Shown here: piece after piece, positions 1 to 64,000 of the stretch | Layout: the number at the start of each line of letters is the position of its first letter | Position numbering within the stretch: position 1 is the first letter of the stretch | Source of the DNA: Candidatus Poseidoniales archaeon | GTDB taxonomy: Archaea; Thermoplasmatota; Poseidoniia; Poseidoniales; Thalassarchaeaceae | Assembly: GCA_012964335.1 (NCBI GenBank) | Contig: DTUF01000024.1 | Span: 62,001-126,000, forward strand | Direction of reading: 5' to 3' | DNA length: 64,000 nucleotides | Notes under the pieces: model-generated | The model's database searches: none | Told to the model about the DNA's origin: nothing | The model's input: the letters and a program-made list of their open reading frames with translations, nothing else | Made by a program: the position numbers and the translations under genes

Positions 1-544
1 ATCTACTGCCAGGAATCATCATTGAAAGGTCGGTATGATTGTCCCCAACTGAACATATCTGCTCTGGCTCAAGGTTATTGATACGGCACAACTTCTCAAC
101 CATGTCCCCTTTGTAGTGAGCCGGTACTCTCACCATACCCTCATCTTGAAGGAAGCCTTTTTCATCATACTGGAAGCCATTTGCTACCCAGTCATCAACT
201 TTCAACATTTGAGCAATTGAGCCTATTAGCAAATCAACACCTGCACTTACGATGGCCACTGCGACGCCCCTCTCTTTGAGAGCATCCACCAAATCTCTAG
301 CACCAGGATTTAGGTTTACACCTTGGTAACAACGAATTAATTCGTCGCGATGGATTAATGGATTCACCTTCTTCCAATGTTGGATATCATCAGCCATGAA
401 CTCTTCATCAGAAATTCCTCCCTTTAGGAATTGGTCTAACATCGGTCCACTATTTGTGCCAAAATGTTCGTGAATAATGCGCCACGAAGAGATGGTGTCA
501 ATGAGTACCCCATCGCAATCGAAAACTACCGCTCGTAACTCCAT
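1..544 (-). CDS. HAD-superfamily phosphatase (phosphoserine phosphatase-like), 3' end beyond the window
   Basis: Reverse-strand reading from ATG at 544 gives MELRAVVFDCDGVLIDTISSW... (HAD motif I DxDGVLID), ...AIVSAG... and ...CSVGDNHTDLSMM (GDxxxD motif). Confidence 0.85.
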   Translation of the reverse strand, partial: MELRAVVFDCDGVLIDTISSWRIIHEHFGTNSGPMLDQFLKGGISDEEFMADDIQHWKKVNPLIHRDELIRCYQGVNLNPGARDLVDALKERGVAVAIVSAGVDLLIGSIAQMLKVDDWVANGFQYDEKGFLQDEGMVRVPAHYKGDMVEKLCRINNLEPEQICSVGDNHTDLSMMIPGSR

Positions 545-693
545 GCTCACAACTCATGTTTGCGGTTGTTATGGTCTCTTATGAATGGAATGATTAAACT
601 GCTGAACTACATCTATTCCTGTTCAGAATTTTCATAGTGAAAAAGTGTAATTTATACGGAAATATTGAGATTCAAGGTTTCAAAATGAGAAAA

Positions 694-838
694 GGCCCCA
701 CCACTGCTCAGCAGATGCCGAACAGAGGCGGGGCCAAATCAGCCTTACCGCAAACAGAGCTTACGCTCTGTAACGGAAGGTCGGGTGCTCAGGGGCCAAA
801 GCCCCCAAGCATCCCTGCATTCAGCGCCCGAAGGCGCT
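694..838 (-). terminator. Four tandem GC-rich hairpins directly downstream of the giant surface-protein gene
   Basis: On the minus strand: AGCGCC-TTCG-GGCGCT (823-838, C(UUCG)G tetraloop); GGGATGCT..GGGGGC..GCCCC..AGCACCC (783-815); CCTTCCG..ACAGAGC-GTAA-GCTCTGT..CGG.AAGG (743-780); GGCCCCGCC..GGTGGGGCC (694-735), followed by TTTTCTCATTTT. Confidence 0.75.
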
Positions 839-852
839 TCGTATTACTCACT

Positions 853-1431
853 TCAGCGGATGCTGGTTGGTGATGCAGTGTACTGCTTCAACATGTACGC
901 AGCGCCACCAGGCAATTCGTACTGAATGTCAATTAATGCCGAGTCGATGAGACCGTCATTGTCTGTCATTCTGATGAAGATTCTGTCACCAGGTCCGAAG
1001 GTTGTGATACAAGGTGAACCACCACGCTCACAGTGAGATATGTCATCCCAGAAGGTTACCATATTCTCGCTGTTACGAGGAGCGAATCCGTACACATTCT
1101 CTTCATCTCCACCACCAGGTGCAAGTGCAGTCTTGTACACTTGCTGTCCGCTAGCATTGGTCCACAATACAGAGACAGTCACTGCCTGTGTGGCTAAGTC
1201 TGTAGCTGCATATGATGTAGTAATTCTCCAGTGCCATTGGTCCTGTTGTAGTCCACTGATCTCTTGTACAGTAATTGATTCTGCTGAGAAGGTCAACCTT
1301 GGTGTGCCCTTGACACTGGTGTCTGCGAGTGAGCCTGCCCACACGTAGATTACACCAGCCAAGACGACTGTGATTGCAACAAGAAGGATGGTTGCGATAA
1401 CTGGGCTAACTGCACGGTCATCGTCAATCAT
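853..1431 (-). other. Archaeal type IV pilin (class III signal) domain, in frame at the 3' end of the giant ORF; possible independent translation from internal ATG at 1431
   Basis: MIDDDRAVSPVIATILLVAITVVLAGVIYVWAGSLADTSVKG..., matching the archaeal pilin N-terminal domain; GAGGAGG at 1437-1443 (minus) 5 nt before the ATG. Confidence 0.75.
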
Positions 1432-4400
1432 TGATTCCTCCTCGAAATCTTCCTCGTCTTCTTCCGCTCGAGAGCGGCTGAGTAGAGCACCAACGAATAC
1501 GCCGACTAAGCCGACTGCCATCAATGTTGGAGCGAACGAAGCAACAGCCTGTGCTGCCTTGGTCTCCACAATGAGTGGTAACTCGCTGTTGGTTCCTGAA
1601 GCAGTCATGTTATTGTCTGCCCAGTTCTTCTCTTCTAGAGCTGGCCTCTCGTACTTCGAGTTGTCAGTGTATTGACCAGTGAATGGATTCACTGTCATTA
1701 TGTCTACGAACACACGAACATCCTCAGATGTCTTGTTCATTCGGACGTAATTTCCAACCTCAACTGATCCACCGTAGTCAGGTAGTGATAATGCACCGTT
1801 TCCTGGACCATTGCTTCCAAGTCTTACACTGCTCTGGTATGTACCATCACAGCCTGCACAATCAGTGTCAACGATAAAGAATGACACTTGCAAATCGTAG
1901 AGATACTTGTATGTTCCATCTGAGTTGATTGGAGCATCTCCATCCATGTGCTGAAGGTTAACTGACACAGGTACCATAGTCTCGCGCAGAACACCGTCAA
2001 TTCCCTTGAAGTCAAATGGATCAGGGGACAGACGTACTTCGTTGAAGTTGTAGTCTGGTCGCAATTCCACTAGGTTGTGGACATTGATGAGTATCTGATG
2101 TTCGCTGCTGGTCTGCGAGTAACAGTTAGTAGTTGCGTCACCATCAGTTGCAAGAACGTTACATGCATCTGACTGTACGTAATCGTACTGTGCTGGTATT
2201 ACATCCTCAGGAGAATCCCAAAGAATCAAGTTCATCAAACAGTAGTCACCAGATCTTGGTGCCTTCTGGTGAATTCCATCATCTGGTATTCCATCACCAT
2301 CTGCATCCTGTAGCATATCCCACTCGCTGCTAGTTGCATCTGTGGTAGCATCAGGAATCAAATCGATTTCCATTGTGTGTGCTGCGTTGTCAATTGTTAC
2401 TGAGAAATAGTTAGTGTATTGACACTTGTCAGTGTAGTACTGAGAGTTATCGATTGTCCAATATAGTTGCTCATTGGTGTTATCGTTATCGCTCATCATG
2501 TCGGTCAAATCAATTGTTAGTAGGTCAGAATCTTCTGTGTCCTCATCTACAGACCACCACCAAGAATCGCCCTCATTATTTGGAGCATTGGCAGTTGAAC
2601 GGATTGTATCTGCTGTACCATCTTGGGCTAGAGTCTGGATGACTGAGCCGTTATTTACATCCCATGGGATAATACGAGTATTATCGTTAGTTGGTTGTAC
2701 TGTAAATGGTACGCTGATTGTTGCCGCAGCATCATTGATTGATGCACCGTCTGAAAGATCCAATACGATGTTACAGGTTCCACCATCTTCATTTGCCTCA
2801 TTGAGGTCAATTTCTAGAGTGGTACCGCCGCTAATGCTTACAGTGAATGGTGTACAATCTATTGGGTCAGTAACTGCAGTCCATGTGTAGGATTGAGGTG
2901 CTTGCTCAGTGTTGTTGTCAGCATTCCTGTCTTGCTCATTAGCTAGACCGTCACCGATTCCCAAATCTTGAACAAATCCTTCACCAGATGCGCCTCCCAA
3001 GAACTTGGTTAGCAAATCCCAGCCTCGCTCTTCACCGGTCACTGGATGTGGCCTCTGAGGTTCGTCGTAGTAGTTGTAGACCGCATTACCGTTAGCATCA
3101 ATGCCTTCAGTAAATACTGGTAGACCTGCTGAGTGTCGTGGGTTGTTGATTACTGGAGCGTCATTGACGTTCTCTACACCAACAAGCATTGACTGACTGC
3201 TGTACAAGCCGTGTCCATCTTTGACAACCAGGTATAGTCTCTGGTTACCAAACTCATTCGCATCTGGAGTGATGGTCATTGTATGACCTGTCAAATCGTA
3301 TGCGTATGGTGATGTTGCATTGCTTGGGTTTGTAGCATCGTTAGTTACAGTCCATGTCAATGTACTCGATGGTTGCTGATAATCTGCAGCCTTATCGGTC
3401 AAAGTCACGGTCTGTGAACCTGAATCTTCATCGTATGATACATCGACCAAGTCAGAAATGACTGGCTTTGCACGTAGGATGTCAATAGTGATATCCTGAT
3501 TCTGATCCATTGCTAGTGAACTATGTGTTCCCCAGTCCCAATAGATGTTATCTGCATCTCTTACCTTAACAGTCACATCATATGCGCGAGGTGTTGTTGC
3601 GCCGGTTGCTGTGAATGTTCGGTGGATTAGCAAGTAATCGTCTAGAGTACCATCAGCCAAATCGCCACCAGCCAATTGCAGTGTACCGAAGTCACCGAAT
3701 GTCTGAGCAGCACCGCTTGTCTGGTTCCATAGCTGTGGTGGATAAACACCAAGCACGTGACCAGAGTTTTCGTTCTGGATGATTGCTAGAGTCTTGATTC
3801 GTCCTGTTGGGCTTCCAATACAGTCCCATGGGATTGCGAACTCAGAGATACCACTCCATGTTGGAGTGACTCCTGGGTAACCAAATCCAGGTGCTGCTTG
3901 CATACCAGTACATGCTGCTGTAACATCGACCCAGTTGCCACCAGGCATAACCTTGCGGATACCCCAGTTTGCACGGTCTTCTGCCCATAGCATGAAGTCT
4001 GCCTCGAATGGCAGATTGTGACTGACATACCAGTTGTCACCAACGTTTGAACCACCTTGCTGGGTATCAAGATACCACATACCGTCTGTGACCAAGAAGG
4101 TCACTCCAGTCAGCATGATGTACAGATTTGAGTTATCCCAAGTCATGTATCCCATTGCTTGGCTAGTCGGGTCAGGGTTGACCGCAACTGGACCAGGCAT
4201 TGCATCGTCTGCAATGTTATAGCCTCCAAGTGGATGGCTTACGAACCAGTCAGTAACTGCCGCTGCACCACCTGCACCTTCTCCAACGGAGATGATGTTA
4301 GAGCGCCACGACGGGCTGACATATTCTGAACGACCAAGGTCGGTTGACTTAATCATCAATCCAACGTTGCTTGCTGCTCCACCCATGTGTGTAACAGTTA

Positions 4401-7400
4401 GGTCAAGGAGGTTACCCTCGTGAATGACCGCACTAGTTCCAATGGTCAACATACTCTGGTTGAGTGTGTTACCAACACTGGTAATGGTTGAGTAAGCTCC
4501 AGCATTAATCTGGGTCATACCTGCACCGTGCATGGATCTCCATGGACCATTTGTTGTTGTGGTCATGTTCTCAATCGTACCTGATGCGCCACTTAGTGTC
4601 TTCAGAGTTGTAGTTGCAGTTGAGTCACCGCCATTCCATCGGAAATCATCGTGACCATCTACTAGCATACCAATGCCACCAGTTGTATCCATGTTTGCAA
4701 CATCTAGTGTGTGGCGACCAGTGTCAGATGTAACATCCAAACCGATACCAAATCCACTATCTGCAGAGACACTTAGACCGTCAACAGTTAGGTCAACATT
4801 GGTCAAGTCAAAGCCGTTGTCACCAGTGACAACTGCTCCACCCTCTACATTTAGAGAACCACCGTCTTGTCGGTATGCTAGGCTAAATCCGCCGATGGAT
4901 GTACCATCAAGGGAGACGTCTTCGCTTCCGTCAAGGATGTCAATTCCGTATGTCTGTAAGTTGCTACCACCTGAACTTGCGGCTACATTGATTACACCAC
5001 TCATGAAACTGTGGATAGTGCAATGATACTCGTAAGTACCTGCAGCTGTGAACGTGTGGGCAAATGTTGAGCCCAAGTTCATTGGTCCACTGTTCCAAAT
5101 TCCAGATGTGTTACTGGTTGTTGAATGCTGGTAGTTGTTGGGGTCGCTGTTGTATTGAGTCAATACCCATCGTACAGTATCACCTGTGCTGATGTTCTTG
5201 ATTGTTGGATTATATTGCGACGCCTCAATGTTCACAGAGTGAATCTGTGATGCTGAACCACCTGCGCTGGCGAATGTGCTGCCAACATCAGATACATCAC
5301 AACCATCTGACAATAGAGCGTTAGATGTTGTGCTGACATAGTTGCCTGACATTGTGACTTCTGCAAGTCCACAGTTCTCTAGGTAGATACCTGTTGCAGT
5401 TGGTGAAACACGTCCACCAGATGCACTAATTGTGTTTCTTGAAATATCCACATCAAATCCAGAGCGGACACCGTAAACGTTGATTCCGCCATCTGCATCA
5501 ATCAGTGTGTTATCTGCAATTGAACCATGACCGTTTAGGACATAAATACCAGAGTGGGCTGAGTTTGCATCACCCTTGATTGTGTTGTTGTTGATATTCC
5601 ACTGCTTAGCATTACGCATATAGATAGGTTCGTCAGTAGTCAATAGAGTGTTTCCACGAATCTCTACACTGTTCAGACGATTGTCTTGTGCGTAGATACC
5701 GTATTGTACTCTCTTAGAGCCTGTTACTGTGTTGTTATCAATAAGCAAGTCATCTGCATCAGATTGTAGGTAAATCCAGATTGGTAGGTATGTGCTGTCA
5801 TACATTGTGTTGTTACTCCAGTGTGCACCATCTGTTCCAGATCCACCATAGGCAGGGCTGGTTGCATAGTAGTTAATGTAAATCATGATTCCAACAGTAC
5901 AGTCGTACATTGTGTTGTTATCAACAGTCCAGTCGCCAGGGTCAGTTCCAGCTGACTGGATACATATCTCTTCAGGATAGACCGATTGTACATCAGTTAA
6001 CTGAGAGTATGACACTAACACGCTGTTAGTAACATGCATCACTGGGTCACGGTTGTAATAACCAGCACCACTTCCAACTGCACCAACGTTAATCAGCGTT
6101 GAATCATTCACATGGAAATTACCGTAACTGTATCCACCGTAATATCCTAGGTTGAAGAACGCCGTATCCTTTGGACTAATTGCTGCCCACGTCGTATCAT
6201 CTAAGTAGATATCTCCGTCATAGTTTCTAACGTACAAATCAGACCATTCATCGTTGTAGAATCCACTGACAATAACTGTTGAACCATTGAATGATGCTCC
6301 AGTCGTACCAGTGTATGCCCAAGGCGAGTCTATCAGAATCGCTTTGTTCTTCATGTCTGTTGGCATCGCACCCCAGTAACCATATTCGGTAATCGTACCT
6401 CCGGCACCATCACCGTTCAATTTGGTTCTAGAACTTGCAGTTGCAATATAGTTAGCACCAGCACAGGATGCCAGTACACTGTAATAAGTTGATTCCCAAC
6501 TATAACATATACGAGCATCAAACCGATCCGTCAGTGCAACCGTATCAGAGTTACCTGGTCCATCGACCAAACTCACCCCTTTGACTGCATATCTAAAGTC
6601 TGCAACACGTGTACTCATTGAGCCAGTGGTGTCGTACTGTACTTTAGCAACAGTCATTATTTGGAATCCTGCTAAATTCACCACTGTCCATCCCGAAGAA
6701 TCAACATAATTGGTGTGGAACAACATATCGTTCACCGTTCCCGCGCTGTCAGTTTCACCTGAGCCCACGCGTCTACTATTGGCATCAATCATGCTCACGC
6801 CTGTTCCAGCGACACCATTACCATCTGCTTCAATAGTCACGTCCAGCAACCTTGCTCTTTGCAAGAGTCCTGAACCCGTCGCTACCACCGTGGCTAGATC
6901 AATATCTCCTTCAATCCAAGTAACCAAACCTGAAGTCGCAACATCGACTGTATTACTACCAGTAGTACAATCAGTACAGGTAAGTTCTCCTGAACCGTCG
7001 TGATTGATAGCAATATTATTGCTTGTCAATGCTAGGTTATTGAAGGCCCAGTCCTTGGTACTAGTTGGTAGAACATTGATTGCAGCTCCTGCAGCATTGG
7101 TGATTGTACCACTTAGGGCCATCTTAATTCCAGATCCTAGGACTATTCCGTCTTGGGATTGGTTGTCTAGATTGGTGTTAGTCAACTCTAATGAGCCAAT
7201 GGCTGCAGCTGTCATGCGAACACCATAGCGACCGTTGTTGACTGTTAAGCCATCCAATTCAACAGATGAACTGCCTGTAACCAATACACCCTCATCTACT
7301 GGGTCATTGACTACAACAGTGTCAATAACACCAGCAGCATAGTTTCCAGAAATGTGGAGACCTGTATCTGATCCATCAATCACACCATTTGCTAGTGAAG

Positions 7401-10400
7401 CAGTTCCAAATTCTCTACCCCAGTTTGCATCCATCAATTCATTGATAGTATTGCCACCACGGAATACGAAGTCATATCGGTCACCGTAGTAATCAGCGTA
7501 GTTGTGTAGAATATCGATGTATGCTGATACATCAGTTACACTTGGACTACTGACATCAACAATTGGCCAGTGCATTTGCCAGCCGTTTGGTGTAGGTGTC
7601 TGGTAACGGTATGCATATGAAAGACATATGTTGTAGTTACCCCAAAGACCGTTGTAGCCCTCTGGAGGCTTGAAGATACCCTGTCCGCCATGGTATTGGG
7701 TGTAGTAGTAACCCCAGTACTCGTACGGGTAGTAGTTCTGTGAACCTGTCAGACCCTCTGCCTTTTCAATTGTGAAACCGAAGTCGCTTGGGTATGAGTT
7801 AGCACCGTAGTATTGACCTGAACTAGTGTAAGGTCCGTAGTTGTTCATGTAGTAGTAGTAACCATACTGATACGAACCACCTGGGCTGTATTGGTAACCG
7901 TAGAGGTTACAGTCGTAACGAGCCCATCCATCGTTTCTTGATGGGTGGTCTGGATTGTTCCTGTCCCCAAGGTTTGAAGTAATACCTGAATGGTAATATC
8001 CAGTCATTAATTTACCTGCAGCATCTACAGTGAAATTCTCAATCTCATCTCCAATACCGTTTGCATCGTTATCAATTCCATCATTGAGTCCAATACGCAT
8101 TCGGTCGTGGATTGCGAAGTAACGGCTTGTGTAATAGTTGTACGTTGGGTGAACGTTTCCGCCCATGTAGACGTTATTGAAACCGAATTGGATGTAATTG
8201 TAATTACTTGCCAATCCAGTCAAATCAATGTCGTAAGTTTCCCAACCACGTGCGTGACCTGATAGTAGAGTTGAGCGGTAGATACTTGGTAGTGTCATTC
8301 CGCCATCAATTTCTACTCCAACTGTGTTATCGTTGAGGGTGAAGCCATCAATTGCTGGGGCTGCATCCTTGATCATTACGCCAGTAGCTGCTCCAGATAC
8401 ACCGATGTTCTGAATGACGCTGGTTCCGGAATCTTCTATCCAAACACCAACACCAGTCTGCTGTGCATTGTATATACTCGCATCGTTAACTAACAGTGTT
8501 CCACCGCTAACCTTGATGGTTGCCATAGACGCAGAGGTCGTTTGACTACCGTAAACTATGGCACCATTCTTCAACTCAAGAGTTCCATCACCGACATTCA
8601 GCGCCCCTCCAGTATTGGAGTTCTGATGCATATCACGGATAGCCCCATTATCTACAACGAAAGTACCGCCGTCTTGGATTTCCATTTCCCAGCCGTAAGC
8701 GCTGGTCACTGCCTTCATGTTACCAACTTCGCCACCACCTTCGGAGAGCAGAATTTCGCCTCCGTTCTGGATAGTGATTGTTGGGTTGTTGTTAGCTGTG
8801 CGGTTAATCATTATCTTTGTTCCATTCAAGTGCAACTTGCACCCGTCAATAACTAAGTCAGTTGATAGAGTAATGATTTGCATTGTGTATAGATAGTAGC
8901 CGTTGGTCATAGATGTGTTTGAATTCAAGAATCCACAATTCTTAGTTGCGCCATTCCAATCTTGTGGGAACGCTTCTAACTTAATGTAGACTTGATCACC
9001 TGGACTTAGCGGCATGGAACAATCCATGCTGTTAATCATACATGATCCTGTATACCATGCGTCTGCTGGTCCTGTCTCGTTCTGACCTGCACCGCCAGCA
9101 ATGGCGATTCGATGGTCTGTGTACGAGGCAGTAACAGTGGTTGATCCACTAACCTTCTCTAACTTATCTTGAAGCAACCAAACAGTTGCGTTTCCAGTAC
9201 TATCGGTTTTAGCTGCGCCAACTGATGTGATATCAGAAACTACACAAGCAGCACCTGGGCATGTACCCGAAGTGCTTACTGTAGTTGTAGTAACTGAATG
9301 GTCAGCAACAAATACTGGCACGAAGTTCATTACACGGTATGCTGCAACTTGAGCAGTACCACCGACATACAATGCACCTGAGGATGATGAAACATCAACC
9401 CAACAGTCAGACATTCCTGTCCAACCAGCTGCATTAGCACAATCGTTGCCTCTCCATGAGACTCCGATTAATCTAACATCACCGTTGGTGCTTGCTTGCG
9501 CCACATACGCGCCCATAGATGTTTGACCGGTTATTGCCACATCTGCGACTGTAACCTTTGCATTACGAGCATAAACGATGTTTCCGTTAGTGGAACTACC
9601 GTCCATTGAACCACCTGCTACGGTCAATGTGCTTGAAGCACTGCTTGAAGTACACGAAGCAGTTGCCCATACACCGTTGGTTGAATCACCAAGGTCAGCG
9701 TCATCAGCTCGGACATTCCAACCGCATCCAGCGATTGAAATACCATCAGCGGCTAGATTTGTGAGCATCACTAAGTCACCGGTTGCTGCAGTTCCATCCA
9801 TGCGGAGATATCCATCTAAGTCTACATTATCCATTGAACCTGGAGTAGTCCTTGACATCACCATATTACCAGTGCTGGTAATTCCGCTAGCGGACCAACC
9901 TGAGTCACCAAGAACAGTACCTGCGGTACCTCCTGGAGCCAACGAGATTGAACCACCACTAATATCGGTTAATGACATACTATCTGTAGCATATGATACG
10001 ATAGCATTTGCATATCCTGCTGCATTAATATTGTTAGCAAACAAACTTGTTCCAGAAGTTGCTAGTGAGGTTTGGCTGATACCAGACCCACCTACTTGTG
10101 TGCTTGATAGCCCACTTGTCGACATACTAACGTTGCTAGCATGTATCGAAGTAGCATCACCCATGACAGCGTTGTGTGCTGAATCTGTAATAGTTAGATT
10201 CTCTAGGTAAATATTGCTTCCGTCACCGGTCTTGATGGCACCTTCAGTAGATGAACTACCCATGTTACAGTTCGTTGCCGAACCTTCTAACCATGTTAAT
10301 CCGGAGTCATCAGGCAAGTCGATACAAGAGTTAGTTGCATTGGTTATTGAAACTCCAGAGAGATCAAAACCAGTACCTGTTCCTGAACCGTGCTTGATTG

Positions 10401-13400
10401 CAGTACCAACATCGGTAAATGTGACTGTGTCAAAGGTAAAGTTACCTACATTTCCGTTGTGGTGAGGTGCACTTCCGTGACGGCTACCTGCACTGATTGC
10501 AACATCTAAGTTGCTGAAGTCAGTGTTGTTGAACATATGCCTGTCATCAGTGTCTGAACAACCGCTTGTGAATGCAATACCCTTGCCGTTTCCGTTACCA
10601 AGGTTGGTAAATGATACTGGGTGAGTTGCATTTCCTTGAGTTGTCAAGCGAGAACATGTCCCTGCCATATCTATTCCTTTGCCGGGTGCGAATTGAACTT
10701 CAACACCAGCATCAATCACTAGATTTGCTGTTACACGTAGGTAATCACCACTTGGCACAACACGAATCGGACTCATTTCTATATCCCATATTGTGTCTTC
10801 AGTAATGTCCGCGTAAACATCCATACCAGCACCATCGAATGGCACTGTCTTTGTACGGATACTGCATTCGTTGGTTCCGCTGTTGTAGCAGTAGTATGCA
10901 CCATAGTAACCAAACCAAGGTGTAAGTTGTGCGTTGCGGATGTATGAAGCAGAGCTCGGCATTTCAGGCCAATAGCCACCCCAACCATAGTACGCCATCT
11001 GCATCGGTGTTGTTGATGTAGATGTGCTGAAAGCAGCTCCGCCGTGGCGGATTACGTGCATCTTGTGACTACTGTTACCACTGTAAGTAGTACCGAAGTA
11101 ATCAATGTCAAATCCTGCTGGGATGTCAATAACATCTCCACACTGATTTCGGTAGTTATACCAATATCGCGTGCAGTAGTATGTGTATGGGTTTCCATTG
11201 GATGTACCGGTGAAGACTTCATCGTAGTTGTACAATTCAGTCATTCCTACTGGCATCCTCTCGTTTGCATGGTTGTTACCATCTGTTGCAATTCGGTAGT
11301 TGTAATCATATGGGTTTGCACCAGCAAGATAACCAGGGCCTCTCTCTCTTAGAGATGCACCAATGGCTGTTGAACCACCCTTTTGATAGCCGATATTCTC
11401 GTAATCATAGTAAGCAGATGAGCCGGTATCGTAATGATACTCGATTTCATTGGTCACATCGTACATCTTAATTTGATAAGAGCACTTGTATTGTTGACCA
11501 AATCCGCAATTCATGTCATGCCATTCAACAGTAAATACCTTGGTTGGCGTTCCAATGTGATAACTCACAGCAGTGGCGTTGTTCCAGTTGTTGTTGTTGT
11601 CCTGTGCGTGAATACTGTATTCAACAGTGTTCCCACGGTCTGTACCTGGAATGTTAGCCGACCAATCACAAGGAATCAATTCGCACTGAGCGCGAGTCTT
11701 GCCTGCTTGCTGAGACATTGCTCGAGTAATCCAATTACCCCAAGACTGGCTAGTATCATTGTACACACGGTATTCAAGATGTGGTCCCTCAAGGACCCCA
11801 TTCCCATCTACACCAGTTGAAACATTCACGCCTGTTGGAGGGTCTCCAGCATCTGTTATTTTTACTGTCACTGTCCTGTCATCCTGACTGTGAGTGTCCA
11901 TCAATCCTGTGTGATCAAAGGTTGGTGGATAGATATCAGGCATTGGCCTAACTGGGCTTACCTTTTGCATGATTTGACTGTTTGCAGACCAACGTCCATC
12001 GTAACCTGGAGCCATCCAACCGTTGAATTGTCGGTCGTAATTGTAGGTACTGTATGAGTAGAGGCAGTAAGGATTACTGCTGCTGCTGCTCAAGAAGTAC
12101 AGAGGATGGTTGTTACTGTTAACACAGAAATGGTTTCTTGTGGTCCTACTTGATGTGTAAGATGCGTTTACACTCAATGTACCGAACTTCATGGTGATGT
12201 CACCAGGAATTGGTACTGCTGAGTAACAGTCATCGCAATTGCGACCACCGCCTTGAGTACCTACTGGTGCGCTTGCAACAGGCTGATCGATTCCAGTTTC
12301 ATCATCTAATCCTACCATTGTGAAAGCACCAAACGCTGTATTGTACCACCAAATAGTGGACATACCTGGGCCGTTTTGACCATTCAGTGTTAATCCCTGA
12401 TCTTTTGGATTTGTAACTACACAGGTTGCAGACTGAGCACAATTTGCGTAAGAGTATCCACTAATAGTTGGGCTGTATCTCATCTGGTACGCTGCATTAA
12501 TGTTGAAGCACTGGTTATTACCAGAGCCACACGAGGAAGTATCATACTCCCAAATGTATTCTTGTGTATCTTCGTAGTATGTAAGTTGCTCATCCATGTA
12601 TCGATAAACCGAATAGTATCGGAAATTGGTTAATGCGTCAATCTTTAGTTGCCACTTGTTGTTACCAGTTCCATCACTATTGAAAACATCTGCATCCTCA
12701 TCTGGTTGCACGAAGTAGTTGTAAGGAGAACTTGGAGCAGTTACACTGCTTGGGGTACCAGTTCCTCCTATGGGCAACGTCTTGAAGTTGGGATTACCGG
12801 TTGATCCGGGAATTGAACCTTTCAAGTCCTGGAATGCCCAGAAATACTCAACATATTCGCCTTCCTGAACCGCAGGTATTACGGCTCGGAAATTACACCA
12901 GTATCCAGCAACACATGTGCCCAAAGTGGTCGCATGTACGTTGGTCCAACTACCGTTGTCAACACTGTAACTTAGTGATGGACCACCACTAGATGTAGTG
13001 TCAACACCAGTTACGTCCTTGAGTTGGAGCCAGAAGGTTCTCTGCTCCGCACGGTGAGTTATTAGGTCAGTGTAAGGCACAAATGTGTCCTCTGGAGGTG
13101 CGGTATCAGAACCGCCACTGTAGTCCAGATGCAAATGTGGGTACTTGGCAGCACTTGTGCAACCATAGTAACTGTAGTAGCCAGAACCACACCAATACCA
13201 GAACGGTGCGTTAGCGGTATTTCTCAGACCAAGTCCAAGAATGTTTCCGCTTGAACCTGCTCCATTACCGTCAACTGCGTCTTGTACGTCATCGATTCCA
13301 TTTTGATTCATACCAATGGTTCGTACGTTACCGCCATTCCAATAGTAACCTGGGTCACTTAATGACGTAGACGAAGACGACGCTGCGCTGTTCCTAATAT

Positions 13401-14778
13401 AGCGATTCAAATTTCTACCACTACTGTATAGATAGCTACTCGGGTCAATCACGTTGCTCGTTTGACTAGAGCCAGACTTCAGTACAGCAACTTCGAAATT
13501 ACGTGCCCCGCTTTGGTACCTGCCAACGCTAGATTTGAAATCTACACTGTTAACAGTCGCACCAGTTGGTAACGCACTATTGAAGTCAAAGCGGTACCAA
13601 GCGTATCGGTAGTACCATGTGTAACTACCCGATGTACAGGTGTTAGCGGCAGACCCTGAACCTCTGCAAGTGTAAAGCAATGAAGAGCTAGAGAATGCGT
13701 ATTCATATGTGGATGTGTACCAACCCCATCGAGTGATGCGGTAGTAGTACGCATATCCAGTACGCTGAACACCCTTGTCCATAGTTGGATCAATAGCAAT
13801 TGGGAACGAGCGGTTATCACTGTCCATCAGCCATGTGTTCTCAACAACTGTTGTCAGAGTAACTTCCTCTCCCCGAACCGTAATCAGGTACTCGCCGATG
13901 TGAGGGCCTTCATCTGTAGGCTCAATACTTTCAACGAGAGGTGGCGGGATTTTTACCAATTCCTCACCTGTTGCCAAATTGCGGATACTGAGGGATTGGT
14001 TAGTCTTCACCAATTCTCCATCTGCAATAGGCGACTCACCTAGGAAGATAGCATATCCGGGTGGCAGAATCATTGTTTCTGCAATACCGAAGTATCCTGA
14101 CTCCTTCTGGTGGTCAAGTAGCATTGGTGCTTCTCGGATGACAAGGTTCTGCTTCAACTGGGTTGAAGTTACCTTGTAATCAAGCGAAATGCCGGTCATC
14201 ATAGGATACCTAATCACATTTCCACCAATATCAATAGGCTCACTGCTAGGCTTTGCCATGTAAGGTTCTGGAGATAGCGTGTTGCCATCTAGAACCACTA
14301 CTTGTGGCATAATACCATAGCGAATGGTTTGCCCATTAACTACCATTTGGACACCCTGACGAGCATCGTTTCCGAAGTAGGTTTCGTATGTGTTCTGTGT
14401 TACACTCCATCCTCCTTCATTGGACTCGATTGTCAAGTCTATCTCTTCCCAGGCACCATTGTCCAAGTAATGGACTGGCACTGGAGAGACAATAACTTCG
14501 AAATCACCATTTTCCTTCAAGAAGGTCTTGGCGGTTTCGGTACGGGAACCGATTAGCTCGGCACCTGCGTCATATCCAAATTCATCATTATCTGCCGGAT
14601 TCATTGCTTCATCCGGTAGAGTCAGCAGGTCATCAATAGACTCTGCCCCATCGTTTTCAGAAGTCTGTAATTTCTCCGTTACCGGCGAAACCGCAGCGCT
14701 CCAACTCATTCCAATCATCAGGAGAGTTAGCAAAAGCCAACTGCCCCCAAAGGTCACTTTATTTTTGTTTGTCACCAT
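853..14778 (-). CDS. Giant (4641 aa) secreted, membrane-anchored beta-helix surface protein with amicyanin-like, CBM9/DOMON-like and cadherin-like modules and a C-terminal type IV pilin domain
   Basis: Single ORF; N-terminal signal peptide (LLLTLLMIGMSWSAAVS); many right-handed beta-helix style repeats; cupredoxin motif HCTIHSFM; TM (FAPTLMAVGLVGVFVGALLSRSR), acidic tail, then DDRAVSPVIATILLVAITVVLAGVIYVWAG. Confidence 0.9.
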   Translation of the reverse strand: MVTNKNKVTFGGSWLLLTLLMIGMSWSAAVSPVTEKLQTSENDGAESIDDLLTLPDEAMNPADNDEFGYDAGAELIGSRTETAKTFLKENGDFEVIVSPVPVHYLDNGAWEEIDLTIESNEGGWSVTQNTYETYFGNDARQGVQMVVNGQTIRYGIMPQVVVLDGNTLSPEPYMAKPSSEPIDIGGNVIRYPMMTGISLDYKVTSTQLKQNLVIREAPMLLDHQKESGYFGIAETMILPPGYAIFLGESPIADGELVKTNQSLSIRNLATGEELVKIPPPLVESIEPTDEGPHIGEYLITVRGEEVTLTTVVENTWLMDSDNRSFPIAIDPTMDKGVQRTGYAYYYRITRWGWYTSTYEYAFSSSSLLYTCRGSGSAANTCTSGSYTWYYRYAWYRFDFNSALPTGATVNSVDFKSSVGRYQSGARNFEVAVLKSGSSQTSNVIDPSSYLYSSGRNLNRYIRNSAASSSSTSLSDPGYYWNGGNVRTIGMNQNGIDDVQDAVDGNGAGSSGNILGLGLRNTANAPFWYWCGSGYYSYYGCTSAAKYPHLHLDYSGGSDTAPPEDTFVPYTDLITHRAEQRTFWLQLKDVTGVDTTSSGGPSLSYSVDNGSWTNVHATTLGTCVAGYWCNFRAVIPAVQEGEYVEYFWAFQDLKGSIPGSTGNPNFKTLPIGGTGTPSSVTAPSSPYNYFVQPDEDADVFNSDGTGNNKWQLKIDALTNFRYYSVYRYMDEQLTYYEDTQEYIWEYDTSSCGSGNNQCFNINAAYQMRYSPTISGYSYANCAQSATCVVTNPKDQGLTLNGQNGPGMSTIWWYNTAFGAFTMVGLDDETGIDQPVASAPVGTQGGGRNCDDCYSAVPIPGDITMKFGTLSVNASYTSSRTTRNHFCVNSNNHPLYFLSSSSSNPYCLYSYSTYNYDRQFNGWMAPGYDGRWSANSQIMQKVSPVRPMPDIYPPTFDHTGLMDTHSQDDRTVTVKITDAGDPPTGVNVSTGVDGNGVLEGPHLEYRVYNDTSQSWGNWITRAMSQQAGKTRAQCELIPCDWSANIPGTDRGNTVEYSIHAQDNNNNWNNATAVSYHIGTPTKVFTVEWHDMNCGFGQQYKCSYQIKMYDVTNEIEYHYDTGSSAYYDYENIGYQKGGSTAIGASLRERGPGYLAGANPYDYNYRIATDGNNHANERMPVGMTELYNYDEVFTGTSNGNPYTYYCTRYWYNYRNQCGDVIDIPAGFDIDYFGTTYSGNSSHKMHVIRHGGAAFSTSTSTTPMQMAYYGWGGYWPEMPSSASYIRNAQLTPWFGYYGAYYCYNSGTNECSIRTKTVPFDGAGMDVYADITEDTIWDIEMSPIRVVPSGDYLRVTANLVIDAGVEVQFAPGKGIDMAGTCSRLTTQGNATHPVSFTNLGNGNGKGIAFTSGCSDTDDRHMFNNTDFSNLDVAISAGSRHGSAPHHNGNVGNFTFDTVTFTDVGTAIKHGSGTGTGFDLSGVSITNATNSCIDLPDDSGLTWLEGSATNCNMGSSSTEGAIKTGDGSNIYLENLTITDSAHNAVMGDATSIHASNVSMSTSGLSSTQVGGSGISQTSLATSGTSLFANNINAAGYANAIVSYATDSMSLTDISGGSISLAPGGTAGTVLGDSGWSASGITSTGNMVMSRTTPGSMDNVDLDGYLRMDGTAATGDLVMLTNLAADGISIAGCGWNVRADDADLGDSTNGVWATASCTSSSASSTLTVAGGSMDGSSTNGNIVYARNAKVTVADVAITGQTSMGAYVAQASTNGDVRLIGVSWRGNDCANAAGWTGMSDCWVDVSSSSGALYVGGTAQVAAYRVMNFVPVFVADHSVTTTTVSTSGTCPGAACVVSDITSVGAAKTDSTGNATVWLLQDKLEKVSGSTTVTASYTDHRIAIAGGAGQNETGPADAWYTGSCMINSMDCSMPLSPGDQVYIKLEAFPQDWNGATKNCGFLNSNTSMTNGYYLYTMQIITLSTDLVIDGCKLHLNGTKIMINRTANNNPTITIQNGGEILLSEGGGEVGNMKAVTSAYGWEMEIQDGGTFVVDNGAIRDMHQNSNTGGALNVGDGTLELKNGAIVYGSQTTSASMATIKVSGGTLLVNDASIYNAQQTGVGVWIEDSGTSVIQNIGVSGAATGVMIKDAAPAIDGFTLNDNTVGVEIDGGMTLPSIYRSTLLSGHARGWETYDIDLTGLASNYNYIQFGFNNVYMGGNVHPTYNYYTSRYFAIHDRMRIGLNDGIDNDANGIGDEIENFTVDAAGKLMTGYYHSGITSNLGDRNNPDHPSRNDGWARYDCNLYGYQYSPGGSYQYGYYYYMNNYGPYTSSGQYYGANSYPSDFGFTIEKAEGLTGSQNYYPYEYWGYYYTQYHGGQGIFKPPEGYNGLWGNYNICLSYAYRYQTPTPNGWQMHWPIVDVSSPSVTDVSAYIDILHNYADYYGDRYDFVFRGGNTINELMDANWGREFGTASLANGVIDGSDTGLHISGNYAAGVIDTVVVNDPVDEGVLVTGSSSVELDGLTVNNGRYGVRMTAAAIGSLELTNTNLDNQSQDGIVLGSGIKMALSGTITNAAGAAINVLPTSTKDWAFNNLALTSNNIAINHDGSGELTCTDCTTGSNTVDVATSGLVTWIEGDIDLATVVATGSGLLQRARLLDVTIEADGNGVAGTGVSMIDANSRRVGSGETDSAGTVNDMLFHTNYVDSSGWTVVNLAGFQIMTVAKVQYDTTGSMSTRVADFRYAVKGVSLVDGPGNSDTVALTDRFDARICYSWESTYYSVLASCAGANYIATASSRTKLNGDGAGGTITEYGYWGAMPTDMKNKAILIDSPWAYTGTTGASFNGSTVIVSGFYNDEWSDLYVRNYDGDIYLDDTTWAAISPKDTAFFNLGYYGGYSYGNFHVNDSTLINVGAVGSGAGYYNRDPVMHVTNSVLVSYSQLTDVQSVYPEEICIQSAGTDPGDWTVDNNTMYDCTVGIMIYINYYATSPAYGGSGTDGAHWSNNTMYDSTYLPIWIYLQSDADDLLIDNNTVTGSKRVQYGIYAQDNRLNSVEIRGNTLLTTDEPIYMRNAKQWNINNNTIKGDANSAHSGIYVLNGHGSIADNTLIDADGGINVYGVRSGFDVDISRNTISASGGRVSPTATGIYLENCGLAEVTMSGNYVSTTSNALLSDGCDVSDVGSTFASAGGSASQIHSVNIEASQYNPTIKNISTGDTVRWVLTQYNSDPNNYQHSTTSNTSGIWNSGPMNLGSTFAHTFTAAGTYEYHCTIHSFMSGVINVAASSGGSNLQTYGIDILDGSEDVSLDGTSIGGFSLAYRQDGGSLNVEGGAVVTGDNGFDLTNVDLTVDGLSVSADSGFGIGLDVTSDTGRHTLDVANMDTTGGIGMLVDGHDDFRWNGGDSTATTTLKTLSGASGTIENMTTTTNGPWRSMHGAGMTQINAGAYSTITSVGNTLNQSMLTIGTSAVIHEGNLLDLTVTHMGGAASNVGLMIKSTDLGRSEYVSPSWRSNIISVGEGAGGAAAVTDWFVSHPLGGYNIADDAMPGPVAVNPDPTSQAMGYMTWDNSNLYIMLTGVTFLVTDGMWYLDTQQGGSNVGDNWYVSHNLPFEADFMLWAEDRANWGIRKVMPGGNWVDVTAACTGMQAAPGFGYPGVTPTWSGISEFAIPWDCIGSPTGRIKTLAIIQNENSGHVLGVYPPQLWNQTSGAAQTFGDFGTLQLAGGDLADGTLDDYLLIHRTFTATGATTPRAYDVTVKVRDADNIYWDWGTHSSLAMDQNQDITIDILRAKPVISDLVDVSYDEDSGSQTVTLTDKAADYQQPSSTLTWTVTNDATNPSNATSPYAYDLTGHTMTITPDANEFGNQRLYLVVKDGHGLYSSQSMLVGVENVNDAPVINNPRHSAGLPVFTEGIDANGNAVYNYYDEPQRPHPVTGEERGWDLLTKFLGGASGEGFVQDLGIGDGLANEQDRNADNNTEQAPQSYTWTAVTDPIDCTPFTVSISGGTTLEIDLNEANEDGGTCNIVLDLSDGASINDAAATISVPFTVQPTNDNTRIIPWDVNNGSVIQTLAQDGTADTIRSTANAPNNEGDSWWWSVDEDTEDSDLLTIDLTDMMSDNDNTNEQLYWTIDNSQYYTDKCQYTNYFSVTIDNAAHTMEIDLIPDATTDATSSEWDMLQDADGDGIPDDGIHQKAPRSGDYCLMNLILWDSPEDVIPAQYDYVQSDACNVLATDGDATTNCYSQTSSEHQILINVHNLVELRPDYNFNEVRLSPDPFDFKGIDGVLRETMVPVSVNLQHMDGDAPINSDGTYKYLYDLQVSFFIVDTDCAGCDGTYQSSVRLGSNGPGNGALSLPDYGGSVEVGNYVRMNKTSEDVRVFVDIMTVNPFTGQYTDNSKYERPALEEKNWADNNMTASGTNSELPLIVETKAAQAVASFAPTLMAVGLVGVFVGALLSRSRAEEDEEDFEEESMIDDDRAVSPVIATILLVAITVVLAGVIYVWAGSLADTSVKGTPRLTFSAESITVQEISGLQQDQWHWRITTSYAATDLATQAVTVSVLWTNASGQQVYKTALAPGGGDEENVYGFAPRNSENMVTFWDDISHCERGGSPCITTFGPGDRIFIRMTDNDGLIDSALIDIQYELPGGAAYMLKQYTASPTSIR
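3655..4330 (-). other. CBM9/DOMON-like domain inside the giant protein, resembling the N-terminal domain of the GH57 protein in this window
   Basis: LPFEADFMLWAEDRANWGIR...GNWVDVT...SGISEFAIPWDCIGSPTGRIKTLAIIQNE versus GH57 LPFAADFAFVIEDSSYFSLQ...SAWVAADQTDV...NTEISIPWNNIGSPTSLAVIVWSQ. Confidence 0.65.
4979..5244 (-). other. Cupredoxin (amicyanin-like) domain inside the giant protein
   Basis: IHSVNIEASQYNPTIKNISTGDTVRWVLTQ...NYQHSTTS...FTAAGTYEYHCTIHSFMSGVINVAA; ligand pattern H...C-x2-H-x2-M as in amicyanin (HCTPHPFM). Confidence 0.8.
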
Positions 14779-15165
14779 TGTTCATACCCCAAACTGTCGT
14801 ATGGCACTCCTTGGCACGTTTTGTCGCGCATATAACGATATGGGTACGTATCCTTTGATGCTTTGATTTGGAATGGGGTACGGAGGCCTTATTGAATGTT
14901 AAAAAAAGGCCAAAAAAAATGTAGTACAAACGTTTTGTAACACTTTTTTCGATGCCATAATTTAGTAATAATCCCACCCCGTTTTGTATATAAATATCGA
15001 ATATTTTGATTAGATTTTATTAGCTTGAAATTCTTGAAATGGTTGATAATCATTTATTATTGATTAAATTTTAAGAATCTGGCTATGGTTGATGATCGGT
15101 TTTCCTATTCACAGTTGTAACTCTAAACTAATCGATTAAGGGTTCTGGGTTCTAAAATTAAAAAA

Positions 15166-15216
15166 GGACAGGGGGCCCGTAGGGCCCCCTGTCCGAGGGT
15201 TTCCCGCTGCTGCGGG
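15166..15216 (-). terminator. Tandem hairpins forming an intrinsic-type terminator of the 15253-18489 gene
   Basis: Perfect 13-bp inverted repeat GGACAGGGGGCCC-GTA-GGGCCCCCTGTCC (15166-15194) followed on the minus strand by TTTTTTAATTTT; upstream hairpin CCCGC-TGCT-GCGGG (15203-15216). Confidence 0.8.
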
Positions 15217-15252
15217 TCTTTGTGTTTGTTTGCTTTCTATTCCAATTCAACT

Positions 15253-18200
15253 TCAGTAGTCAAACTCGTCGGAATCGCCTTCTTCGCCACCGCGAGTTAG
15301 GATGAATGCTCCTGCGATAACTGCCACTAGGACAAGTATGCCGATTGCAATCCAAGCTTGGGTTGGGATTTCTCCGTCTCCACCTTCAACACCGATGGTG
15401 TCGTCAACATTCACGCCTGGTCCAGTGTCATCGGTAAATCTCAAACCTGCACTGGACTCAGCTGTCTCCATATTACCAACTGAATCAACTGCTGCTACTG
15501 AGTAGTAGAATACACCAGAACCTGAGTGCCTGTTCATTGTAACATCCATGCTAGAATCAGCAGTGGTGTGACAGTTGCCTGCAGTAATTAGGCTAGAAAC
15601 CTCAAGCGAGGTGTGTTGTGCTGGTGACCAGCAAATTAGCCAGTGATTGACATCAGACGAATCAGCGGAAGTCCATGTGAAGTGAATGCTTGATTCACCA
15701 GAACTTGTAGCATCAAGGTCAGTAGCTCCTGCTGTTGGATCAACTTGGCCATCTGCAGTTGCACTTCCTGAATCAACAGGTGTACCATACAGAGAGTTAC
15801 CATCAGTTCCAACCTCACCGTTCTCTACACGCACGAGGAACTCGTATGTTGTACCATGTGTCCCAGTAATTGTGTGAGTTGTTGTAGTCAAGTCAAAGGT
15901 ACTGCGTGTACCGTCAAGGGCTGCTCCACCACCATTGACATACAAAACACCGTAATCGTTTGAACTAGTTAATTGTGAGTTGTTAATTGCCCATGAAAGG
16001 TCAATTACACCAGCGGAACCAAGCGTTGCTGTTAAGGAATCAATACCAATCTGTGGTGGTTGTCCAATAGTAGCGGATGCGAATACTGCGTATGTAGATG
16101 ATGAGCGAGATGGTAGAGAACCATCATTGCTCCATGACAGACTAATTGTGTCTGCATCAACCTGAGCTTGTGTAGTACCTGGCATCTCAACCCATCCACC
16201 GATACCCTGATACCAAAGGGAATGGCCAACTGACGGGTCAGCGTCTAAAGTCACAGTCAAGTCTTCACTGTTCACATCTGATGGTGCAAGTACTGCACTC
16301 ACATCAATGTCAAATTCGCAGACTGAATCCCAACCTGGGCTACCACTTAGCGTCTGGTCTGTTACAGCATCAGCATCTGAGAATTGTGCAGTGAACTGCT
16401 GAGTTCCAGCATACAGAATAGCGTAATCTACACTCCAGCAATCTCCAGAAACAACATTGGAATAGTTATTCCAAACACTGAAAGTGATCTGTGCCGATGC
16501 ATCGGCACCCCAGTAATCGTATACTGTAACAATCATTGTTGGGGAACCAAACCACATGGGATTCATGTCAACTGTACAATCAGGACTTCCGCCCATAATA
16601 CTGCCTGTCATTGGATCTTCCATACCACTACAAATATCCAACTGTGGGTCCTGTTCAGAACCAGACACCATTGACCATGTGTACCCAAATGGTTCTTGGT
16701 TACCGTCTAGGTCTAAGTCAGGCTGGCTAAGATGTTCTGCACGAGCAGAGAAAGTGATGCGGGTGCCAGTAACAATGTCACCCTCAATTTCATCCATCGT
16801 CAAGTAAGCCGATGGACCCATGTTAAGAACTTCAAAGTGACTAGTACGCATATCGTTGGCTGAGTTCATGTCGATCTTACAATCGGGGTTGGTACCTGTT
16901 CCGCAATCATTAGCGGGGTCGGTGTCAGTTAGCGTTGCGTCAAGTAAATCGATTGTCGCACTCACTGTAAACATGCCTGGGTTAATCATTATCTCGGCGC
17001 AAGCAGTTGCTTCAAGAGTAGCCGGGAACATTTCTCCCAAGTACTCGTGCGAGGTAGATCCTTCTGGATCATCTGGGTTGTCACAATCGTTTGCCATAAT
17101 AGGTGAACCCATGACATCATCACCATTAGAATCCTTTACATTGAACATAACTGCCCAATCATAATCGATTGTTCGGTCACTACCACTGTGAGCAACGGTT
17201 GCAAAAACCCGAGTCATTCCAGCATCCAATCGGCCGCTTTCTTGACGAGGGTTGCCTGCTTCAACATTGACAACTTGTGCATCGTGATAGGAGGTAAAGG
17301 TTGCAGTTAGCAACGCATCATTGTTTCCGTTTCTATCGTCAAGAGTACGGACGACCTCTTCCATAGTATCGGTTGGAGGGCCTGGTGGGTGAGTACCTGA
17401 TTGGTCGGGTGTTGATACAAATTCATACATAGTGTACTGAGTAAGAGACGACTGGACTGTGAATATTCCTACGCCATTTGCGTTAGCCGAATCTCCTTGG
17501 ATAGAACCTGCAAAGGTGTAATTTGTTGCTTGGAATTCAGCAACTTGGCGGGTTTCACCAATGTCACTTGCATTCATATGAGTTGGTGGTTCCATTGAAA
17601 GGTTGCTGAATACTTCAATGTCATTTGTTTGGCCAGCGCCAAACAAATCACCAAAGCTTACTGTCCATGTACATGTACTAGCACCTGGTCCATTGGGACA
17701 GTCTTCGTACGAACCATCACCATCTGAATCAAACATTGATACAGCGTTAGTGTTCCCCATACCATCTTCCATGTATGCTTGGAATAATCCACTAAAAGTT
17801 ACGTCCATCTCAACGTCACGAGGATCCCAATCAGCACTACCATCGACAAATGCTGTCATGGTAAATAGATGTGGACCCGCGCCAGACATTGGGTCATCCC
17901 CATTATCCCAAGTAAGTTCTGTTGAGATATCATACCAATCCACTACATCAACATCATAATCTAGAATGTTATTGTTCAAATTGGTGTCTTGATCAAGAGA
18001 ATCAACCTCGATATGAATTGTATACATACCTGGTGCTGGTGGTGTCCAAACTAAGTCTGCCCCAGTTGAATCCCGAACAATATAATGGCCGTTAGCCAAA
18101 TAATCGCCAGCAGTAAAAGTTTGGATACCACAAGAAATTGTGTCATCACAAACCGCAGCGTCTTCGGCATCAACAATCAACAAAGAGGAGTCACTCTTAG

Positions 18201-18489
18201 GAGCAACAGTTACAGTCACTGTCAATTCTGATATATCGTTGTCACCATCGTTCTTGATGACGAGGTCAAATAATACAGCCTCGCCAGCGTCAACGGAATT
18301 TCTCACGTTGCCGGTCATATCAGTCGTTGATTCACGAGGTGAATTCGCACCCATCAACCAAACCTCATAATCGGCTCGGCCATTGGTGTCATCCACCTGT
18401 TCTCTCTCATTCATTTCAATTGGGCTTAGGCTTGCTACGATGCTCATTAACATCAGCAGTGCTAAAACCAAACTTGTTGCTCTCTTCAT
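15253..18489 (-). CDS. Secreted, C-terminally TM-anchored surface protein with CARDB-like and Fn3-like domains
   Basis: Signal peptide MKRATSLVLALLMLMSIVASLSP; VNEDAGEAVLFDLVIKNDGDNDISELTVTV-type CARDB text; C-terminal IPTQAWIAIGILVLVAVIAGAFILTRGG TM and acidic tail. Confidence 0.85.
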   Translation of the reverse strand: MKRATSLVLALLMLMSIVASLSPIEMNEREQVDDTNGRADYEVWLMGANSPRESTTDMTGNVRNSVDAGEAVLFDLVIKNDGDNDISELTVTVTVAPKSDSSLLIVDAEDAAVCDDTISCGIQTFTAGDYLANGHYIVRDSTGADLVWTPPAPGMYTIHIEVDSLDQDTNLNNNILDYDVDVVDWYDISTELTWDNGDDPMSGAGPHLFTMTAFVDGSADWDPRDVEMDVTFSGLFQAYMEDGMGNTNAVSMFDSDGDGSYEDCPNGPGASTCTWTVSFGDLFGAGQTNDIEVFSNLSMEPPTHMNASDIGETRQVAEFQATNYTFAGSIQGDSANANGVGIFTVQSSLTQYTMYEFVSTPDQSGTHPPGPPTDTMEEVVRTLDDRNGNNDALLTATFTSYHDAQVVNVEAGNPRQESGRLDAGMTRVFATVAHSGSDRTIDYDWAVMFNVKDSNGDDVMGSPIMANDCDNPDDPEGSTSHEYLGEMFPATLEATACAEIMINPGMFTVSATIDLLDATLTDTDPANDCGTGTNPDCKIDMNSANDMRTSHFEVLNMGPSAYLTMDEIEGDIVTGTRITFSARAEHLSQPDLDLDGNQEPFGYTWSMVSGSEQDPQLDICSGMEDPMTGSIMGGSPDCTVDMNPMWFGSPTMIVTVYDYWGADASAQITFSVWNNYSNVVSGDCWSVDYAILYAGTQQFTAQFSDADAVTDQTLSGSPGWDSVCEFDIDVSAVLAPSDVNSEDLTVTLDADPSVGHSLWYQGIGGWVEMPGTTQAQVDADTISLSWSNDGSLPSRSSSTYAVFASATIGQPPQIGIDSLTATLGSAGVIDLSWAINNSQLTSSNDYGVLYVNGGGAALDGTRSTFDLTTTTHTITGTHGTTYEFLVRVENGEVGTDGNSLYGTPVDSGSATADGQVDPTAGATDLDATSSGESSIHFTWTSADSSDVNHWLICWSPAQHTSLEVSSLITAGNCHTTADSSMDVTMNRHSGSGVFYYSVAAVDSVGNMETAESSAGLRFTDDTGPGVNVDDTIGVEGGDGEIPTQAWIAIGILVLVAVIAGAFILTRGGEEGDSDEFDY

Positions 18490-18615
18490 GTCACAGTCCT
18501 CCCACTAAGGGATTGCCCCACCTATTCAATCCATATTTATACTATGCGCGGGTCTTTGTTAGGTAATTCAGTTGTAAACGCACAATCGTATTGTTTTTGG
18601 TGCATAATTTTTGTA

Positions 18616-21600
18616 TCATTCAATGTCACGTAGGGCCTCAGCAGGGTGGATAGATGCGGCCCTTCTGACAGGCCAAGCAGTAGCCAAAATTGTAAGCAAA
18701 TAAGCACCTAAAATAATCAGCGAAATCTGCCCCCAAGGCAGTACGAATTCAGCGCCTTCATCTTTTAGGAATTTGACGTACAACTGGTAGTGGAAACCAA
18801 CCCCCACTGCAGCCCCATTCAAAATGCCCAGTAGACTCACCCAAGTCAACTCTGTTAGATACCCAGCAATAACCATACTTCGTTGGAATCCAAGAGCTCT
18901 GAGTATCCCCGTTTGATGAGCCCTCTCAGACACGTTGCGAATAGTAATTACTCCTAGTCCGGCAATTCCGACTATTAGCCCTAGAGCAAGGAATGCTTGG
19001 AGAAGACTGAACATTGCAAAAATGATTGATTGTATCTCTTTGAATTGAACTTCTATTGCAAATACAATTGCACCTTCTTCTACTAATTCAAATTGCAATA
19101 CTTTTGCTACTTCTTCTTGTTCTTCAAGAGTCACGCCTGGTGGAAGTGAGAACCAAATTGAGGAAGGGGTTGCCTCAAAACGCTCAACAGCAATTGGTTT
19201 TGCTACACTGACCCCACTAGCAAACCAACCACTTTCCTCATTCATGACTGCACCAATAAAGAAAGTGGCGTTAACGGCTGGATTGAAAGGGTCCTGGACA
19301 ATTATTGCATCACCAATGTTTAATCCCATACCTTCGTAAATCACACCTCGATCACCTTGATAAGACTCAACAGCCAAAGTGAAATCAATCACAACAAGTG
19401 TATCATTTTCAAGGATAGCCTGCCAAACATCTTCAGCATTATCCCCCAGACTTGGTTCCCAAGAATGTAACGGTAAGCCGTTTAAACTCGTGAAATTTGA
19501 GTCAAAACCACGTATACTTGTATACGCGGATTTGTTTTCCAAATCTGTTTCACCTTTCTGATAAACCTGAACAGTAGCGGTATGCATCGTTGCAATGGCA
19601 TCAAAATCAGAGGATTGTAGTTCACCTAAATCCCATTCACTAGAATTCTCACCGAGGTCAAGGTCTCCGAATGCAACTATTTCCCATTCACCCCGCGCAT
19701 CCTCTCCAATATCTCCAAGCCAATTACCAACAAGTGCGGAATAGCCAGACAGAACTACTACTGCAAAAACCACCAAACTGAACATCCCCATGGTCATAGC
19801 AGTCCTGAAAGGTGTTGCCAAAGGATAGGCAAGTGCAGTGGGTAATACCGATGAAAGGCGACCTGAGATGCTTGAGCCTGCCTTTGCTAAAGAGCGGGCT
19901 ATCATTGGTGCTAAACTTGTCAGTAACAACACTCCTGCTCCAACCAAGAATAAACCCAAAATGATGAATGATGCATCGCCTAATTCCCAGTCAGCCCTTA
20001 TTGGGTCTGTCCAAATTCCCCAACCGAACATCAACAATCCTAGAATTGTCATGGTCAAGCGAGGGGTGAGAATCGTGCGCGAAATTCTTGTCCCTCTAAA
20101 TGAGATTGATTCTGGCAATAATTTCGAAAATGTGAAGAAAAGAGGTGGTACTAATCCGAAAAGGAATAGGAAGCCTGCCGTTAACCACCACGCATATCGA
20201 CTACCGGTTTCAGGGTCTCCTATCATGAAAGCAAGCACTGCAGAAACTATTGCAGAACCCAACATGAAAAGTGAAATGAGAATGGTCCACCAAGGCAGGG
20301 TACCTTTCATTCTAGTTGGAATATCACGCATTGCGGCTACAACATTGAGTCTCGAAATGTAAATTGAAGTCGCCATTAGCGTCATGAAAGTAACTAGGAA
20401 ACCAATTGAGAATCCACTCAAAAGGCTGTGCCATTCCCAAGAAAAGAGAATTCCTCGCTGGAAAGTTTCAGAGAGAACACGGTCAAGACTTAACATCAAT
20501 AATTTGGCTACCCCAATTCCTATGACTGCGCCGACAGCACTTGAAACCAAGCCGATAAGTGTGCCTTCAATTACGAACATCCCTCGCAATTCCCCACGGT
20601 GCATACCCAATGCTCTCAGCATACCCATCTCCGATTTACGTTCATCAGCGAGCATGACAAAGAGATTCATCACAAGCAATACACCAGCAAAAATTACGAA
20701 CGAACCAAAAATAAGGAAGAGGGCTGAAAAATTCGCCCCTGAATCCGCAGTAGCGTCCCTAATCTCTGATTTTAGAGCGACTGTTTTGATACCAACTGAC
20801 TCCGCTGTGGATATCTCATCTGCCCAGGCGGTAATATTAGCTTCTAATCTAGAAAGATTATCATCCGATACCAAGGCAAAACCGCTAACCATCACCATAC
20901 TGCGGACTTCTTCGTCTCGGTTCAGTAGTTGTTGAGCATCGGATATATTGACTACTGCGATTGAAATGTCATCAAGCCCTGGCTGACCAGGTGGTGCGGG
21001 TAATTCAGGGACTGTGAAGGTGTAATTGAAATCCATCGGCTCAAATATTCCTCTAGCAGCCGCCATCAATCCAACAACTTGAAGAGATTTGGGCGGTGAC
21101 AATGCTAATCCATTCGCTGACCAAGTTGAAAGATATAGATCACCAGGTTCGGGATTAGGAATCCCCACACCCCCTGTCAAGGCAATTGCAACCAAAGGCA
21201 AGTTTGAGATTCCATCTACCGATATCTGATATGGCAATCTGCCAGATACATTGTCTCCATCCGATATCAGAACTCCATAAGGTGATGTGGCGATTGTTCT
21301 CTCTCCATCACTCCATGCAGTGCGATTGTCTGAGCCTTGTGCCGGTTGAGTATCTGCTAGTGAAAACCCAGTGCCATTCCAGCGGTAAAGACCTTCTTCT
21401 TCAACCACCACAGAAGTGGAAGAAACGGATAGGATTTCACCCGTTGGTAAACCAAGGTCATGAGCCGAAACAGGAGTGCCTTCAAACCGCGCTGAAGTCA
21501 GTTGCAAATCTTGACCATATACATCCCAAGCAAGTCCTCCGGAAGTTGTGATTGAACGGCTTGAAGGCGGGTCAACATTCCAATTACAAGAATTAAATTC

Positions 21601-23376
21601 TGAATTGATTTCTTGGATAGGTATTTCACAGGTTGAACTAGCGAAAGCACTCTCTAATCTGAGGTATAGGAAATCACCTTCAAGTGCCAGCCCACCATCC
21701 TCTAAATTCTGGCTGAAATTAGACAGGTCAATAGATGCTGAATCCCAAACTATTGCCCCATCGCTATAGGCCTCACCAAACAGAATTTCAGCACCCTCAT
21801 CGGAGATGCGAAGTCCGACCCCTAGGTCATCCTCAGTAACTACTAAACTGACCAAATCGCCATCTCCTTCTGGCATTGTGATATCTCGCGAATCCTCATC
21901 CTCACTAAGCGCGGAAAGGCGTACACCTCCTGGATGCAAAGATAGGGCGACTCCATCTCTTACCGAATGAATTGAATGAATCGCTGTTGCATCATCACCC
22001 CGCGGAACCCACTGGAACCATTGACTAGTATTTCTCATCTGAACTGAAAGTCCTGATGGGGTTGCATACCAATCAGCAATACCATCTGAATCTATTGCAG
22101 TAACTTCAGCAGAAATTAGTCCGGTTAAATTTTCACCATCACTTGAGATTTGAAGCAAAGGAGCCATCAGTAATTCAGCAACCGAGGCATCAGGAGAGAA
22201 CGAAGTTATGTTTTCTCGTAGACTTTCAACTTCGTCTCCGTAAAGTAAACCTTCACCGCTTATTCGCTGTACTGCTAAGGAGAAGTCCTCTGGCACTGTA
22301 GCAATATTTAAGCCCGAATCACCTGCAATAATAACCTCATCAAGAGTTGAATTAATGAAGGGTAATGCTCGTTCCTCCGCATTCTGAGCGTCTAAAACGC
22401 CACCCGTTGCGGAGATTGCTATTCGGTTGATTTCACCTTCCCGTCCAAGAATTTCTTGAGCTTGGGATAGGCTAGTGTAAATTGTTGAATCACCACCATT
22501 TTCGTAGCCCGATACTTTAGTCGGTACAATGTCCTGTACTGTCAAATTAATCGTATCTCGATTCACCTGACCGGTTTCTGTAACTGCTGACCAACTTACT
22601 TCAACGATATTACCAATCTCTAATTCCATCTTTTCAGCCGCTTTCTCACTGATGTATACCTCCCCATCATTGATCTCCGAGTAATGAGGGCCGTCCTTAC
22701 CGCCAAATGGATTCCATGTACCCTGGGTTTGGTAATCCGCATCCATCGCCAACCAGTGGGCATTATTTGCCTCAACCGTCTTATGTAATTCTGATTTCAA
22801 ACCAATTTGCATATTGATTCCAATAGAAACTGCATCTATGTTTGAATTGTTGAATAATGTATCAACAAATCCCTCCATTCTTGATTGGTTCATCCAAAGG
22901 GGATTTCCAAAAAGGTCTGAACCACTGATAATAATATCTGCCTCATCTAATGATTCGGCAAATTCGGCTTGTAGAGTTGCATCTAGACTATCTCCTACAA
23001 CTAGACTACTGGTGATAATTGCTGAGCCAATAAGCAGTCCAACAATTACTAGTGCGGTGTTCCGCTTACGGCGGCGAAGATTGCTAATCGCCATCTGTGC
23101 TAACATCCTCCTTCTTCCTGAGAAAATAAAGTCAAGTAATTGCAGAGAAACGAGTGCTGTCAATAATCCTAAACTGATAGCAGTAGCATACCAACCAAAT
23201 CCAACACCATCATATGATGTTGATTTCACTACATCAATTATCACCTTAGTACAACAAAGGGTGATTCCTACGAACAGAATGCTGAAAAGTGCACCACGAC
23301 CTAACCTTTGGATTGTGCTACCCTCACCAGCAAAGGGAGATGATTCTTCAGAGTTTGACAAGTTAATCAACTCCAC
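18616..23376 (-). CDS. ABC transporter permease, MacB/FtsX family, two FtsX cores with a large extracellular insertion
   Basis: MacB-like N-terminus (MAISNLRRRKRNTALVIVGLLIGSAIITSSLVVGDSL); FtsX signatures (ADERKSEMGMLRALGMHRGELRGMFVIEG; ERAHQTGILRALGFQRSMVIAGYL); C-terminal AWPVRRAASIHPAEALRDIE; abuts the ATPase gene. Confidence 0.9.
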   Translation of the reverse strand: MELINLSNSEESSPFAGEGSTIQRLGRGALFSILFVGITLCCTKVIIDVVKSTSYDGVGFGWYATAISLGLLTALVSLQLLDFIFSGRRRMLAQMAISNLRRRKRNTALVIVGLLIGSAIITSSLVVGDSLDATLQAEFAESLDEADIIISGSDLFGNPLWMNQSRMEGFVDTLFNNSNIDAVSIGINMQIGLKSELHKTVEANNAHWLAMDADYQTQGTWNPFGGKDGPHYSEINDGEVYISEKAAEKMELEIGNIVEVSWSAVTETGQVNRDTINLTVQDIVPTKVSGYENGGDSTIYTSLSQAQEILGREGEINRIAISATGGVLDAQNAEERALPFINSTLDEVIIAGDSGLNIATVPEDFSLAVQRISGEGLLYGDEVESLRENITSFSPDASVAELLMAPLLQISSDGENLTGLISAEVTAIDSDGIADWYATPSGLSVQMRNTSQWFQWVPRGDDATAIHSIHSVRDGVALSLHPGGVRLSALSEDEDSRDITMPEGDGDLVSLVVTEDDLGVGLRISDEGAEILFGEAYSDGAIVWDSASIDLSNFSQNLEDGGLALEGDFLYLRLESAFASSTCEIPIQEINSEFNSCNWNVDPPSSRSITTSGGLAWDVYGQDLQLTSARFEGTPVSAHDLGLPTGEILSVSSTSVVVEEEGLYRWNGTGFSLADTQPAQGSDNRTAWSDGERTIATSPYGVLISDGDNVSGRLPYQISVDGISNLPLVAIALTGGVGIPNPEPGDLYLSTWSANGLALSPPKSLQVVGLMAAARGIFEPMDFNYTFTVPELPAPPGQPGLDDISIAVVNISDAQQLLNRDEEVRSMVMVSGFALVSDDNLSRLEANITAWADEISTAESVGIKTVALKSEIRDATADSGANFSALFLIFGSFVIFAGVLLVMNLFVMLADERKSEMGMLRALGMHRGELRGMFVIEGTLIGLVSSAVGAVIGIGVAKLLMLSLDRVLSETFQRGILFSWEWHSLLSGFSIGFLVTFMTLMATSIYISRLNVVAAMRDIPTRMKGTLPWWTILISLFMLGSAIVSAVLAFMIGDPETGSRYAWWLTAGFLFLFGLVPPLFFTFSKLLPESISFRGTRISRTILTPRLTMTILGLLMFGWGIWTDPIRADWELGDASFIILGLFLVGAGVLLLTSLAPMIARSLAKAGSSISGRLSSVLPTALAYPLATPFRTAMTMGMFSLVVFAVVVLSGYSALVGNWLGDIGEDARGEWEIVAFGDLDLGENSSEWDLGELQSSDFDAIATMHTATVQVYQKGETDLENKSAYTSIRGFDSNFTSLNGLPLHSWEPSLGDNAEDVWQAILENDTLVVIDFTLAVESYQGDRGVIYEGMGLNIGDAIIVQDPFNPAVNATFFIGAVMNEESGWFASGVSVAKPIAVERFEATPSSIWFSLPPGVTLEEQEEVAKVLQFELVEEGAIVFAIEVQFKEIQSIIFAMFSLLQAFLALGLIVGIAGLGVITIRNVSERAHQTGILRALGFQRSMVIAGYLTELTWVSLLGILNGAAVGVGFHYQLYVKFLKDEGAEFVLPWGQISLIILGAYLLTILATAWPVRRAASIHPAEALRDIE

Positions 23377-24090
23377 TTATTCTTCTTCAGAGTTTCCAAT
23401 TTCCACGAGCCTCTCATCACTCGTAATCAAGCCATCTTGAATTGTCACAAGCCTAGTACACCGACGTGCAACATCCTCCTCATGAGTGACGATGACGAAT
23501 GTAATCCCCTTCTCCCTATTCAGATTAACAAGTAAATCCATCACAGAATCTGAAGTTGTTGTATCTAGGTTTCCAGTTGGCTCATCTGCTAAAATTAACG
23601 CTGGTTGATGAGCAAAGGCACGGGCAATTGTTACTCGTTGTTGTTGCCCACCAGATAATTCCGCAGGCAAATGGCCTGCCCATTCTTTTAGATTAACTGC
23701 ATCTAACGCCTCTAAAGCAATGGCTCTTGCATCCTTGCTTGATTTTCCTTTCAAAATAAGTGGTAATTCAACGTTCTCAACAGCAGAAAGAACTGGAATC
23801 AAATTGAAAGACTGAAACACAAATCCAAGGCGGTTCTTGCGCATGTTAGTTCGCTCCCTATCAGACATTTCAGAGAGAGGTTGACCATCTACCAAGACTT
23901 CACCAGCTGTGAACTCATCAAGACTTGAAACGCAATTTAGAAATGTGGTTTTACCACAGCCAGATGGCCCCATTATGGCAACCATCTCTCCTTCTGCAAT
24001 CTCCAAGTCAACTCCCTTGAGAGCCTTCACCTTAACTGAACCTGTATCATAGACCTTCCACAATTGTTGTGCTTGAAGTACTGTGGTCAT
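23377..24090 (-). CDS. ABC transporter ATP-binding protein (LolD/MacB type)
   Basis: Walker A GPSGCGKTT, signature LSGGQQQRVTIARA, Walker B ALILADEPTGNLD. Start taken at MTTVLQAQQLWKVYDTG (24090); the longer ORF starts at 24111. Confidence 0.93.
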   Translation of the reverse strand: MTTVLQAQQLWKVYDTGSVKVKALKGVDLEIAEGEMVAIMGPSGCGKTTFLNCVSSLDEFTAGEVLVDGQPLSEMSDRERTNMRKNRLGFVFQSFNLIPVLSAVENVELPLILKGKSSKDARAIALEALDAVNLKEWAGHLPAELSGGQQQRVTIARAFAHQPALILADEPTGNLDTTTSDSVMDLLVNLNREKGITFVIVTHEEDVARRCTRLVTIQDGLITSDERLVEIGNSEEE

Positions 24091-24144
24091 GTAGTATCGG
24101 GTGGGTTGCACACCTATAATACAGGCAGGACCACAGATGAAAAC

Positions 24145-24405
24145 ATGGGAGAGGAGGGGCCTACCAACGCGGTCAAATTCACGGTTCGGTTATTCGGGCC
24201 TTTAGCGGAAAAGTTTGGCACCAACACTCTTGAATTTCCCTTGAATGTTGGCGCTACTATTCGGGACCTTGCTGGGCGTCTGCAGATTGAAGGAATGCTT
24301 GATAATGGCCTGAAAGTTGCACTTAACGGGGAATTCTGTTCCCCGGATGTTGAAATCCCTGATGCTAGTGAAATTGCATTTTTACCACCAGTGTCTGGTG
24401 GTTGA
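24145..24405 (+). CDS. MoaD/ThiS-family ubiquitin-like sulfur carrier protein
   Basis: VKFTVRLFGPLAEKFGTNTLEF...DASEIAFLPPVSGG with C-terminal GG; ATG at 24145 is in frame with the listed ORF at 24064. Confidence 0.85.
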   Translation: MGEEGPTNAVKFTVRLFGPLAEKFGTNTLEFPLNVGATIRDLAGRLQIEGMLDNGLKVALNGEFCSPDVEIPDASEIAFLPPVSGG

Positions 24406-24468
24406 GAGTGCTATATCACATCCTGACGTATTTTACCCCAATTGTAGTGCTTTCCGCCGAATCATTCA

Positions 24469-24780
24469 ATGGATAAAACCGACACGAGGGGGTTAGAGGT
24501 AGTACCCATGATGCCGTCAAGTTCAGAGATGCTGTTCATTCTCGCCCTTTTTGTATTGTTTTTTGGAATTGATAGATTGCCGAAGTTAGCCCGTTCTCTT
24601 GGAATGGCAAAAGGCGAATTTCAGAAGGGAATTGGCGATTCCCACAACGCAACCGAAGCGGATCTTGAACGCGGAGGTAAAACTGAAACAGCAGAACTCA
24701 CCGAGAAGGCAGAATCTGCTGGAGTAGAAATTGAAGGAAAGACTGTAGATGAAGTCAAGGATGACCTCTCCGAAGAGTGA
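24469..24780 (+). CDS. tatA: Sec-independent translocase TatA/TatB family protein
   Basis: SSSEMLFILALFVLFFGIDRLPKLARSLGMAKGEFQKGI: short TM, FG hinge, LPKLARSLG amphipathic helix, acidic tail. True start may be the ATG near 24508. Confidence 0.85.
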   Translation: MDKTDTRGLEVVPMMPSSSEMLFILALFVLFFGIDRLPKLARSLGMAKGEFQKGIGDSHNATEADLERGGKTETAELTEKAESAGVEIEGKTVDEVKDDLSEE

Positions 24781-24781
24781 A

Positions 24782-25282
24782 TTACTTTTTCCGAATATTG
24801 TAAGGCGAGCCACAATCGCTACAATTACCGTACTCGCCGCGCTTTTTGGATACGTTCTGCTCACTGCTAATCGCACCACATCCAGAGCATACTAACTGCC
24901 ACAACCAACGTTCAGAAATCCCATCAGTCAATACAGGTTGATGCTCAATTCCAGCAACTAAACAACAATTTTGTAGACGGTAATCATCGGTTACAAGAGT
25001 TGCTTCTAACTCTAAAGCGAGTGCTAAAATCTCTAAATCCACTGGTGACAATCCAGCCAAATCCCCACTCTCAGATGCAACTTTAGAAGCTTGTTCAAGT
25101 GAATTAGCAGATGGAGTAGACCATTGTAAATCAGCCCCATCCAATAACATCTCTCTGTCAGAAGATAGTCTAGCAAGTTCTTCTCTTTGTCCAAATACTA
25201 CACACCCAGTTAATTGGGGTAAAGGCCAGTGGAGTAGGGCCGCGGTGTCCAAAACACGCATGAACACTGGTTGAGCCATCAC
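24782..25282 (-). CDS. Nob1-like PIN-domain endoribonuclease with C-terminal zinc ribbon
   Basis: MRVLDTAALLHWP PIN start, LSPVDLEILALALELEATLVTDDYRLQN, zinc ribbon CSGCGAI...YGNCSDCGSPYNIRKK. Start may be the internal ATG at 25261. Confidence 0.8.
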   Translation of the reverse strand: MMAQPVFMRVLDTAALLHWPLPQLTGCVVFGQREELARLSSDREMLLDGADLQWSTPSANSLEQASKVASESGDLAGLSPVDLEILALALELEATLVTDDYRLQNCCLVAGIEHQPVLTDGISERWLWQLVCSGCGAISSEQNVSKKRGEYGNCSDCGSPYNIRKK

Positions 25283-25347
25283 TCAATGAGCGTGCCGGTC
25301 TCACCTCAAAGGCGAAGATTGATGCATGGAGTGGTTAGCGAGAAAAC

Positions 25348-25947
25348 GTGAGTGGATTTTCAGAACTAGTGGAGCAGGCAACTCTTTGGTTTGCCTCAAT
25401 AGGCTTAGCAGGTCTAGGTTTGATGTCCTTCACTGAGGCGTTTATCCAGCCAATACCACCTGATGCACTTGTTATTCCGATGGCTGCGAGCACTTCTGAT
25501 CCTTTCCGCCTGGTATCAATTTTCTTGGTAGTGACAATCGCTAGTGTTCTTGGCTCACTAGTTGCTTGGTGGATGGGAGATAAGTGGGGTCAACCATTGC
25601 TTGAAAGATTCGCTTCAGACAGTGCCGTTCGCAAGTTCAACACACTAGTCAAAAGATATGGTGGTTTTGGGATATTTATTGCCGCCTTCACACCTATCCC
25701 GTACAAAGTTCTTGGATGGTGCGCAGGGATAGGGAAAATGGACCGAAGCACATTCGTTCTTGCTGGGTTTATTGGCCGTTCAATGCGGTTCGGATTGGAG
25801 GTCCTCGTGATAGGTGTTTATGGCGAGCAGTTTATTGATTTCCTTAGTGGCTGGGAGTTCATTATTGCCTCACTTTTTGGCGCACTTCTTCTATATCCTG
25901 CATGGATTTGGTGGCAAGGCCTATCTGAGTTTGATGAAGAAGAGTAA
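25348..25947 (+). CDS. DedA/VTT-domain membrane protein (SNARE-associated family)
   Basis: FTEAFIQPIPPDALVIPMA...GSLVAWWMGDKWGQPLLERF...RYGGFGIFIAAFTPIPYKVLGWCAGIGKMDRSTFVLAGFIGRSMRF; GTG start. Confidence 0.85.
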   Translation: MSGFSELVEQATLWFASIGLAGLGLMSFTEAFIQPIPPDALVIPMAASTSDPFRLVSIFLVVTIASVLGSLVAWWMGDKWGQPLLERFASDSAVRKFNTLVKRYGGFGIFIAAFTPIPYKVLGWCAGIGKMDRSTFVLAGFIGRSMRFGLEVLVIGVYGEQFIDFLSGWEFIIASLFGALLLYPAWIWWQGLSEFDEEE

Positions 25948-25991
25948 GCAACCGATTCGGTTATGCACCTAACCCCCGCCCCGAGGCTGTG

Positions 25992-26066
25992 GCTCGCGTG
26001 GTGTAGTCCGGCCCATCATTGCAGGTTTTCATCCTGTCTACCCGGGTTCGAATCCCGGCGCGAGCA
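25992..26066 (+). tRNA. tRNA-Glu (anticodon UUC)
   Basis: Acceptor GCTCGCG/CGCGAGC, anticodon stem GCAGG/CCTGT with loop TTTTCAT, T-arm CCGGG-TTCGAAT-CCCGG. Confidence 0.9.
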
Positions 26067-26070
26067 CCTA

Positions 26071-26121
26071 AGATAGTAATTGGTAGCAACGGTGCTAGAT
26101 TCTAGTCGCTACCCACTATCT
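26071..26121 (+). terminator. Long imperfect hairpin 3' of tRNA-Glu
   Basis: AGATAGT-aatt-GGTAGC...CTAGATTCTAG...GCTACC-c-ACTATCT, then an A/T-rich tract. Confidence 0.5.
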
Positions 26122-26226
26122 AAAATTAAATTAAAATTTTTGTTCTAAACATAGAGAAGTGACCCTTTTAATTCATTTAATTAATAACTGATAATATGGC
26201 TATCATGGATGGGATACCAAGATTTT

Positions 26227-26243
26227 TCGCCCCTATGGGGCGA
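26227..26243 (+). promoter_or_regulatory. Hairpin/palindrome upstream of the alpha-glucan transporter operon
   Basis: TCGCCCC-TAT-GGGGCGA, 7-bp perfect stem, about 48 bp before the ATG at 26292. Confidence 0.45.
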
Positions 26244-26291
26244 TGTAAAATTTAAACTGGATATAATCAGCAATTCCAATAGGGTAGCGGC

Positions 26292-28901
26292 ATGTATGGC
26301 CTCTTTGTGGCAAGCAACCTCCGACTTACACTGTTTCTCGCCGCCCTACTGCTAATTGCAAGTTTAGCGGCAATTGCGAATAATAATCGAATTGAATCAG
26401 ATTCTAGCAACGTGTATCTAGAATTGGACGATTACTCCCCTACCAGCGCTAGAAGTGAAACGCAAATCACACTCTCAGTTTGGTACACCTTCGCTTCTGA
26501 GAGTAAAGAAGAAGAAACATATTTGGATGCTATAGGAGGTTTTGAGCAGGCAAATCCACACATTTCCGTTGAATCAACAATGGTCCCATATGGTAATGCG
26601 GACCAACTTTTCATGACTGCCGCCCAAGGCGGAGAAGCACCTGACCTAGTACGTCTTTCAAGTGACCAGCTCGGTAAGATAGGGGAGGTAAGGGTGGATG
26701 GTTACCCACTATTGGAAGATTTACGGCCCCACTTAACACCTAATCAGCTTGGCCAGTTTGACCAGCGTGCAGTAACCGGGATGTACTACGGAGAATCCCT
26801 CTTAGGTATACCAGCCAGCCAAGATTGTCTTTCATTATTGTATAATAAAGCAATTTTTGATGCTCAAGGACTGGATTATCCCGATGATACTTGGACTACT
26901 GATGATCTTCTCTCAGCCGCTAAAAACCTCACTTACGGTGATGTCAAAGGACTTGCATTGCCTGTTAAAGTGGCTTACTGGTGGTTCCCATTTCAGGAAG
27001 GTTTTGGTGGCCATCTGTTTGATGAAAGTGGAAATCCGACCTTAGATTCTAACGGTTCTGCTGCAGCTGTTGATTGGTTATTCGCTTTGGAGAAAGAACA
27101 CGGTGTGGTTGCAACGGGGACACAAATTGAATCAATGAAATCCCAATTTATCACTTCCAAAGCAGCAATGATTGTTGATGGTCCTTGGAATTGGGCAACA
27201 TACGAATCTAGCCGTCTCAATGTAGGCCAGTCACTTCTGCCAATCGTTGAGGAGAGTGGACTACGAAGTTCACCATTGGTTACTTACAAAGGTTGGTCGG
27301 TGACAAAACAGAGTAGCCAGAAAGTCGCTTCTACTGACCTGGCATTGTGGTTATCTTCACCATCTGTTCAGCGAGATTTTGCACTTGATACTTACACAAT
27401 GCCAACTTCAATTGAGTTGTACACAGACCCCCAAATTACTGAAAATGAGGTTATTTCAGGGTTTTTATCGCAAGCACAAGTTGGAACACCTGCCCCAACA
27501 ACAAGAGGAATGGCTCTAGTGTATGGTCCACTAGGCACAGCCTTTGAGCAGGTGTACACCGACTCTTCAACATCACAACAAGCATTGAGTGGAGCAAATT
27601 CAGAATTGATTAATTTGTTAGCAGAATCACAACAAGCAGAAGCCTCCCAATTGGTTGATGGTTATCGAACTATCAGTATTTCATTCATTGATGAAAGTGG
27701 ATACGACTTGTATCGTATTTCTTTTGATGGTGAAGAACATTCAACCTATCCCAACAATGCTGATTGTTTCAACACTGAGAGTCAATGGAACTGCAACTTA
27801 ACAGGAATGATTCCCGGGAAAATGCATGATATTTTGGTTATTGGTGAAGGCCTTAACGGAACGTCTGAATCTTCCACTTTATTGACTATGAATATGTCAA
27901 GCGAGGTGCAAGATGAAATTCCACCTCCGGCAGATACATCTCCAATTCTATTTGCTGTCGGTTCAATCGTTTTTTCACTCATCGCTCTACTTTCATTCCT
28001 GCGTTGGCGCGATGCACGGGCCGGAAAAACCCGTTCTAAACTCGCCCACTTTTATGTCGCGCCAGCTCTTGTCGCGTTAGCAGTCCTCACTTTTTATCCT
28101 GTTTTCTACGGAATTTGGCTATCTTTCACTAATGCTGACCAGACTCACTTAGGAGAACAAGCATGGGTCGGTCTTGCAAATTTCGCTGAAGTTTTTACTG
28201 AGTCAGGGTTTGTCAGAGTTACTCTCTTCACACTGATTTGGACAGTCGTGAATGTTAGCGCACATATTGGACTTGGCCTATTACTAGCAATTCTCCTGAA
28301 TAACAAACATGTGAGGGGAAGGGTTGCTTATCGCACAATACTTCTCTTGCCTTGGGCAATACCATCGTACATCTCCGTCCTAGTGTGGCGAGGTATGCTA
28401 GAGCCCGCTGGGCTTATCAACGACATTCTTGGCACTGATTTCAATTTCTTAGCCGACCCAACTGGTGCGAAAGCGCTAGTTATAATGGTCAACATTTGGC
28501 TCGGTGTTCCTTTCATGATGATGTCACTTAGTGGGGCATTGCAATCACTACCTCAAGAAATGTATGAAGCGGCAGAACTGGATGGTATCTCTAGTTGGGC
28601 ACGGTTCCGTCACCTGACTCTTCCTAACTTAAAATCGGCTATGGTTCCTCTTTCATTGCTTGGATTTATTTGGACATTTAACATGTTCAATGTCATCTAT
28701 CTAATGACTGATGGCGGGCCTAACCTCTACTTTGGTGAACCAGGTTCAACAGATATTCTCATCACTTATGTGTATGATATTGCCTTCAGGGATGGCGCTT
28801 ACGGTGTAGCTGCTGCATGGTCTGTTGTCATCTTCTTGATGTTACTAGGATTCTCAGTGGTTTACATGAAGCAAACCAATGCAACGGAGGCGGTCACATG
28901 A
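26292..28901 (+). CDS. Fused extracellular solute-binding protein + MalF-type permease (maltodextrin-type ABC importer)
   Basis: SBP family 1 features (LSVWYTFASESKEEETYLDAIGGFEQANPHISVE..., AAMIVDGPWNW, ...STDLALWLSSPSVQRDFAL) followed by a TM and a MalF permease (APALVALAVLTFYPVFYGIWLSFTN...; EAAELDGISSWARFRHLTLPNLK). Confidence 0.92.
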   Translation: MYGLFVASNLRLTLFLAALLLIASLAAIANNNRIESDSSNVYLELDDYSPTSARSETQITLSVWYTFASESKEEETYLDAIGGFEQANPHISVESTMVPYGNADQLFMTAAQGGEAPDLVRLSSDQLGKIGEVRVDGYPLLEDLRPHLTPNQLGQFDQRAVTGMYYGESLLGIPASQDCLSLLYNKAIFDAQGLDYPDDTWTTDDLLSAAKNLTYGDVKGLALPVKVAYWWFPFQEGFGGHLFDESGNPTLDSNGSAAAVDWLFALEKEHGVVATGTQIESMKSQFITSKAAMIVDGPWNWATYESSRLNVGQSLLPIVEESGLRSSPLVTYKGWSVTKQSSQKVASTDLALWLSSPSVQRDFALDTYTMPTSIELYTDPQITENEVISGFLSQAQVGTPAPTTRGMALVYGPLGTAFEQVYTDSSTSQQALSGANSELINLLAESQQAEASQLVDGYRTISISFIDESGYDLYRISFDGEEHSTYPNNADCFNTESQWNCNLTGMIPGKMHDILVIGEGLNGTSESSTLLTMNMSSEVQDEIPPPADTSPILFAVGSIVFSLIALLSFLRWRDARAGKTRSKLAHFYVAPALVALAVLTFYPVFYGIWLSFTNADQTHLGEQAWVGLANFAEVFTESGFVRVTLFTLIWTVVNVSAHIGLGLLLAILLNNKHVRGRVAYRTILLLPWAIPSYISVLVWRGMLEPAGLINDILGTDFNFLADPTGAKALVIMVNIWLGVPFMMMSLSGALQSLPQEMYEAAELDGISSWARFRHLTLPNLKSAMVPLSLLGFIWTFNMFNVIYLMTDGGPNLYFGEPGSTDILITYVYDIAFRDGAYGVAAAWSVVIFLMLLGFSVVYMKQTNATEAVT

Positions 28902-30139
28902 GTGAGGATTTGGCGAAAAAGCACTACCGGCCAGTAGAACTCTCTACCTTGCGAACTTGGATAATTACTGCTATTTTCGTAAATATTGCAATCATCCCAA
29001 TAGAATGGTTGCGAACAGGTGATGGTGCGATGCTTTCAATACTTGATGTTGCAATTCTAGTAATTCTGTTGATGATGTTCCCTGAGAAACAAGAAAGTGC
29101 CAAACGTGATTTTGCTATTCTTGTTGCTGGTGTTGCAATGATTTCAGCAATTCTACGCTTGGCTACATCTGACCTAGTAATCTTTGATTACTGGGCTAGA
29201 GCTTGGCTTCTTCTTCCCGCGGCGATTACAATTTGGTGGATTTCATCACCACATGTTTCTGCTTGGGTAAAAGGCACGATGACAACTGAAACTGCTGCTA
29301 AAGGTCTGGCAAGAAATCGGAGCCTCGCACCGAAACTTTCAGCGCTTGGAGTTCACATCATCCTACTCCATGCTGTTGTATTAGTTCTAATTCCTGTCAT
29401 TTGGATTCTTGATATTGCATTCTCTCCAGGAAATACACTGAGTGGTGCCTTGTTTGACCAATTTAGTACTGAACACTTCTCTAAAATTTTAAATGGCGAA
29501 TCATTCTGGATTTGGTTGCGTAATTCAATTATTGTTAGTGTAGGGACCACAATACTTGGTCTTGCATTGGCAATACCTGCTGGTTATGCCTTCAGCCGCT
29601 TCAAGTTTAGTGGGCGTGAACCTGCAATGTTCTCCTTCCTCTTGGTTCAGATGTTCCCTGGAATTATCATCTTAGTTCCGTACTTTTTAGTAATGAAATC
29701 ACTCGGCCTTCTTAATTCATGGCTTGGTTTAGTCTTAGCATATTCAGTTACCGCATTGCCCCTTTGTGTCTGGATGTTGAAGGGTTTCTTTGACACCGTA
29801 CCTAAGGAATTAGAGGAAGCCGCTATCCTTGATGGGTGTAATCAATCTCAAGTGTTTAGAAAAGTCATCCTTCCTCTATCTGTACCTGCTGTTGCTGTTA
29901 CCGCGTTATTCTCATTTTTGGCGGCATGGAACGAATTCCTCCTCGCTCTAACCTTCAACACATCCAATGAAATGTACACCCTTCCAGTAGGTCTTGCATC
30001 CATGATCTCTTCAACCAGTCAAGCGTGGGGGGATTTCGCTGCAGCATCGATTTTAGTCAGTATACCAGTAGTTTTACTGTTCATTCTTTTCCAAAGATTC
30101 CTGATAGAGGGTCTTTCTGCTGGAGGAGTAAAGGGGTGA
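28898..30139 (+). CDS. MalG-type ABC sugar permease
   Basis: [33 protein letters not shown]...[50 protein letters not shown]; start ATG at 28898 overlaps the upstream stop (ATGA). Confidence 0.93.
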
Positions 30140-30143
30140 AGAA

Positions 30144-30917
30144 ATGGTCGAAGTGAAATTCGAAAATGTAACGAAGAAATATGATGATGGTACTGTCGCT
30201 GTGAATAAATTGAATCTAACCGTTCATGATGGTGAATTTTTGGTTCTAGTTGGGCCGAGTGGCTGTGGTAAGTCAACTAGTCTGAGAATGCTTGCTGGAC
30301 TAGAAGATGTTACTGAAGGACAAATCACCATTGATGGGAATGTAGTCAATGACTTGGCACCGGGTGCTCGTGATGTGGGAATGGTATTCCAAGGATACGC
30401 ACTTTATCCACACATGACTGTTTCAGAAAATCTATCCTTTGGCTTAAGGATGGCAAAAGGGGATGATAAACTATCTAAAGATGAAATTCAAGTAAGGATT
30501 GATGACGCGGCGAGTTTACTCGGATTGACTGAACAACTTGACAAGAAACCAAAGGAATTGTCTGGTGGACAGCGCCAACGAGTGGCTCTAGGCAGAGCAT
30601 TGGTTAGACGCCCGAAAGTCCTGCTAATGGACGAGCCACTATCAAATCTTGACGCTGATTTGAGAAATCAGATGCGGACTGAAATCCGGCGCCTACATGA
30701 TGAATTAGGGACAACAACGGTTTATGTTACGCATGACCAGATTGAAGCGATGACATTAGCCGATAGAATCGCGATAATGGATGGCGGTGAATTACAACAG
30801 CACGCACCACCCCTAACCGCTTACAATGAACCGGCAAACGATTTTGTGAAGGGATTCTTGTGTAAGCATATAGACGAAATAGTTGAAACAGCGAACAATA
30901 TCTTCCAGCAGGAGTGA
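30144..30917 (+). CDS. MalK/UgpC-type ABC ATPase lacking the C-terminal TOBE/regulatory domain (257 aa)
   Basis: [72 protein letters not shown]; ends soon after the [12 protein letters not shown] boundary. Confidence 0.93.
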
Positions 30918-30923
30918 GACTCA

Positions 30924-33656
30924 ATGCGCAAGGCGACTTTGTTGGTGATTCTGCTAATCATCGCCTCATTACCAAGCCCAGCGACAGCAGATGAAAATCC
31001 AGTTCGACAACGCTCAAACATGACTGAATTTACTTGGGTAGGTTCAGCAACAACAGTGCAAGTTTCAGGTGAATGGGATGATTGGCAAGTCCGTACAGAT
31101 TTAGTAGAGAATAACGGGTCTTGGATTGTTGAACTCAGTCTTAATCCTGGTATGTATTGCTACAAACTTATCATTGATAATAATTGGATTTTTGACCCTG
31201 CCGAGCCATATCGCGGTTATTGTGGGTCATTTGAGAATAGCATTGTTCGAGTACCTGATGCTTCAATCCCGATGTTCACTCATGAAATTAATAATCAAGA
31301 TTTAACTATCTACTGGCATGCCGGAACCAGCGGCGGTGCACCTGAATATACTCCATCTGCTCTGACTAACAGCTCGTGGGATGCTCAGACATGGACATGG
31401 AGCCTTGACCTGTCAAACCTACCTGATGGAAAGAATACTCTACACATCAACGGAGAGGATGTTGATGGAAATATAGCCGATGATTTGTTACTACCATTTT
31501 GGAATGGACCACAAGCAGATTTCGTTTGGGAAGATGCCCTCATTTACATGATAATGACCGATCGGTTTGTCAACGGTAACAATTCAAATGACCCACTTTT
31601 TGTCAACGGCAACTCAACGGGCGCTGCCCAAGGCGCTGATTGGATGGGGGGGGATTTCGCCGGCATTACTCAGATGATTCACTCAGGACATTTCACAAAT
31701 CTTGGAGTTAATGCACTATGGTTGACCCCTTTCAACTCAGCAGCAAATGGCACCGGCTCAAGTTCAGATGGGCAACACGAAGTTTCAGCCTACCATGGAT
31801 ATTGGCCTGTTGAACCCCGTGGAATTGATTCACGATTAGGGACTGAAGCAGAGTTGCATGAATTAGTGGATGCTGCACATGATGCTGGAATTCGCATAAT
31901 GGGTGATTTTGTTGTAAATCACGTGCATGAAGACCACCCTTACTACTCCAATAACCCTGAGTGGTTCAACCAAGGTTGTCTATGTGGTTCTGAAAATTGT
32001 GACTGGACTGAACACCGCCTTGACTGCTTGTTCAGTTCATACATGCCAGATGTCAATTGGCGTGAGAGGAACGCTAGTGAACAATTCATTTCTGATGTGA
32101 TATGGTGGATGGAAACATTTGACCTTGATGGTGGACGAATAGATGCTGTCAAGCATGTTGAAGACCTTGCGATTACTAATCTAGCAGTACGCATCAATGA
32201 GAGATTTGAAACGGCTGGAACCGATTATTATCTGAAAGGTGAAACAGCCATGGGATGGGCTGGCCACAACTTGAATGACAATGCCAATGAGTATGGAACA
32301 ATCAACAATTACATTGGGCCAAATGCACTTGATGGACAAGCTGACTTTGTTCTCTATCATGCGGTAGTAGACAATGTATTCACCTCAGGTAATATGGATT
32401 ATGCGCATTTGGATTACTGGACTGCTCGAAGCCAGGACCAATATGTTGAAGGTGCAATAATGGTGCCTTTTGTCGGTAGTCATGATGTACCACGATTCAC
32501 AAGCCGAGCAGATACTGGCACATCGGATGCTTGGAATCAATGGGTTGAGGATGGCTTACCAGGTCAACCGGGAATTGATGGACCATACCAAACTGCTTTA
32601 CAGGCTTACACGTGGCTACTTACAACGCCAGGTTCAGCCATGATTTACCAAGGGGATGAATATGGTGAATTTGGTGGGGCCGACCCTGACAATCGGCATA
32701 TGTGGCGTAACATATCTAATCACAATTCGCGGGAAAACTCAATTATGGAAAATATCAGTGCAATCGGTCAATTGAGGTTTAATTCAGATGCACTTCGCCG
32801 AGGTACATACGCATCCCTATCCAACGGAACAGATACGATCGCTTGGTCGATGACAACTGAATCCGACCAAGCGGTGATTGCTATGAATCGTGGCACCACA
32901 TCTGCAGAATTCAACCTGTTACTGGATTGGGTTGCAAACGATTCACTAAACGGCATTGTGATGAGTGATGAACACGAATTCACCCTACCTCCACATAGCG
33001 TTGCTATCTTCTTCCCTGAAAATGAAAACATCACAACACCCCCTGTTGAAGGGTGCACAGATGCTAATGCAACAAACTTTGACCCCCTCGCTGAAATTGA
33101 TGATGGAACCTGTGAATACCAGGAACCACCACAAGAAGGTTGCACCGATTCAACTGCTACGAATTATGATTCACTTGCCGAAATTGATGATGGCTCATGT
33201 GAATATGAGGAGCCACCCCAAGAGGGTTGTACCGATGCTGAAGCAATTAATTTTGATATTCTAGCAGAGGTTGATGATGGCACATGTGAATATAGTAATC
33301 CAGACCCTGATGACAATTCAAGCAATGATACAGGGAATCAAACCGATAACCAAACAGGTAACCAAAACTCAACTAATTCAACTGATGATAATACTGAGGA
33401 TGTAAATACATCATGCATTACACCTGATGGAACCACTTACGAGGATGGTGAAACGTGGGGAAAAACTTGCAATACATGCAGTTGTGAGAATGGAGAAATA
33501 ATTTGCACTACGGAGGTATGCGATTCAACAATTGATGACCTTGAAAGAACGCAGGGTGGATTTAGTTTCCTTACTGGAGCGGCAATAGGATTCATTATAC
33601 TCATAGTGTTTGCAATCGGGGCTGTTTTAATCATCACTCAGAGTCGTCGTGACTGA
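30924..33656 (+). CDS. Secreted, TM-anchored GH13 alpha-amylase with N-terminal CBM48-like domain, three GCTD repeats and a VWC-like Cys-rich module
   Basis: VQVSGEWDDWQV...PGMYCYKLIIDNNWIFDPAEPY; GH13 motifs GDFVVNHVHEDH, DGGRIDAVKHVE, PFVGSHDVPRF; GCTD...CEY x3; C-terminal TM GFIILIVFAIGAVLIITQSRRD. Confidence 0.93.
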   Translation: MRKATLLVILLIIASLPSPATADENPVRQRSNMTEFTWVGSATTVQVSGEWDDWQVRTDLVENNGSWIVELSLNPGMYCYKLIIDNNWIFDPAEPYRGYCGSFENSIVRVPDASIPMFTHEINNQDLTIYWHAGTSGGAPEYTPSALTNSSWDAQTWTWSLDLSNLPDGKNTLHINGEDVDGNIADDLLLPFWNGPQADFVWEDALIYMIMTDRFVNGNNSNDPLFVNGNSTGAAQGADWMGGDFAGITQMIHSGHFTNLGVNALWLTPFNSAANGTGSSSDGQHEVSAYHGYWPVEPRGIDSRLGTEAELHELVDAAHDAGIRIMGDFVVNHVHEDHPYYSNNPEWFNQGCLCGSENCDWTEHRLDCLFSSYMPDVNWRERNASEQFISDVIWWMETFDLDGGRIDAVKHVEDLAITNLAVRINERFETAGTDYYLKGETAMGWAGHNLNDNANEYGTINNYIGPNALDGQADFVLYHAVVDNVFTSGNMDYAHLDYWTARSQDQYVEGAIMVPFVGSHDVPRFTSRADTGTSDAWNQWVEDGLPGQPGIDGPYQTALQAYTWLLTTPGSAMIYQGDEYGEFGGADPDNRHMWRNISNHNSRENSIMENISAIGQLRFNSDALRRGTYASLSNGTDTIAWSMTTESDQAVIAMNRGTTSAEFNLLLDWVANDSLNGIVMSDEHEFTLPPHSVAIFFPENENITTPPVEGCTDANATNFDPLAEIDDGTCEYQEPPQEGCTDSTATNYDSLAEIDDGSCEYEEPPQEGCTDAEAINFDILAEVDDGTCEYSNPDPDDNSSNDTGNQTDNQTGNQNSTNSTDDNTEDVNTSCITPDGTTYEDGETWGKTCNTCSCENGEIICTTEVCDSTIDDLERTQGGFSFLTGAAIGFIILIVFAIGAVLIITQSRRD
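33051..33293 (+). repeat. Three tandem 29-aa (87-bp) repeats GCTDxxAxNFDxLAEIDDGTCEY
   Basis: GCTDANATNFDPLAEIDDGTCEYQEPPQE / GCTDSTATNYDSLAEIDDGSCEYEEPPQE / GCTDAEAINFDILAEVDDGTCEY. Confidence 0.9.
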
Positions 33657-35280
33657 ATAATTCATAGAAATGCACGTAATCTGAAATCATCCTTGCACCT
33701 GTGAATCTAGCACTTGTCGCAATTGCTGCTCGCATGAGATGAGCCCATCTTTGCTCTCCAACCGACCAAGCCTGCAAGATCTCATTTTCTAGCACTGAGT
33801 AAAGTGAATTTACATCTCTCTGGTCATCGCGCTCATCCTCAGCCTTTCCAATAGCCCAGCCATTAACCCCATGTTCACAGGCTTCTGGCCACCATCCGTC
33901 TAAAATTGAGAAGTTCGGAACCCCATTCATTGCCGCCTTCATACCACTGGTCCCCGAAGCCTCCATTGGGCGAACCGGGTTGTTCAACCAAATATCGACA
34001 CCACCGGTCATTGCAAGACCGGTAGCCATTGAATAATCCTCCAAGAATGCAACTGGTATCTCATCTGAAATCTGTTCAGCACCAGCAAAGATGTCGCGAA
34101 TTAGTTGTTTTCCCCCCTCATCCCTAGGGTGGGCTTTACCAGCGAAAACAAACTGAATCTTGCCTGCTCCAATCGCTCTTAGTCTCTCTAAATCACTGAA
34201 CACTAAATTTGCTCTTTTGTAGGTTGCAAAGCGCCGGGCAAAACCAATTGTCAAGCGATCTTCATGCAGCTCAACACCTGTGCTCACATGCACTAGGTCA
34301 CGCAAAACTGCTCTCGCTTGTTGGCGTGCTGAAATCAAATCAGCATCAGGTATTTTCCCAGCATGTGCCAAGATTGCTGGGTCATTACGCCAGCCATGCA
34401 AATACTCATCAAAGATTTCCTTCATAGGAGGAGTTGTCCAAGTAAGGTGGTGAACTCCATTGGTTATGGGTTCAATGTGCGTTCCTTCAAACATTGTAGA
34501 AGCCACCCAAGCATTTAGGTTAGATACAGCATTCACTTGACCTGCCAAAGCGATTGCAAGATGACTCATTGAACATGATTCTTGGCACCCATCAATGGTA
34601 CGTACATTTTCGGGTAATAAATTGCCAATCACATCTTCTACATCCTCCCAAGCAAATCGATCGTGACCTGCAGGAACGGGGGTATGAGTTGTAAACAATG
34701 TTCGTCTTGACAACTCAGCGAGAGTCCATCCTTGAGATATCATCTCTAGAGCAGCAAATGTACAATGCCCTTCGTTGAGATGTAATCCTTTCAACGGCCA
34801 CTCTCCAATGGCCTTTAGGACTCTAATACCCCCAACACCAAGCAGATATTCTTGCCGTAGTCTTGTAGAATCATCACCGCCATAAAGTCGATTTCCTAAA
34901 GCGGCATGCTCAGGTTTGTTCAAGTCATGCCTAGTGTCAATAAAATATACAGGAACCACATGACCACTAATTCCAGTTACATGAGTAACCCAGACGCGAG
35001 CATTTAGAGTGGTGCCATCTAATGGCAAAGCCAATTCAATACCTGTATCTGTGAGGTGTTCTGAAGGGTCAATTTCGGGGTAAGTTTCAGACTGATTCCC
35101 CTCAGCATCGAGGTGTTGTCTACCGTATCCCTCGCGATAAAGTAGAGTTACAGCGACTAGGTCTACTTCCCCATCAGCAGCTGACTTTACATGGTCACCT
35201 GCGAGCACGCCAAGCCCACCAGAATAGGTGTGAAGGTCAGACCATAGCCCAATCTCTGCCGAGAAGTATGCGACTACCAT
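33634..35280 (-). CDS. Alpha-glucan phosphorylase (GT35, short archaeal/bacterial form)
   Basis: VVAYFSAEIG...YSGGLGVLAGDHVKSAAD...HLNEGHCTFAALE...TTHTPVPAGHDRF...ITNGVHHLTW...GFARRFATYKRANL...FAGKAHPRDEGGKQLI...WLNNPVRPMEASGTSGMKAAMNGVPNFSILDGWW. Confidence 0.95.
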   Translation of the reverse strand: MVVAYFSAEIGLWSDLHTYSGGLGVLAGDHVKSAADGEVDLVAVTLLYREGYGRQHLDAEGNQSETYPEIDPSEHLTDTGIELALPLDGTTLNARVWVTHVTGISGHVVPVYFIDTRHDLNKPEHAALGNRLYGGDDSTRLRQEYLLGVGGIRVLKAIGEWPLKGLHLNEGHCTFAALEMISQGWTLAELSRRTLFTTHTPVPAGHDRFAWEDVEDVIGNLLPENVRTIDGCQESCSMSHLAIALAGQVNAVSNLNAWVASTMFEGTHIEPITNGVHHLTWTTPPMKEIFDEYLHGWRNDPAILAHAGKIPDADLISARQQARAVLRDLVHVSTGVELHEDRLTIGFARRFATYKRANLVFSDLERLRAIGAGKIQFVFAGKAHPRDEGGKQLIRDIFAGAEQISDEIPVAFLEDYSMATGLAMTGGVDIWLNNPVRPMEASGTSGMKAAMNGVPNFSILDGWWPEACEHGVNGWAIGKAEDERDDQRDVNSLYSVLENEILQAWSVGEQRWAHLMRAAIATSARFTGARMISDYVHFYELFSHDDSE

Positions 35281-35334
35281 GGGTACACCCGATTGAAATC
35301 AGTCATATCATATCTCCTTACAATCTCAAATAAT

Positions 35335-36624
35335 TCAACTATTGAACTGATTATGATTCCGCTTTGATTGCGATACCATTTCGGAAAACCGAATGACCGT
35401 TTCTGCATCTATTTCCGGCCATTGAAATTGCCAAGACCAATTTCCTGATTTAGTGCCTGGCGTATTCATTCTAGCTTCGCTACCCAACCCCATAACATCT
35501 TGAAGAGGAATAATAGCAAGAGTTGCGGGTGAATTCAAGGCCTCCTGAATCAAATCCCGAACAGGTTTTCCCCCCCAGCCAACTGTGGTATCATTGTCGT
35601 GAGTCCCAGTATAGACTACCATGTCCTCCGTATGGTTCTCAGGATTGTGAGGATTGTCAACGTCATCATTGGCGAAGTGCAAGACTGCCATACCGGATAT
35701 CCCATTTTCCTTTCTCAATTCGACAACTGATTGTGGAATGATTCCCAAATCTTCGGCGACAATTTTCTCCGCTGGTGCAACCTCAAGAATAGCCTCAAGA
35801 AGTTCTGTTTGCGGCCCTTGAACCCACTGGCCATTCTTGGCAGTTGGGTGATGAGCCGGAATCTCCCATGCTGAATCTAAGGCACGAAAATGGTCTATTC
35901 TAACTAGGTCGAACATCTCGAATATACGCGCTGTGCGTGCTTTCCACCAAGCGAAATCTTCTTCGCGGTGTGCATCCCAATCATACAGCACTGTACCCCA
36001 CTTTTGCCCATCAGGTGAGAAGTAGTCAGGTGGGACTCCTGCGACCACCGAGGGTGCCCCACTAGCCTCAAGTTTGAACAAATGTTGGTTTGCCCAGACA
36101 TCCGCTGAATCATGGGCTACAAAGAAAGGCAAATCTCCGAACAGGCTGACCCCACATTCATCAGCTGTGTTGCGTAGTTGACCCCAATCAACATTGATAA
36201 TGAATTGCTCTTCCATCCATCTACTCATTGAACCAGACAACTCATCAATAATTTCCTCAATAGCCTCTGGTTCTCTGTCCCTAAGAGGGGCTGGCCACTG
36301 AGTCCATGGCAAGCCATCTAACTGGTGTTTCAAAACCTCAAACAGTGCATAGTCCTCCAGCCAGTGGCGGTTTTTCTCAACCCACTTCTCTACATACTCG
36401 TAATCCAAGCGATAATGCATTTCTTGGTCACGAAATCCAACCCAAACGGCAAATGCCGAATGCGATGCGTATGGTGACCCATGTTCATCGGGAGGTGTGA
36501 GTGGCAACATCTGCCATACGGTGCAACCAAGGTCGCCAAGCAATCTACAGAATTGATGTGCATCTCCCCCTAAAGTTCGCGAAGGAAGCGAGGTAAGATG
36601 ACATAGAATACCTGCTCGTCGCAT
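35335..36624 (-). CDS. malQ: 4-alpha-glucanotransferase (GH77)
   Basis: MRRAGILCHLTSLPSRTLGGD...QMLPLTPPDEHGSPYASHSAFA...LFGDLPFFVAHDSADVWANQ...VRIDHFRALDSAWEIP...VAEDLGIIP...YTGTHDNDTTVGW. Start set at internal ATG 36624; the listed ORF extends to 36702 over the divergent gene. Confidence 0.93.
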   Translation of the reverse strand: MRRAGILCHLTSLPSRTLGGDAHQFCRLLGDLGCTVWQMLPLTPPDEHGSPYASHSAFAVWVGFRDQEMHYRLDYEYVEKWVEKNRHWLEDYALFEVLKHQLDGLPWTQWPAPLRDREPEAIEEIIDELSGSMSRWMEEQFIINVDWGQLRNTADECGVSLFGDLPFFVAHDSADVWANQHLFKLEASGAPSVVAGVPPDYFSPDGQKWGTVLYDWDAHREEDFAWWKARTARIFEMFDLVRIDHFRALDSAWEIPAHHPTAKNGQWVQGPQTELLEAILEVAPAEKIVAEDLGIIPQSVVELRKENGISGMAVLHFANDDVDNPHNPENHTEDMVVYTGTHDNDTTVGWGGKPVRDLIQEALNSPATLAIIPLQDVMGLGSEARMNTPGTKSGNWSWQFQWPEIDAETVIRFSEMVSQSKRNHNQFNS

Positions 36625-36683
36625 GAACGGCCTACGGCCGTTGCGACCATAATGTTTTGATGTGCCGTCAACTGCCAATTCTG

Positions 36684-39600
36684 ATGAAGCGTCATTCAGC
36701 ACTCATTTCACTTCTGTTGGTGATGACTCCACTGCTTGGCATTATCAGCAGCGCTGCTACACCTGACGACATTACCATTGATGGTGACCTCTCAGAATGG
36801 GACTCAGACACGCTAGTAGATATTGATTCAAATTCGTCGGTACCTTTCAGAATGACATGGAATGATACTCATCTGTTCTTTGCATGGCAAGAAACTGATT
36901 GGGCAAGTGTAAATGAAGGGGCTGACCTATTCATTTATCTGAATACTACTGAAGGTGGAAGCCCTCTGTCAAAAGAGTGGTCTCTTTCACAGACCTTACC
37001 GTTTGCAGCAGACTTTGCTTTCGTGATTGAGGATTCATCATATTTCTCTTTACAAACCTACAATGGCTCAGCATGGGTTGCAGCCGACCAAACTGACGTT
37101 ACCGCATTTGTTGGCTGGTCAGGTAATACAAATACAGAGATTTCCATACCTTGGAATAACATTGGGTCCCCCACCAGTCTAGCAGTTATTGTCTGGTCGC
37201 AGTGGCAGGATGAAGGCAATGTCTGGACTTCATTCCCATCTGAAAATCCCGCTAGCAATGATGGTGCAGAAACCTTCACGTACGCATATGTAATTGCAGA
37301 CCGCACAGTTGACCAAACACCTGGATACACTCCAGTTGTTGATTTTTCTGGAACCGTGGAAAAAATGGACGATGCTCTGAACTTAGCAATCGTTTTCCAC
37401 CAGCATCAACCGTACTACAAAAACAAGTTAACTGGTATGATTGAGATGCCCTGGGTAAGGGTTCATGGCATGACCGAATACGTCGATTCCCCCGGTATTT
37501 TGGCCCAACACCCCGGCACAAAAGTGACCTATAATTTAGTACCATCCTTTGTTGAACAACTCGTTGAATACCACCGAGACGGGACTGCTGATGTTCATAC
37601 TGACTTCGCTCGGAGATACTGGCCAGTTGATGTGAATGGGACGGTGACTGACTATCCAAATGCCACCTCACTAGAATTACACACCATGCAATTTCAATCA
37701 TTTTGGAATTCCGGATGGATTTACAATGTGTCAGCAGAAGATTCTGAGTTAGGATGGCTGTATCCAGCCGCTTCTCGCTATTCTGAGATTTATGGGATGA
37801 CTCTGCATAATCTGAAACCAGCAACTATCATGGATGATACACTGTTATCACCTCAAGATTTTCTTGATTTACAGGTTCTTTGGTATTTATTCCAGTTCTC
37901 GCCTGACTACGTGTTAGGCGAATATCAATCGATTGAGGATTCCACTGCAAGCGGACGACCGGCTCATTACAATCAGACTCTAAAATTACTATATGAGCAG
38001 AATGGTGACTATACACCAGCTGATTTGTCATTTGTTTTAGCAACCCAACAAGCCCATTTGGCTAATGTGTTGCCGATGTATTCTGCTTTAGCACAAAGCG
38101 GTCAAGTTGAATTGACTACTACACCTTACTACCATCCAATAATGCCACTTCTAATGATGGATGGATGGACTTTTGAAGATGGTATCCGGGTCAACAAAGA
38201 TTCCTGGACTGATGATGTCGCTAGCCAACTTGATAATGGCATGGATTTATTTGAGCAGGAATTGGGATTCCGCCCATCAGGAATGTGGCCATCAGAACAA
38301 GCGGTATCTCCAGCAATGGTTCAACCGGTTTCGGATGTAGGAATTCAATGGATGGTGACTGATGAAGTAAATTTGGCTGAGTCAACTATTGCTGGTGGTG
38401 CCACCATTGATACCAACATCGCATCTAATTTAGCAATCCCATGGATTGCAACCGGATTAGGAGATGATGGCACCTCAACCGGAAGCGGAGGCGGGGGTGA
38501 AGTTGCTGTCATATTTCGTGACCGCGTTATTTCAGACCGCATCGCCTTTCAATATGGATCTATGACTCCAGCTGCCGCAGTTTCAGATTTCATCGCCTAC
38601 ATAGATAATGTCCGTGCCCAACTACTTGCAGAAGGAAAAGACCCTAGTGAGCACCTTCTAACCGTTGCACTGGATGGTGAAAACTGGATGTTCATGTCAG
38701 AATTTCAACACCAAGATGGTGGACGACCATTCATGGACGAATGGTATGGGAGGCTTGCCAGCCATCCATCAATAGTAACTACAACACCAAGTGAATTCCT
38801 AGAAAAGAATCTCACACTCCCCCGAATTGAAACAATAGGTACTGGTTCATGGATAGATGGAACTCTTTCCACTTGGGCAGGGGAAGCAGAAGAGAGCCTC
38901 GGATGGCAACGCCTGGTAGAAGCACGCCAAGCACTGGTTGCATTTGAGGAAACTAACCCAACTCATTCCGGGCTCAATGCGGCTTGGGAATCACTCTACA
39001 TCGCGGAGGGAAGTGACTGGTTTTGGTGGTACGGATTGGACCAAGACAGTGGATATGATGAATTATGGGACACACTTTTCAAAGTACATCTTTCCAATAT
39101 TTACCGAGCAATTGGGCTTGAGTTACCCCCATACTTGCAAGACTTGTGGACTAACCCTGCAGTACCCGCCCTACCAAATACTGGGGTAATTGAGCCGATG
39201 ATAGACGGAATTGCACTTCCAGGTGAATGGGATGGTGCGGCTAAATACGATGCATCTAGTGTTGATGGCGGCACCCTAGATATTGCCTCATTCTATCTTG
39301 GGTATGATACATCTAATGTTTATGTGAGGGTTGATATGGAATCTACTCCAGACTTCTTTGAAGTTGTCGACATGGACTGGGCTCCAGATTTGTCAATTTA
39401 CTTTATGCAACCAAATGCAATCAATTTCAACGAAGTTGAAACTAATTTTAGAACTTATTATGGCAATGAGATTTTGGGATTCCCAGCAAAGAAAATGATT
39501 TCATTTGACTTCAACCAGTTGCGAGCAGATGGGAAAGGAAAATGGAACTTATTTGATGCTCAAGGAAAGATTGGTGATAATGAACAGTGGTCACTTTCGG

Positions 39601-41255
39601 GCACTTCAAACCTAGGGGATACCGCCGCTGAAGAGGTATATGAATTTCGAATACCATGGTCTGAATTAGGACTCGCGCCGAGATATTCAACTCGCGTAAA
39701 GGTTGTGACATCAGAAGTGAAATCTCTCTCATACGGAGATGGAATTGATTCAGAGATGGCACCACCTGCACCAGCCGAAATGGTTCTACCTGACTTGGAA
39801 CAATGGGTAACTCTCCTAGATATTGATGATAATGTGGGAGATGAAACAGGAGATGGAGACTACACCTATCCACTTGCTAGTGATTTTGCACCGGGTTCTG
39901 GTCTGTTTGATGTAACTCATCTGAAAGTGAGTCAAAGTGCTTGGAATGCACGTTTTGAATTGACTTTTGGAGAAATCACAGACTTTTGGAGTCTCTCAAA
40001 CGGTTTCAGTCACCAAATTGTGCAAATCTATGTTGACCAAGGAGATACGATGTGGGGTGAAACCGATATGCTACAAGGAGCTAATGCAGTCATCCACTCA
40101 GATTGGGCTTGGGAAGTTGCGATTTCAGCTACCGGTGAACCTGGAGCGGTTAAGTCCGTGAATGCCCAGACTGGAGAAACATCTGCTAAAGGAATTGAAG
40201 TAAGTGGAAACAGCGATTCAAACAAAGTCACAATTACCGTTTCAAAATCAGTGATAGGCTCGGACATCCCTGACTACAGATTCGTAATTGTTGCTGGTTC
40301 CCAAGATGGATTTGGCCCAGGCAAATGGCGAGATGTTGATGCAAATGCAAAGACTTGGAGACTCGGCGGGGGAGATGACCCTAGCGAAATAGATGGAATT
40401 GATTACGACCCAAATGTTCTCGATATCGTTTTTGACTCCGACGATACAAACTCACCTGACCAAGCGGCAATGCTTGGAGCATACAATGTAGAGGAGCAAG
40501 AATATGCAGTTTTAACCGGCATAGAAATTCCTGAAGTGGCCCAGCAAGTGTATGGTGCAAAAGTAGTGAGTACCACTACAACTAGTGCAATTTTGGAATG
40601 GTCTACTACGCGTCAGCAAGGAGCTAATGTGACATGTGCAAACCTAACATTCCCTGAACAAGGAGAAGGACTTACCCACACGATTGAACTGACAGGATTG
40701 GAATTTGATACCTCATACAATTGCTCAATCGTGATAGATGGTGTTACCCCTGCTATCCTTTCTTTCAACACTAGTGCTGAAGTTGACTCAATACCTCCAG
40801 AGATACTCAATTTGATGGTAGAAATCATTGAGGGCGGCTCGCTAAAGGTCACTTGGTACACTAGCGAGGATGCTACGGAATCAATTGAGGTTGAAGGCCA
40901 GACATTTGTAGGCGACAATGTTGCCTTGCGCAAGAATCACGAAATGACGATTGTGCCGAACCCCGAACTAGTAGCACTCCAAACCTACACATTGACCATC
41001 ACCGCCTCCGATGCTTCTGGGAATACCAATACATCCAGTGTTGACTTTATTATTGCTGAAGAAGATGCTGCATCTCCACTTCCTGATGAAGAAAGACCAG
41101 ATGACGGAAATAACCCGAATGAATCCAATAATGAATCAACTGACACAGCAAGTATTGGTAATTTATTAGGAAATCCTGTTGTCCAACTCGGATTGCTGTT
41201 AGTTGTTATGCTAGTAATTACGGCCTTGATTCGCACAAGAAAATATCAGGATTGA
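36684..41255 (+). CDS. Secreted, TM-anchored GH57 glycosidase (amylopullulanase-like) with CBM9/DOMON-like and glucodextranase-C-like domains
   Basis: MKRHSALISLLLVMTPLLG signal; DDITIDGDLSEWDS binding domain; GH57 HQHQPYYKN...MPWVRVHGMTEY; GMWPSEQAVSP; VALDGENWMFMSEF; second ...MIDGIALPGEWDGA domain; C-terminal TM. Confidence 0.92.
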   Translation: MKRHSALISLLLVMTPLLGIISSAATPDDITIDGDLSEWDSDTLVDIDSNSSVPFRMTWNDTHLFFAWQETDWASVNEGADLFIYLNTTEGGSPLSKEWSLSQTLPFAADFAFVIEDSSYFSLQTYNGSAWVAADQTDVTAFVGWSGNTNTEISIPWNNIGSPTSLAVIVWSQWQDEGNVWTSFPSENPASNDGAETFTYAYVIADRTVDQTPGYTPVVDFSGTVEKMDDALNLAIVFHQHQPYYKNKLTGMIEMPWVRVHGMTEYVDSPGILAQHPGTKVTYNLVPSFVEQLVEYHRDGTADVHTDFARRYWPVDVNGTVTDYPNATSLELHTMQFQSFWNSGWIYNVSAEDSELGWLYPAASRYSEIYGMTLHNLKPATIMDDTLLSPQDFLDLQVLWYLFQFSPDYVLGEYQSIEDSTASGRPAHYNQTLKLLYEQNGDYTPADLSFVLATQQAHLANVLPMYSALAQSGQVELTTTPYYHPIMPLLMMDGWTFEDGIRVNKDSWTDDVASQLDNGMDLFEQELGFRPSGMWPSEQAVSPAMVQPVSDVGIQWMVTDEVNLAESTIAGGATIDTNIASNLAIPWIATGLGDDGTSTGSGGGGEVAVIFRDRVISDRIAFQYGSMTPAAAVSDFIAYIDNVRAQLLAEGKDPSEHLLTVALDGENWMFMSEFQHQDGGRPFMDEWYGRLASHPSIVTTTPSEFLEKNLTLPRIETIGTGSWIDGTLSTWAGEAEESLGWQRLVEARQALVAFEETNPTHSGLNAAWESLYIAEGSDWFWWYGLDQDSGYDELWDTLFKVHLSNIYRAIGLELPPYLQDLWTNPAVPALPNTGVIEPMIDGIALPGEWDGAAKYDASSVDGGTLDIASFYLGYDTSNVYVRVDMESTPDFFEVVDMDWAPDLSIYFMQPNAINFNEVETNFRTYYGNEILGFPAKKMISFDFNQLRADGKGKWNLFDAQGKIGDNEQWSLSGTSNLGDTAAEEVYEFRIPWSELGLAPRYSTRVKVVTSEVKSLSYGDGIDSEMAPPAPAEMVLPDLEQWVTLLDIDDNVGDETGDGDYTYPLASDFAPGSGLFDVTHLKVSQSAWNARFELTFGEITDFWSLSNGFSHQIVQIYVDQGDTMWGETDMLQGANAVIHSDWAWEVAISATGEPGAVKSVNAQTGETSAKGIEVSGNSDSNKVTITVSKSVIGSDIPDYRFVIVAGSQDGFGPGKWRDVDANAKTWRLGGGDDPSEIDGIDYDPNVLDIVFDSDDTNSPDQAAMLGAYNVEEQEYAVLTGIEIPEVAQQVYGAKVVSTTTTSAILEWSTTRQQGANVTCANLTFPEQGEGLTHTIELTGLEFDTSYNCSIVIDGVTPAILSFNTSAEVDSIPPEILNLMVEIIEGGSLKVTWYTSEDATESIEVEGQTFVGDNVALRKNHEMTIVPNPELVALQTYTLTITASDASGNTNTSSVDFIIAEEDAASPLPDEERPDDGNNPNESNNESTDTASIGNLLGNPVVQLGLLLVVMLVITALIRTRKYQD

Positions 41256-41260
41256 ATGCA

Positions 41261-42112
41261 TCAGACTCGGTTGCGATATGATGCTAGTAGTCCTGTTAAA
41301 ACCAGACCAGCTGCGGTGCCAAAAATTCTCCCTTGCTCGCGGGCACCAGAGCCTGCCAACTCTTCAAACGAGAGTGCAAGCGCAATAGAAAATGGACCTA
41401 CCAAAAATAGGAATCTCACTAGCCAAACTTTCACTGTCGGGCGTTTTCCTAATGGACGAAGCGTTATCGAACCAGCTTTGGCAAGAATCTGCCAATCAAG
41501 AGCCCGCGCTATGGGGGTTAACCTTTCATTGACCATCGGCCGCAGTACTGGGCGGTCTGGGCTATTTTTTCCCCGCCCAGTGATAATTCTAATTCTACCA
41601 ACCATAGGGCGGTTTTCAATAATCAAATCTAGTATTCTACGAGCCCCTGGTAAATCCATCTCGTGGAGATCAAGAGTTAGAGTCCCTCTTTCTTGACGAA
41701 TGTGGGTTAAGATTCTCCACGCCTTTTCTGATGACCAAGGTAGCCCAGCAGCATAGGCTTCCATAGGGGTTAATAATTCCCTTAATTGGGCTACCTTATC
41801 CACTTGAACCTTGTTCCCTTTACCACGCTTCAATTCGATTAAACGCCAACCCCCATAGATAAGTGTCAAGGAGGTTACACCAGACCCAAAATATGCACCG
41901 AATTTCAAGCTAGCCATGGGGTCACCTTCCATTCCATCGCTGAAGTATCCTAACATGGTCGCCATAGTACCAGCCATGATTCCCATCACGATGCTGATAT
42001 AGAAAAGGTCGCGAAACGTCACCTCTACCATGTAAATGACTTGGGCGCTTCCCTGTGTTATTAGTTGCGGCGTAAAAAGACTGATGAAGCATGTTCCCTC
42101 ACCAATCTTCAA
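41261..42112 (-). CDS. Membrane protein with Smr-like (MutS2 C-terminal type) domain
   Basis: Two N-terminal TMs, then TLDLHEMDLPGARRILDLIIENRPMVGRIRIITGRGKNSPDRPVLRPMVNERL (Smr DLH...ITGRGKNS...LRP.V...L), then a C-terminal hydrophobic hairpin. Probable start MVEVTFRDL (about 42031). Confidence 0.65.
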   Translation of the reverse strand: MKIGEGTCFISLFTPQLITQGSAQVIYMVEVTFRDLFYISIVMGIMAGTMATMLGYFSDGMEGDPMASLKFGAYFGSGVTSLTLIYGGWRLIELKRGKGNKVQVDKVAQLRELLTPMEAYAAGLPWSSEKAWRILTHIRQERGTLTLDLHEMDLPGARRILDLIIENRPMVGRIRIITGRGKNSPDRPVLRPMVNERLTPIARALDWQILAKAGSITLRPLGKRPTVKVWLVRFLFLVGPFSIALALSFEELAGSGAREQGRIFGTAAGLVLTGLLASYRNRV

Positions 42113-42948
42113 TGGTGAGCGAAAACGGACTTCATGACCGCCGTCGTGAAATTAATATTTCTAATTGGGTGATAGGTCTCTCACTTGGATATCTGATCGC
42201 CTGTTTCCTCGTCCCGGCACTTCTTCCAACAGGGAGTGTCCCTGAACTATCAGGTAGGGCAAACACACTTGATTATGTTTGGAAAGATGCCTCTTGGGGA
42301 GATTGGGGTAACGAACCTCGCTCTGAAAATGCAAGTATGGGTCATGACCAAGCACAACATGGTGGTAAATTTGCATGGAGTGAGTTAGATATTTTCAGTG
42401 CTTTTGTGTATGGATTTGGTGACCTAAATTGCCACCAGAAACACGAGAGGTCATGGGTAATTAATGAAAATCAAATGCCCGTATGTACACGGGACATTGG
42501 GATTTTTGCTGGGATTTTCGTTGGTGGATTGATTTTCCGCAAACGTGGCCTCAACCGTTGGACCATTAGAGATTCAATCATCTCAGTTTTACCTGATGAA
42601 AAGGTAGAACCGTTTTACTTTAATGACCGACGATTTTTACTTGCCTTTGGTGGTATTGCATTGCTATTACTCCCTACAGCACTTGACGGAGGGATTCAAG
42701 CAGTTAGCGACTATGAGTCGACAAATCTCAAGAGGTTAATTACCGGATTCCCGATGGGGGTTGGAGTAGGATTATTATTCGCCGGAGTTTTTGCTGCTAA
42801 TCCAAAACCGTTCGAATTTGACGCTGGAAGAGTCATCTTACCAGCCAATGCACGTCTAGTACCTTCGGTTGAACCAACGGATGACAAGATATCAGAAATT
42901 GCTACTCAAACCGAGACGGATACAACTGCCGGAGATAGTGAAGAGTGA
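42091..42948 (+). CDS. DUF2085-like predicted membrane protein
   Basis: NCHQKHERSWVINENQMPVCTRDIGIFAGIFVGG resembles CHQxxxRSxxxxGxxMPVCxRxxGIY; several TMs. Confidence 0.6.
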   Translation: MFPHQSSMVSENGLHDRRREINISNWVIGLSLGYLIACFLVPALLPTGSVPELSGRANTLDYVWKDASWGDWGNEPRSENASMGHDQAQHGGKFAWSELDIFSAFVYGFGDLNCHQKHERSWVINENQMPVCTRDIGIFAGIFVGGLIFRKRGLNRWTIRDSIISVLPDEKVEPFYFNDRRFLLAFGGIALLLLPTALDGGIQAVSDYESTNLKRLITGFPMGVGVGLLFAGVFAANPKPFEFDAGRVILPANARLVPSVEPTDDKISEIATQTETDTTAGDSEE

Positions 42949-42956
42949 AACCAGTT

Positions 42957-44315
42957 TCAAGATGGGCCTTGGCGCCACCATTTCCTGAACTCCTCAACAT
43001 TTGAGGGGGGCGCAACATCCATCATACCTGAACCAAGAACTGCTAATCTTCCAACACACTTCTCCATTGCCTGAATCATTTCAGCAGAGGGTTTCTTTCC
43101 AACAATTGCTGACAAGGAATTGCGCCATTGACCTTCTGGATTATCATCAAGCCATTTTGCAAACTCTTCCTTCAGTGGCCAAATAACCAACCCTAACCTA
43201 CCGAATGCTTGCCATTCTGCCCGTAGTTCCGAGCGAGCGGCATCTTTGCCTTTGAGTGGTTTATGAGTTCGAACCCAGCCAGATTGTTCATGGAAAAACT
43301 TCAGCATCCGATGTGTATGTCGAGAACTGACCACCCTGACAGGACCGAACCATTTTCTGAGACTAGTTACCTCAGCACCCGGAAGTAGTGAAAGTGTGCC
43401 TATTACAGAAATAACCGTGTGACTAATTGGAGTCTTGGGTATATTCTTAGCTTGAACATCAGGGATTGCGTGATATGCTTCTTGGTATAGTGAATTGGCA
43501 TGTTTCATAACTTGCCAGGGTTTTTCTCCATGAAGCCAGTTCTTACTGCTACGTTTAGGCGATGTGTCAAGCACTTTGAGAGTTGTTTGTCCACGCTCCC
43601 CTTTGAGGGCTTTTTCTAGCATTACTTGTTCAACATCTTCAGCGTCAATGTTGAGAGGAATGGGGTGCCGGTGTAAGAATTTTCGAACCTCTTTCTGTAT
43701 CTTGAGTCGTAGGTCTGCTTTGGTTCCGTCATTGAGTATTGGCCCAACTACAACTCCTTTGTGGAAGGGTTTTGGCATTGGGACTTCACCACCAAGAAGT
43801 GTTGCATATCCTACCCTAATTTTCTGTTGTAATTCATTGGTTTCAAAATATTCCTGTTTATCTAACACCGCTTCTCTTAGAGTGCCATGAGTGATTCTTC
43901 GAAGTGCTACGATTGGGTCACAATCCACCCACAAACAAAGGTCTGGAATACATGCAGCACTGTTTAGCCGAGCCACTTCAGAAAGGCCGATTTTTCCAAC
44001 AATTCCTTGATAGACCAGAGAAGAATGTACATTTCGTTCTGAAATGACTGCCTTACCCTGATTGAGTCTAGGGAGAATCCAGGCGTGAGAGTGGTCGAGT
44101 CGGTCAGCAGCAAACAAACTAGCCTCCTTTACAGGTCCTGCTTCACCAGTACGTACGGAATCCACCGCGAGTTTTCCTAAAGGGTGGTCTCGGCGAGGCT
44201 CACCAGTTACCCAAATGCCAGAGAATGTGAACTCATCTAACAAAATCTCTTCAAGCATTTTTGTGGCAATTCCCTTGCCACTGCCATCGCCTCCTTCAAT
44301 GGTGATGAGATACAT
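42957..44315 (-). CDS. tmk: Thymidylate kinase with about 250-aa C-terminal extension
   Basis: MYLITIEGGDGSGKGIATKMLEE (P-loop), VTGEPRRDHPLGK, LFAADRLDHSHAWILPRLNQGKAVISERNVHSSLVYQG; the residues after about aa 210 match no family I recognise. Start set at ATG 44315. Confidence 0.8.
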   Translation of the reverse strand: MYLITIEGGDGSGKGIATKMLEEILLDEFTFSGIWVTGEPRRDHPLGKLAVDSVRTGEAGPVKEASLFAADRLDHSHAWILPRLNQGKAVISERNVHSSLVYQGIVGKIGLSEVARLNSAACIPDLCLWVDCDPIVALRRITHGTLREAVLDKQEYFETNELQQKIRVGYATLLGGEVPMPKPFHKGVVVGPILNDGTKADLRLKIQKEVRKFLHRHPIPLNIDAEDVEQVMLEKALKGERGQTTLKVLDTSPKRSSKNWLHGEKPWQVMKHANSLYQEAYHAIPDVQAKNIPKTPISHTVISVIGTLSLLPGAEVTSLRKWFGPVRVVSSRHTHRMLKFFHEQSGWVRTHKPLKGKDAARSELRAEWQAFGRLGLVIWPLKEEFAKWLDDNPEGQWRNSLSAIVGKKPSAEMIQAMEKCVGRLAVLGSGMMDVAPPSNVEEFRKWWRQGPS

Positions 44316-44418
44316 GGCAACGCCTACACCCCATGACAGTCGCCGTGATGAATAAACTTGCGTGAGAAAGGAGCGTTCTTTGAAACATCTGACAAGGAAA
44401 TAACATCGAAATTTATCG

Positions 44419-45375
44419 TTATTCTTGGTCAGCAAACTGACTCTTGGTTAACATGAGTAATGCCATTCCCAGTAAGATGAGTAATGGTCCAAAGAAGATT
44501 CCACCGCGGCTAAAGAGGCCGAAACCACATATCCACTGGGTTCTGCGATACCTAAGGCCACGACGTGCCTCAAATCCACCAACTATTCCTATTGCTGCTG
44601 AAATCAGTGTGAACACTGCTATTGTAGTTGATAATTGCACTGCTGAGGCAAGATTGCTCGGTTCACGTAAATCTGCTGAGTCTACACCTTCACCCTCAAC
44701 CAATGTGAGTGTTAAATCTGGGATTTCCCCTGGCGAGAGGGTGCGCTCAATAGTAACATATCCATCCATCGTTACCCTGAGTAACATCGCTTCTCTAGCC
44801 ACCCCTGAAATAGTGAAGCGGCCCTCTGAATTAGTCTCAGTACGTCCTTCTGAATTATCATCTGAAAGTCGTATCAACTCAATGTCAACGCCCTCAATAG
44901 CGTCGCCACCCGTGTTGTTTACACTGTCTAGTTCACTCAATACTAAGCCATGGACCTCTGCGTCATCGGTACGAGAAAACATTGAACTTGATACCAAATC
45001 TCTAGGGTCTGCGCTAATTAGTAACGCACCGCTTGCTGCACCAATAACACTGCCAACAATGATTAATAATACTGCAAGATTCATCACCCAGCTTTCATCA
45101 GCACGATTTCTCAAGGCTGCTGGTAATCTTACGACTGCTGGGTCCCCGCCTTCTCTTACATCAAAAAGTGCTTCTTTGCGACGAGCAGCCCTTGCTCTTT
45201 TCATTCTACGGCGGCGCCTTGCTATGCGATCAGAAAGAGTTGTGACATCTTCATCTGCGTCAAAGTCCAATTCAACTTCATCATCAACTTCTAAGACGCC
45301 ACCCTCTACAAGTTCATCGCGAACCCTAGTGCGTAGGGATTTGAGGCGCTCCTCTCGCTCCTCATCATCGCTCAT
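44419..45375 (-). CDS. Membrane protein with carboxypeptidase-regulatory-like (CarboxypepD_reg) domain
   Basis: VHGLVLSELDSVNNTGGDAIEGVDIELIRLSDDNSEGRTETNSEGRFTISGVAREAMLLRVTMDGY flanked by TMs; basic cytosolic N-terminal RRRRRMKRARAARR. Confidence 0.7.
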   Translation of the reverse strand: MSDDEEREERLKSLRTRVRDELVEGGVLEVDDEVELDFDADEDVTTLSDRIARRRRRMKRARAARRKEALFDVREGGDPAVVRLPAALRNRADESWVMNLAVLLIIVGSVIGAASGALLISADPRDLVSSSMFSRTDDAEVHGLVLSELDSVNNTGGDAIEGVDIELIRLSDDNSEGRTETNSEGRFTISGVAREAMLLRVTMDGYVTIERTLSPGEIPDLTLTLVEGEGVDSADLREPSNLASAVQLSTTIAVFTLISAAIGIVGGFEARRGLRYRRTQWICGFGLFSRGGIFFGPLLILLGMALLMLTKSQFADQE

Positions 45376-46391
45376 TCTTGTTCACCGTGATACATCGTGG
45401 CCGCAGGGGGATTGTCAACCCCTCGGCTCTTAGTTAGTGAAAAAAAGCCGTTTCCCCACAGGATATAAGTCATCAGAGCAAAAAAGACAGAAATGAAAAT
45501 TAATATGAATTCTTCAGCAGTTGAAGGCAATTTAAATTCAAGCGTTTTACCATCTAAGCCTTCATTTGCCCCATTATTATCGGTGACATTATCATTGTTA
45601 TTATCAGCAATTGGCTGGAAAATCACTTGATGCATAATAGGCCAATTTTTACCGGTTAGCCAAAATGTGTCATTTTCCGAATCATATGCGACGCCATTGA
45701 GAACCCCACCATCTGGTGGTTCAGGGAATAGTGAACTTGCATCTATTGTACCAACAACATTGCCTGATGTCATATTGATTATGAAAATTGATTCCCAATG
45801 CCAAACATTTGCATAAACTAAATCCCCAACGCATTCTAATTCATTTAACCCAGTTAGAGGTGAACCATTGAAAGTGACGGGAACAGTTTCAATTACTGAA
45901 AAATCCTCAGGGTTGCGTATGGTCAAGTCGCTTGTTCCATTGCTCATCACTAAATTACCCCCATCAGAACAAATCCCCCACCCCTCGTCTTCATAGGATA
46001 AATTCCCAACTAGTGACAACGTCTCAATGTCCCATATATGGGCTACACCACTCTTCCAAGTAAGTTGAATTAGAGTATTATTGTGCATTGCTAAACCCTC
46101 ACCGAACTCCTCGCTACTCAGGTTCACTGAGCGTAGAATATCTCCTTGTAAATTAACTTCTCTTAGAGTTGATTGGTCATACAATCCTGTGCTCTCATAG
46201 AGTTTTCCTTGGTGGAAAAGAAAGCCTTGAGTGAAGGCCTCGTCATCATGTATTTCGGTGTTTAAAATCTCAATTTCATATTGAGTTATTGTTGCTGAAT
46301 TTGTGGGCTCAGATGAGGTTAATATTGGAGATAAAATAGCCACAATTATCACTGAGAAAATAGCCCAATTTAGTCCAAAACGATTGGCCAT
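45372..46391 (-). CDS. Glutamine cyclotransferase-like beta-propeller (glutaminyl-peptide cyclotransferase family), TM-anchored
   Basis: EAFTQGFLFHQGKLYESTGLYDQSTLREVNLQGDIL...FGEGLAMHNNTLIQLTWKSG...LNELECVGDLVYANVWHWESIFIINMTSGNVVGTID...VLNGVAYDSENDTFWLTGKNWPIMHQV; ATGA overlap with the next gene. Confidence 0.8.
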   Translation of the reverse strand: MANRFGLNWAIFSVIIVAILSPILTSSEPTNSATITQYEIEILNTEIHDDEAFTQGFLFHQGKLYESTGLYDQSTLREVNLQGDILRSVNLSSEEFGEGLAMHNNTLIQLTWKSGVAHIWDIETLSLVGNLSYEDEGWGICSDGGNLVMSNGTSDLTIRNPEDFSVIETVPVTFNGSPLTGLNELECVGDLVYANVWHWESIFIINMTSGNVVGTIDASSLFPEPPDGGVLNGVAYDSENDTFWLTGKNWPIMHQVIFQPIADNNNDNVTDNNGANEGLDGKTLEFKLPSTAEEFILIFISVFFALMTYILWGNGFFSLTKSRGVDNPPAATMYHGEQE

Positions 46392-46500
46392 AACAAAACT
46401 ACCTCCTCTAGTCCGTATGAACCATGCTCCATGCGCTATTAAATAGGTCCATAGACAAGCGTCTGAATAGTAGCGTAGCCTCGCTCATGGTGGTCTTGTA

Positions 46501-49500
46501 ATGCAAATTCGAACATCTCTGTTTCTGACGATTCTCATGATAGCCGCAACTTTGGGTCCAGCAATGGCCCCAACAGCTGCAGCAGAGGCTGAAAACAACT
46601 ACGAAGTTGGCGAAATAATTGGTGATATCGAAGATTTTGATGTATCTATACATGGTAAACCATACATTATGGTCGAAGGTAACCAAAGCCTCTATTCTGC
46701 AACTCGTTTGCATAAAATGGCATGGTCAGATGCAGGTTATCCAAACTTATTATTGCCATTTGCACAAGGTAATAATGGAAAATCAACCTCTAAAGCATGT
46801 GTGCCAATGAGTCAAGGTCAAGTATTGACTGTACCGACAAGTGGTGGACAGATTTCAGTAACGGTTGAAAAAACCACACCCACTGCAGCCTTCTTGGTTG
46901 AATCAGGACAAACAGTTTCAAGTTCTGTCTTGAACAATTATGCTTCAACTTGGACTAGTACTATCCATCCAACTGTTACCCAGTACTTTGGTTCAGAACC
47001 TGATGTTGACAATAATTGCCAAATTCAAGTTATCATTTACAATATTGATGGCCCTTGGAATATTGGTGGCTACTTCGCTCCAAGCCTTGCATCACAAAGA
47101 GAAGCAGTCTACGTTGATGTCAACGATCTCAGTTGGGCAGAGACTATTCTTGCTCACGAATTTGAACATTTGCTTCACAATTCCCGAGACCCATTTGAGT
47201 ATGCATGGATTGACGAAGGAAGTGCTGACATGGCCGCATTCCTTTGTTTTGGCGCTACCAGTACAATTATCGGACACGCCAATGAATGGGCGCAAAACTC
47301 CTACACCTCCGTCCGATGGTGGAATCAGTCAACTGGAGACTATGGTGCTGGATTCTTGTTCATGCTCTACCTCGCCTCAAAACTGGGCGGCGGAGCAGCT
47401 ATCCAGAGTTTAGTTGCAGATACTGCAACAGGTGGTGCTGGTATTGTCAATCTCGCAAACAATCCGGTTCCTGGCTCACCCGGTAATATAGGAAATACAA
47501 TATCTTCAATTTTCGCTAATTTCACCGTAGCGACTCTGCTAGATGACTCGCAAAACCCATTCGGATTAGATAATATTGACATGTACCAAAATTGCGGGAA
47601 TTCACAATTCTGTAAGTTACAGATTACTGATTCAAATAGCAATTGGGGTAGTGTTTGGTCTAGTCAGGGCGACCCATTGGAAGGATGGGGAGTTAGGGCG
47701 TACAAGTTCACAGGGGGAACTGGCTCACCACTGAATGTTATGGTACAAGCTTCTGAAATTGGATTTGCGGGGCGTCTTGTTTATCGAGAAATCGCCACAG
47801 GCACTTGGACTTCAGTACCACTTGAATTCAATGGCGGGATGGCTACTGGTTTGGTTTCAGGATTTGGCAATGTATCAGATGATGTCTACGTACTCACTTG
47901 GTATGAAAGTCTAGTAGACGATTGTGATTACGCCATGGCAAACTGCGGTTGGCCAGGTGGTGGAAGCACTCAATATCCAATAGCAACAGTTGATGTTTAT
48001 GCAGCATTGATATCACAACCAGCAACAATTAGACAAGATTTCTTGAGACTACATGACCGTGATGGAGACACCGTAAGCGACACTTTAGAATGGAATCTTG
48101 AGATTAACTCAACCGCTTTTTGGGAAAACCTTGACATCAGAATTGAAGCATTCAACAACAATACACTTCACGACACAATCACAATCCCAGTAGGAGTTGG
48201 GGGGGGTGCGGTTTCAAACCGTTCAGTTTGGTTCACCCCACCTTCGGACGGTGACTGGCAATTATATGCAAGACTGTACGACCAGATTGGAAACCCAATA
48301 CCCAATGGTGCCGTTCTCACCCTACCAACAACAGTTGCTAACATGGCACCCGTAGCTACAGGCAGTTTGTCATCAAACACCTCTCAAACATGGTTGCCAA
48401 TTCAATTTAATGGAGCGGGTTATGACATCTGGGGATTATCAGCAAATAACCAAACCTACAACCATAATTCATCCCCAACAGGATATCTTTGGGACTTTGG
48501 AGATGGTGTCCAATCTTGGCTCCGCACTCCTTCGCGAGCATACACCCAGACTGGTGATTTCAACGCATCACTACAAGTAACTGACATTGGCGGAAAACAA
48601 AGTACTCAACAAAATTGGTCAATGAATATCACTGATACAATTATTCCAATGGTCAAGATTTCGGTTGCTGGACAAGAAATTCTAGGCGGTATGACACTAC
48701 TCACAACCCAACGGGTATTGTTTGAAGCCTACATGACTGATGATAACGTCCCAGATGAATATCTTGACTTCCAATGGGATTGGGGTGATGGCACTAACGA
48801 AGGCGGTATTGGCTATACAGAAGCATCTCATGATTGGTCCAATGGCTCGGCCAACGGTACTAATTACACTCTTAATTTGACTGTTAGTGATGGTACGTTT
48901 ACAGTAAATCAAACATTAACTATTCTCATCCTGAATCGAATACCACGGTTAATTTATGATTTACCAATTGAAGTTGACACTCTTACACCATTCCCTCTAC
49001 CAACTATGTTTACCGATGATGATGGTAGCATTGTATCTTGGCAGTGGTTTTTCCCTGACCCCGTCAATCTTGAGGGTGGGACCGTTACTAAGTTGAGTGC
49101 CTTTGATCAAACTGGTTCAACTGACCAAAATCCAACCCCAGCATGGTTAACCCCTGGGCTAAAGAATGTCACAATCATCGCTACAGATAACTCTGGAAAC
49201 AGTACCATAGCAATTCTCCAAGTCACGGTCAATAATCAGCGACCAGTAGCACTGTTTGACAGGCCAGATGGTGGTGACACCATTACACCATACATGTTTG
49301 TCAGCCATTCGTGGGACCCAGATGGGCAAAATGGGAATATGACAACAATCTGGACTATATCCGAAGACAATACGACCATTACAAATCAGACCTCAATCGT
49401 CCATTTATTCTCAACTCCTGGAACTCATGTTGTTGAATTAGTTGTAATAGATGAGTTAGGTTTGTCCTCACTTCCAAAGGCTTACATTATTGAAATTGAA

Positions 49501-50637
49501 AACCCACTCCCTATTCCACAAGTTAGCATATACGAAGCAAGAGACCCCGCCACCGGAGGCCCGATTGATGCACCTAGTGAAGATGACAGCCAGTTCAATT
49601 GGAGACATACATTCACTGATTCTGGTGATATCTTTGTAGCTCCAGGAATCTGGCTACGTTTCAATTCAAGCGGTAGTAGGGATGGAGATTCACAATTCGA
49701 GGGGATGGATATCCCTATTGATGAAAGTCACCCTAACTGGAACGGCCTAATTGAGTACACATGGGACTTTGGTGATGGCTCTCCATTAGTCAATATCCCA
49801 AATGTTTGGCATGCTTACACAACTCCAGGAGTATACACAATAACGCTCACGCTAAGAGATGGTTTTGGTACAGGAGATGTTAACCAGACTACCAGAAAAG
49901 TGTATGTTGCCAGTGCCCCCGAAATAATGACAACATCTCTATTTGATGTAGCAATTTATACCGGTTATAACGAACTTTCAGGTTTAGCAACTGACCATGA
50001 TGGCTCACTAGGATTCAGTGCTTGGTATGATGATGATGTGTACTTTGACAGTGATGGTAATGGTATTTTGGATGATGACCACGATATCAGCGAATCAATT
50101 GTAGGTGATTTGGCATTACAGTACAGTTGGGATATTGATGACCGTTTTGATGTTGATGCTGATGGTGACAACACCAACGACTGGGTTGAACAAAATAGTC
50201 TTGGAATCATGGTTGTAAATTGGTCAGAACCTGGTGAAATATTCGTGGCACTCAAGGTCTGCAACGGCATTGGTGTCTGTACTGAAAAGGGGTACCCACT
50301 CCGGATTAGAGACCCATCTGAGCAAGATGATTCACTCGCTGATTTCAGCCTCGACTCATTACTTCCAAAAGCTGAGAGTAGTGGTTTGATGTTAGGTGCA
50401 CTGCTTGTTGTCCTACTTCTTCTAGGATGGTTAGTGATGCGCCAACCAACAGAGATTGAAGAAGATGCAGGAGACAGGCAAGAAGCATACGATGTATCTA
50501 CTGTTGAAACAGAAGGAGGAGTCCTAGGTATGGACCACCACGCGCCGCCGCCCAAACCTAAACATCTGACAAGCCGAGATCGGCGTAGCAAGGAATCGGG
50601 TTATGTGCGTCCTGTGACTTCGCGAAGGCGAAGGTGA
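46501..50637 (+). CDS. Secreted, TM-anchored zinc metallopeptidase (HExxH) with PKD-type domains
   Basis: ETILAHEFEHLLHNSRDPFEYAWIDEGSADMAA (HExxH...E); YLWDFGDGVQSW, FQWDWGDGTNEG, YTWDFGDGSPLV PKD motifs; TM MLGALLVVLLLLGWLVM. Confidence 0.85.
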   Translation: MQIRTSLFLTILMIAATLGPAMAPTAAAEAENNYEVGEIIGDIEDFDVSIHGKPYIMVEGNQSLYSATRLHKMAWSDAGYPNLLLPFAQGNNGKSTSKACVPMSQGQVLTVPTSGGQISVTVEKTTPTAAFLVESGQTVSSSVLNNYASTWTSTIHPTVTQYFGSEPDVDNNCQIQVIIYNIDGPWNIGGYFAPSLASQREAVYVDVNDLSWAETILAHEFEHLLHNSRDPFEYAWIDEGSADMAAFLCFGATSTIIGHANEWAQNSYTSVRWWNQSTGDYGAGFLFMLYLASKLGGGAAIQSLVADTATGGAGIVNLANNPVPGSPGNIGNTISSIFANFTVATLLDDSQNPFGLDNIDMYQNCGNSQFCKLQITDSNSNWGSVWSSQGDPLEGWGVRAYKFTGGTGSPLNVMVQASEIGFAGRLVYREIATGTWTSVPLEFNGGMATGLVSGFGNVSDDVYVLTWYESLVDDCDYAMANCGWPGGGSTQYPIATVDVYAALISQPATIRQDFLRLHDRDGDTVSDTLEWNLEINSTAFWENLDIRIEAFNNNTLHDTITIPVGVGGGAVSNRSVWFTPPSDGDWQLYARLYDQIGNPIPNGAVLTLPTTVANMAPVATGSLSSNTSQTWLPIQFNGAGYDIWGLSANNQTYNHNSSPTGYLWDFGDGVQSWLRTPSRAYTQTGDFNASLQVTDIGGKQSTQQNWSMNITDTIIPMVKISVAGQEILGGMTLLTTQRVLFEAYMTDDNVPDEYLDFQWDWGDGTNEGGIGYTEASHDWSNGSANGTNYTLNLTVSDGTFTVNQTLTILILNRIPRLIYDLPIEVDTLTPFPLPTMFTDDDGSIVSWQWFFPDPVNLEGGTVTKLSAFDQTGSTDQNPTPAWLTPGLKNVTIIATDNSGNSTIAILQVTVNNQRPVALFDRPDGGDTITPYMFVSHSWDPDGQNGNMTTIWTISEDNTTITNQTSIVHLFSTPGTHVVELVVIDELGLSSLPKAYIIEIENPLPIPQVSIYEARDPATGGPIDAPSEDDSQFNWRHTFTDSGDIFVAPGIWLRFNSSGSRDGDSQFEGMDIPIDESHPNWNGLIEYTWDFGDGSPLVNIPNVWHAYTTPGVYTITLTLRDGFGTGDVNQTTRKVYVASAPEIMTTSLFDVAIYTGYNELSGLATDHDGSLGFSAWYDDDVYFDSDGNGILDDDHDISESIVGDLALQYSWDIDDRFDVDADGDNTNDWVEQNSLGIMVVNWSEPGEIFVALKVCNGIGVCTEKGYPLRIRDPSEQDDSLADFSLDSLLPKAESSGLMLGALLVVLLLLGWLVMRQPTEIEEDAGDRQEAYDVSTVETEGGVLGMDHHAPPPKPKHLTSRDRRSKESGYVRPVTSRRRR

Positions 50638-51638
50638 CCAATGCGATGTGTGTAAGGCGACCTGATTTAGCGAGAAAAAACCTATCTCTGATGTTATTTT
50701 TGCTGATTATCGCGCCAATTTTACTATCATTACCAAGTGCATTTTCTATTACTGGAGTGGAAGCAGCCTCAAACTGTACTTACGATTCACAACAAGCAGC
50801 GAAATGGCATAAAGAAGTCAGTAGTTTCAATCTAACTGGGGCTTCAGATAATATAATCTTTAATGAAAATGATGATGATGGAGGATTTCAAGAAGACTTA
50901 ATGTGGGGTGGTAGTTTTGGTGATAATATTTACAACAATAGTGAATTGGATGCACTGCGAACAGATTTCCACGCTTCTTTTGAGGTGAAAAACGATACTG
51001 CATCTGGGTTACGTCTCAACCTAACTCCTGGTTATCGTTACACATTCTGTGTTGTAACCCATTCTGAAAATTCTAGTAATTACCTTGAGGCTCCAATGGT
51101 TGATTTCTACCTCATCAAGAAATATGACTGGGATTTTTATCGTAATGATTACGAAATGAGAGTATGGGAGGGGCGCGACATGCTCAACATGATACCACCA
51201 GAGTGGAGAGACATATCCGCTTGGATGCCTTACAGAGATGTTCATGCTTATGAGGGTGAAAAGGCAACTGATTTTGCAGTTAGCCTAGACAGTGACGAAG
51301 TTTCTGGTGGGTTCTTTGGGTTTGCAGAAGTAGAAACCCAGTGGATGTACCTAATTGTAGATGGCTGGGACAATATGCGAGATAGTGATACACCTGCTCC
51401 ACATCGTAATTTTTCTGTGGATATCACTATCATGACTGAAGATAGACTTACGCTGCCAAATTTCACTGTCGCCCTGGTTTGTGGTGGATTATTCGTGATG
51501 CTGATTGCTGCTCCAATCATATTGCATTCTAGATATCAACGAGCGGGTGTTGGCTCTGGTAGTGAAGGGGATCAAGGTGTTGACTTGATGCCGATGTTAG
51601 AAACTGAGGCGACCAAACCACCACCTCCAATAAATTGA
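50634..51638 (+). CDS. Membrane-anchored surface protein of unknown function
   Basis: GTG start overlapping the upstream stop (GTGA); N-terminal hydrophobic signal; C-terminal TM FTVALVCGGLFVMLIAAPIILHSRYQR. Confidence 0.7.
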   Translation: MTNAMCVRRPDLARKNLSLMLFLLIIAPILLSLPSAFSITGVEAASNCTYDSQQAAKWHKEVSSFNLTGASDNIIFNENDDDGGFQEDLMWGGSFGDNIYNNSELDALRTDFHASFEVKNDTASGLRLNLTPGYRYTFCVVTHSENSSNYLEAPMVDFYLIKKYDWDFYRNDYEMRVWEGRDMLNMIPPEWRDISAWMPYRDVHAYEGEKATDFAVSLDSDEVSGGFFGFAEVETQWMYLIVDGWDNMRDSDTPAPHRNFSVDITIMTEDRLTLPNFTVALVCGGLFVMLIAAPIILHSRYQRAGVGSGSEGDQGVDLMPMLETEATKPPPPIN

Positions 51639-51683
51639 AGTAACCTGATTTATTGATAATCATCAGATTGGAAAGATATGTGA

Positions 51684-52508
51684 TTATTCATCAGAATGCC
51701 CGAGCATTCCCCAAGCAATCATGAGATCACGCACATTAACCAAACCTTTATCCGCGAGTGAAAAACCCCGCTCTAGAGTCGCGAATACCATATTTTGTTC
51801 AAGAAGTGGAGCATGAATCCGAGGCCAATCGCCGCCAATTCCTTGTCCCATTAGCGAATACGAAGTACTAGAATTTCGCAATTTCCAACCAGCCTCAAAG
51901 ATACTAAGAGCATCGTCATGATGCCTAGTATGATAGCAAAGCTTGATGATATCCCCTGCATCACTATTTGCCTCAAGTTTCTCAACTATTTCATCTGATG
52001 AAGGAGTTGACTCCATGTCGTGGTAAGATGCAACCACAGTTGCCCCGGAAGCTTTGGCTGCTTCTAATAGGGATGCGCGTGCTTTAGGCTCCATCCCAAT
52101 TTCAATATCAATCCAAGAAACGCCGCTAATAATTGCTTGTTCTAATACTCCAATTCTGGCTTCTTCGTTATCAGGAAACTCCCCTCCTTCTGTCTTTGAT
52201 CGGCAAGTGAAAAGGACTGGTTTATCAATTCCCTTTTTTAACTGTTTAATCGCCTCATCAATATTAACGTCGCTAATTTCTCTAGCAACATATTCTGTTG
52301 AAGTTTCGTCAACCCCATCGATATTTTGAACGGTAACATTGACTGGTTGAACATACAATTTATCAAAGCGCACTTCAATCAGTTCACCTCCTTCTGCAGT
52401 TGCTTGCTCTGCCTGCTTCAACACCTCTTGTACTGTGTTTCCACCGAGCACAATACATACGAGCGGAAGGGCCATCGTGGCCGCCACTAAAGCCCTCTGT
52501 TTAACCAT
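51684..52508 (-). CDS. aroD: Type I 3-dehydroquinate dehydratase
   Basis: GELIEVRFDKLY...KPVLFTCRSKTEGGEF...WIDIEIGM...GATVVASYHDMESTPSSDEIVEKL...AGDIIKLCYHTRHHDDALSIF...YSLMGQGIGGDWPRI. Confidence 0.85.
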   Translation of the reverse strand: MVKQRALVAATMALPLVCIVLGGNTVQEVLKQAEQATAEGGELIEVRFDKLYVQPVNVTVQNIDGVDETSTEYVAREISDVNIDEAIKQLKKGIDKPVLFTCRSKTEGGEFPDNEEARIGVLEQAIISGVSWIDIEIGMEPKARASLLEAAKASGATVVASYHDMESTPSSDEIVEKLEANSDAGDIIKLCYHTRHHDDALSIFEAGWKLRNSSTSYSLMGQGIGGDWPRIHAPLLEQNMVFATLERGFSLADKGLVNVRDLMIAWGMLGHSDE

Positions 52509-52588
52509 ACTGTCTGAGAAATATTTTGAACCCTGACCTGCGGACCCATTTTTAGTGGAGCAAATGGTTAGAAAATGGGTAAATTCGG

Positions 52589-57384
<4,796 letters not shown>

Positions 57385-57438
57385 TTCACCATTACTTCCG
57401 TTCTGCTTAAGACGGATTGGTAGGTCGGCAGTCCCGTT

Positions 57439-57524
57439 GCGACGTTCGCATAGCCTGGCCATCGCGCCGGATTGCTAATCCGGTGGGTTTACCCGCGGGA
57501 GTTCGAATCTCCCACGTCGCGCCA
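57439..57524 (+). tRNA. tRNA-Ser (anticodon GCU), long variable arm, CCA encoded
   Basis: Acceptor GCGACGT/ACGTCGC + G + CCA; anticodon stem CCGGA/TCCGG, loop TTGCTAA; variable arm TGGGTTTACCCGC; T-arm GGGAG-TTCGAAT-CTCCC. Confidence 0.93.
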
Positions 57525-57587
57525 TTAATGTCTGCTCAAAGATAGGTTAGAAATCACCTATTCTCGTTTGGTATAATTGCTAATTGT

Positions 57588-60500
57588 TTAATCGAATAAA
57601 TCTTCAAGGTCATCCGCCATATCCTCAGCATCTAACATTTCTTCTCGCAATTGATACTTTCTCTTATCACGTTTAACTCGACGACGGACCCCTCGTGTTT
57701 GATTAATTATTACCGGTAACATCACGATGTTAAGAAGAAGAATTGCGAAAGCCATCATTGCACTCGTTCTAAAGACCCCAATACCCCAGTAATCTAGCAC
57801 TTCACCAAACCATTCAACTCCGTATGGTGGAGGCTCATCTGGCGGAGGGAGGGGGATTAAATCGCTATTATGGTCCCAAAATTGATTGCCTACATCAACT
57901 GTTTCAATATTGCCCTGTAGTGGAGAATAATCAACATTCCCAATATCATCCATAGGCACTAGAATGTAATGGTAAATGTGTCCTTTCTCAATCCCATTTC
58001 GGAATCGGTCCTCTTTTTGGTGGAATGTTCCAACAGTTCCTGGTTCTCCCCAAATATCTGTCTCAATTGGTTCAATCCAAGTCAAATCAGACGGAATTAG
58101 ATCAACCCTATACAATTGCCAAGTGATATTATCCTCATCACCAAAATCAGGCCATATCCAAGAAATATCCACATGATGTATATTCTGGCCTGAACTATTA
58201 TTGAAAGATACTACGTGGGCCATGTTCTCCACCTGAACATGAGGTGGGGCTGCATCTCCGCACTGCCATTCTACTGAATTCCCATTCCATCCTACTGCAC
58301 CTCCATGTGAATAGTCTGGTACACCTTGTCTATCAATTGCCATTACTAGATAAGATACGCAAGTCCCATCTAGAAGCGGAGCCGGGTCATTCCAAAAAGT
58401 ACCATGTGGCTCAATATCAGACACTTCAGTTCCGATTACTGACTGGAACTGTGAGTTATTCTGAAATGGCCAAAAGAATGGGAATGACAATCTACGATAA
58501 ACACGCCATCCACCAAAATACGGATTGTCAAGGTCACCTGTAGGCTCCCACTCAAGCCTAAGTGCACCACCTGGAAGTTGAATGGTGGAGAGATTTTCGA
58601 GACCTACATTCGCTGGAATTAAGTCCCCCGCGATTAAGAAAATTCCATTGGAAAAATCTGTATCATAAATATGTAGAGTGTCATTTTCAATATTGATTTC
58701 ATACATTGAAGGGAATTCTAACGTACTGATTGCTGTTGTAGTCTTGGATTCCATTCTGAAGAGCTGAATTGACTCACGATCTAGACCATCGGGAATCATC
58801 CCTGTGAGTGAAATCCATGAATCTGTGAAAACTATACCAGGGTCTGTGACACTAGCTAAGGATGGATCAATATCAAAATCTATTATTCTCAACACCGAGA
58901 GCCCTTCATCTTGTACCATGCCATAAGTAAATCCAGAAGGTGGATATTCAGGTTCATTGAACACATAGTTGACTTGTTCGTCTAGTACCGATTCACCACC
59001 AATTACCCACGGTTCATAAACCATGGAAATTCTGTTCTGCACCCTAATATTCCTAATTCCGGTCTCTACTTGTCCTTGAGAATCTCTTGTGGTTAGTGTT
59101 ACTAACCATTCACCCATTGGTAAACTCGTATTGATTATTTGCCCATAACCGATGACCTCTTCATAATTCAAGCGCCAAGTGAAATTCATCGGCATGGCTG
59201 AATATTGACTCACTTGTCCAATGAATAAAATTGAATCCCCACTATCAAACCTCTCACCTTCTAGTGGATAGCTGATAGTAGGATAAGCTGGCTTATGGCG
59301 ACTACTAACTACAACCTCATACCAATTATCAGACGGGTTAATATCTAATTCATCAAGTCCTACAGGGAATTCTGCGCGCAGAACTAAGTCCCCAACAACT
59401 GGCATTGCGAAGACACATGATGCTGATTCTTGAGGATCCATTACTATATCACAAGGATTAGGCCCATCCAGTAAAGTCCCATTCAAATCTAAAATGCTCA
59501 GTGTGAATGACGTATTAATGTACATTGAGCCGATGTTACCTACATTTACTCTAATTGAATTATCACCTAAAGGATATAGTGTATTGTTGTTGCCACCTGA
59601 CTCTACAATTTGACCAGAACCTCTAGCAGGCTCAATACTTTCAATCCATACGTCAGTATCATCATTGACATATATCATCATTGTATCCATGTTATTCCAA
59701 TCATTCATGTCACCAGCTGATGAAATTAAGCCAGCACGTAATAAAAATCGGCCCGTTGAAGGTGCAACTACATCTGGAAGAGCAGTAATCCAATGTTGGT
59801 CGGTCGCTGGTGGAGGAAGTGTTGTTTGCTGTGCTGTGGCCACAATTAACCTGCCCGCCCCATAATCAATAGGAGAAAATGTCACTTGTTGGGTGATAAT
59901 TCCTATTCCAAGTTGTCCTTCTTGATTTCTTCCTGTGCAACCGCTCATTTGATTCTGCAATATTACACAAGTGTGACCCCCTCCTAATTGAACAGAATCA
60001 ACTGGACTAGGGAGATTGATTGAGATATTTTGTGAAGAAAAGTTTGAGATTAAGTCCCCTATACCTAGTTGCCCTTCTTCATTAGAGCCCCAACAATTCA
60101 AAGCGCCGAAATTAGTTATTACACAAGAGTGAGAATTTCCAAGTTCAATTGAAGTTGCTGTTTGGTCATCTGATAATACTACAGAAATAGGGATGTTTTC
60201 ACTATCATAATTTCCTAACCCTAGTTGGCCATCATCGTTCAATCCCCAACATTTCACATTTCCATCATCAAGAACAGCACAAGTATGAGCTATCCCCGCA
60301 GAAATGGAAGTAGCAGTTCTCCCCTGTCCTAAATCAACCCACGTAGGGGTGTTTACCCAAATGTCAGGAATCCCTAAACCAAGTTGACCGTGAAGATTCC
60401 ATCCCCAACAACTTACTGAACCATTATCAATAATTGCACAGGTATGACGGTAGCCAGTTGTAATTTGTGAGGCAGTGTGATTTTCAGTGAGGTTTACCCA

Positions 60501-61574
60501 CAGCGGAGTATTTCGGCTGGTGAAATTTCCAAATCCAAGTTGCCCCTCAATATTCCTACCCCAACAATTCAACTCACCGTTATCCAAAATCACACACGAA
60601 TGGGTGTCACCACTTGCAATCGCGATAGCATTGCCACCTCCCAATGAAACACTTTTTGGCGAAGTTTGCAATACATTATTCCCAATACCAAGTTGTCCGT
60701 TATTGTTAGAACCCCAGCACTTTACAGATGAATCATCTAAAATGACACAAGAATGGTTTCCCCCTGCAGCAACACTTGTAGCAGTTCTCCCCTCTCCAAG
60801 AGAAAGCGTAACTGGACTGTATCGGTTTCCAGTATTACCCAATCCCAATTGGCCGAAATTATTCTTGCCCCAGCACTCTAGTGAGCCCTCATCTAAGATT
60901 GCGCATGAATGGAGACCTCCAGAAGACATTGAATCAGCATATATTTTTTCATTGTACAATTCCCAACCAAAGGTTGCATTGTCTCCTGATTGCCATGAGC
61001 GGCGATAAAATTCAGTGGTAATTGGATATGGAGTACCACTGTTGTAAACTTCAGTTTCATCAAAATTGACTTGATTCAATGATATATCTCTAAGTGGAGC
61101 TTCTACATTAAATGTGTAGGTTATCATGTCATCAGATGAATCCGCATCATTCTCTGTGAACATGAAAAAGATAGTATGGATTCCGGTGAGAGATGGCTGA
61201 TACAGGTTAATGAATGAGATATTCAATACTTGATAACCAGTTACTGTCCCCGTACTAATAAATCCTTCATTCGAATTTCCTGGGCACGATATTAGAGCCG
61301 TATGGTCTCCTGAACAAATTTGCCATTTAATCTGCCGAGGCGAATGTGAGGAGAATATGTCGTTCTTTACTTGCACTTTTGGTGAGATAAATGAGGTGTC
61401 GCGGTCATAAGTTGCACCAGCAATCGGCTCAATCCCTGATATTATACTCAAATCACCCGAAACAACAGCACTTGCAGTAGGAGTAAAAGCAGTAAAAGAG
61501 GCTAGAATCATAGAAAACACTAGCAATTTAGCATAGACTCGCGCGCTCGTCCCCTCCCTCGCGCCCCCACGCAT
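57588..61574 (-). CDS. Secreted, TM-anchored RCC1-repeat (seven-bladed propeller) surface protein with CARDB/Fn3-like C-terminal region
   Basis: Seven HSCxILDxGxxxCWGxNxxGQLGxGN repeats; C-terminal TM AMMAFAILLLNIVMLPVII and charged tail. Confidence 0.9.
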   Translation of the reverse strand: MRGGAREGTSARVYAKLLVFSMILASFTAFTPTASAVVSGDLSIISGIEPIAGATYDRDTSFISPKVQVKNDIFSSHSPRQIKWQICSGDHTALISCPGNSNEGFISTGTVTGYQVLNISFINLYQPSLTGIHTIFFMFTENDADSSDDMITYTFNVEAPLRDISLNQVNFDETEVYNSGTPYPITTEFYRRSWQSGDNATFGWELYNEKIYADSMSSGGLHSCAILDEGSLECWGKNNFGQLGLGNTGNRYSPVTLSLGEGRTATSVAAGGNHSCVILDDSSVKCWGSNNNGQLGIGNNVLQTSPKSVSLGGGNAIAIASGDTHSCVILDNGELNCWGRNIEGQLGFGNFTSRNTPLWVNLTENHTASQITTGYRHTCAIIDNGSVSCWGWNLHGQLGLGIPDIWVNTPTWVDLGQGRTATSISAGIAHTCAVLDDGNVKCWGLNDDGQLGLGNYDSENIPISVVLSDDQTATSIELGNSHSCVITNFGALNCWGSNEEGQLGIGDLISNFSSQNISINLPSPVDSVQLGGGHTCVILQNQMSGCTGRNQEGQLGIGIITQQVTFSPIDYGAGRLIVATAQQTTLPPPATDQHWITALPDVVAPSTGRFLLRAGLISSAGDMNDWNNMDTMMIYVNDDTDVWIESIEPARGSGQIVESGGNNNTLYPLGDNSIRVNVGNIGSMYINTSFTLSILDLNGTLLDGPNPCDIVMDPQESASCVFAMPVVGDLVLRAEFPVGLDELDINPSDNWYEVVVSSRHKPAYPTISYPLEGERFDSGDSILFIGQVSQYSAMPMNFTWRLNYEEVIGYGQIINTSLPMGEWLVTLTTRDSQGQVETGIRNIRVQNRISMVYEPWVIGGESVLDEQVNYVFNEPEYPPSGFTYGMVQDEGLSVLRIIDFDIDPSLASVTDPGIVFTDSWISLTGMIPDGLDRESIQLFRMESKTTTAISTLEFPSMYEINIENDTLHIYDTDFSNGIFLIAGDLIPANVGLENLSTIQLPGGALRLEWEPTGDLDNPYFGGWRVYRRLSFPFFWPFQNNSQFQSVIGTEVSDIEPHGTFWNDPAPLLDGTCVSYLVMAIDRQGVPDYSHGGAVGWNGNSVEWQCGDAAPPHVQVENMAHVVSFNNSSGQNIHHVDISWIWPDFGDEDNITWQLYRVDLIPSDLTWIEPIETDIWGEPGTVGTFHQKEDRFRNGIEKGHIYHYILVPMDDIGNVDYSPLQGNIETVDVGNQFWDHNSDLIPLPPPDEPPPYGVEWFGEVLDYWGIGVFRTSAMMAFAILLLNIVMLPVIINQTRGVRRRVKRDKRKYQLREEMLDAEDMADDLEDLFD
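59850..60936 (-). repeat. Seven tandem RCC1 repeats (about 50-53 aa each)
   Basis: GGLHSCAILDEGSLECWGKNNFGQLGLGN ... GGHTCVILQNQMSGCTGRNQEGQLGIG. Confidence 0.88.
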
Positions 61575-61638
61575 GAGAGGGCCTAAAACATGGGAGCCGT
61601 AAATAGCAAACGGCGGTTGGACAAGAAAACAGGTTCAT

Positions 61639-62433
61639 TCAAACCTTTGACGACCACGGCATTTTGGTATTTGCAAGTCCAAGCCCTTCACCTTCAGTAG
61701 TCAGTGCGATGAAGCCAACTTCAACATCTGGTGGATATTGATTAATCCCCCAATTTAGAACATTTTCAATGTCGTATCCTTCCTCAATTCTGTCAGCCAT
61801 TCTAACTGACGACATCTTGAGAGTTATTTGTTCACCAATTCCGGTTGCTGCGATTCCAATTCGTTCGTCACACCACAATCCAGCGCCAATTAATGGGACG
61901 TCTCCGATTCTGCCTGCTGGCATCCCTGTGCAACCTCCAGTTGATGATGCCACCACCATAAGTCCGGTTTCATCACGCGCAACTGCGCCTACTGTGTCAT
62001 TTCCTGTGAGTTTTAGAGAACCCTCTACTTTTTCTCGTGCAATCCCAATGTTATCAGCAAATTCCCTAGCACCCCTACCAGATATAATATTGACATTATC
62101 ATCCAATAATTTTGCTGCCACTAGGATTGGATTCTTAGTCTGTTGAATGCAGGAAATTGCTCCAAATTGACCGTTACTTGTCATCACTGCTGCATCAAGT
62201 TGAACGCTGCCATCAGCTCTTATTCGGCCACCGGTTCCAGCGTTCAATGCTGGGTCATCTTCCATTATTACTACAGCCGCTAACGCAGCATCCAAGGCCG
62301 TACCTCCGGATTGGAGTATCTCCCAACCTGCTTCAACAGCAGCATCAACACCCGGTTGATCTTTAGCACTGTGCCCAGCACCGCCATGACAGACAATAGC
62401 CGGCATAGAAATTGCTTCAACGGTATCCATCAT
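61639..62433 (-). CDS. Isoaspartyl peptidase / type 2 L-asparaginase (Ntn-hydrolase)
   Basis: PAIVCHGGAGHS...DAALAAVVIMEDDPALNAGTGGRIRADGSVQLDAAVMT...GNDTVGAVARDETGLMVVASSTGGCTGMPAGRIGDVPLIGAGLWCDE. Confidence 0.9.
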   Translation of the reverse strand: MMDTVEAISMPAIVCHGGAGHSAKDQPGVDAAVEAGWEILQSGGTALDAALAAVVIMEDDPALNAGTGGRIRADGSVQLDAAVMTSNGQFGAISCIQQTKNPILVAAKLLDDNVNIISGRGAREFADNIGIAREKVEGSLKLTGNDTVGAVARDETGLMVVASSTGGCTGMPAGRIGDVPLIGAGLWCDERIGIAATGIGEQITLKMSSVRMADRIEEGYDIENVLNWGINQYPPDVEVGFIALTTEGEGLGLANTKMPWSSKV

Positions 62434-63758
62434 TAGTCCACCTCAGCAGCAGCTAATATTTCATCTTCGGCTCTGAAAGCATTAGAAAATCGGAACCCTA
62501 TCCAAGCTAATAGACTGAAAAGCCCGCATAACAAAAATGCTGTATGGAAGTCAAAAAATCCCGATTTACTTACTGTGGCATCCCAAACTAGACCACCAAT
62601 TATTACTCCTGCAAAAGAGGATAGCGCTCTTAGTGACTCACTAACACCCATTACCATGCCGCGCTCCTTTGGTCCGGATACATGAGTCAAAAGTGTCATG
62701 TTTGAGGGGGTGACAAGGCCATTGCCAAATGCAACTAAGCCCATCACCGGTAATAGGCCAAGCAAACCTAAATGAGGTGGTACATAAGGAATAATAGCCA
62801 ATCCCAAACCACAAATCAGGAATCCTGATGACATCAAGGTTGAAGAACCAAATCGATCTGAAAGTGGACCAATTAAACGACCTTGAGTGATGATTCCAAC
62901 TATTCCGACAAAAGTAAAAATCCAGCCATTGTCCTGCTCAGAAAATCCAAACCCTCCTTCTGACACTGCCATCATTGTGAAAAGAATGAGTACTACATGC
63001 ATGATTGTGAAACCAATCCAAAAGAATAGCATAGACCACAGAATAGGAGACACAACTGGTCGATTGTACATTTTTCCAATGTTAGTAAAATTGGTTTTCA
63101 GAGTTTGAACTGGTGAACGCTTCTCAACAGTTTCGCGGGCAGATTTAGGCAAACTCTCTGTAAGTTTAGTTGTGGCAAATAAGAATCCTACTAAGGAAAG
63201 AAGGCTGGAGGCTAGACAGGGAAGTAAATATGGATGAGTTTCAAAAATGGTGCCGACAAATGCTGAAGTCCAAGTCCACTCAGCCGGGGCGGAAAGAAAA
63301 CCTCCAATTGCTGGTCCAATTGAGAAGCCAACGCCAAAAGCGGCGCCAAGAATTCCTTGACGGCGGGCAACTTCATGAGGTTCTGAAATATCGCCAATAT
63401 AAGCGCGGGTTACAGAGATATTTGCATTCACCATGCCGGCAAAAAGGCGTGCGAACAAAGCCATCCAAAGTGAATTTGAAAGTCCAAAAATAAGGAATGC
63501 GAATGAGTTTCCAACTAATCCTATCATCAACACCGGGCGCCTACCAATTCGGTCTGATAAGGCACCCCAAAATGGGCTGAAAAGAAACATTGCTCCTGCA
63601 TATGCAGCCATCAATGCTGCAACCCAGCGGCCAATAGGCTGACCGGGCTCAGCTAAACCTGCTACCATGTAGGTAATGAATGGAATGATGATTCCAAAAC
63701 CAATCATATCCACTAGAACGACAAGAAACAGAATTGCCATTGACGATTTTCGTGTCAT
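62433..63758 (-). CDS. Major facilitator superfamily transporter (drug-efflux-like)
   Basis: MTRKSSMAILFLVVLVDMIGFGIIIPF...FSPFWGALSDRIGRRPVLMIGLVGNS...; 12-TM pattern; start ATG 63758; stop overlaps the next start (TAATG). Confidence 0.9.
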   Translation of the reverse strand: MTRKSSMAILFLVVLVDMIGFGIIIPFITYMVAGLAEPGQPIGRWVAALMAAYAGAMFLFSPFWGALSDRIGRRPVLMIGLVGNSFAFLIFGLSNSLWMALFARLFAGMVNANISVTRAYIGDISEPHEVARRQGILGAAFGVGFSIGPAIGGFLSAPAEWTWTSAFVGTIFETHPYLLPCLASSLLSLVGFLFATTKLTESLPKSARETVEKRSPVQTLKTNFTNIGKMYNRPVVSPILWSMLFFWIGFTIMHVVLILFTMMAVSEGGFGFSEQDNGWIFTFVGIVGIITQGRLIGPLSDRFGSSTLMSSGFLICGLGLAIIPYVPPHLGLLGLLPVMGLVAFGNGLVTPSNMTLLTHVSGPKERGMVMGVSESLRALSSFAGVIIGGLVWDATVSKSGFFDFHTAFLLCGLFSLLAWIGFRFSNAFRAEDEILAAAEVD

Positions 63759-63923
63759 TCTAATCCCACCTCTCTTTTCCCGCCTAAGGCTCGGTGTTCT
63801 ATGCCTTTGCGTAACTAAATGGTTCAATCCACGAATTTGATTTCAAAGAACAACCTGCTGAACGAAAAAACCTCAATGTCTGCTAAGAATAAGAGAAGCA
63901 GTAAGATATTTGTGCACCTATTT

Positions 63924-64000
63924 TCAAGATTCCGTTGACCAGAACAGAGTCGCTAATACTAACAGCATTATAACCGCAACGATTGGACCTGCTAAAAGAC
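63924..64000 (-). CDS. Partial CDS, C-terminal hydrophobic segment
   Basis: Reverse reading LLAGPIVAVIMLLVLATLFWSTES-stop. Confidence 0.35.
   Translation of the reverse strand, partial: LLAGPIVAVIMLLVLATLFWSTES

Follow-up and report, generated by a model that had tools for sequence, protein, structure and literature searches.

Can a giant surface protein and a type IV pilin be encoded as a single polypeptide, and if so, what becomes of the two parts? This question is raised by a locus of a Candidatus Poseidoniales archaeon. Among the planktonic archaea of the surface ocean, the Poseidoniales are described as the most abundant (PMC6461757); their attachment to particles has so far been debated chiefly via the archaellum. 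In the stretch of 64,000 nucleotides that was analysed (the window), an open reading frame of 4641 amino acids on the minus strand (853..14778) encodes a Sec-type N-terminus, a giant ectodomain, a transmembrane (TM) helix, an acidic linker and a type IV pilin, with no stop codon on the way.

A hydropathy scan of the protein detected hydrophobic segments at residues 15–33 (signal), 4415–4433 (TM1) and 4460–4478 (pilin alpha1), and no others. Because the N-terminus carries a Sec-type signal peptide (approximately 14692..14778; this and all features of the gene given below lie on the minus strand), the ectodomain is placed outside the cell. It yielded a cupredoxin (blue copper, amicyanin-like) domain at 4984..5226, which exceeds the PF00127 cut-off and matches TIGR02657 (E 4.5e-9) yet stays under the cut-off of that model, and a cadherin/Ig-like region (Big_9, tandem-95) at 3139..3468, where the matches are weak and below curated cut-offs. 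The cupredoxin motif was present in six of the 58 relatives checked, and the domain is restricted to part of the order. As these were the only matches, the name "adhesin" that the first-pass annotation had given to the giant part is unproven; we regard it as a reasonable guess. A membrane-proximal beta-sandwich "stalk" domain follows at 1561..1995, and then TM1 (1480..1536), which is supported by hydropathy, the AlphaFold2 (AF2) model and alignments; an invariant SF-x-P motif stands before it and basic residues stand after it. The acidic linker, predicted to be cytoplasmic, occupies 1411..1479 and ends in DDxA. At the junction, the acidic tail after TM1 leads through EEES-MIDDDRA into the pilin in the same frame: the C-terminal end reads ...GLVGVFVGALLSRSRAEEDEEDFEEES-MIDDDRAVSPVIATILLVAITVVLAGVIYVWAG... 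and continues into a 156-aa head without an interrupting stop. The pilin itself comprises the alpha1 helix (1324..1410) and a beta-rich head (856..1323).

Removing one base at TCAATGATT would give an ATGA stop/start overlap in the window's genome, which would fit an assembly or binning artefact that deleted a stop codon. However, the same fused frame recurs in other genomes. A match running from TM1 through the head without an intervening stop was found in at least 146 of the 294 genomes of the class, far beyond chance; the few stops reported are placed at the extreme C-terminus, because slightly shorter matches have none. The fused tail was identified in 35 of the 59 relatives searched, including the single-contig genome G036 and counting one contig-edge fragment that covers the head alone (G019), and full-length fused frames in relatives measure 4.5–5.5 thousand amino acids. 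We therefore reject an assembly error, whose probability we consider negligible. The stop-free frame first read in the window is thereby confirmed, and the homologues, which that annotation had proposed to compare, are fused with no conserved stop at the join.

The named records that carry the fusion belong to Ca. Poseidoniaceae and Ca. Thalassarchaeaceae, i.e. both families of the Poseidoniales (MGII). No strong fused match was found outside this order among 393 genomes of the phylum, where the best matches were much weaker, and no split version, with a giant protein lacking the pilin, was found in the searched genomes. These genomes are assemblies of uncultured organisms, mostly incomplete, and the census counts are lower bounds. 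The sister family f3, which we take to be marine group III, has a free pilin of 174 amino acids (MKRRIVNDEQA/VSPVIAVIL). In the genomes that were read, the fused gene adjoins a HAD-type phosphatase gene followed by two further genes, presumably a PolD small-subunit-like phosphoesterase and CinA; this shared neighbourhood suggests vertical inheritance of the fused gene. Matches to the N-terminal 926 amino acids of the giant protein were found in fusion-carrying lineages only. In the draft genome G007, where no fused tail was found, this N-terminal part lies on a frame of 3224 amino acids.

The pilin part matches PF07790 (E 8.8e-10) and scores 49.6 bits with TIGR02537, whose cut-off is 20; its nearest sequences in the PDB are archaeal Pilin_N proteins, e.g. 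8fj5 (E 2.4e-11). Together with the invariant motif described below, these matches bear out the initial assignment of a class III prepilin signal followed by a hydrophobic helix. An AF2 model built from 74 fused tails (mean pLDDT 76.7) includes the stalk (model residues 47–191), TM1 (201–228), a low-confidence linker, alpha1 (244–270) and a beta head (280–421). The mature pilin was folded alone, since a fold search with the whole tail returned mostly noise. Its best matches were 9eq7, 8rey, 7ofq, 5z1l and FlaF (4p94), that is, archaellins, an archaeal filament and FlaF, with some antibody-fold noise and with modest query-normalised TM-scores (0.27–0.42). At these modest scores, the head is beta-rich like those of solved archaeal type IV filaments. 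In a tree of the heads, the free pilins of MGIII and the paralogue sit on long branches. The free pilins at L173–L176 in genomes G007, G003 and G006 are unusual for the length of their mature parts (385–402 amino acids, versus ~155).

The predicted PibD site lies between A4456 and V4457 (1408..1413). In 82 distinct tails, VSPVIATIL is invariant and the linker sequence is otherwise variable; position -1 is Ala in all 82, position -3 is Asp or Glu in 80, and position -2 is free. The distance from the SF-x-P motif of TM1 to the site is 40–43 residues in 73 tails. Free pilins of genomes that carry the fusion have the same motif (e.g. NEQA/VSPVIATILM), and in the window's genome alpha1 of the fused pilin is identical to that of the free pilin at 26 of 29 residues; no significant alignment was obtained between the two heads. 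Within the genus, amino acid change affected 0.8% of codon comparisons in alpha1 versus 17% in the linker. What sets the protein apart from an archaeal type IV pilin is the leader, which is normally short, as 4456 residues precede the site. An archaeosortase-type signal (SFAP-TM-RR) was also considered for this region and rejected; PF09721 was over its cut-off in none of the 59 genomes, with sub-threshold matches in nine.

Two readings of the join had been offered by the first-pass annotation, a polyprotein split by PibD and one gene with two products through internal initiation. The ATG that the latter requires is present as described, at 1431 in the window, preceded by GAGGAGGAATCA and standing after a Shine-Dalgarno-like GAGGAGG (1429..1443 for the two together). 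Start codons with an upstream Shine-Dalgarno-like string occur in 48 of 138 linkers, and a Met lies within the last 12 linker residues in 58 of 82 tails. Initiation at the linker ATG, alone or beside the fusion, could give two products. However, neither element is conserved, even within the genus: close relatives whose tails are 95–96% identical have TTG in place of the ATG of the window, and CTA or CTC stands there in others. The Met residues occupy no fixed position and often fall at -2, which would leave no useful leader, and synonymous change at the junction is just slightly lower than in neighbouring regions. The Shine-Dalgarno-like GAGGAGG string stems from consecutive Glu codons. We therefore rejected an arrangement of overlapping genes or a dual start, which would call for a conserved internal start. 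Judged from the sequences, conserved internal initiation is unlikely, some lineages may use an internal start, and as an explanation of the locus we consider internal initiation improbable. Of the two readings, the polyprotein is favoured, as the site is invariant, the linker variable and PibD present.

The predicted topology, with stalk and head on the same outer side of the membrane and the linker inside, is supported by hydropathy, by the AF2 model and by a set of relatives in which the stalk is joined straight to the head. In L170 (G044:C120) and L171 (G042:C26), TM1, linker and alpha1 are missing, while the stalk is 56% and 44% and the head 58% and 41% identical to those of the fused protein, respectively; L192 (G103:C31) has the same arrangement, judged by eye. 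Such direct joins support the placement of both domains outside. The three proteins appear to be secreted, and in two of them D-rich repeats and another TM anchor follow. At L169 (G009:C255:1-2586), a diverged second protein was observed that has stalk, TM1, linker and pilin complete, with a longer linker (RRSEEEEEEERAEAAVPARSILEDEEA).

Cleavage at the site would call for a prepilin peptidase. The Pfam A24 model (PF01478) alone missed PibD in Poseidoniales, and one weak match led to a candidate of 326 amino acids that scores just under the Pfam cut-offs (PF06847, 28.1 against 29.9; PF01478, 24.5 against 26.5). Its diverged orthologue in the window's genome is encoded on contig G000:C11 (L154:12516-13529). 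Both catalytic Asp motifs expected of PibD/FlaK, LDxKxRRVPN and GGAD, are kept in the two aligned orthologues; the second motif reported for PibD is GxHyD, and its active site lies on the cytoplasmic side of the membrane (PMC4343526). The candidate gene at L154:12516-13529 adjoins a free pilin (EEA/VSPVIATILLLAITVLL) and KaiC/ArlH-like ATPases.

The secretion ATPases of these genomes fall into three classes, a, b and c. Classes a and c co-occur in the same 40 genomes, among them all 35 that carry the fusion; the five genomes with a and c yet without a fused tail, G007 among them, are all draft assemblies. By genus, the fusion was found in 11/11 with the type IV pilus (T4P) systems a and c versus 0/7 without them (P 3e-5, a value that ignores shared ancestry), and this association may reflect one or few losses in one family. 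A link to the archaellum was considered and fits less well. The genes beside the class b ATPase are, we presume, the archaellum genes ArlH/I/J, and genera g5 and g6 retain the archaellum-type set only, with its ATPase and without the fusion. Neither PibD nor T2SSF was found in genera g4 and g8–g11 of the window's family, which appear to have lost their type IV filament systems completely. In published work, an archaellum is reported for all Poseidoniaceae and for half of the Thalassarchaeaceae genera (PMC6461757).

Because an invariant prepilin site lies within a linker that varies in sequence but keeps its length, cleavage is the simplest reading, and we consider it probable that PibD cuts the precursor on the cytoplasmic side to give a pilin and a giant protein anchored in the membrane. 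The precursor would span the membrane twice. Its Sec signal would export the giant ectodomain and TM1 would halt transfer, leaving the short acidic linker in the cytoplasm; alpha1 would then recross the membrane and put the pilin head outside, beside the stalk domain. PibD, with its active site at the cytoplasmic face, would cut DDxA/VSPVI and release, in a 1:1 ratio, the giant protein, anchored by TM1 and ending in its acidic tail, and the mature pilin, whose free N-terminus could join a pilus of T4P system a or c. The giant part might then act in attachment beside the pilus. The wider proposal, that a prepilin peptidase processes a polyprotein throughout the order by cutting the loop between two spans, so that giant protein and pilin arise 1:1 and stay partners outside the cell, is a serious candidate of which we are less sure. 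Against cleavage, no precedent was found for a prepilin peptidase that takes a folded giant membrane protein as a "leader", and the linker is strongly acidic.

The protein might instead remain uncut, with the pilin part serving as a second anchor and an outer domain, so that the whole is held by a hairpin outside any pilus. The predicted topology permits such an anchor, and the stalk and head of L170, L171 and L192, which lack the hairpin, suggest that the head can work off the filament. An anchor alone, however, would not need the exact prepilin motif and near-identical alpha1 that are kept order-wide, and no genome without the pilus machinery has the fusion; we therefore think an uncut protein unlikely. 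A case of similarly low strength can be made for a pilin that is cut but stays as a membrane-held partner, or as a pilus-base or minor subunit, docking the giant protein through contact between stalk and head; the giant protein would then be displayed by the pilus or tethered to it. This is a sub-case of PibD cleavage and does not exclude it. The direct stalk–head fusions of the same three proteins suggest that the two domains stand side by side outside the membrane, but covalent adjacency of stalk and head is no proof of binding.

Known systems resemble the fused protein in part. It shares the class III site, the hydrophobic alpha1 and the beta head with Pilin_N (PF07790) pilins such as 8fj5 and Natrinema PilA2 (8gi2), and the site of 8fj5, NDDSA/VSPVIG, compares with DDxA/VSPVIA here. 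However, Pilin_N pilins start with a short leader, whereas here a surface protein of 4456 residues with its own TM helix precedes the site. Modular pilins such as Streptococcus sanguinis PilB likewise unite a pilin with a large functional module in one protein (PMC8179133). In PilB the pilin module is N-terminal, the functional module is C-terminal and stays attached after processing (PMC8179133); in the fused protein the pilin comes last, and processing would part it from the giant protein. Pilus adhesins of the PilC/PilY1 type are also large surface proteins that work with pilins, but they are separate, non-pilin proteins without translational fusion to a pilin (PMC8179133). The large TM-anchored proteins of archaeal T4P loci are likewise secreted, have a C-terminal TM segment and are T4P-associated; in the portion of that census available to us, they are encoded on separate genes and none is shown fused to a pilin (PMC4858521). 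No description of this fusion was found in the literature searched, chiefly open-access journal papers.

One reading frame kept throughout the order, then, unites a type IV pilin with a giant surface protein, and it is missing along with the pilus machinery. If the protein is cut as we propose, the role of the prepilin peptidase would widen from leader removal to polyprotein processing, and the ratio of two surface parts would be fixed; how these uncultured cells attach could then be approached through a concrete feature open to testing.

By reading, other parts of the window hold further genes. The region 26292-41255 appears to encode a maltodextrin-type ABC transporter together with an amylase, a phosphorylase and a 4-alpha-glucanotransferase, and also a GH57-like surface protein of 1532 amino acids. 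A pair of DNA gyrase B and A genes, in this archaeal genome, lies at 52701-57384, and a 1328-aa surface protein with RCC1-like repeats, a TM segment and an acidic tail is encoded at 57588-61574.

Follow-up and report, generated by a model that had tools for sequence, protein, structure and literature searches.

The cupredoxin domain family is already known, and several of its described members resemble the domain considered here. Amicyanin (of Paracoccus; represented by TIGR02657) shares with it the cupredoxin fold and a C-x2-H-x2-M copper loop, and both amicyanin and plastocyanin have an Asn after the first His. The purple cupredoxin of Nitrosopumilus maritimus (PDB entry 5fc9), also from a marine archaeon, is its best PDB sequence match and one of its top fold matches, but it is a separate small protein (a 95-residue PDB chain) whose aligned loop, CSFHPWR, has no Met. 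Halocyanin, plastocyanin, and the free cupredoxins of Marine Group II belong to the same PF00127 family and have a similar ligand set; these are short proteins of about 170 to 220 aa by frame length, whereas the present domain lies inside what is probably a beta-helix structure. Plant phytocyanins and early nodulin-like proteins are likewise cupredoxins, with four copper ligands, a conserved disulfide, and subgroups that differ in the copper-ligand residues (PMC4499708). In these plant-specific proteins the disulfide is constant, whereas in the family described below cysteine pairs occur only in copies without the ligands. Little is known, to our knowledge, of how the abundant, uncultured archaea of Marine Group II come into contact with surfaces and particles. 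Their adhesion genes are reported to separate families and genera (PMC6461757), and high transcription of their halocyanin and plastocyanin genes has been reported for some samples (PMC9723583).

In the window (the whole stretch of DNA that was analyzed, 64,000 nucleotides from a Marine Group II archaeon of the order Poseidoniales, family Thalassarchaeaceae), we examined a giant gene for which a preliminary description had proposed an amicyanin-like copper domain embedded mid-way in an extracellular beta-helix protein. The peptide stands on the minus strand where it had been placed (Table 1), and it is a true cupredoxin with a predicted beta-sandwich. Scored as an isolated stretch, it matched PF00127 at 29 bits (E value, 1.5e-6; cutoff, 21.2 bits) and, in another scan, at 27.4 bits; phmmer searches of the PDB returned the Nitrosopumilus cupredoxin 5fc9 and amicyanins with E values of 4e-10 to 1e-9 (the best being 4e-10 and 8e-10). 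An AlphaFold2 model of aa 3060 to 3400, built from an alignment of 22 orthologues (pLDDT, 88.1; pTM, 0.78), passes from coils into the domain (aa 3179 to 3266) and back into coils. All 50 of the PDB matches listed by Foldseek for this model are cupredoxins or cupredoxin-domain proteins, for example, plastocyanin 1bxu (TMt, 0.84), 5fc9 (0.76), and amicyanin 3ply (0.71; rmsd, 1.5 Å). The cupredoxin fold proposed in the preliminary description is supported. A chance motif is ruled out by the PF00127 score, the PDB sequence matches, and the Foldseek matches together. On both sides of the domain, the model has regular coils of short strands that would fit a parallel beta-helix, yet no Pfam beta-helix family was found there (E value ≤ 0.001) and none is among the 50 listed Foldseek matches. 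The domain and its edges would form a cassette inserted between two beta-helix coils.

Table 1. Features of the giant surface protein gene and its cupredoxin cassette, in window coordinates
Feature	Residues (aa)	Window position	Strand	Basis
ORF of giant surface protein	4,641 in all	853-14778	-	ORF and translation; orthologues
Signal-peptide-like N-terminal segment (putative)	1-33	14680-14778	-	Hydrophobic stretch at aa 15-33
Cassette, approximate span, absent from genera g15 to g18 and g20	3172-3280	4939-5265	-	Empty-site alignment
Cupredoxin domain	3179-3267	4978-5244	-	PF00127, PDB phmmer, AlphaFold2 and Foldseek
Predicted Cu ligand His	3218	5125-5127	-	Invariant, 48/48 copies
Predicted Cu ligand Cys	3253	5020-5022	-	35/48 copies; otherwise Ser or Asp
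Predicted Cu ligand His	3256	5011-5013	-	35/35 copies with Cys; altered in 11/12 readable copies without Cys
Predicted Cu ligand Met	3259	5002-5004	-	35/35 copies with Cys
C-terminal transmembrane segment	about 4409-4432	1483-1554	-	Hydropathy
Archaeal type IV pilin N-terminal domain, in-frame fusion	4453-4501	1276-1422	-	PF07790, TIGR02537

The four type 1 ligands, His-Cys-His-Met, are present as had been claimed, together with the short amicyanin-type loop. This loop, HCTIHSFM in the window, is the sole C-x2-H-x2-M motif in the 4,641 residues. We infer that, in this genome, the cassette very probably holds a single copper ion at a type 1 site whose loop is of amicyanin length. The domain differs from amicyanin in being embedded in a giant protein and in having Ser instead of Asn after the first His; Ser, Thr, or Asp stands at this position in most copies, and the spectroscopy could therefore be unusual. 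The label "amicyanin-like" holds for the short loop and the fold and fails for true amicyanin: TIGR02657, the amicyanin equivalog, is the best-scoring NCBIfam cupredoxin model for the domain, but its 42 bits fall below the cutoff of 110.2, and membership is rejected on that score. The halocyanin model TIGR03102 is also below its cutoff (27.6 versus 93.8 bits). A search for the methylamine dehydrogenase light chain (PF02975), run without a positive control, did not find it in the same genome, which is 85.5% complete.

The giant protein is probably secreted, in agreement with the extracellular position that had been claimed for it, and its Sec-type, signal-peptide-like N terminus, C-terminal transmembrane segment, and beta-helix coils suggest an extracellular stalk. 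The transmembrane segment is followed by a pilin N terminus in frame at the C-terminal end (window 1276 to 1554, minus strand: AVSPVIATILLVAITVVL). This pilin segment scores above the cutoffs of both PF07790 (37.8 bits; cutoff, 25.2) and TIGR02537 (44.7 bits; cutoff, 20), and the same fusion is present in three orthologues; some orthologues have no nearby Met from which a separate pilin could start. Cleavage by a prepilin peptidase would divide the protein into a stalk and a pilin; a profile search of the same 85.5%-complete genome did not find PF01478, the prepilin peptidase family. About 1,150 residues separate the cupredoxin from the C-terminal anchor, and a motif scan of all 4,641 residues found no CXXCH heme motif. 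Elsewhere in the window, a 1,532-aa protein contains a stretch (36816 to 37277, plus strand) with 35% identity to about aa 3534 to 3695 of the giant protein, and matches of this kind recur across related genomes. The region adjoining the giant gene (15253 to 24111, minus strand) encodes a protein of 1,078 aa that matches DUF11 and fn3 weakly, as well as a permease of the MacB/FtsX type together with an ABC ATPase.

Searching 319 genomes of the order Poseidoniales with aa 2600 to 3800 as the query (E value ≤ 1e-30), we found relatives in 146 genomes from both families and 14 of the 22 genera, many of them in frames of 4,500 to 4,800 aa. Orthologues occur in named genomes of Candidatus Poseidoniales, including several Thalassarchaeaceae. 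Among the 71 relatives that were aligned, 48 carry the cassette, all at one identical site, in nine genera (g1, g2, g4, and g9 of family f1; g13, g14, g19, g21, and g22 of family f2). The other 23 sequences, from five genera of family f2 (g15 to g18 and g20, with about a quarter of the genomes of these genera read), have an empty site across which the coil is continuous (e.g., SSLQG-EGDSSTVGI). In a tree of the flanks, computed with the insert removed and left unrooted, the rows without the cassette all fall on the same side of a single branch (SH-aLRT, 100) and imply one change of state. Because the cassette occurs in both families, the simplest history is ancestral presence followed by one loss, with the polarity of this unrooted tree resting on a root between the two families; the ancestor of Poseidoniales probably had the cassette. 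An assembly artifact is ruled out by the presence of the same cassette at the same site in dozens of independent MAGs, and a viral origin was rejected after a scan of viral contigs gave no relative.

The copper site itself has a more varied history. All four ligands are complete in 35 of the 48 copies, including that of the window. The preliminary description had named ligands that vary among close homologues as a ground for refutation, and on this point the answer is mixed, with conservation in these 35 copies and loss in the remaining 13. The loop from Cys to Met spans seven residues in 30 of the 35 intact copies and is one or two residues longer in the other 5. Loss of Cys3253 affects all eight g9 copies, three copies of g4, and two of g13, always with His3218 kept, and at least four changes between the intact and lost states are required on the flank tree (one row with an unread base was left out). 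In each intact copy the ligand is the only cysteine in the domain. The eight g9 copies, by comparison, all have two domain cysteines, C3197 and C3268, and the three g4 variants also have two, C3215 and C3256, the latter at the position of the lost His; each pair is confined to its own group among the 48 copies. The two g13 copies without the site have no cysteine in the domain. An AlphaFold2 model of a g4 variant retains the cupredoxin fold at lower confidence (pLDDT, 82). Judged from sequence, the cysteine pairs suggest disulfides in place of copper, and the g4 variant may instead have a different metal site. A natural switch from metal to disulfide in at least two lineages, with the staple at two different places and with the domain and its position in the stalk kept, is a rather doubtful extension of this pattern; if it is true, the job of copper here would be at least partly structural or regulatory.

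Selection on the domain, estimated as dN/dS by simple counting, is purifying in intact and lost copies alike, with values of about 0.02 to 0.20 for intact pairs and about 0.06 to 0.24 for lost pairs, and with similar values in the flanks. Across the 48 copies, several Gly, Asp, Trp, Tyr, and Phe columns of the core show little or no variation. Within g4, the flank tree places the three variant genomes as successive branches below four copper-type genomes, and the copper-loop region and the flanks disagree in relatedness when G016, G023, and G024 are compared with G015 and G018 to G020. For aa 3206 to 3262, the two copper-type groups resemble each other (0.77) more than the nested one resembles the variants (0.62); in the flanks, the same comparisons give 0.68 to 0.70 and 0.83 to 0.88, respectively. 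Local exchange of the copper-loop region by recombination is the likely cause, and convergent change in the loop may be an alternative.

Cupredoxins are also fused to other predicted surface proteins in this and related genomes. These include an alpha-amylase (PF00128) that is predicted to be secreted, has a cupredoxin domain at its N terminus (PF00127, 38.7 bits), and is encoded by a genome of the same genus (L122, positions 678 to 3734), a thrombospondin-type-3 protein in the window's own genome (L123), and a 2,679-aa protein (L121). A 203-aa protein of the window's own genome (L124, C4, positions 250 to 861) has the C-terminal half of PF00127, with a CSPHPTM loop, before the N-terminal half and appears to be a cupredoxin that has undergone natural circular permutation; genome G107 has a relative of 201 aa.

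The explanation that we favor, with a probability of about 0.72, is that the domain is an ancestral cupredoxin cassette set between coils of an extracellular beta-helix stalk, predicted to bind copper in this genome and serving as a dispensable accessory module, any redox activity being local rather than a wire to the membrane. Selection would preserve the copper site as a whole in most lineages, while elsewhere the stalk would persist without copper or without the whole cassette. That the cupredoxin is dispensable and has decayed repeatedly speaks for an accessory role, which could consist of local redox chemistry, the holding of copper, or a recognition knob stabilized by copper or by a disulfide; if the site is redox active, its local partners would be small molecules or soluble components close to the cell surface. 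Against this explanation, 13 of the 48 copies lack the Cys, so that copper need not be what preserves the fold. A less probable but plausible interpretation is that the domain serves chiefly as a knob for structure or ligand recognition, stabilized by copper in some lineages and by a disulfide in others, with no redox role. In its favor, cysteine pairs appear in g9 and g4 only where Cys3253 is lost, a g4 variant is still predicted to fold, the lost copies evolve under the constraint given above, and phytocyanins combine a conserved disulfide with variable copper ligands (PMC4499708). Against the knob, none of the 35 copies with Cys has lost a ligand, which is seemingly more conservation than fold stability needs, and the two g13 copies without the site also lack a cysteine pair.

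Extracellular electron transfer, in which the copper centre would relay electrons between environment and cell, was the idea put forward in the preliminary description, and it has been weakened to the point that we regard it as unlikely. Marine Group II genomes do encode free cupredoxins, halocyanin and plastocyanin genes are reported to be strongly transcribed in some samples (PMC9723583), and a pilin segment is part of the giant protein. However, a single copper site without a heme motif, at such a distance from the transmembrane anchor, makes long-range transfer to the membrane unlikely without partners, and the cassette is absent from a whole clade and has repeatedly lost its ligands with the fold kept. 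Capture or buffering of copper at the cell surface is similarly improbable: each molecule offers one predicted extracellular site, and the genome encodes other cupredoxin-domain proteins, but one ion per 4,641 residues would be a costly store. That the domain is a decaying fossil without present function is already disfavored and very improbable, since purifying selection acts on intact and lost copies and the core columns are preserved throughout, despite the clade without the cassette and the loss or exchange of ligands elsewhere.

In the literature searched, coverage of which was partial, we found no report of the giant protein. What is new is the insertion of a cupredoxin in mid-helix in a pilin-tailed giant, its presence or absence by clade, and copper-site loss accompanied by newly gained cysteine pairs. 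The natural versions that are intact, without copper, or without the cassette lend themselves readily to comparative tests of the function of a surface cupredoxin, and they caution against reading electron transfer into a copper motif of a surface protein.
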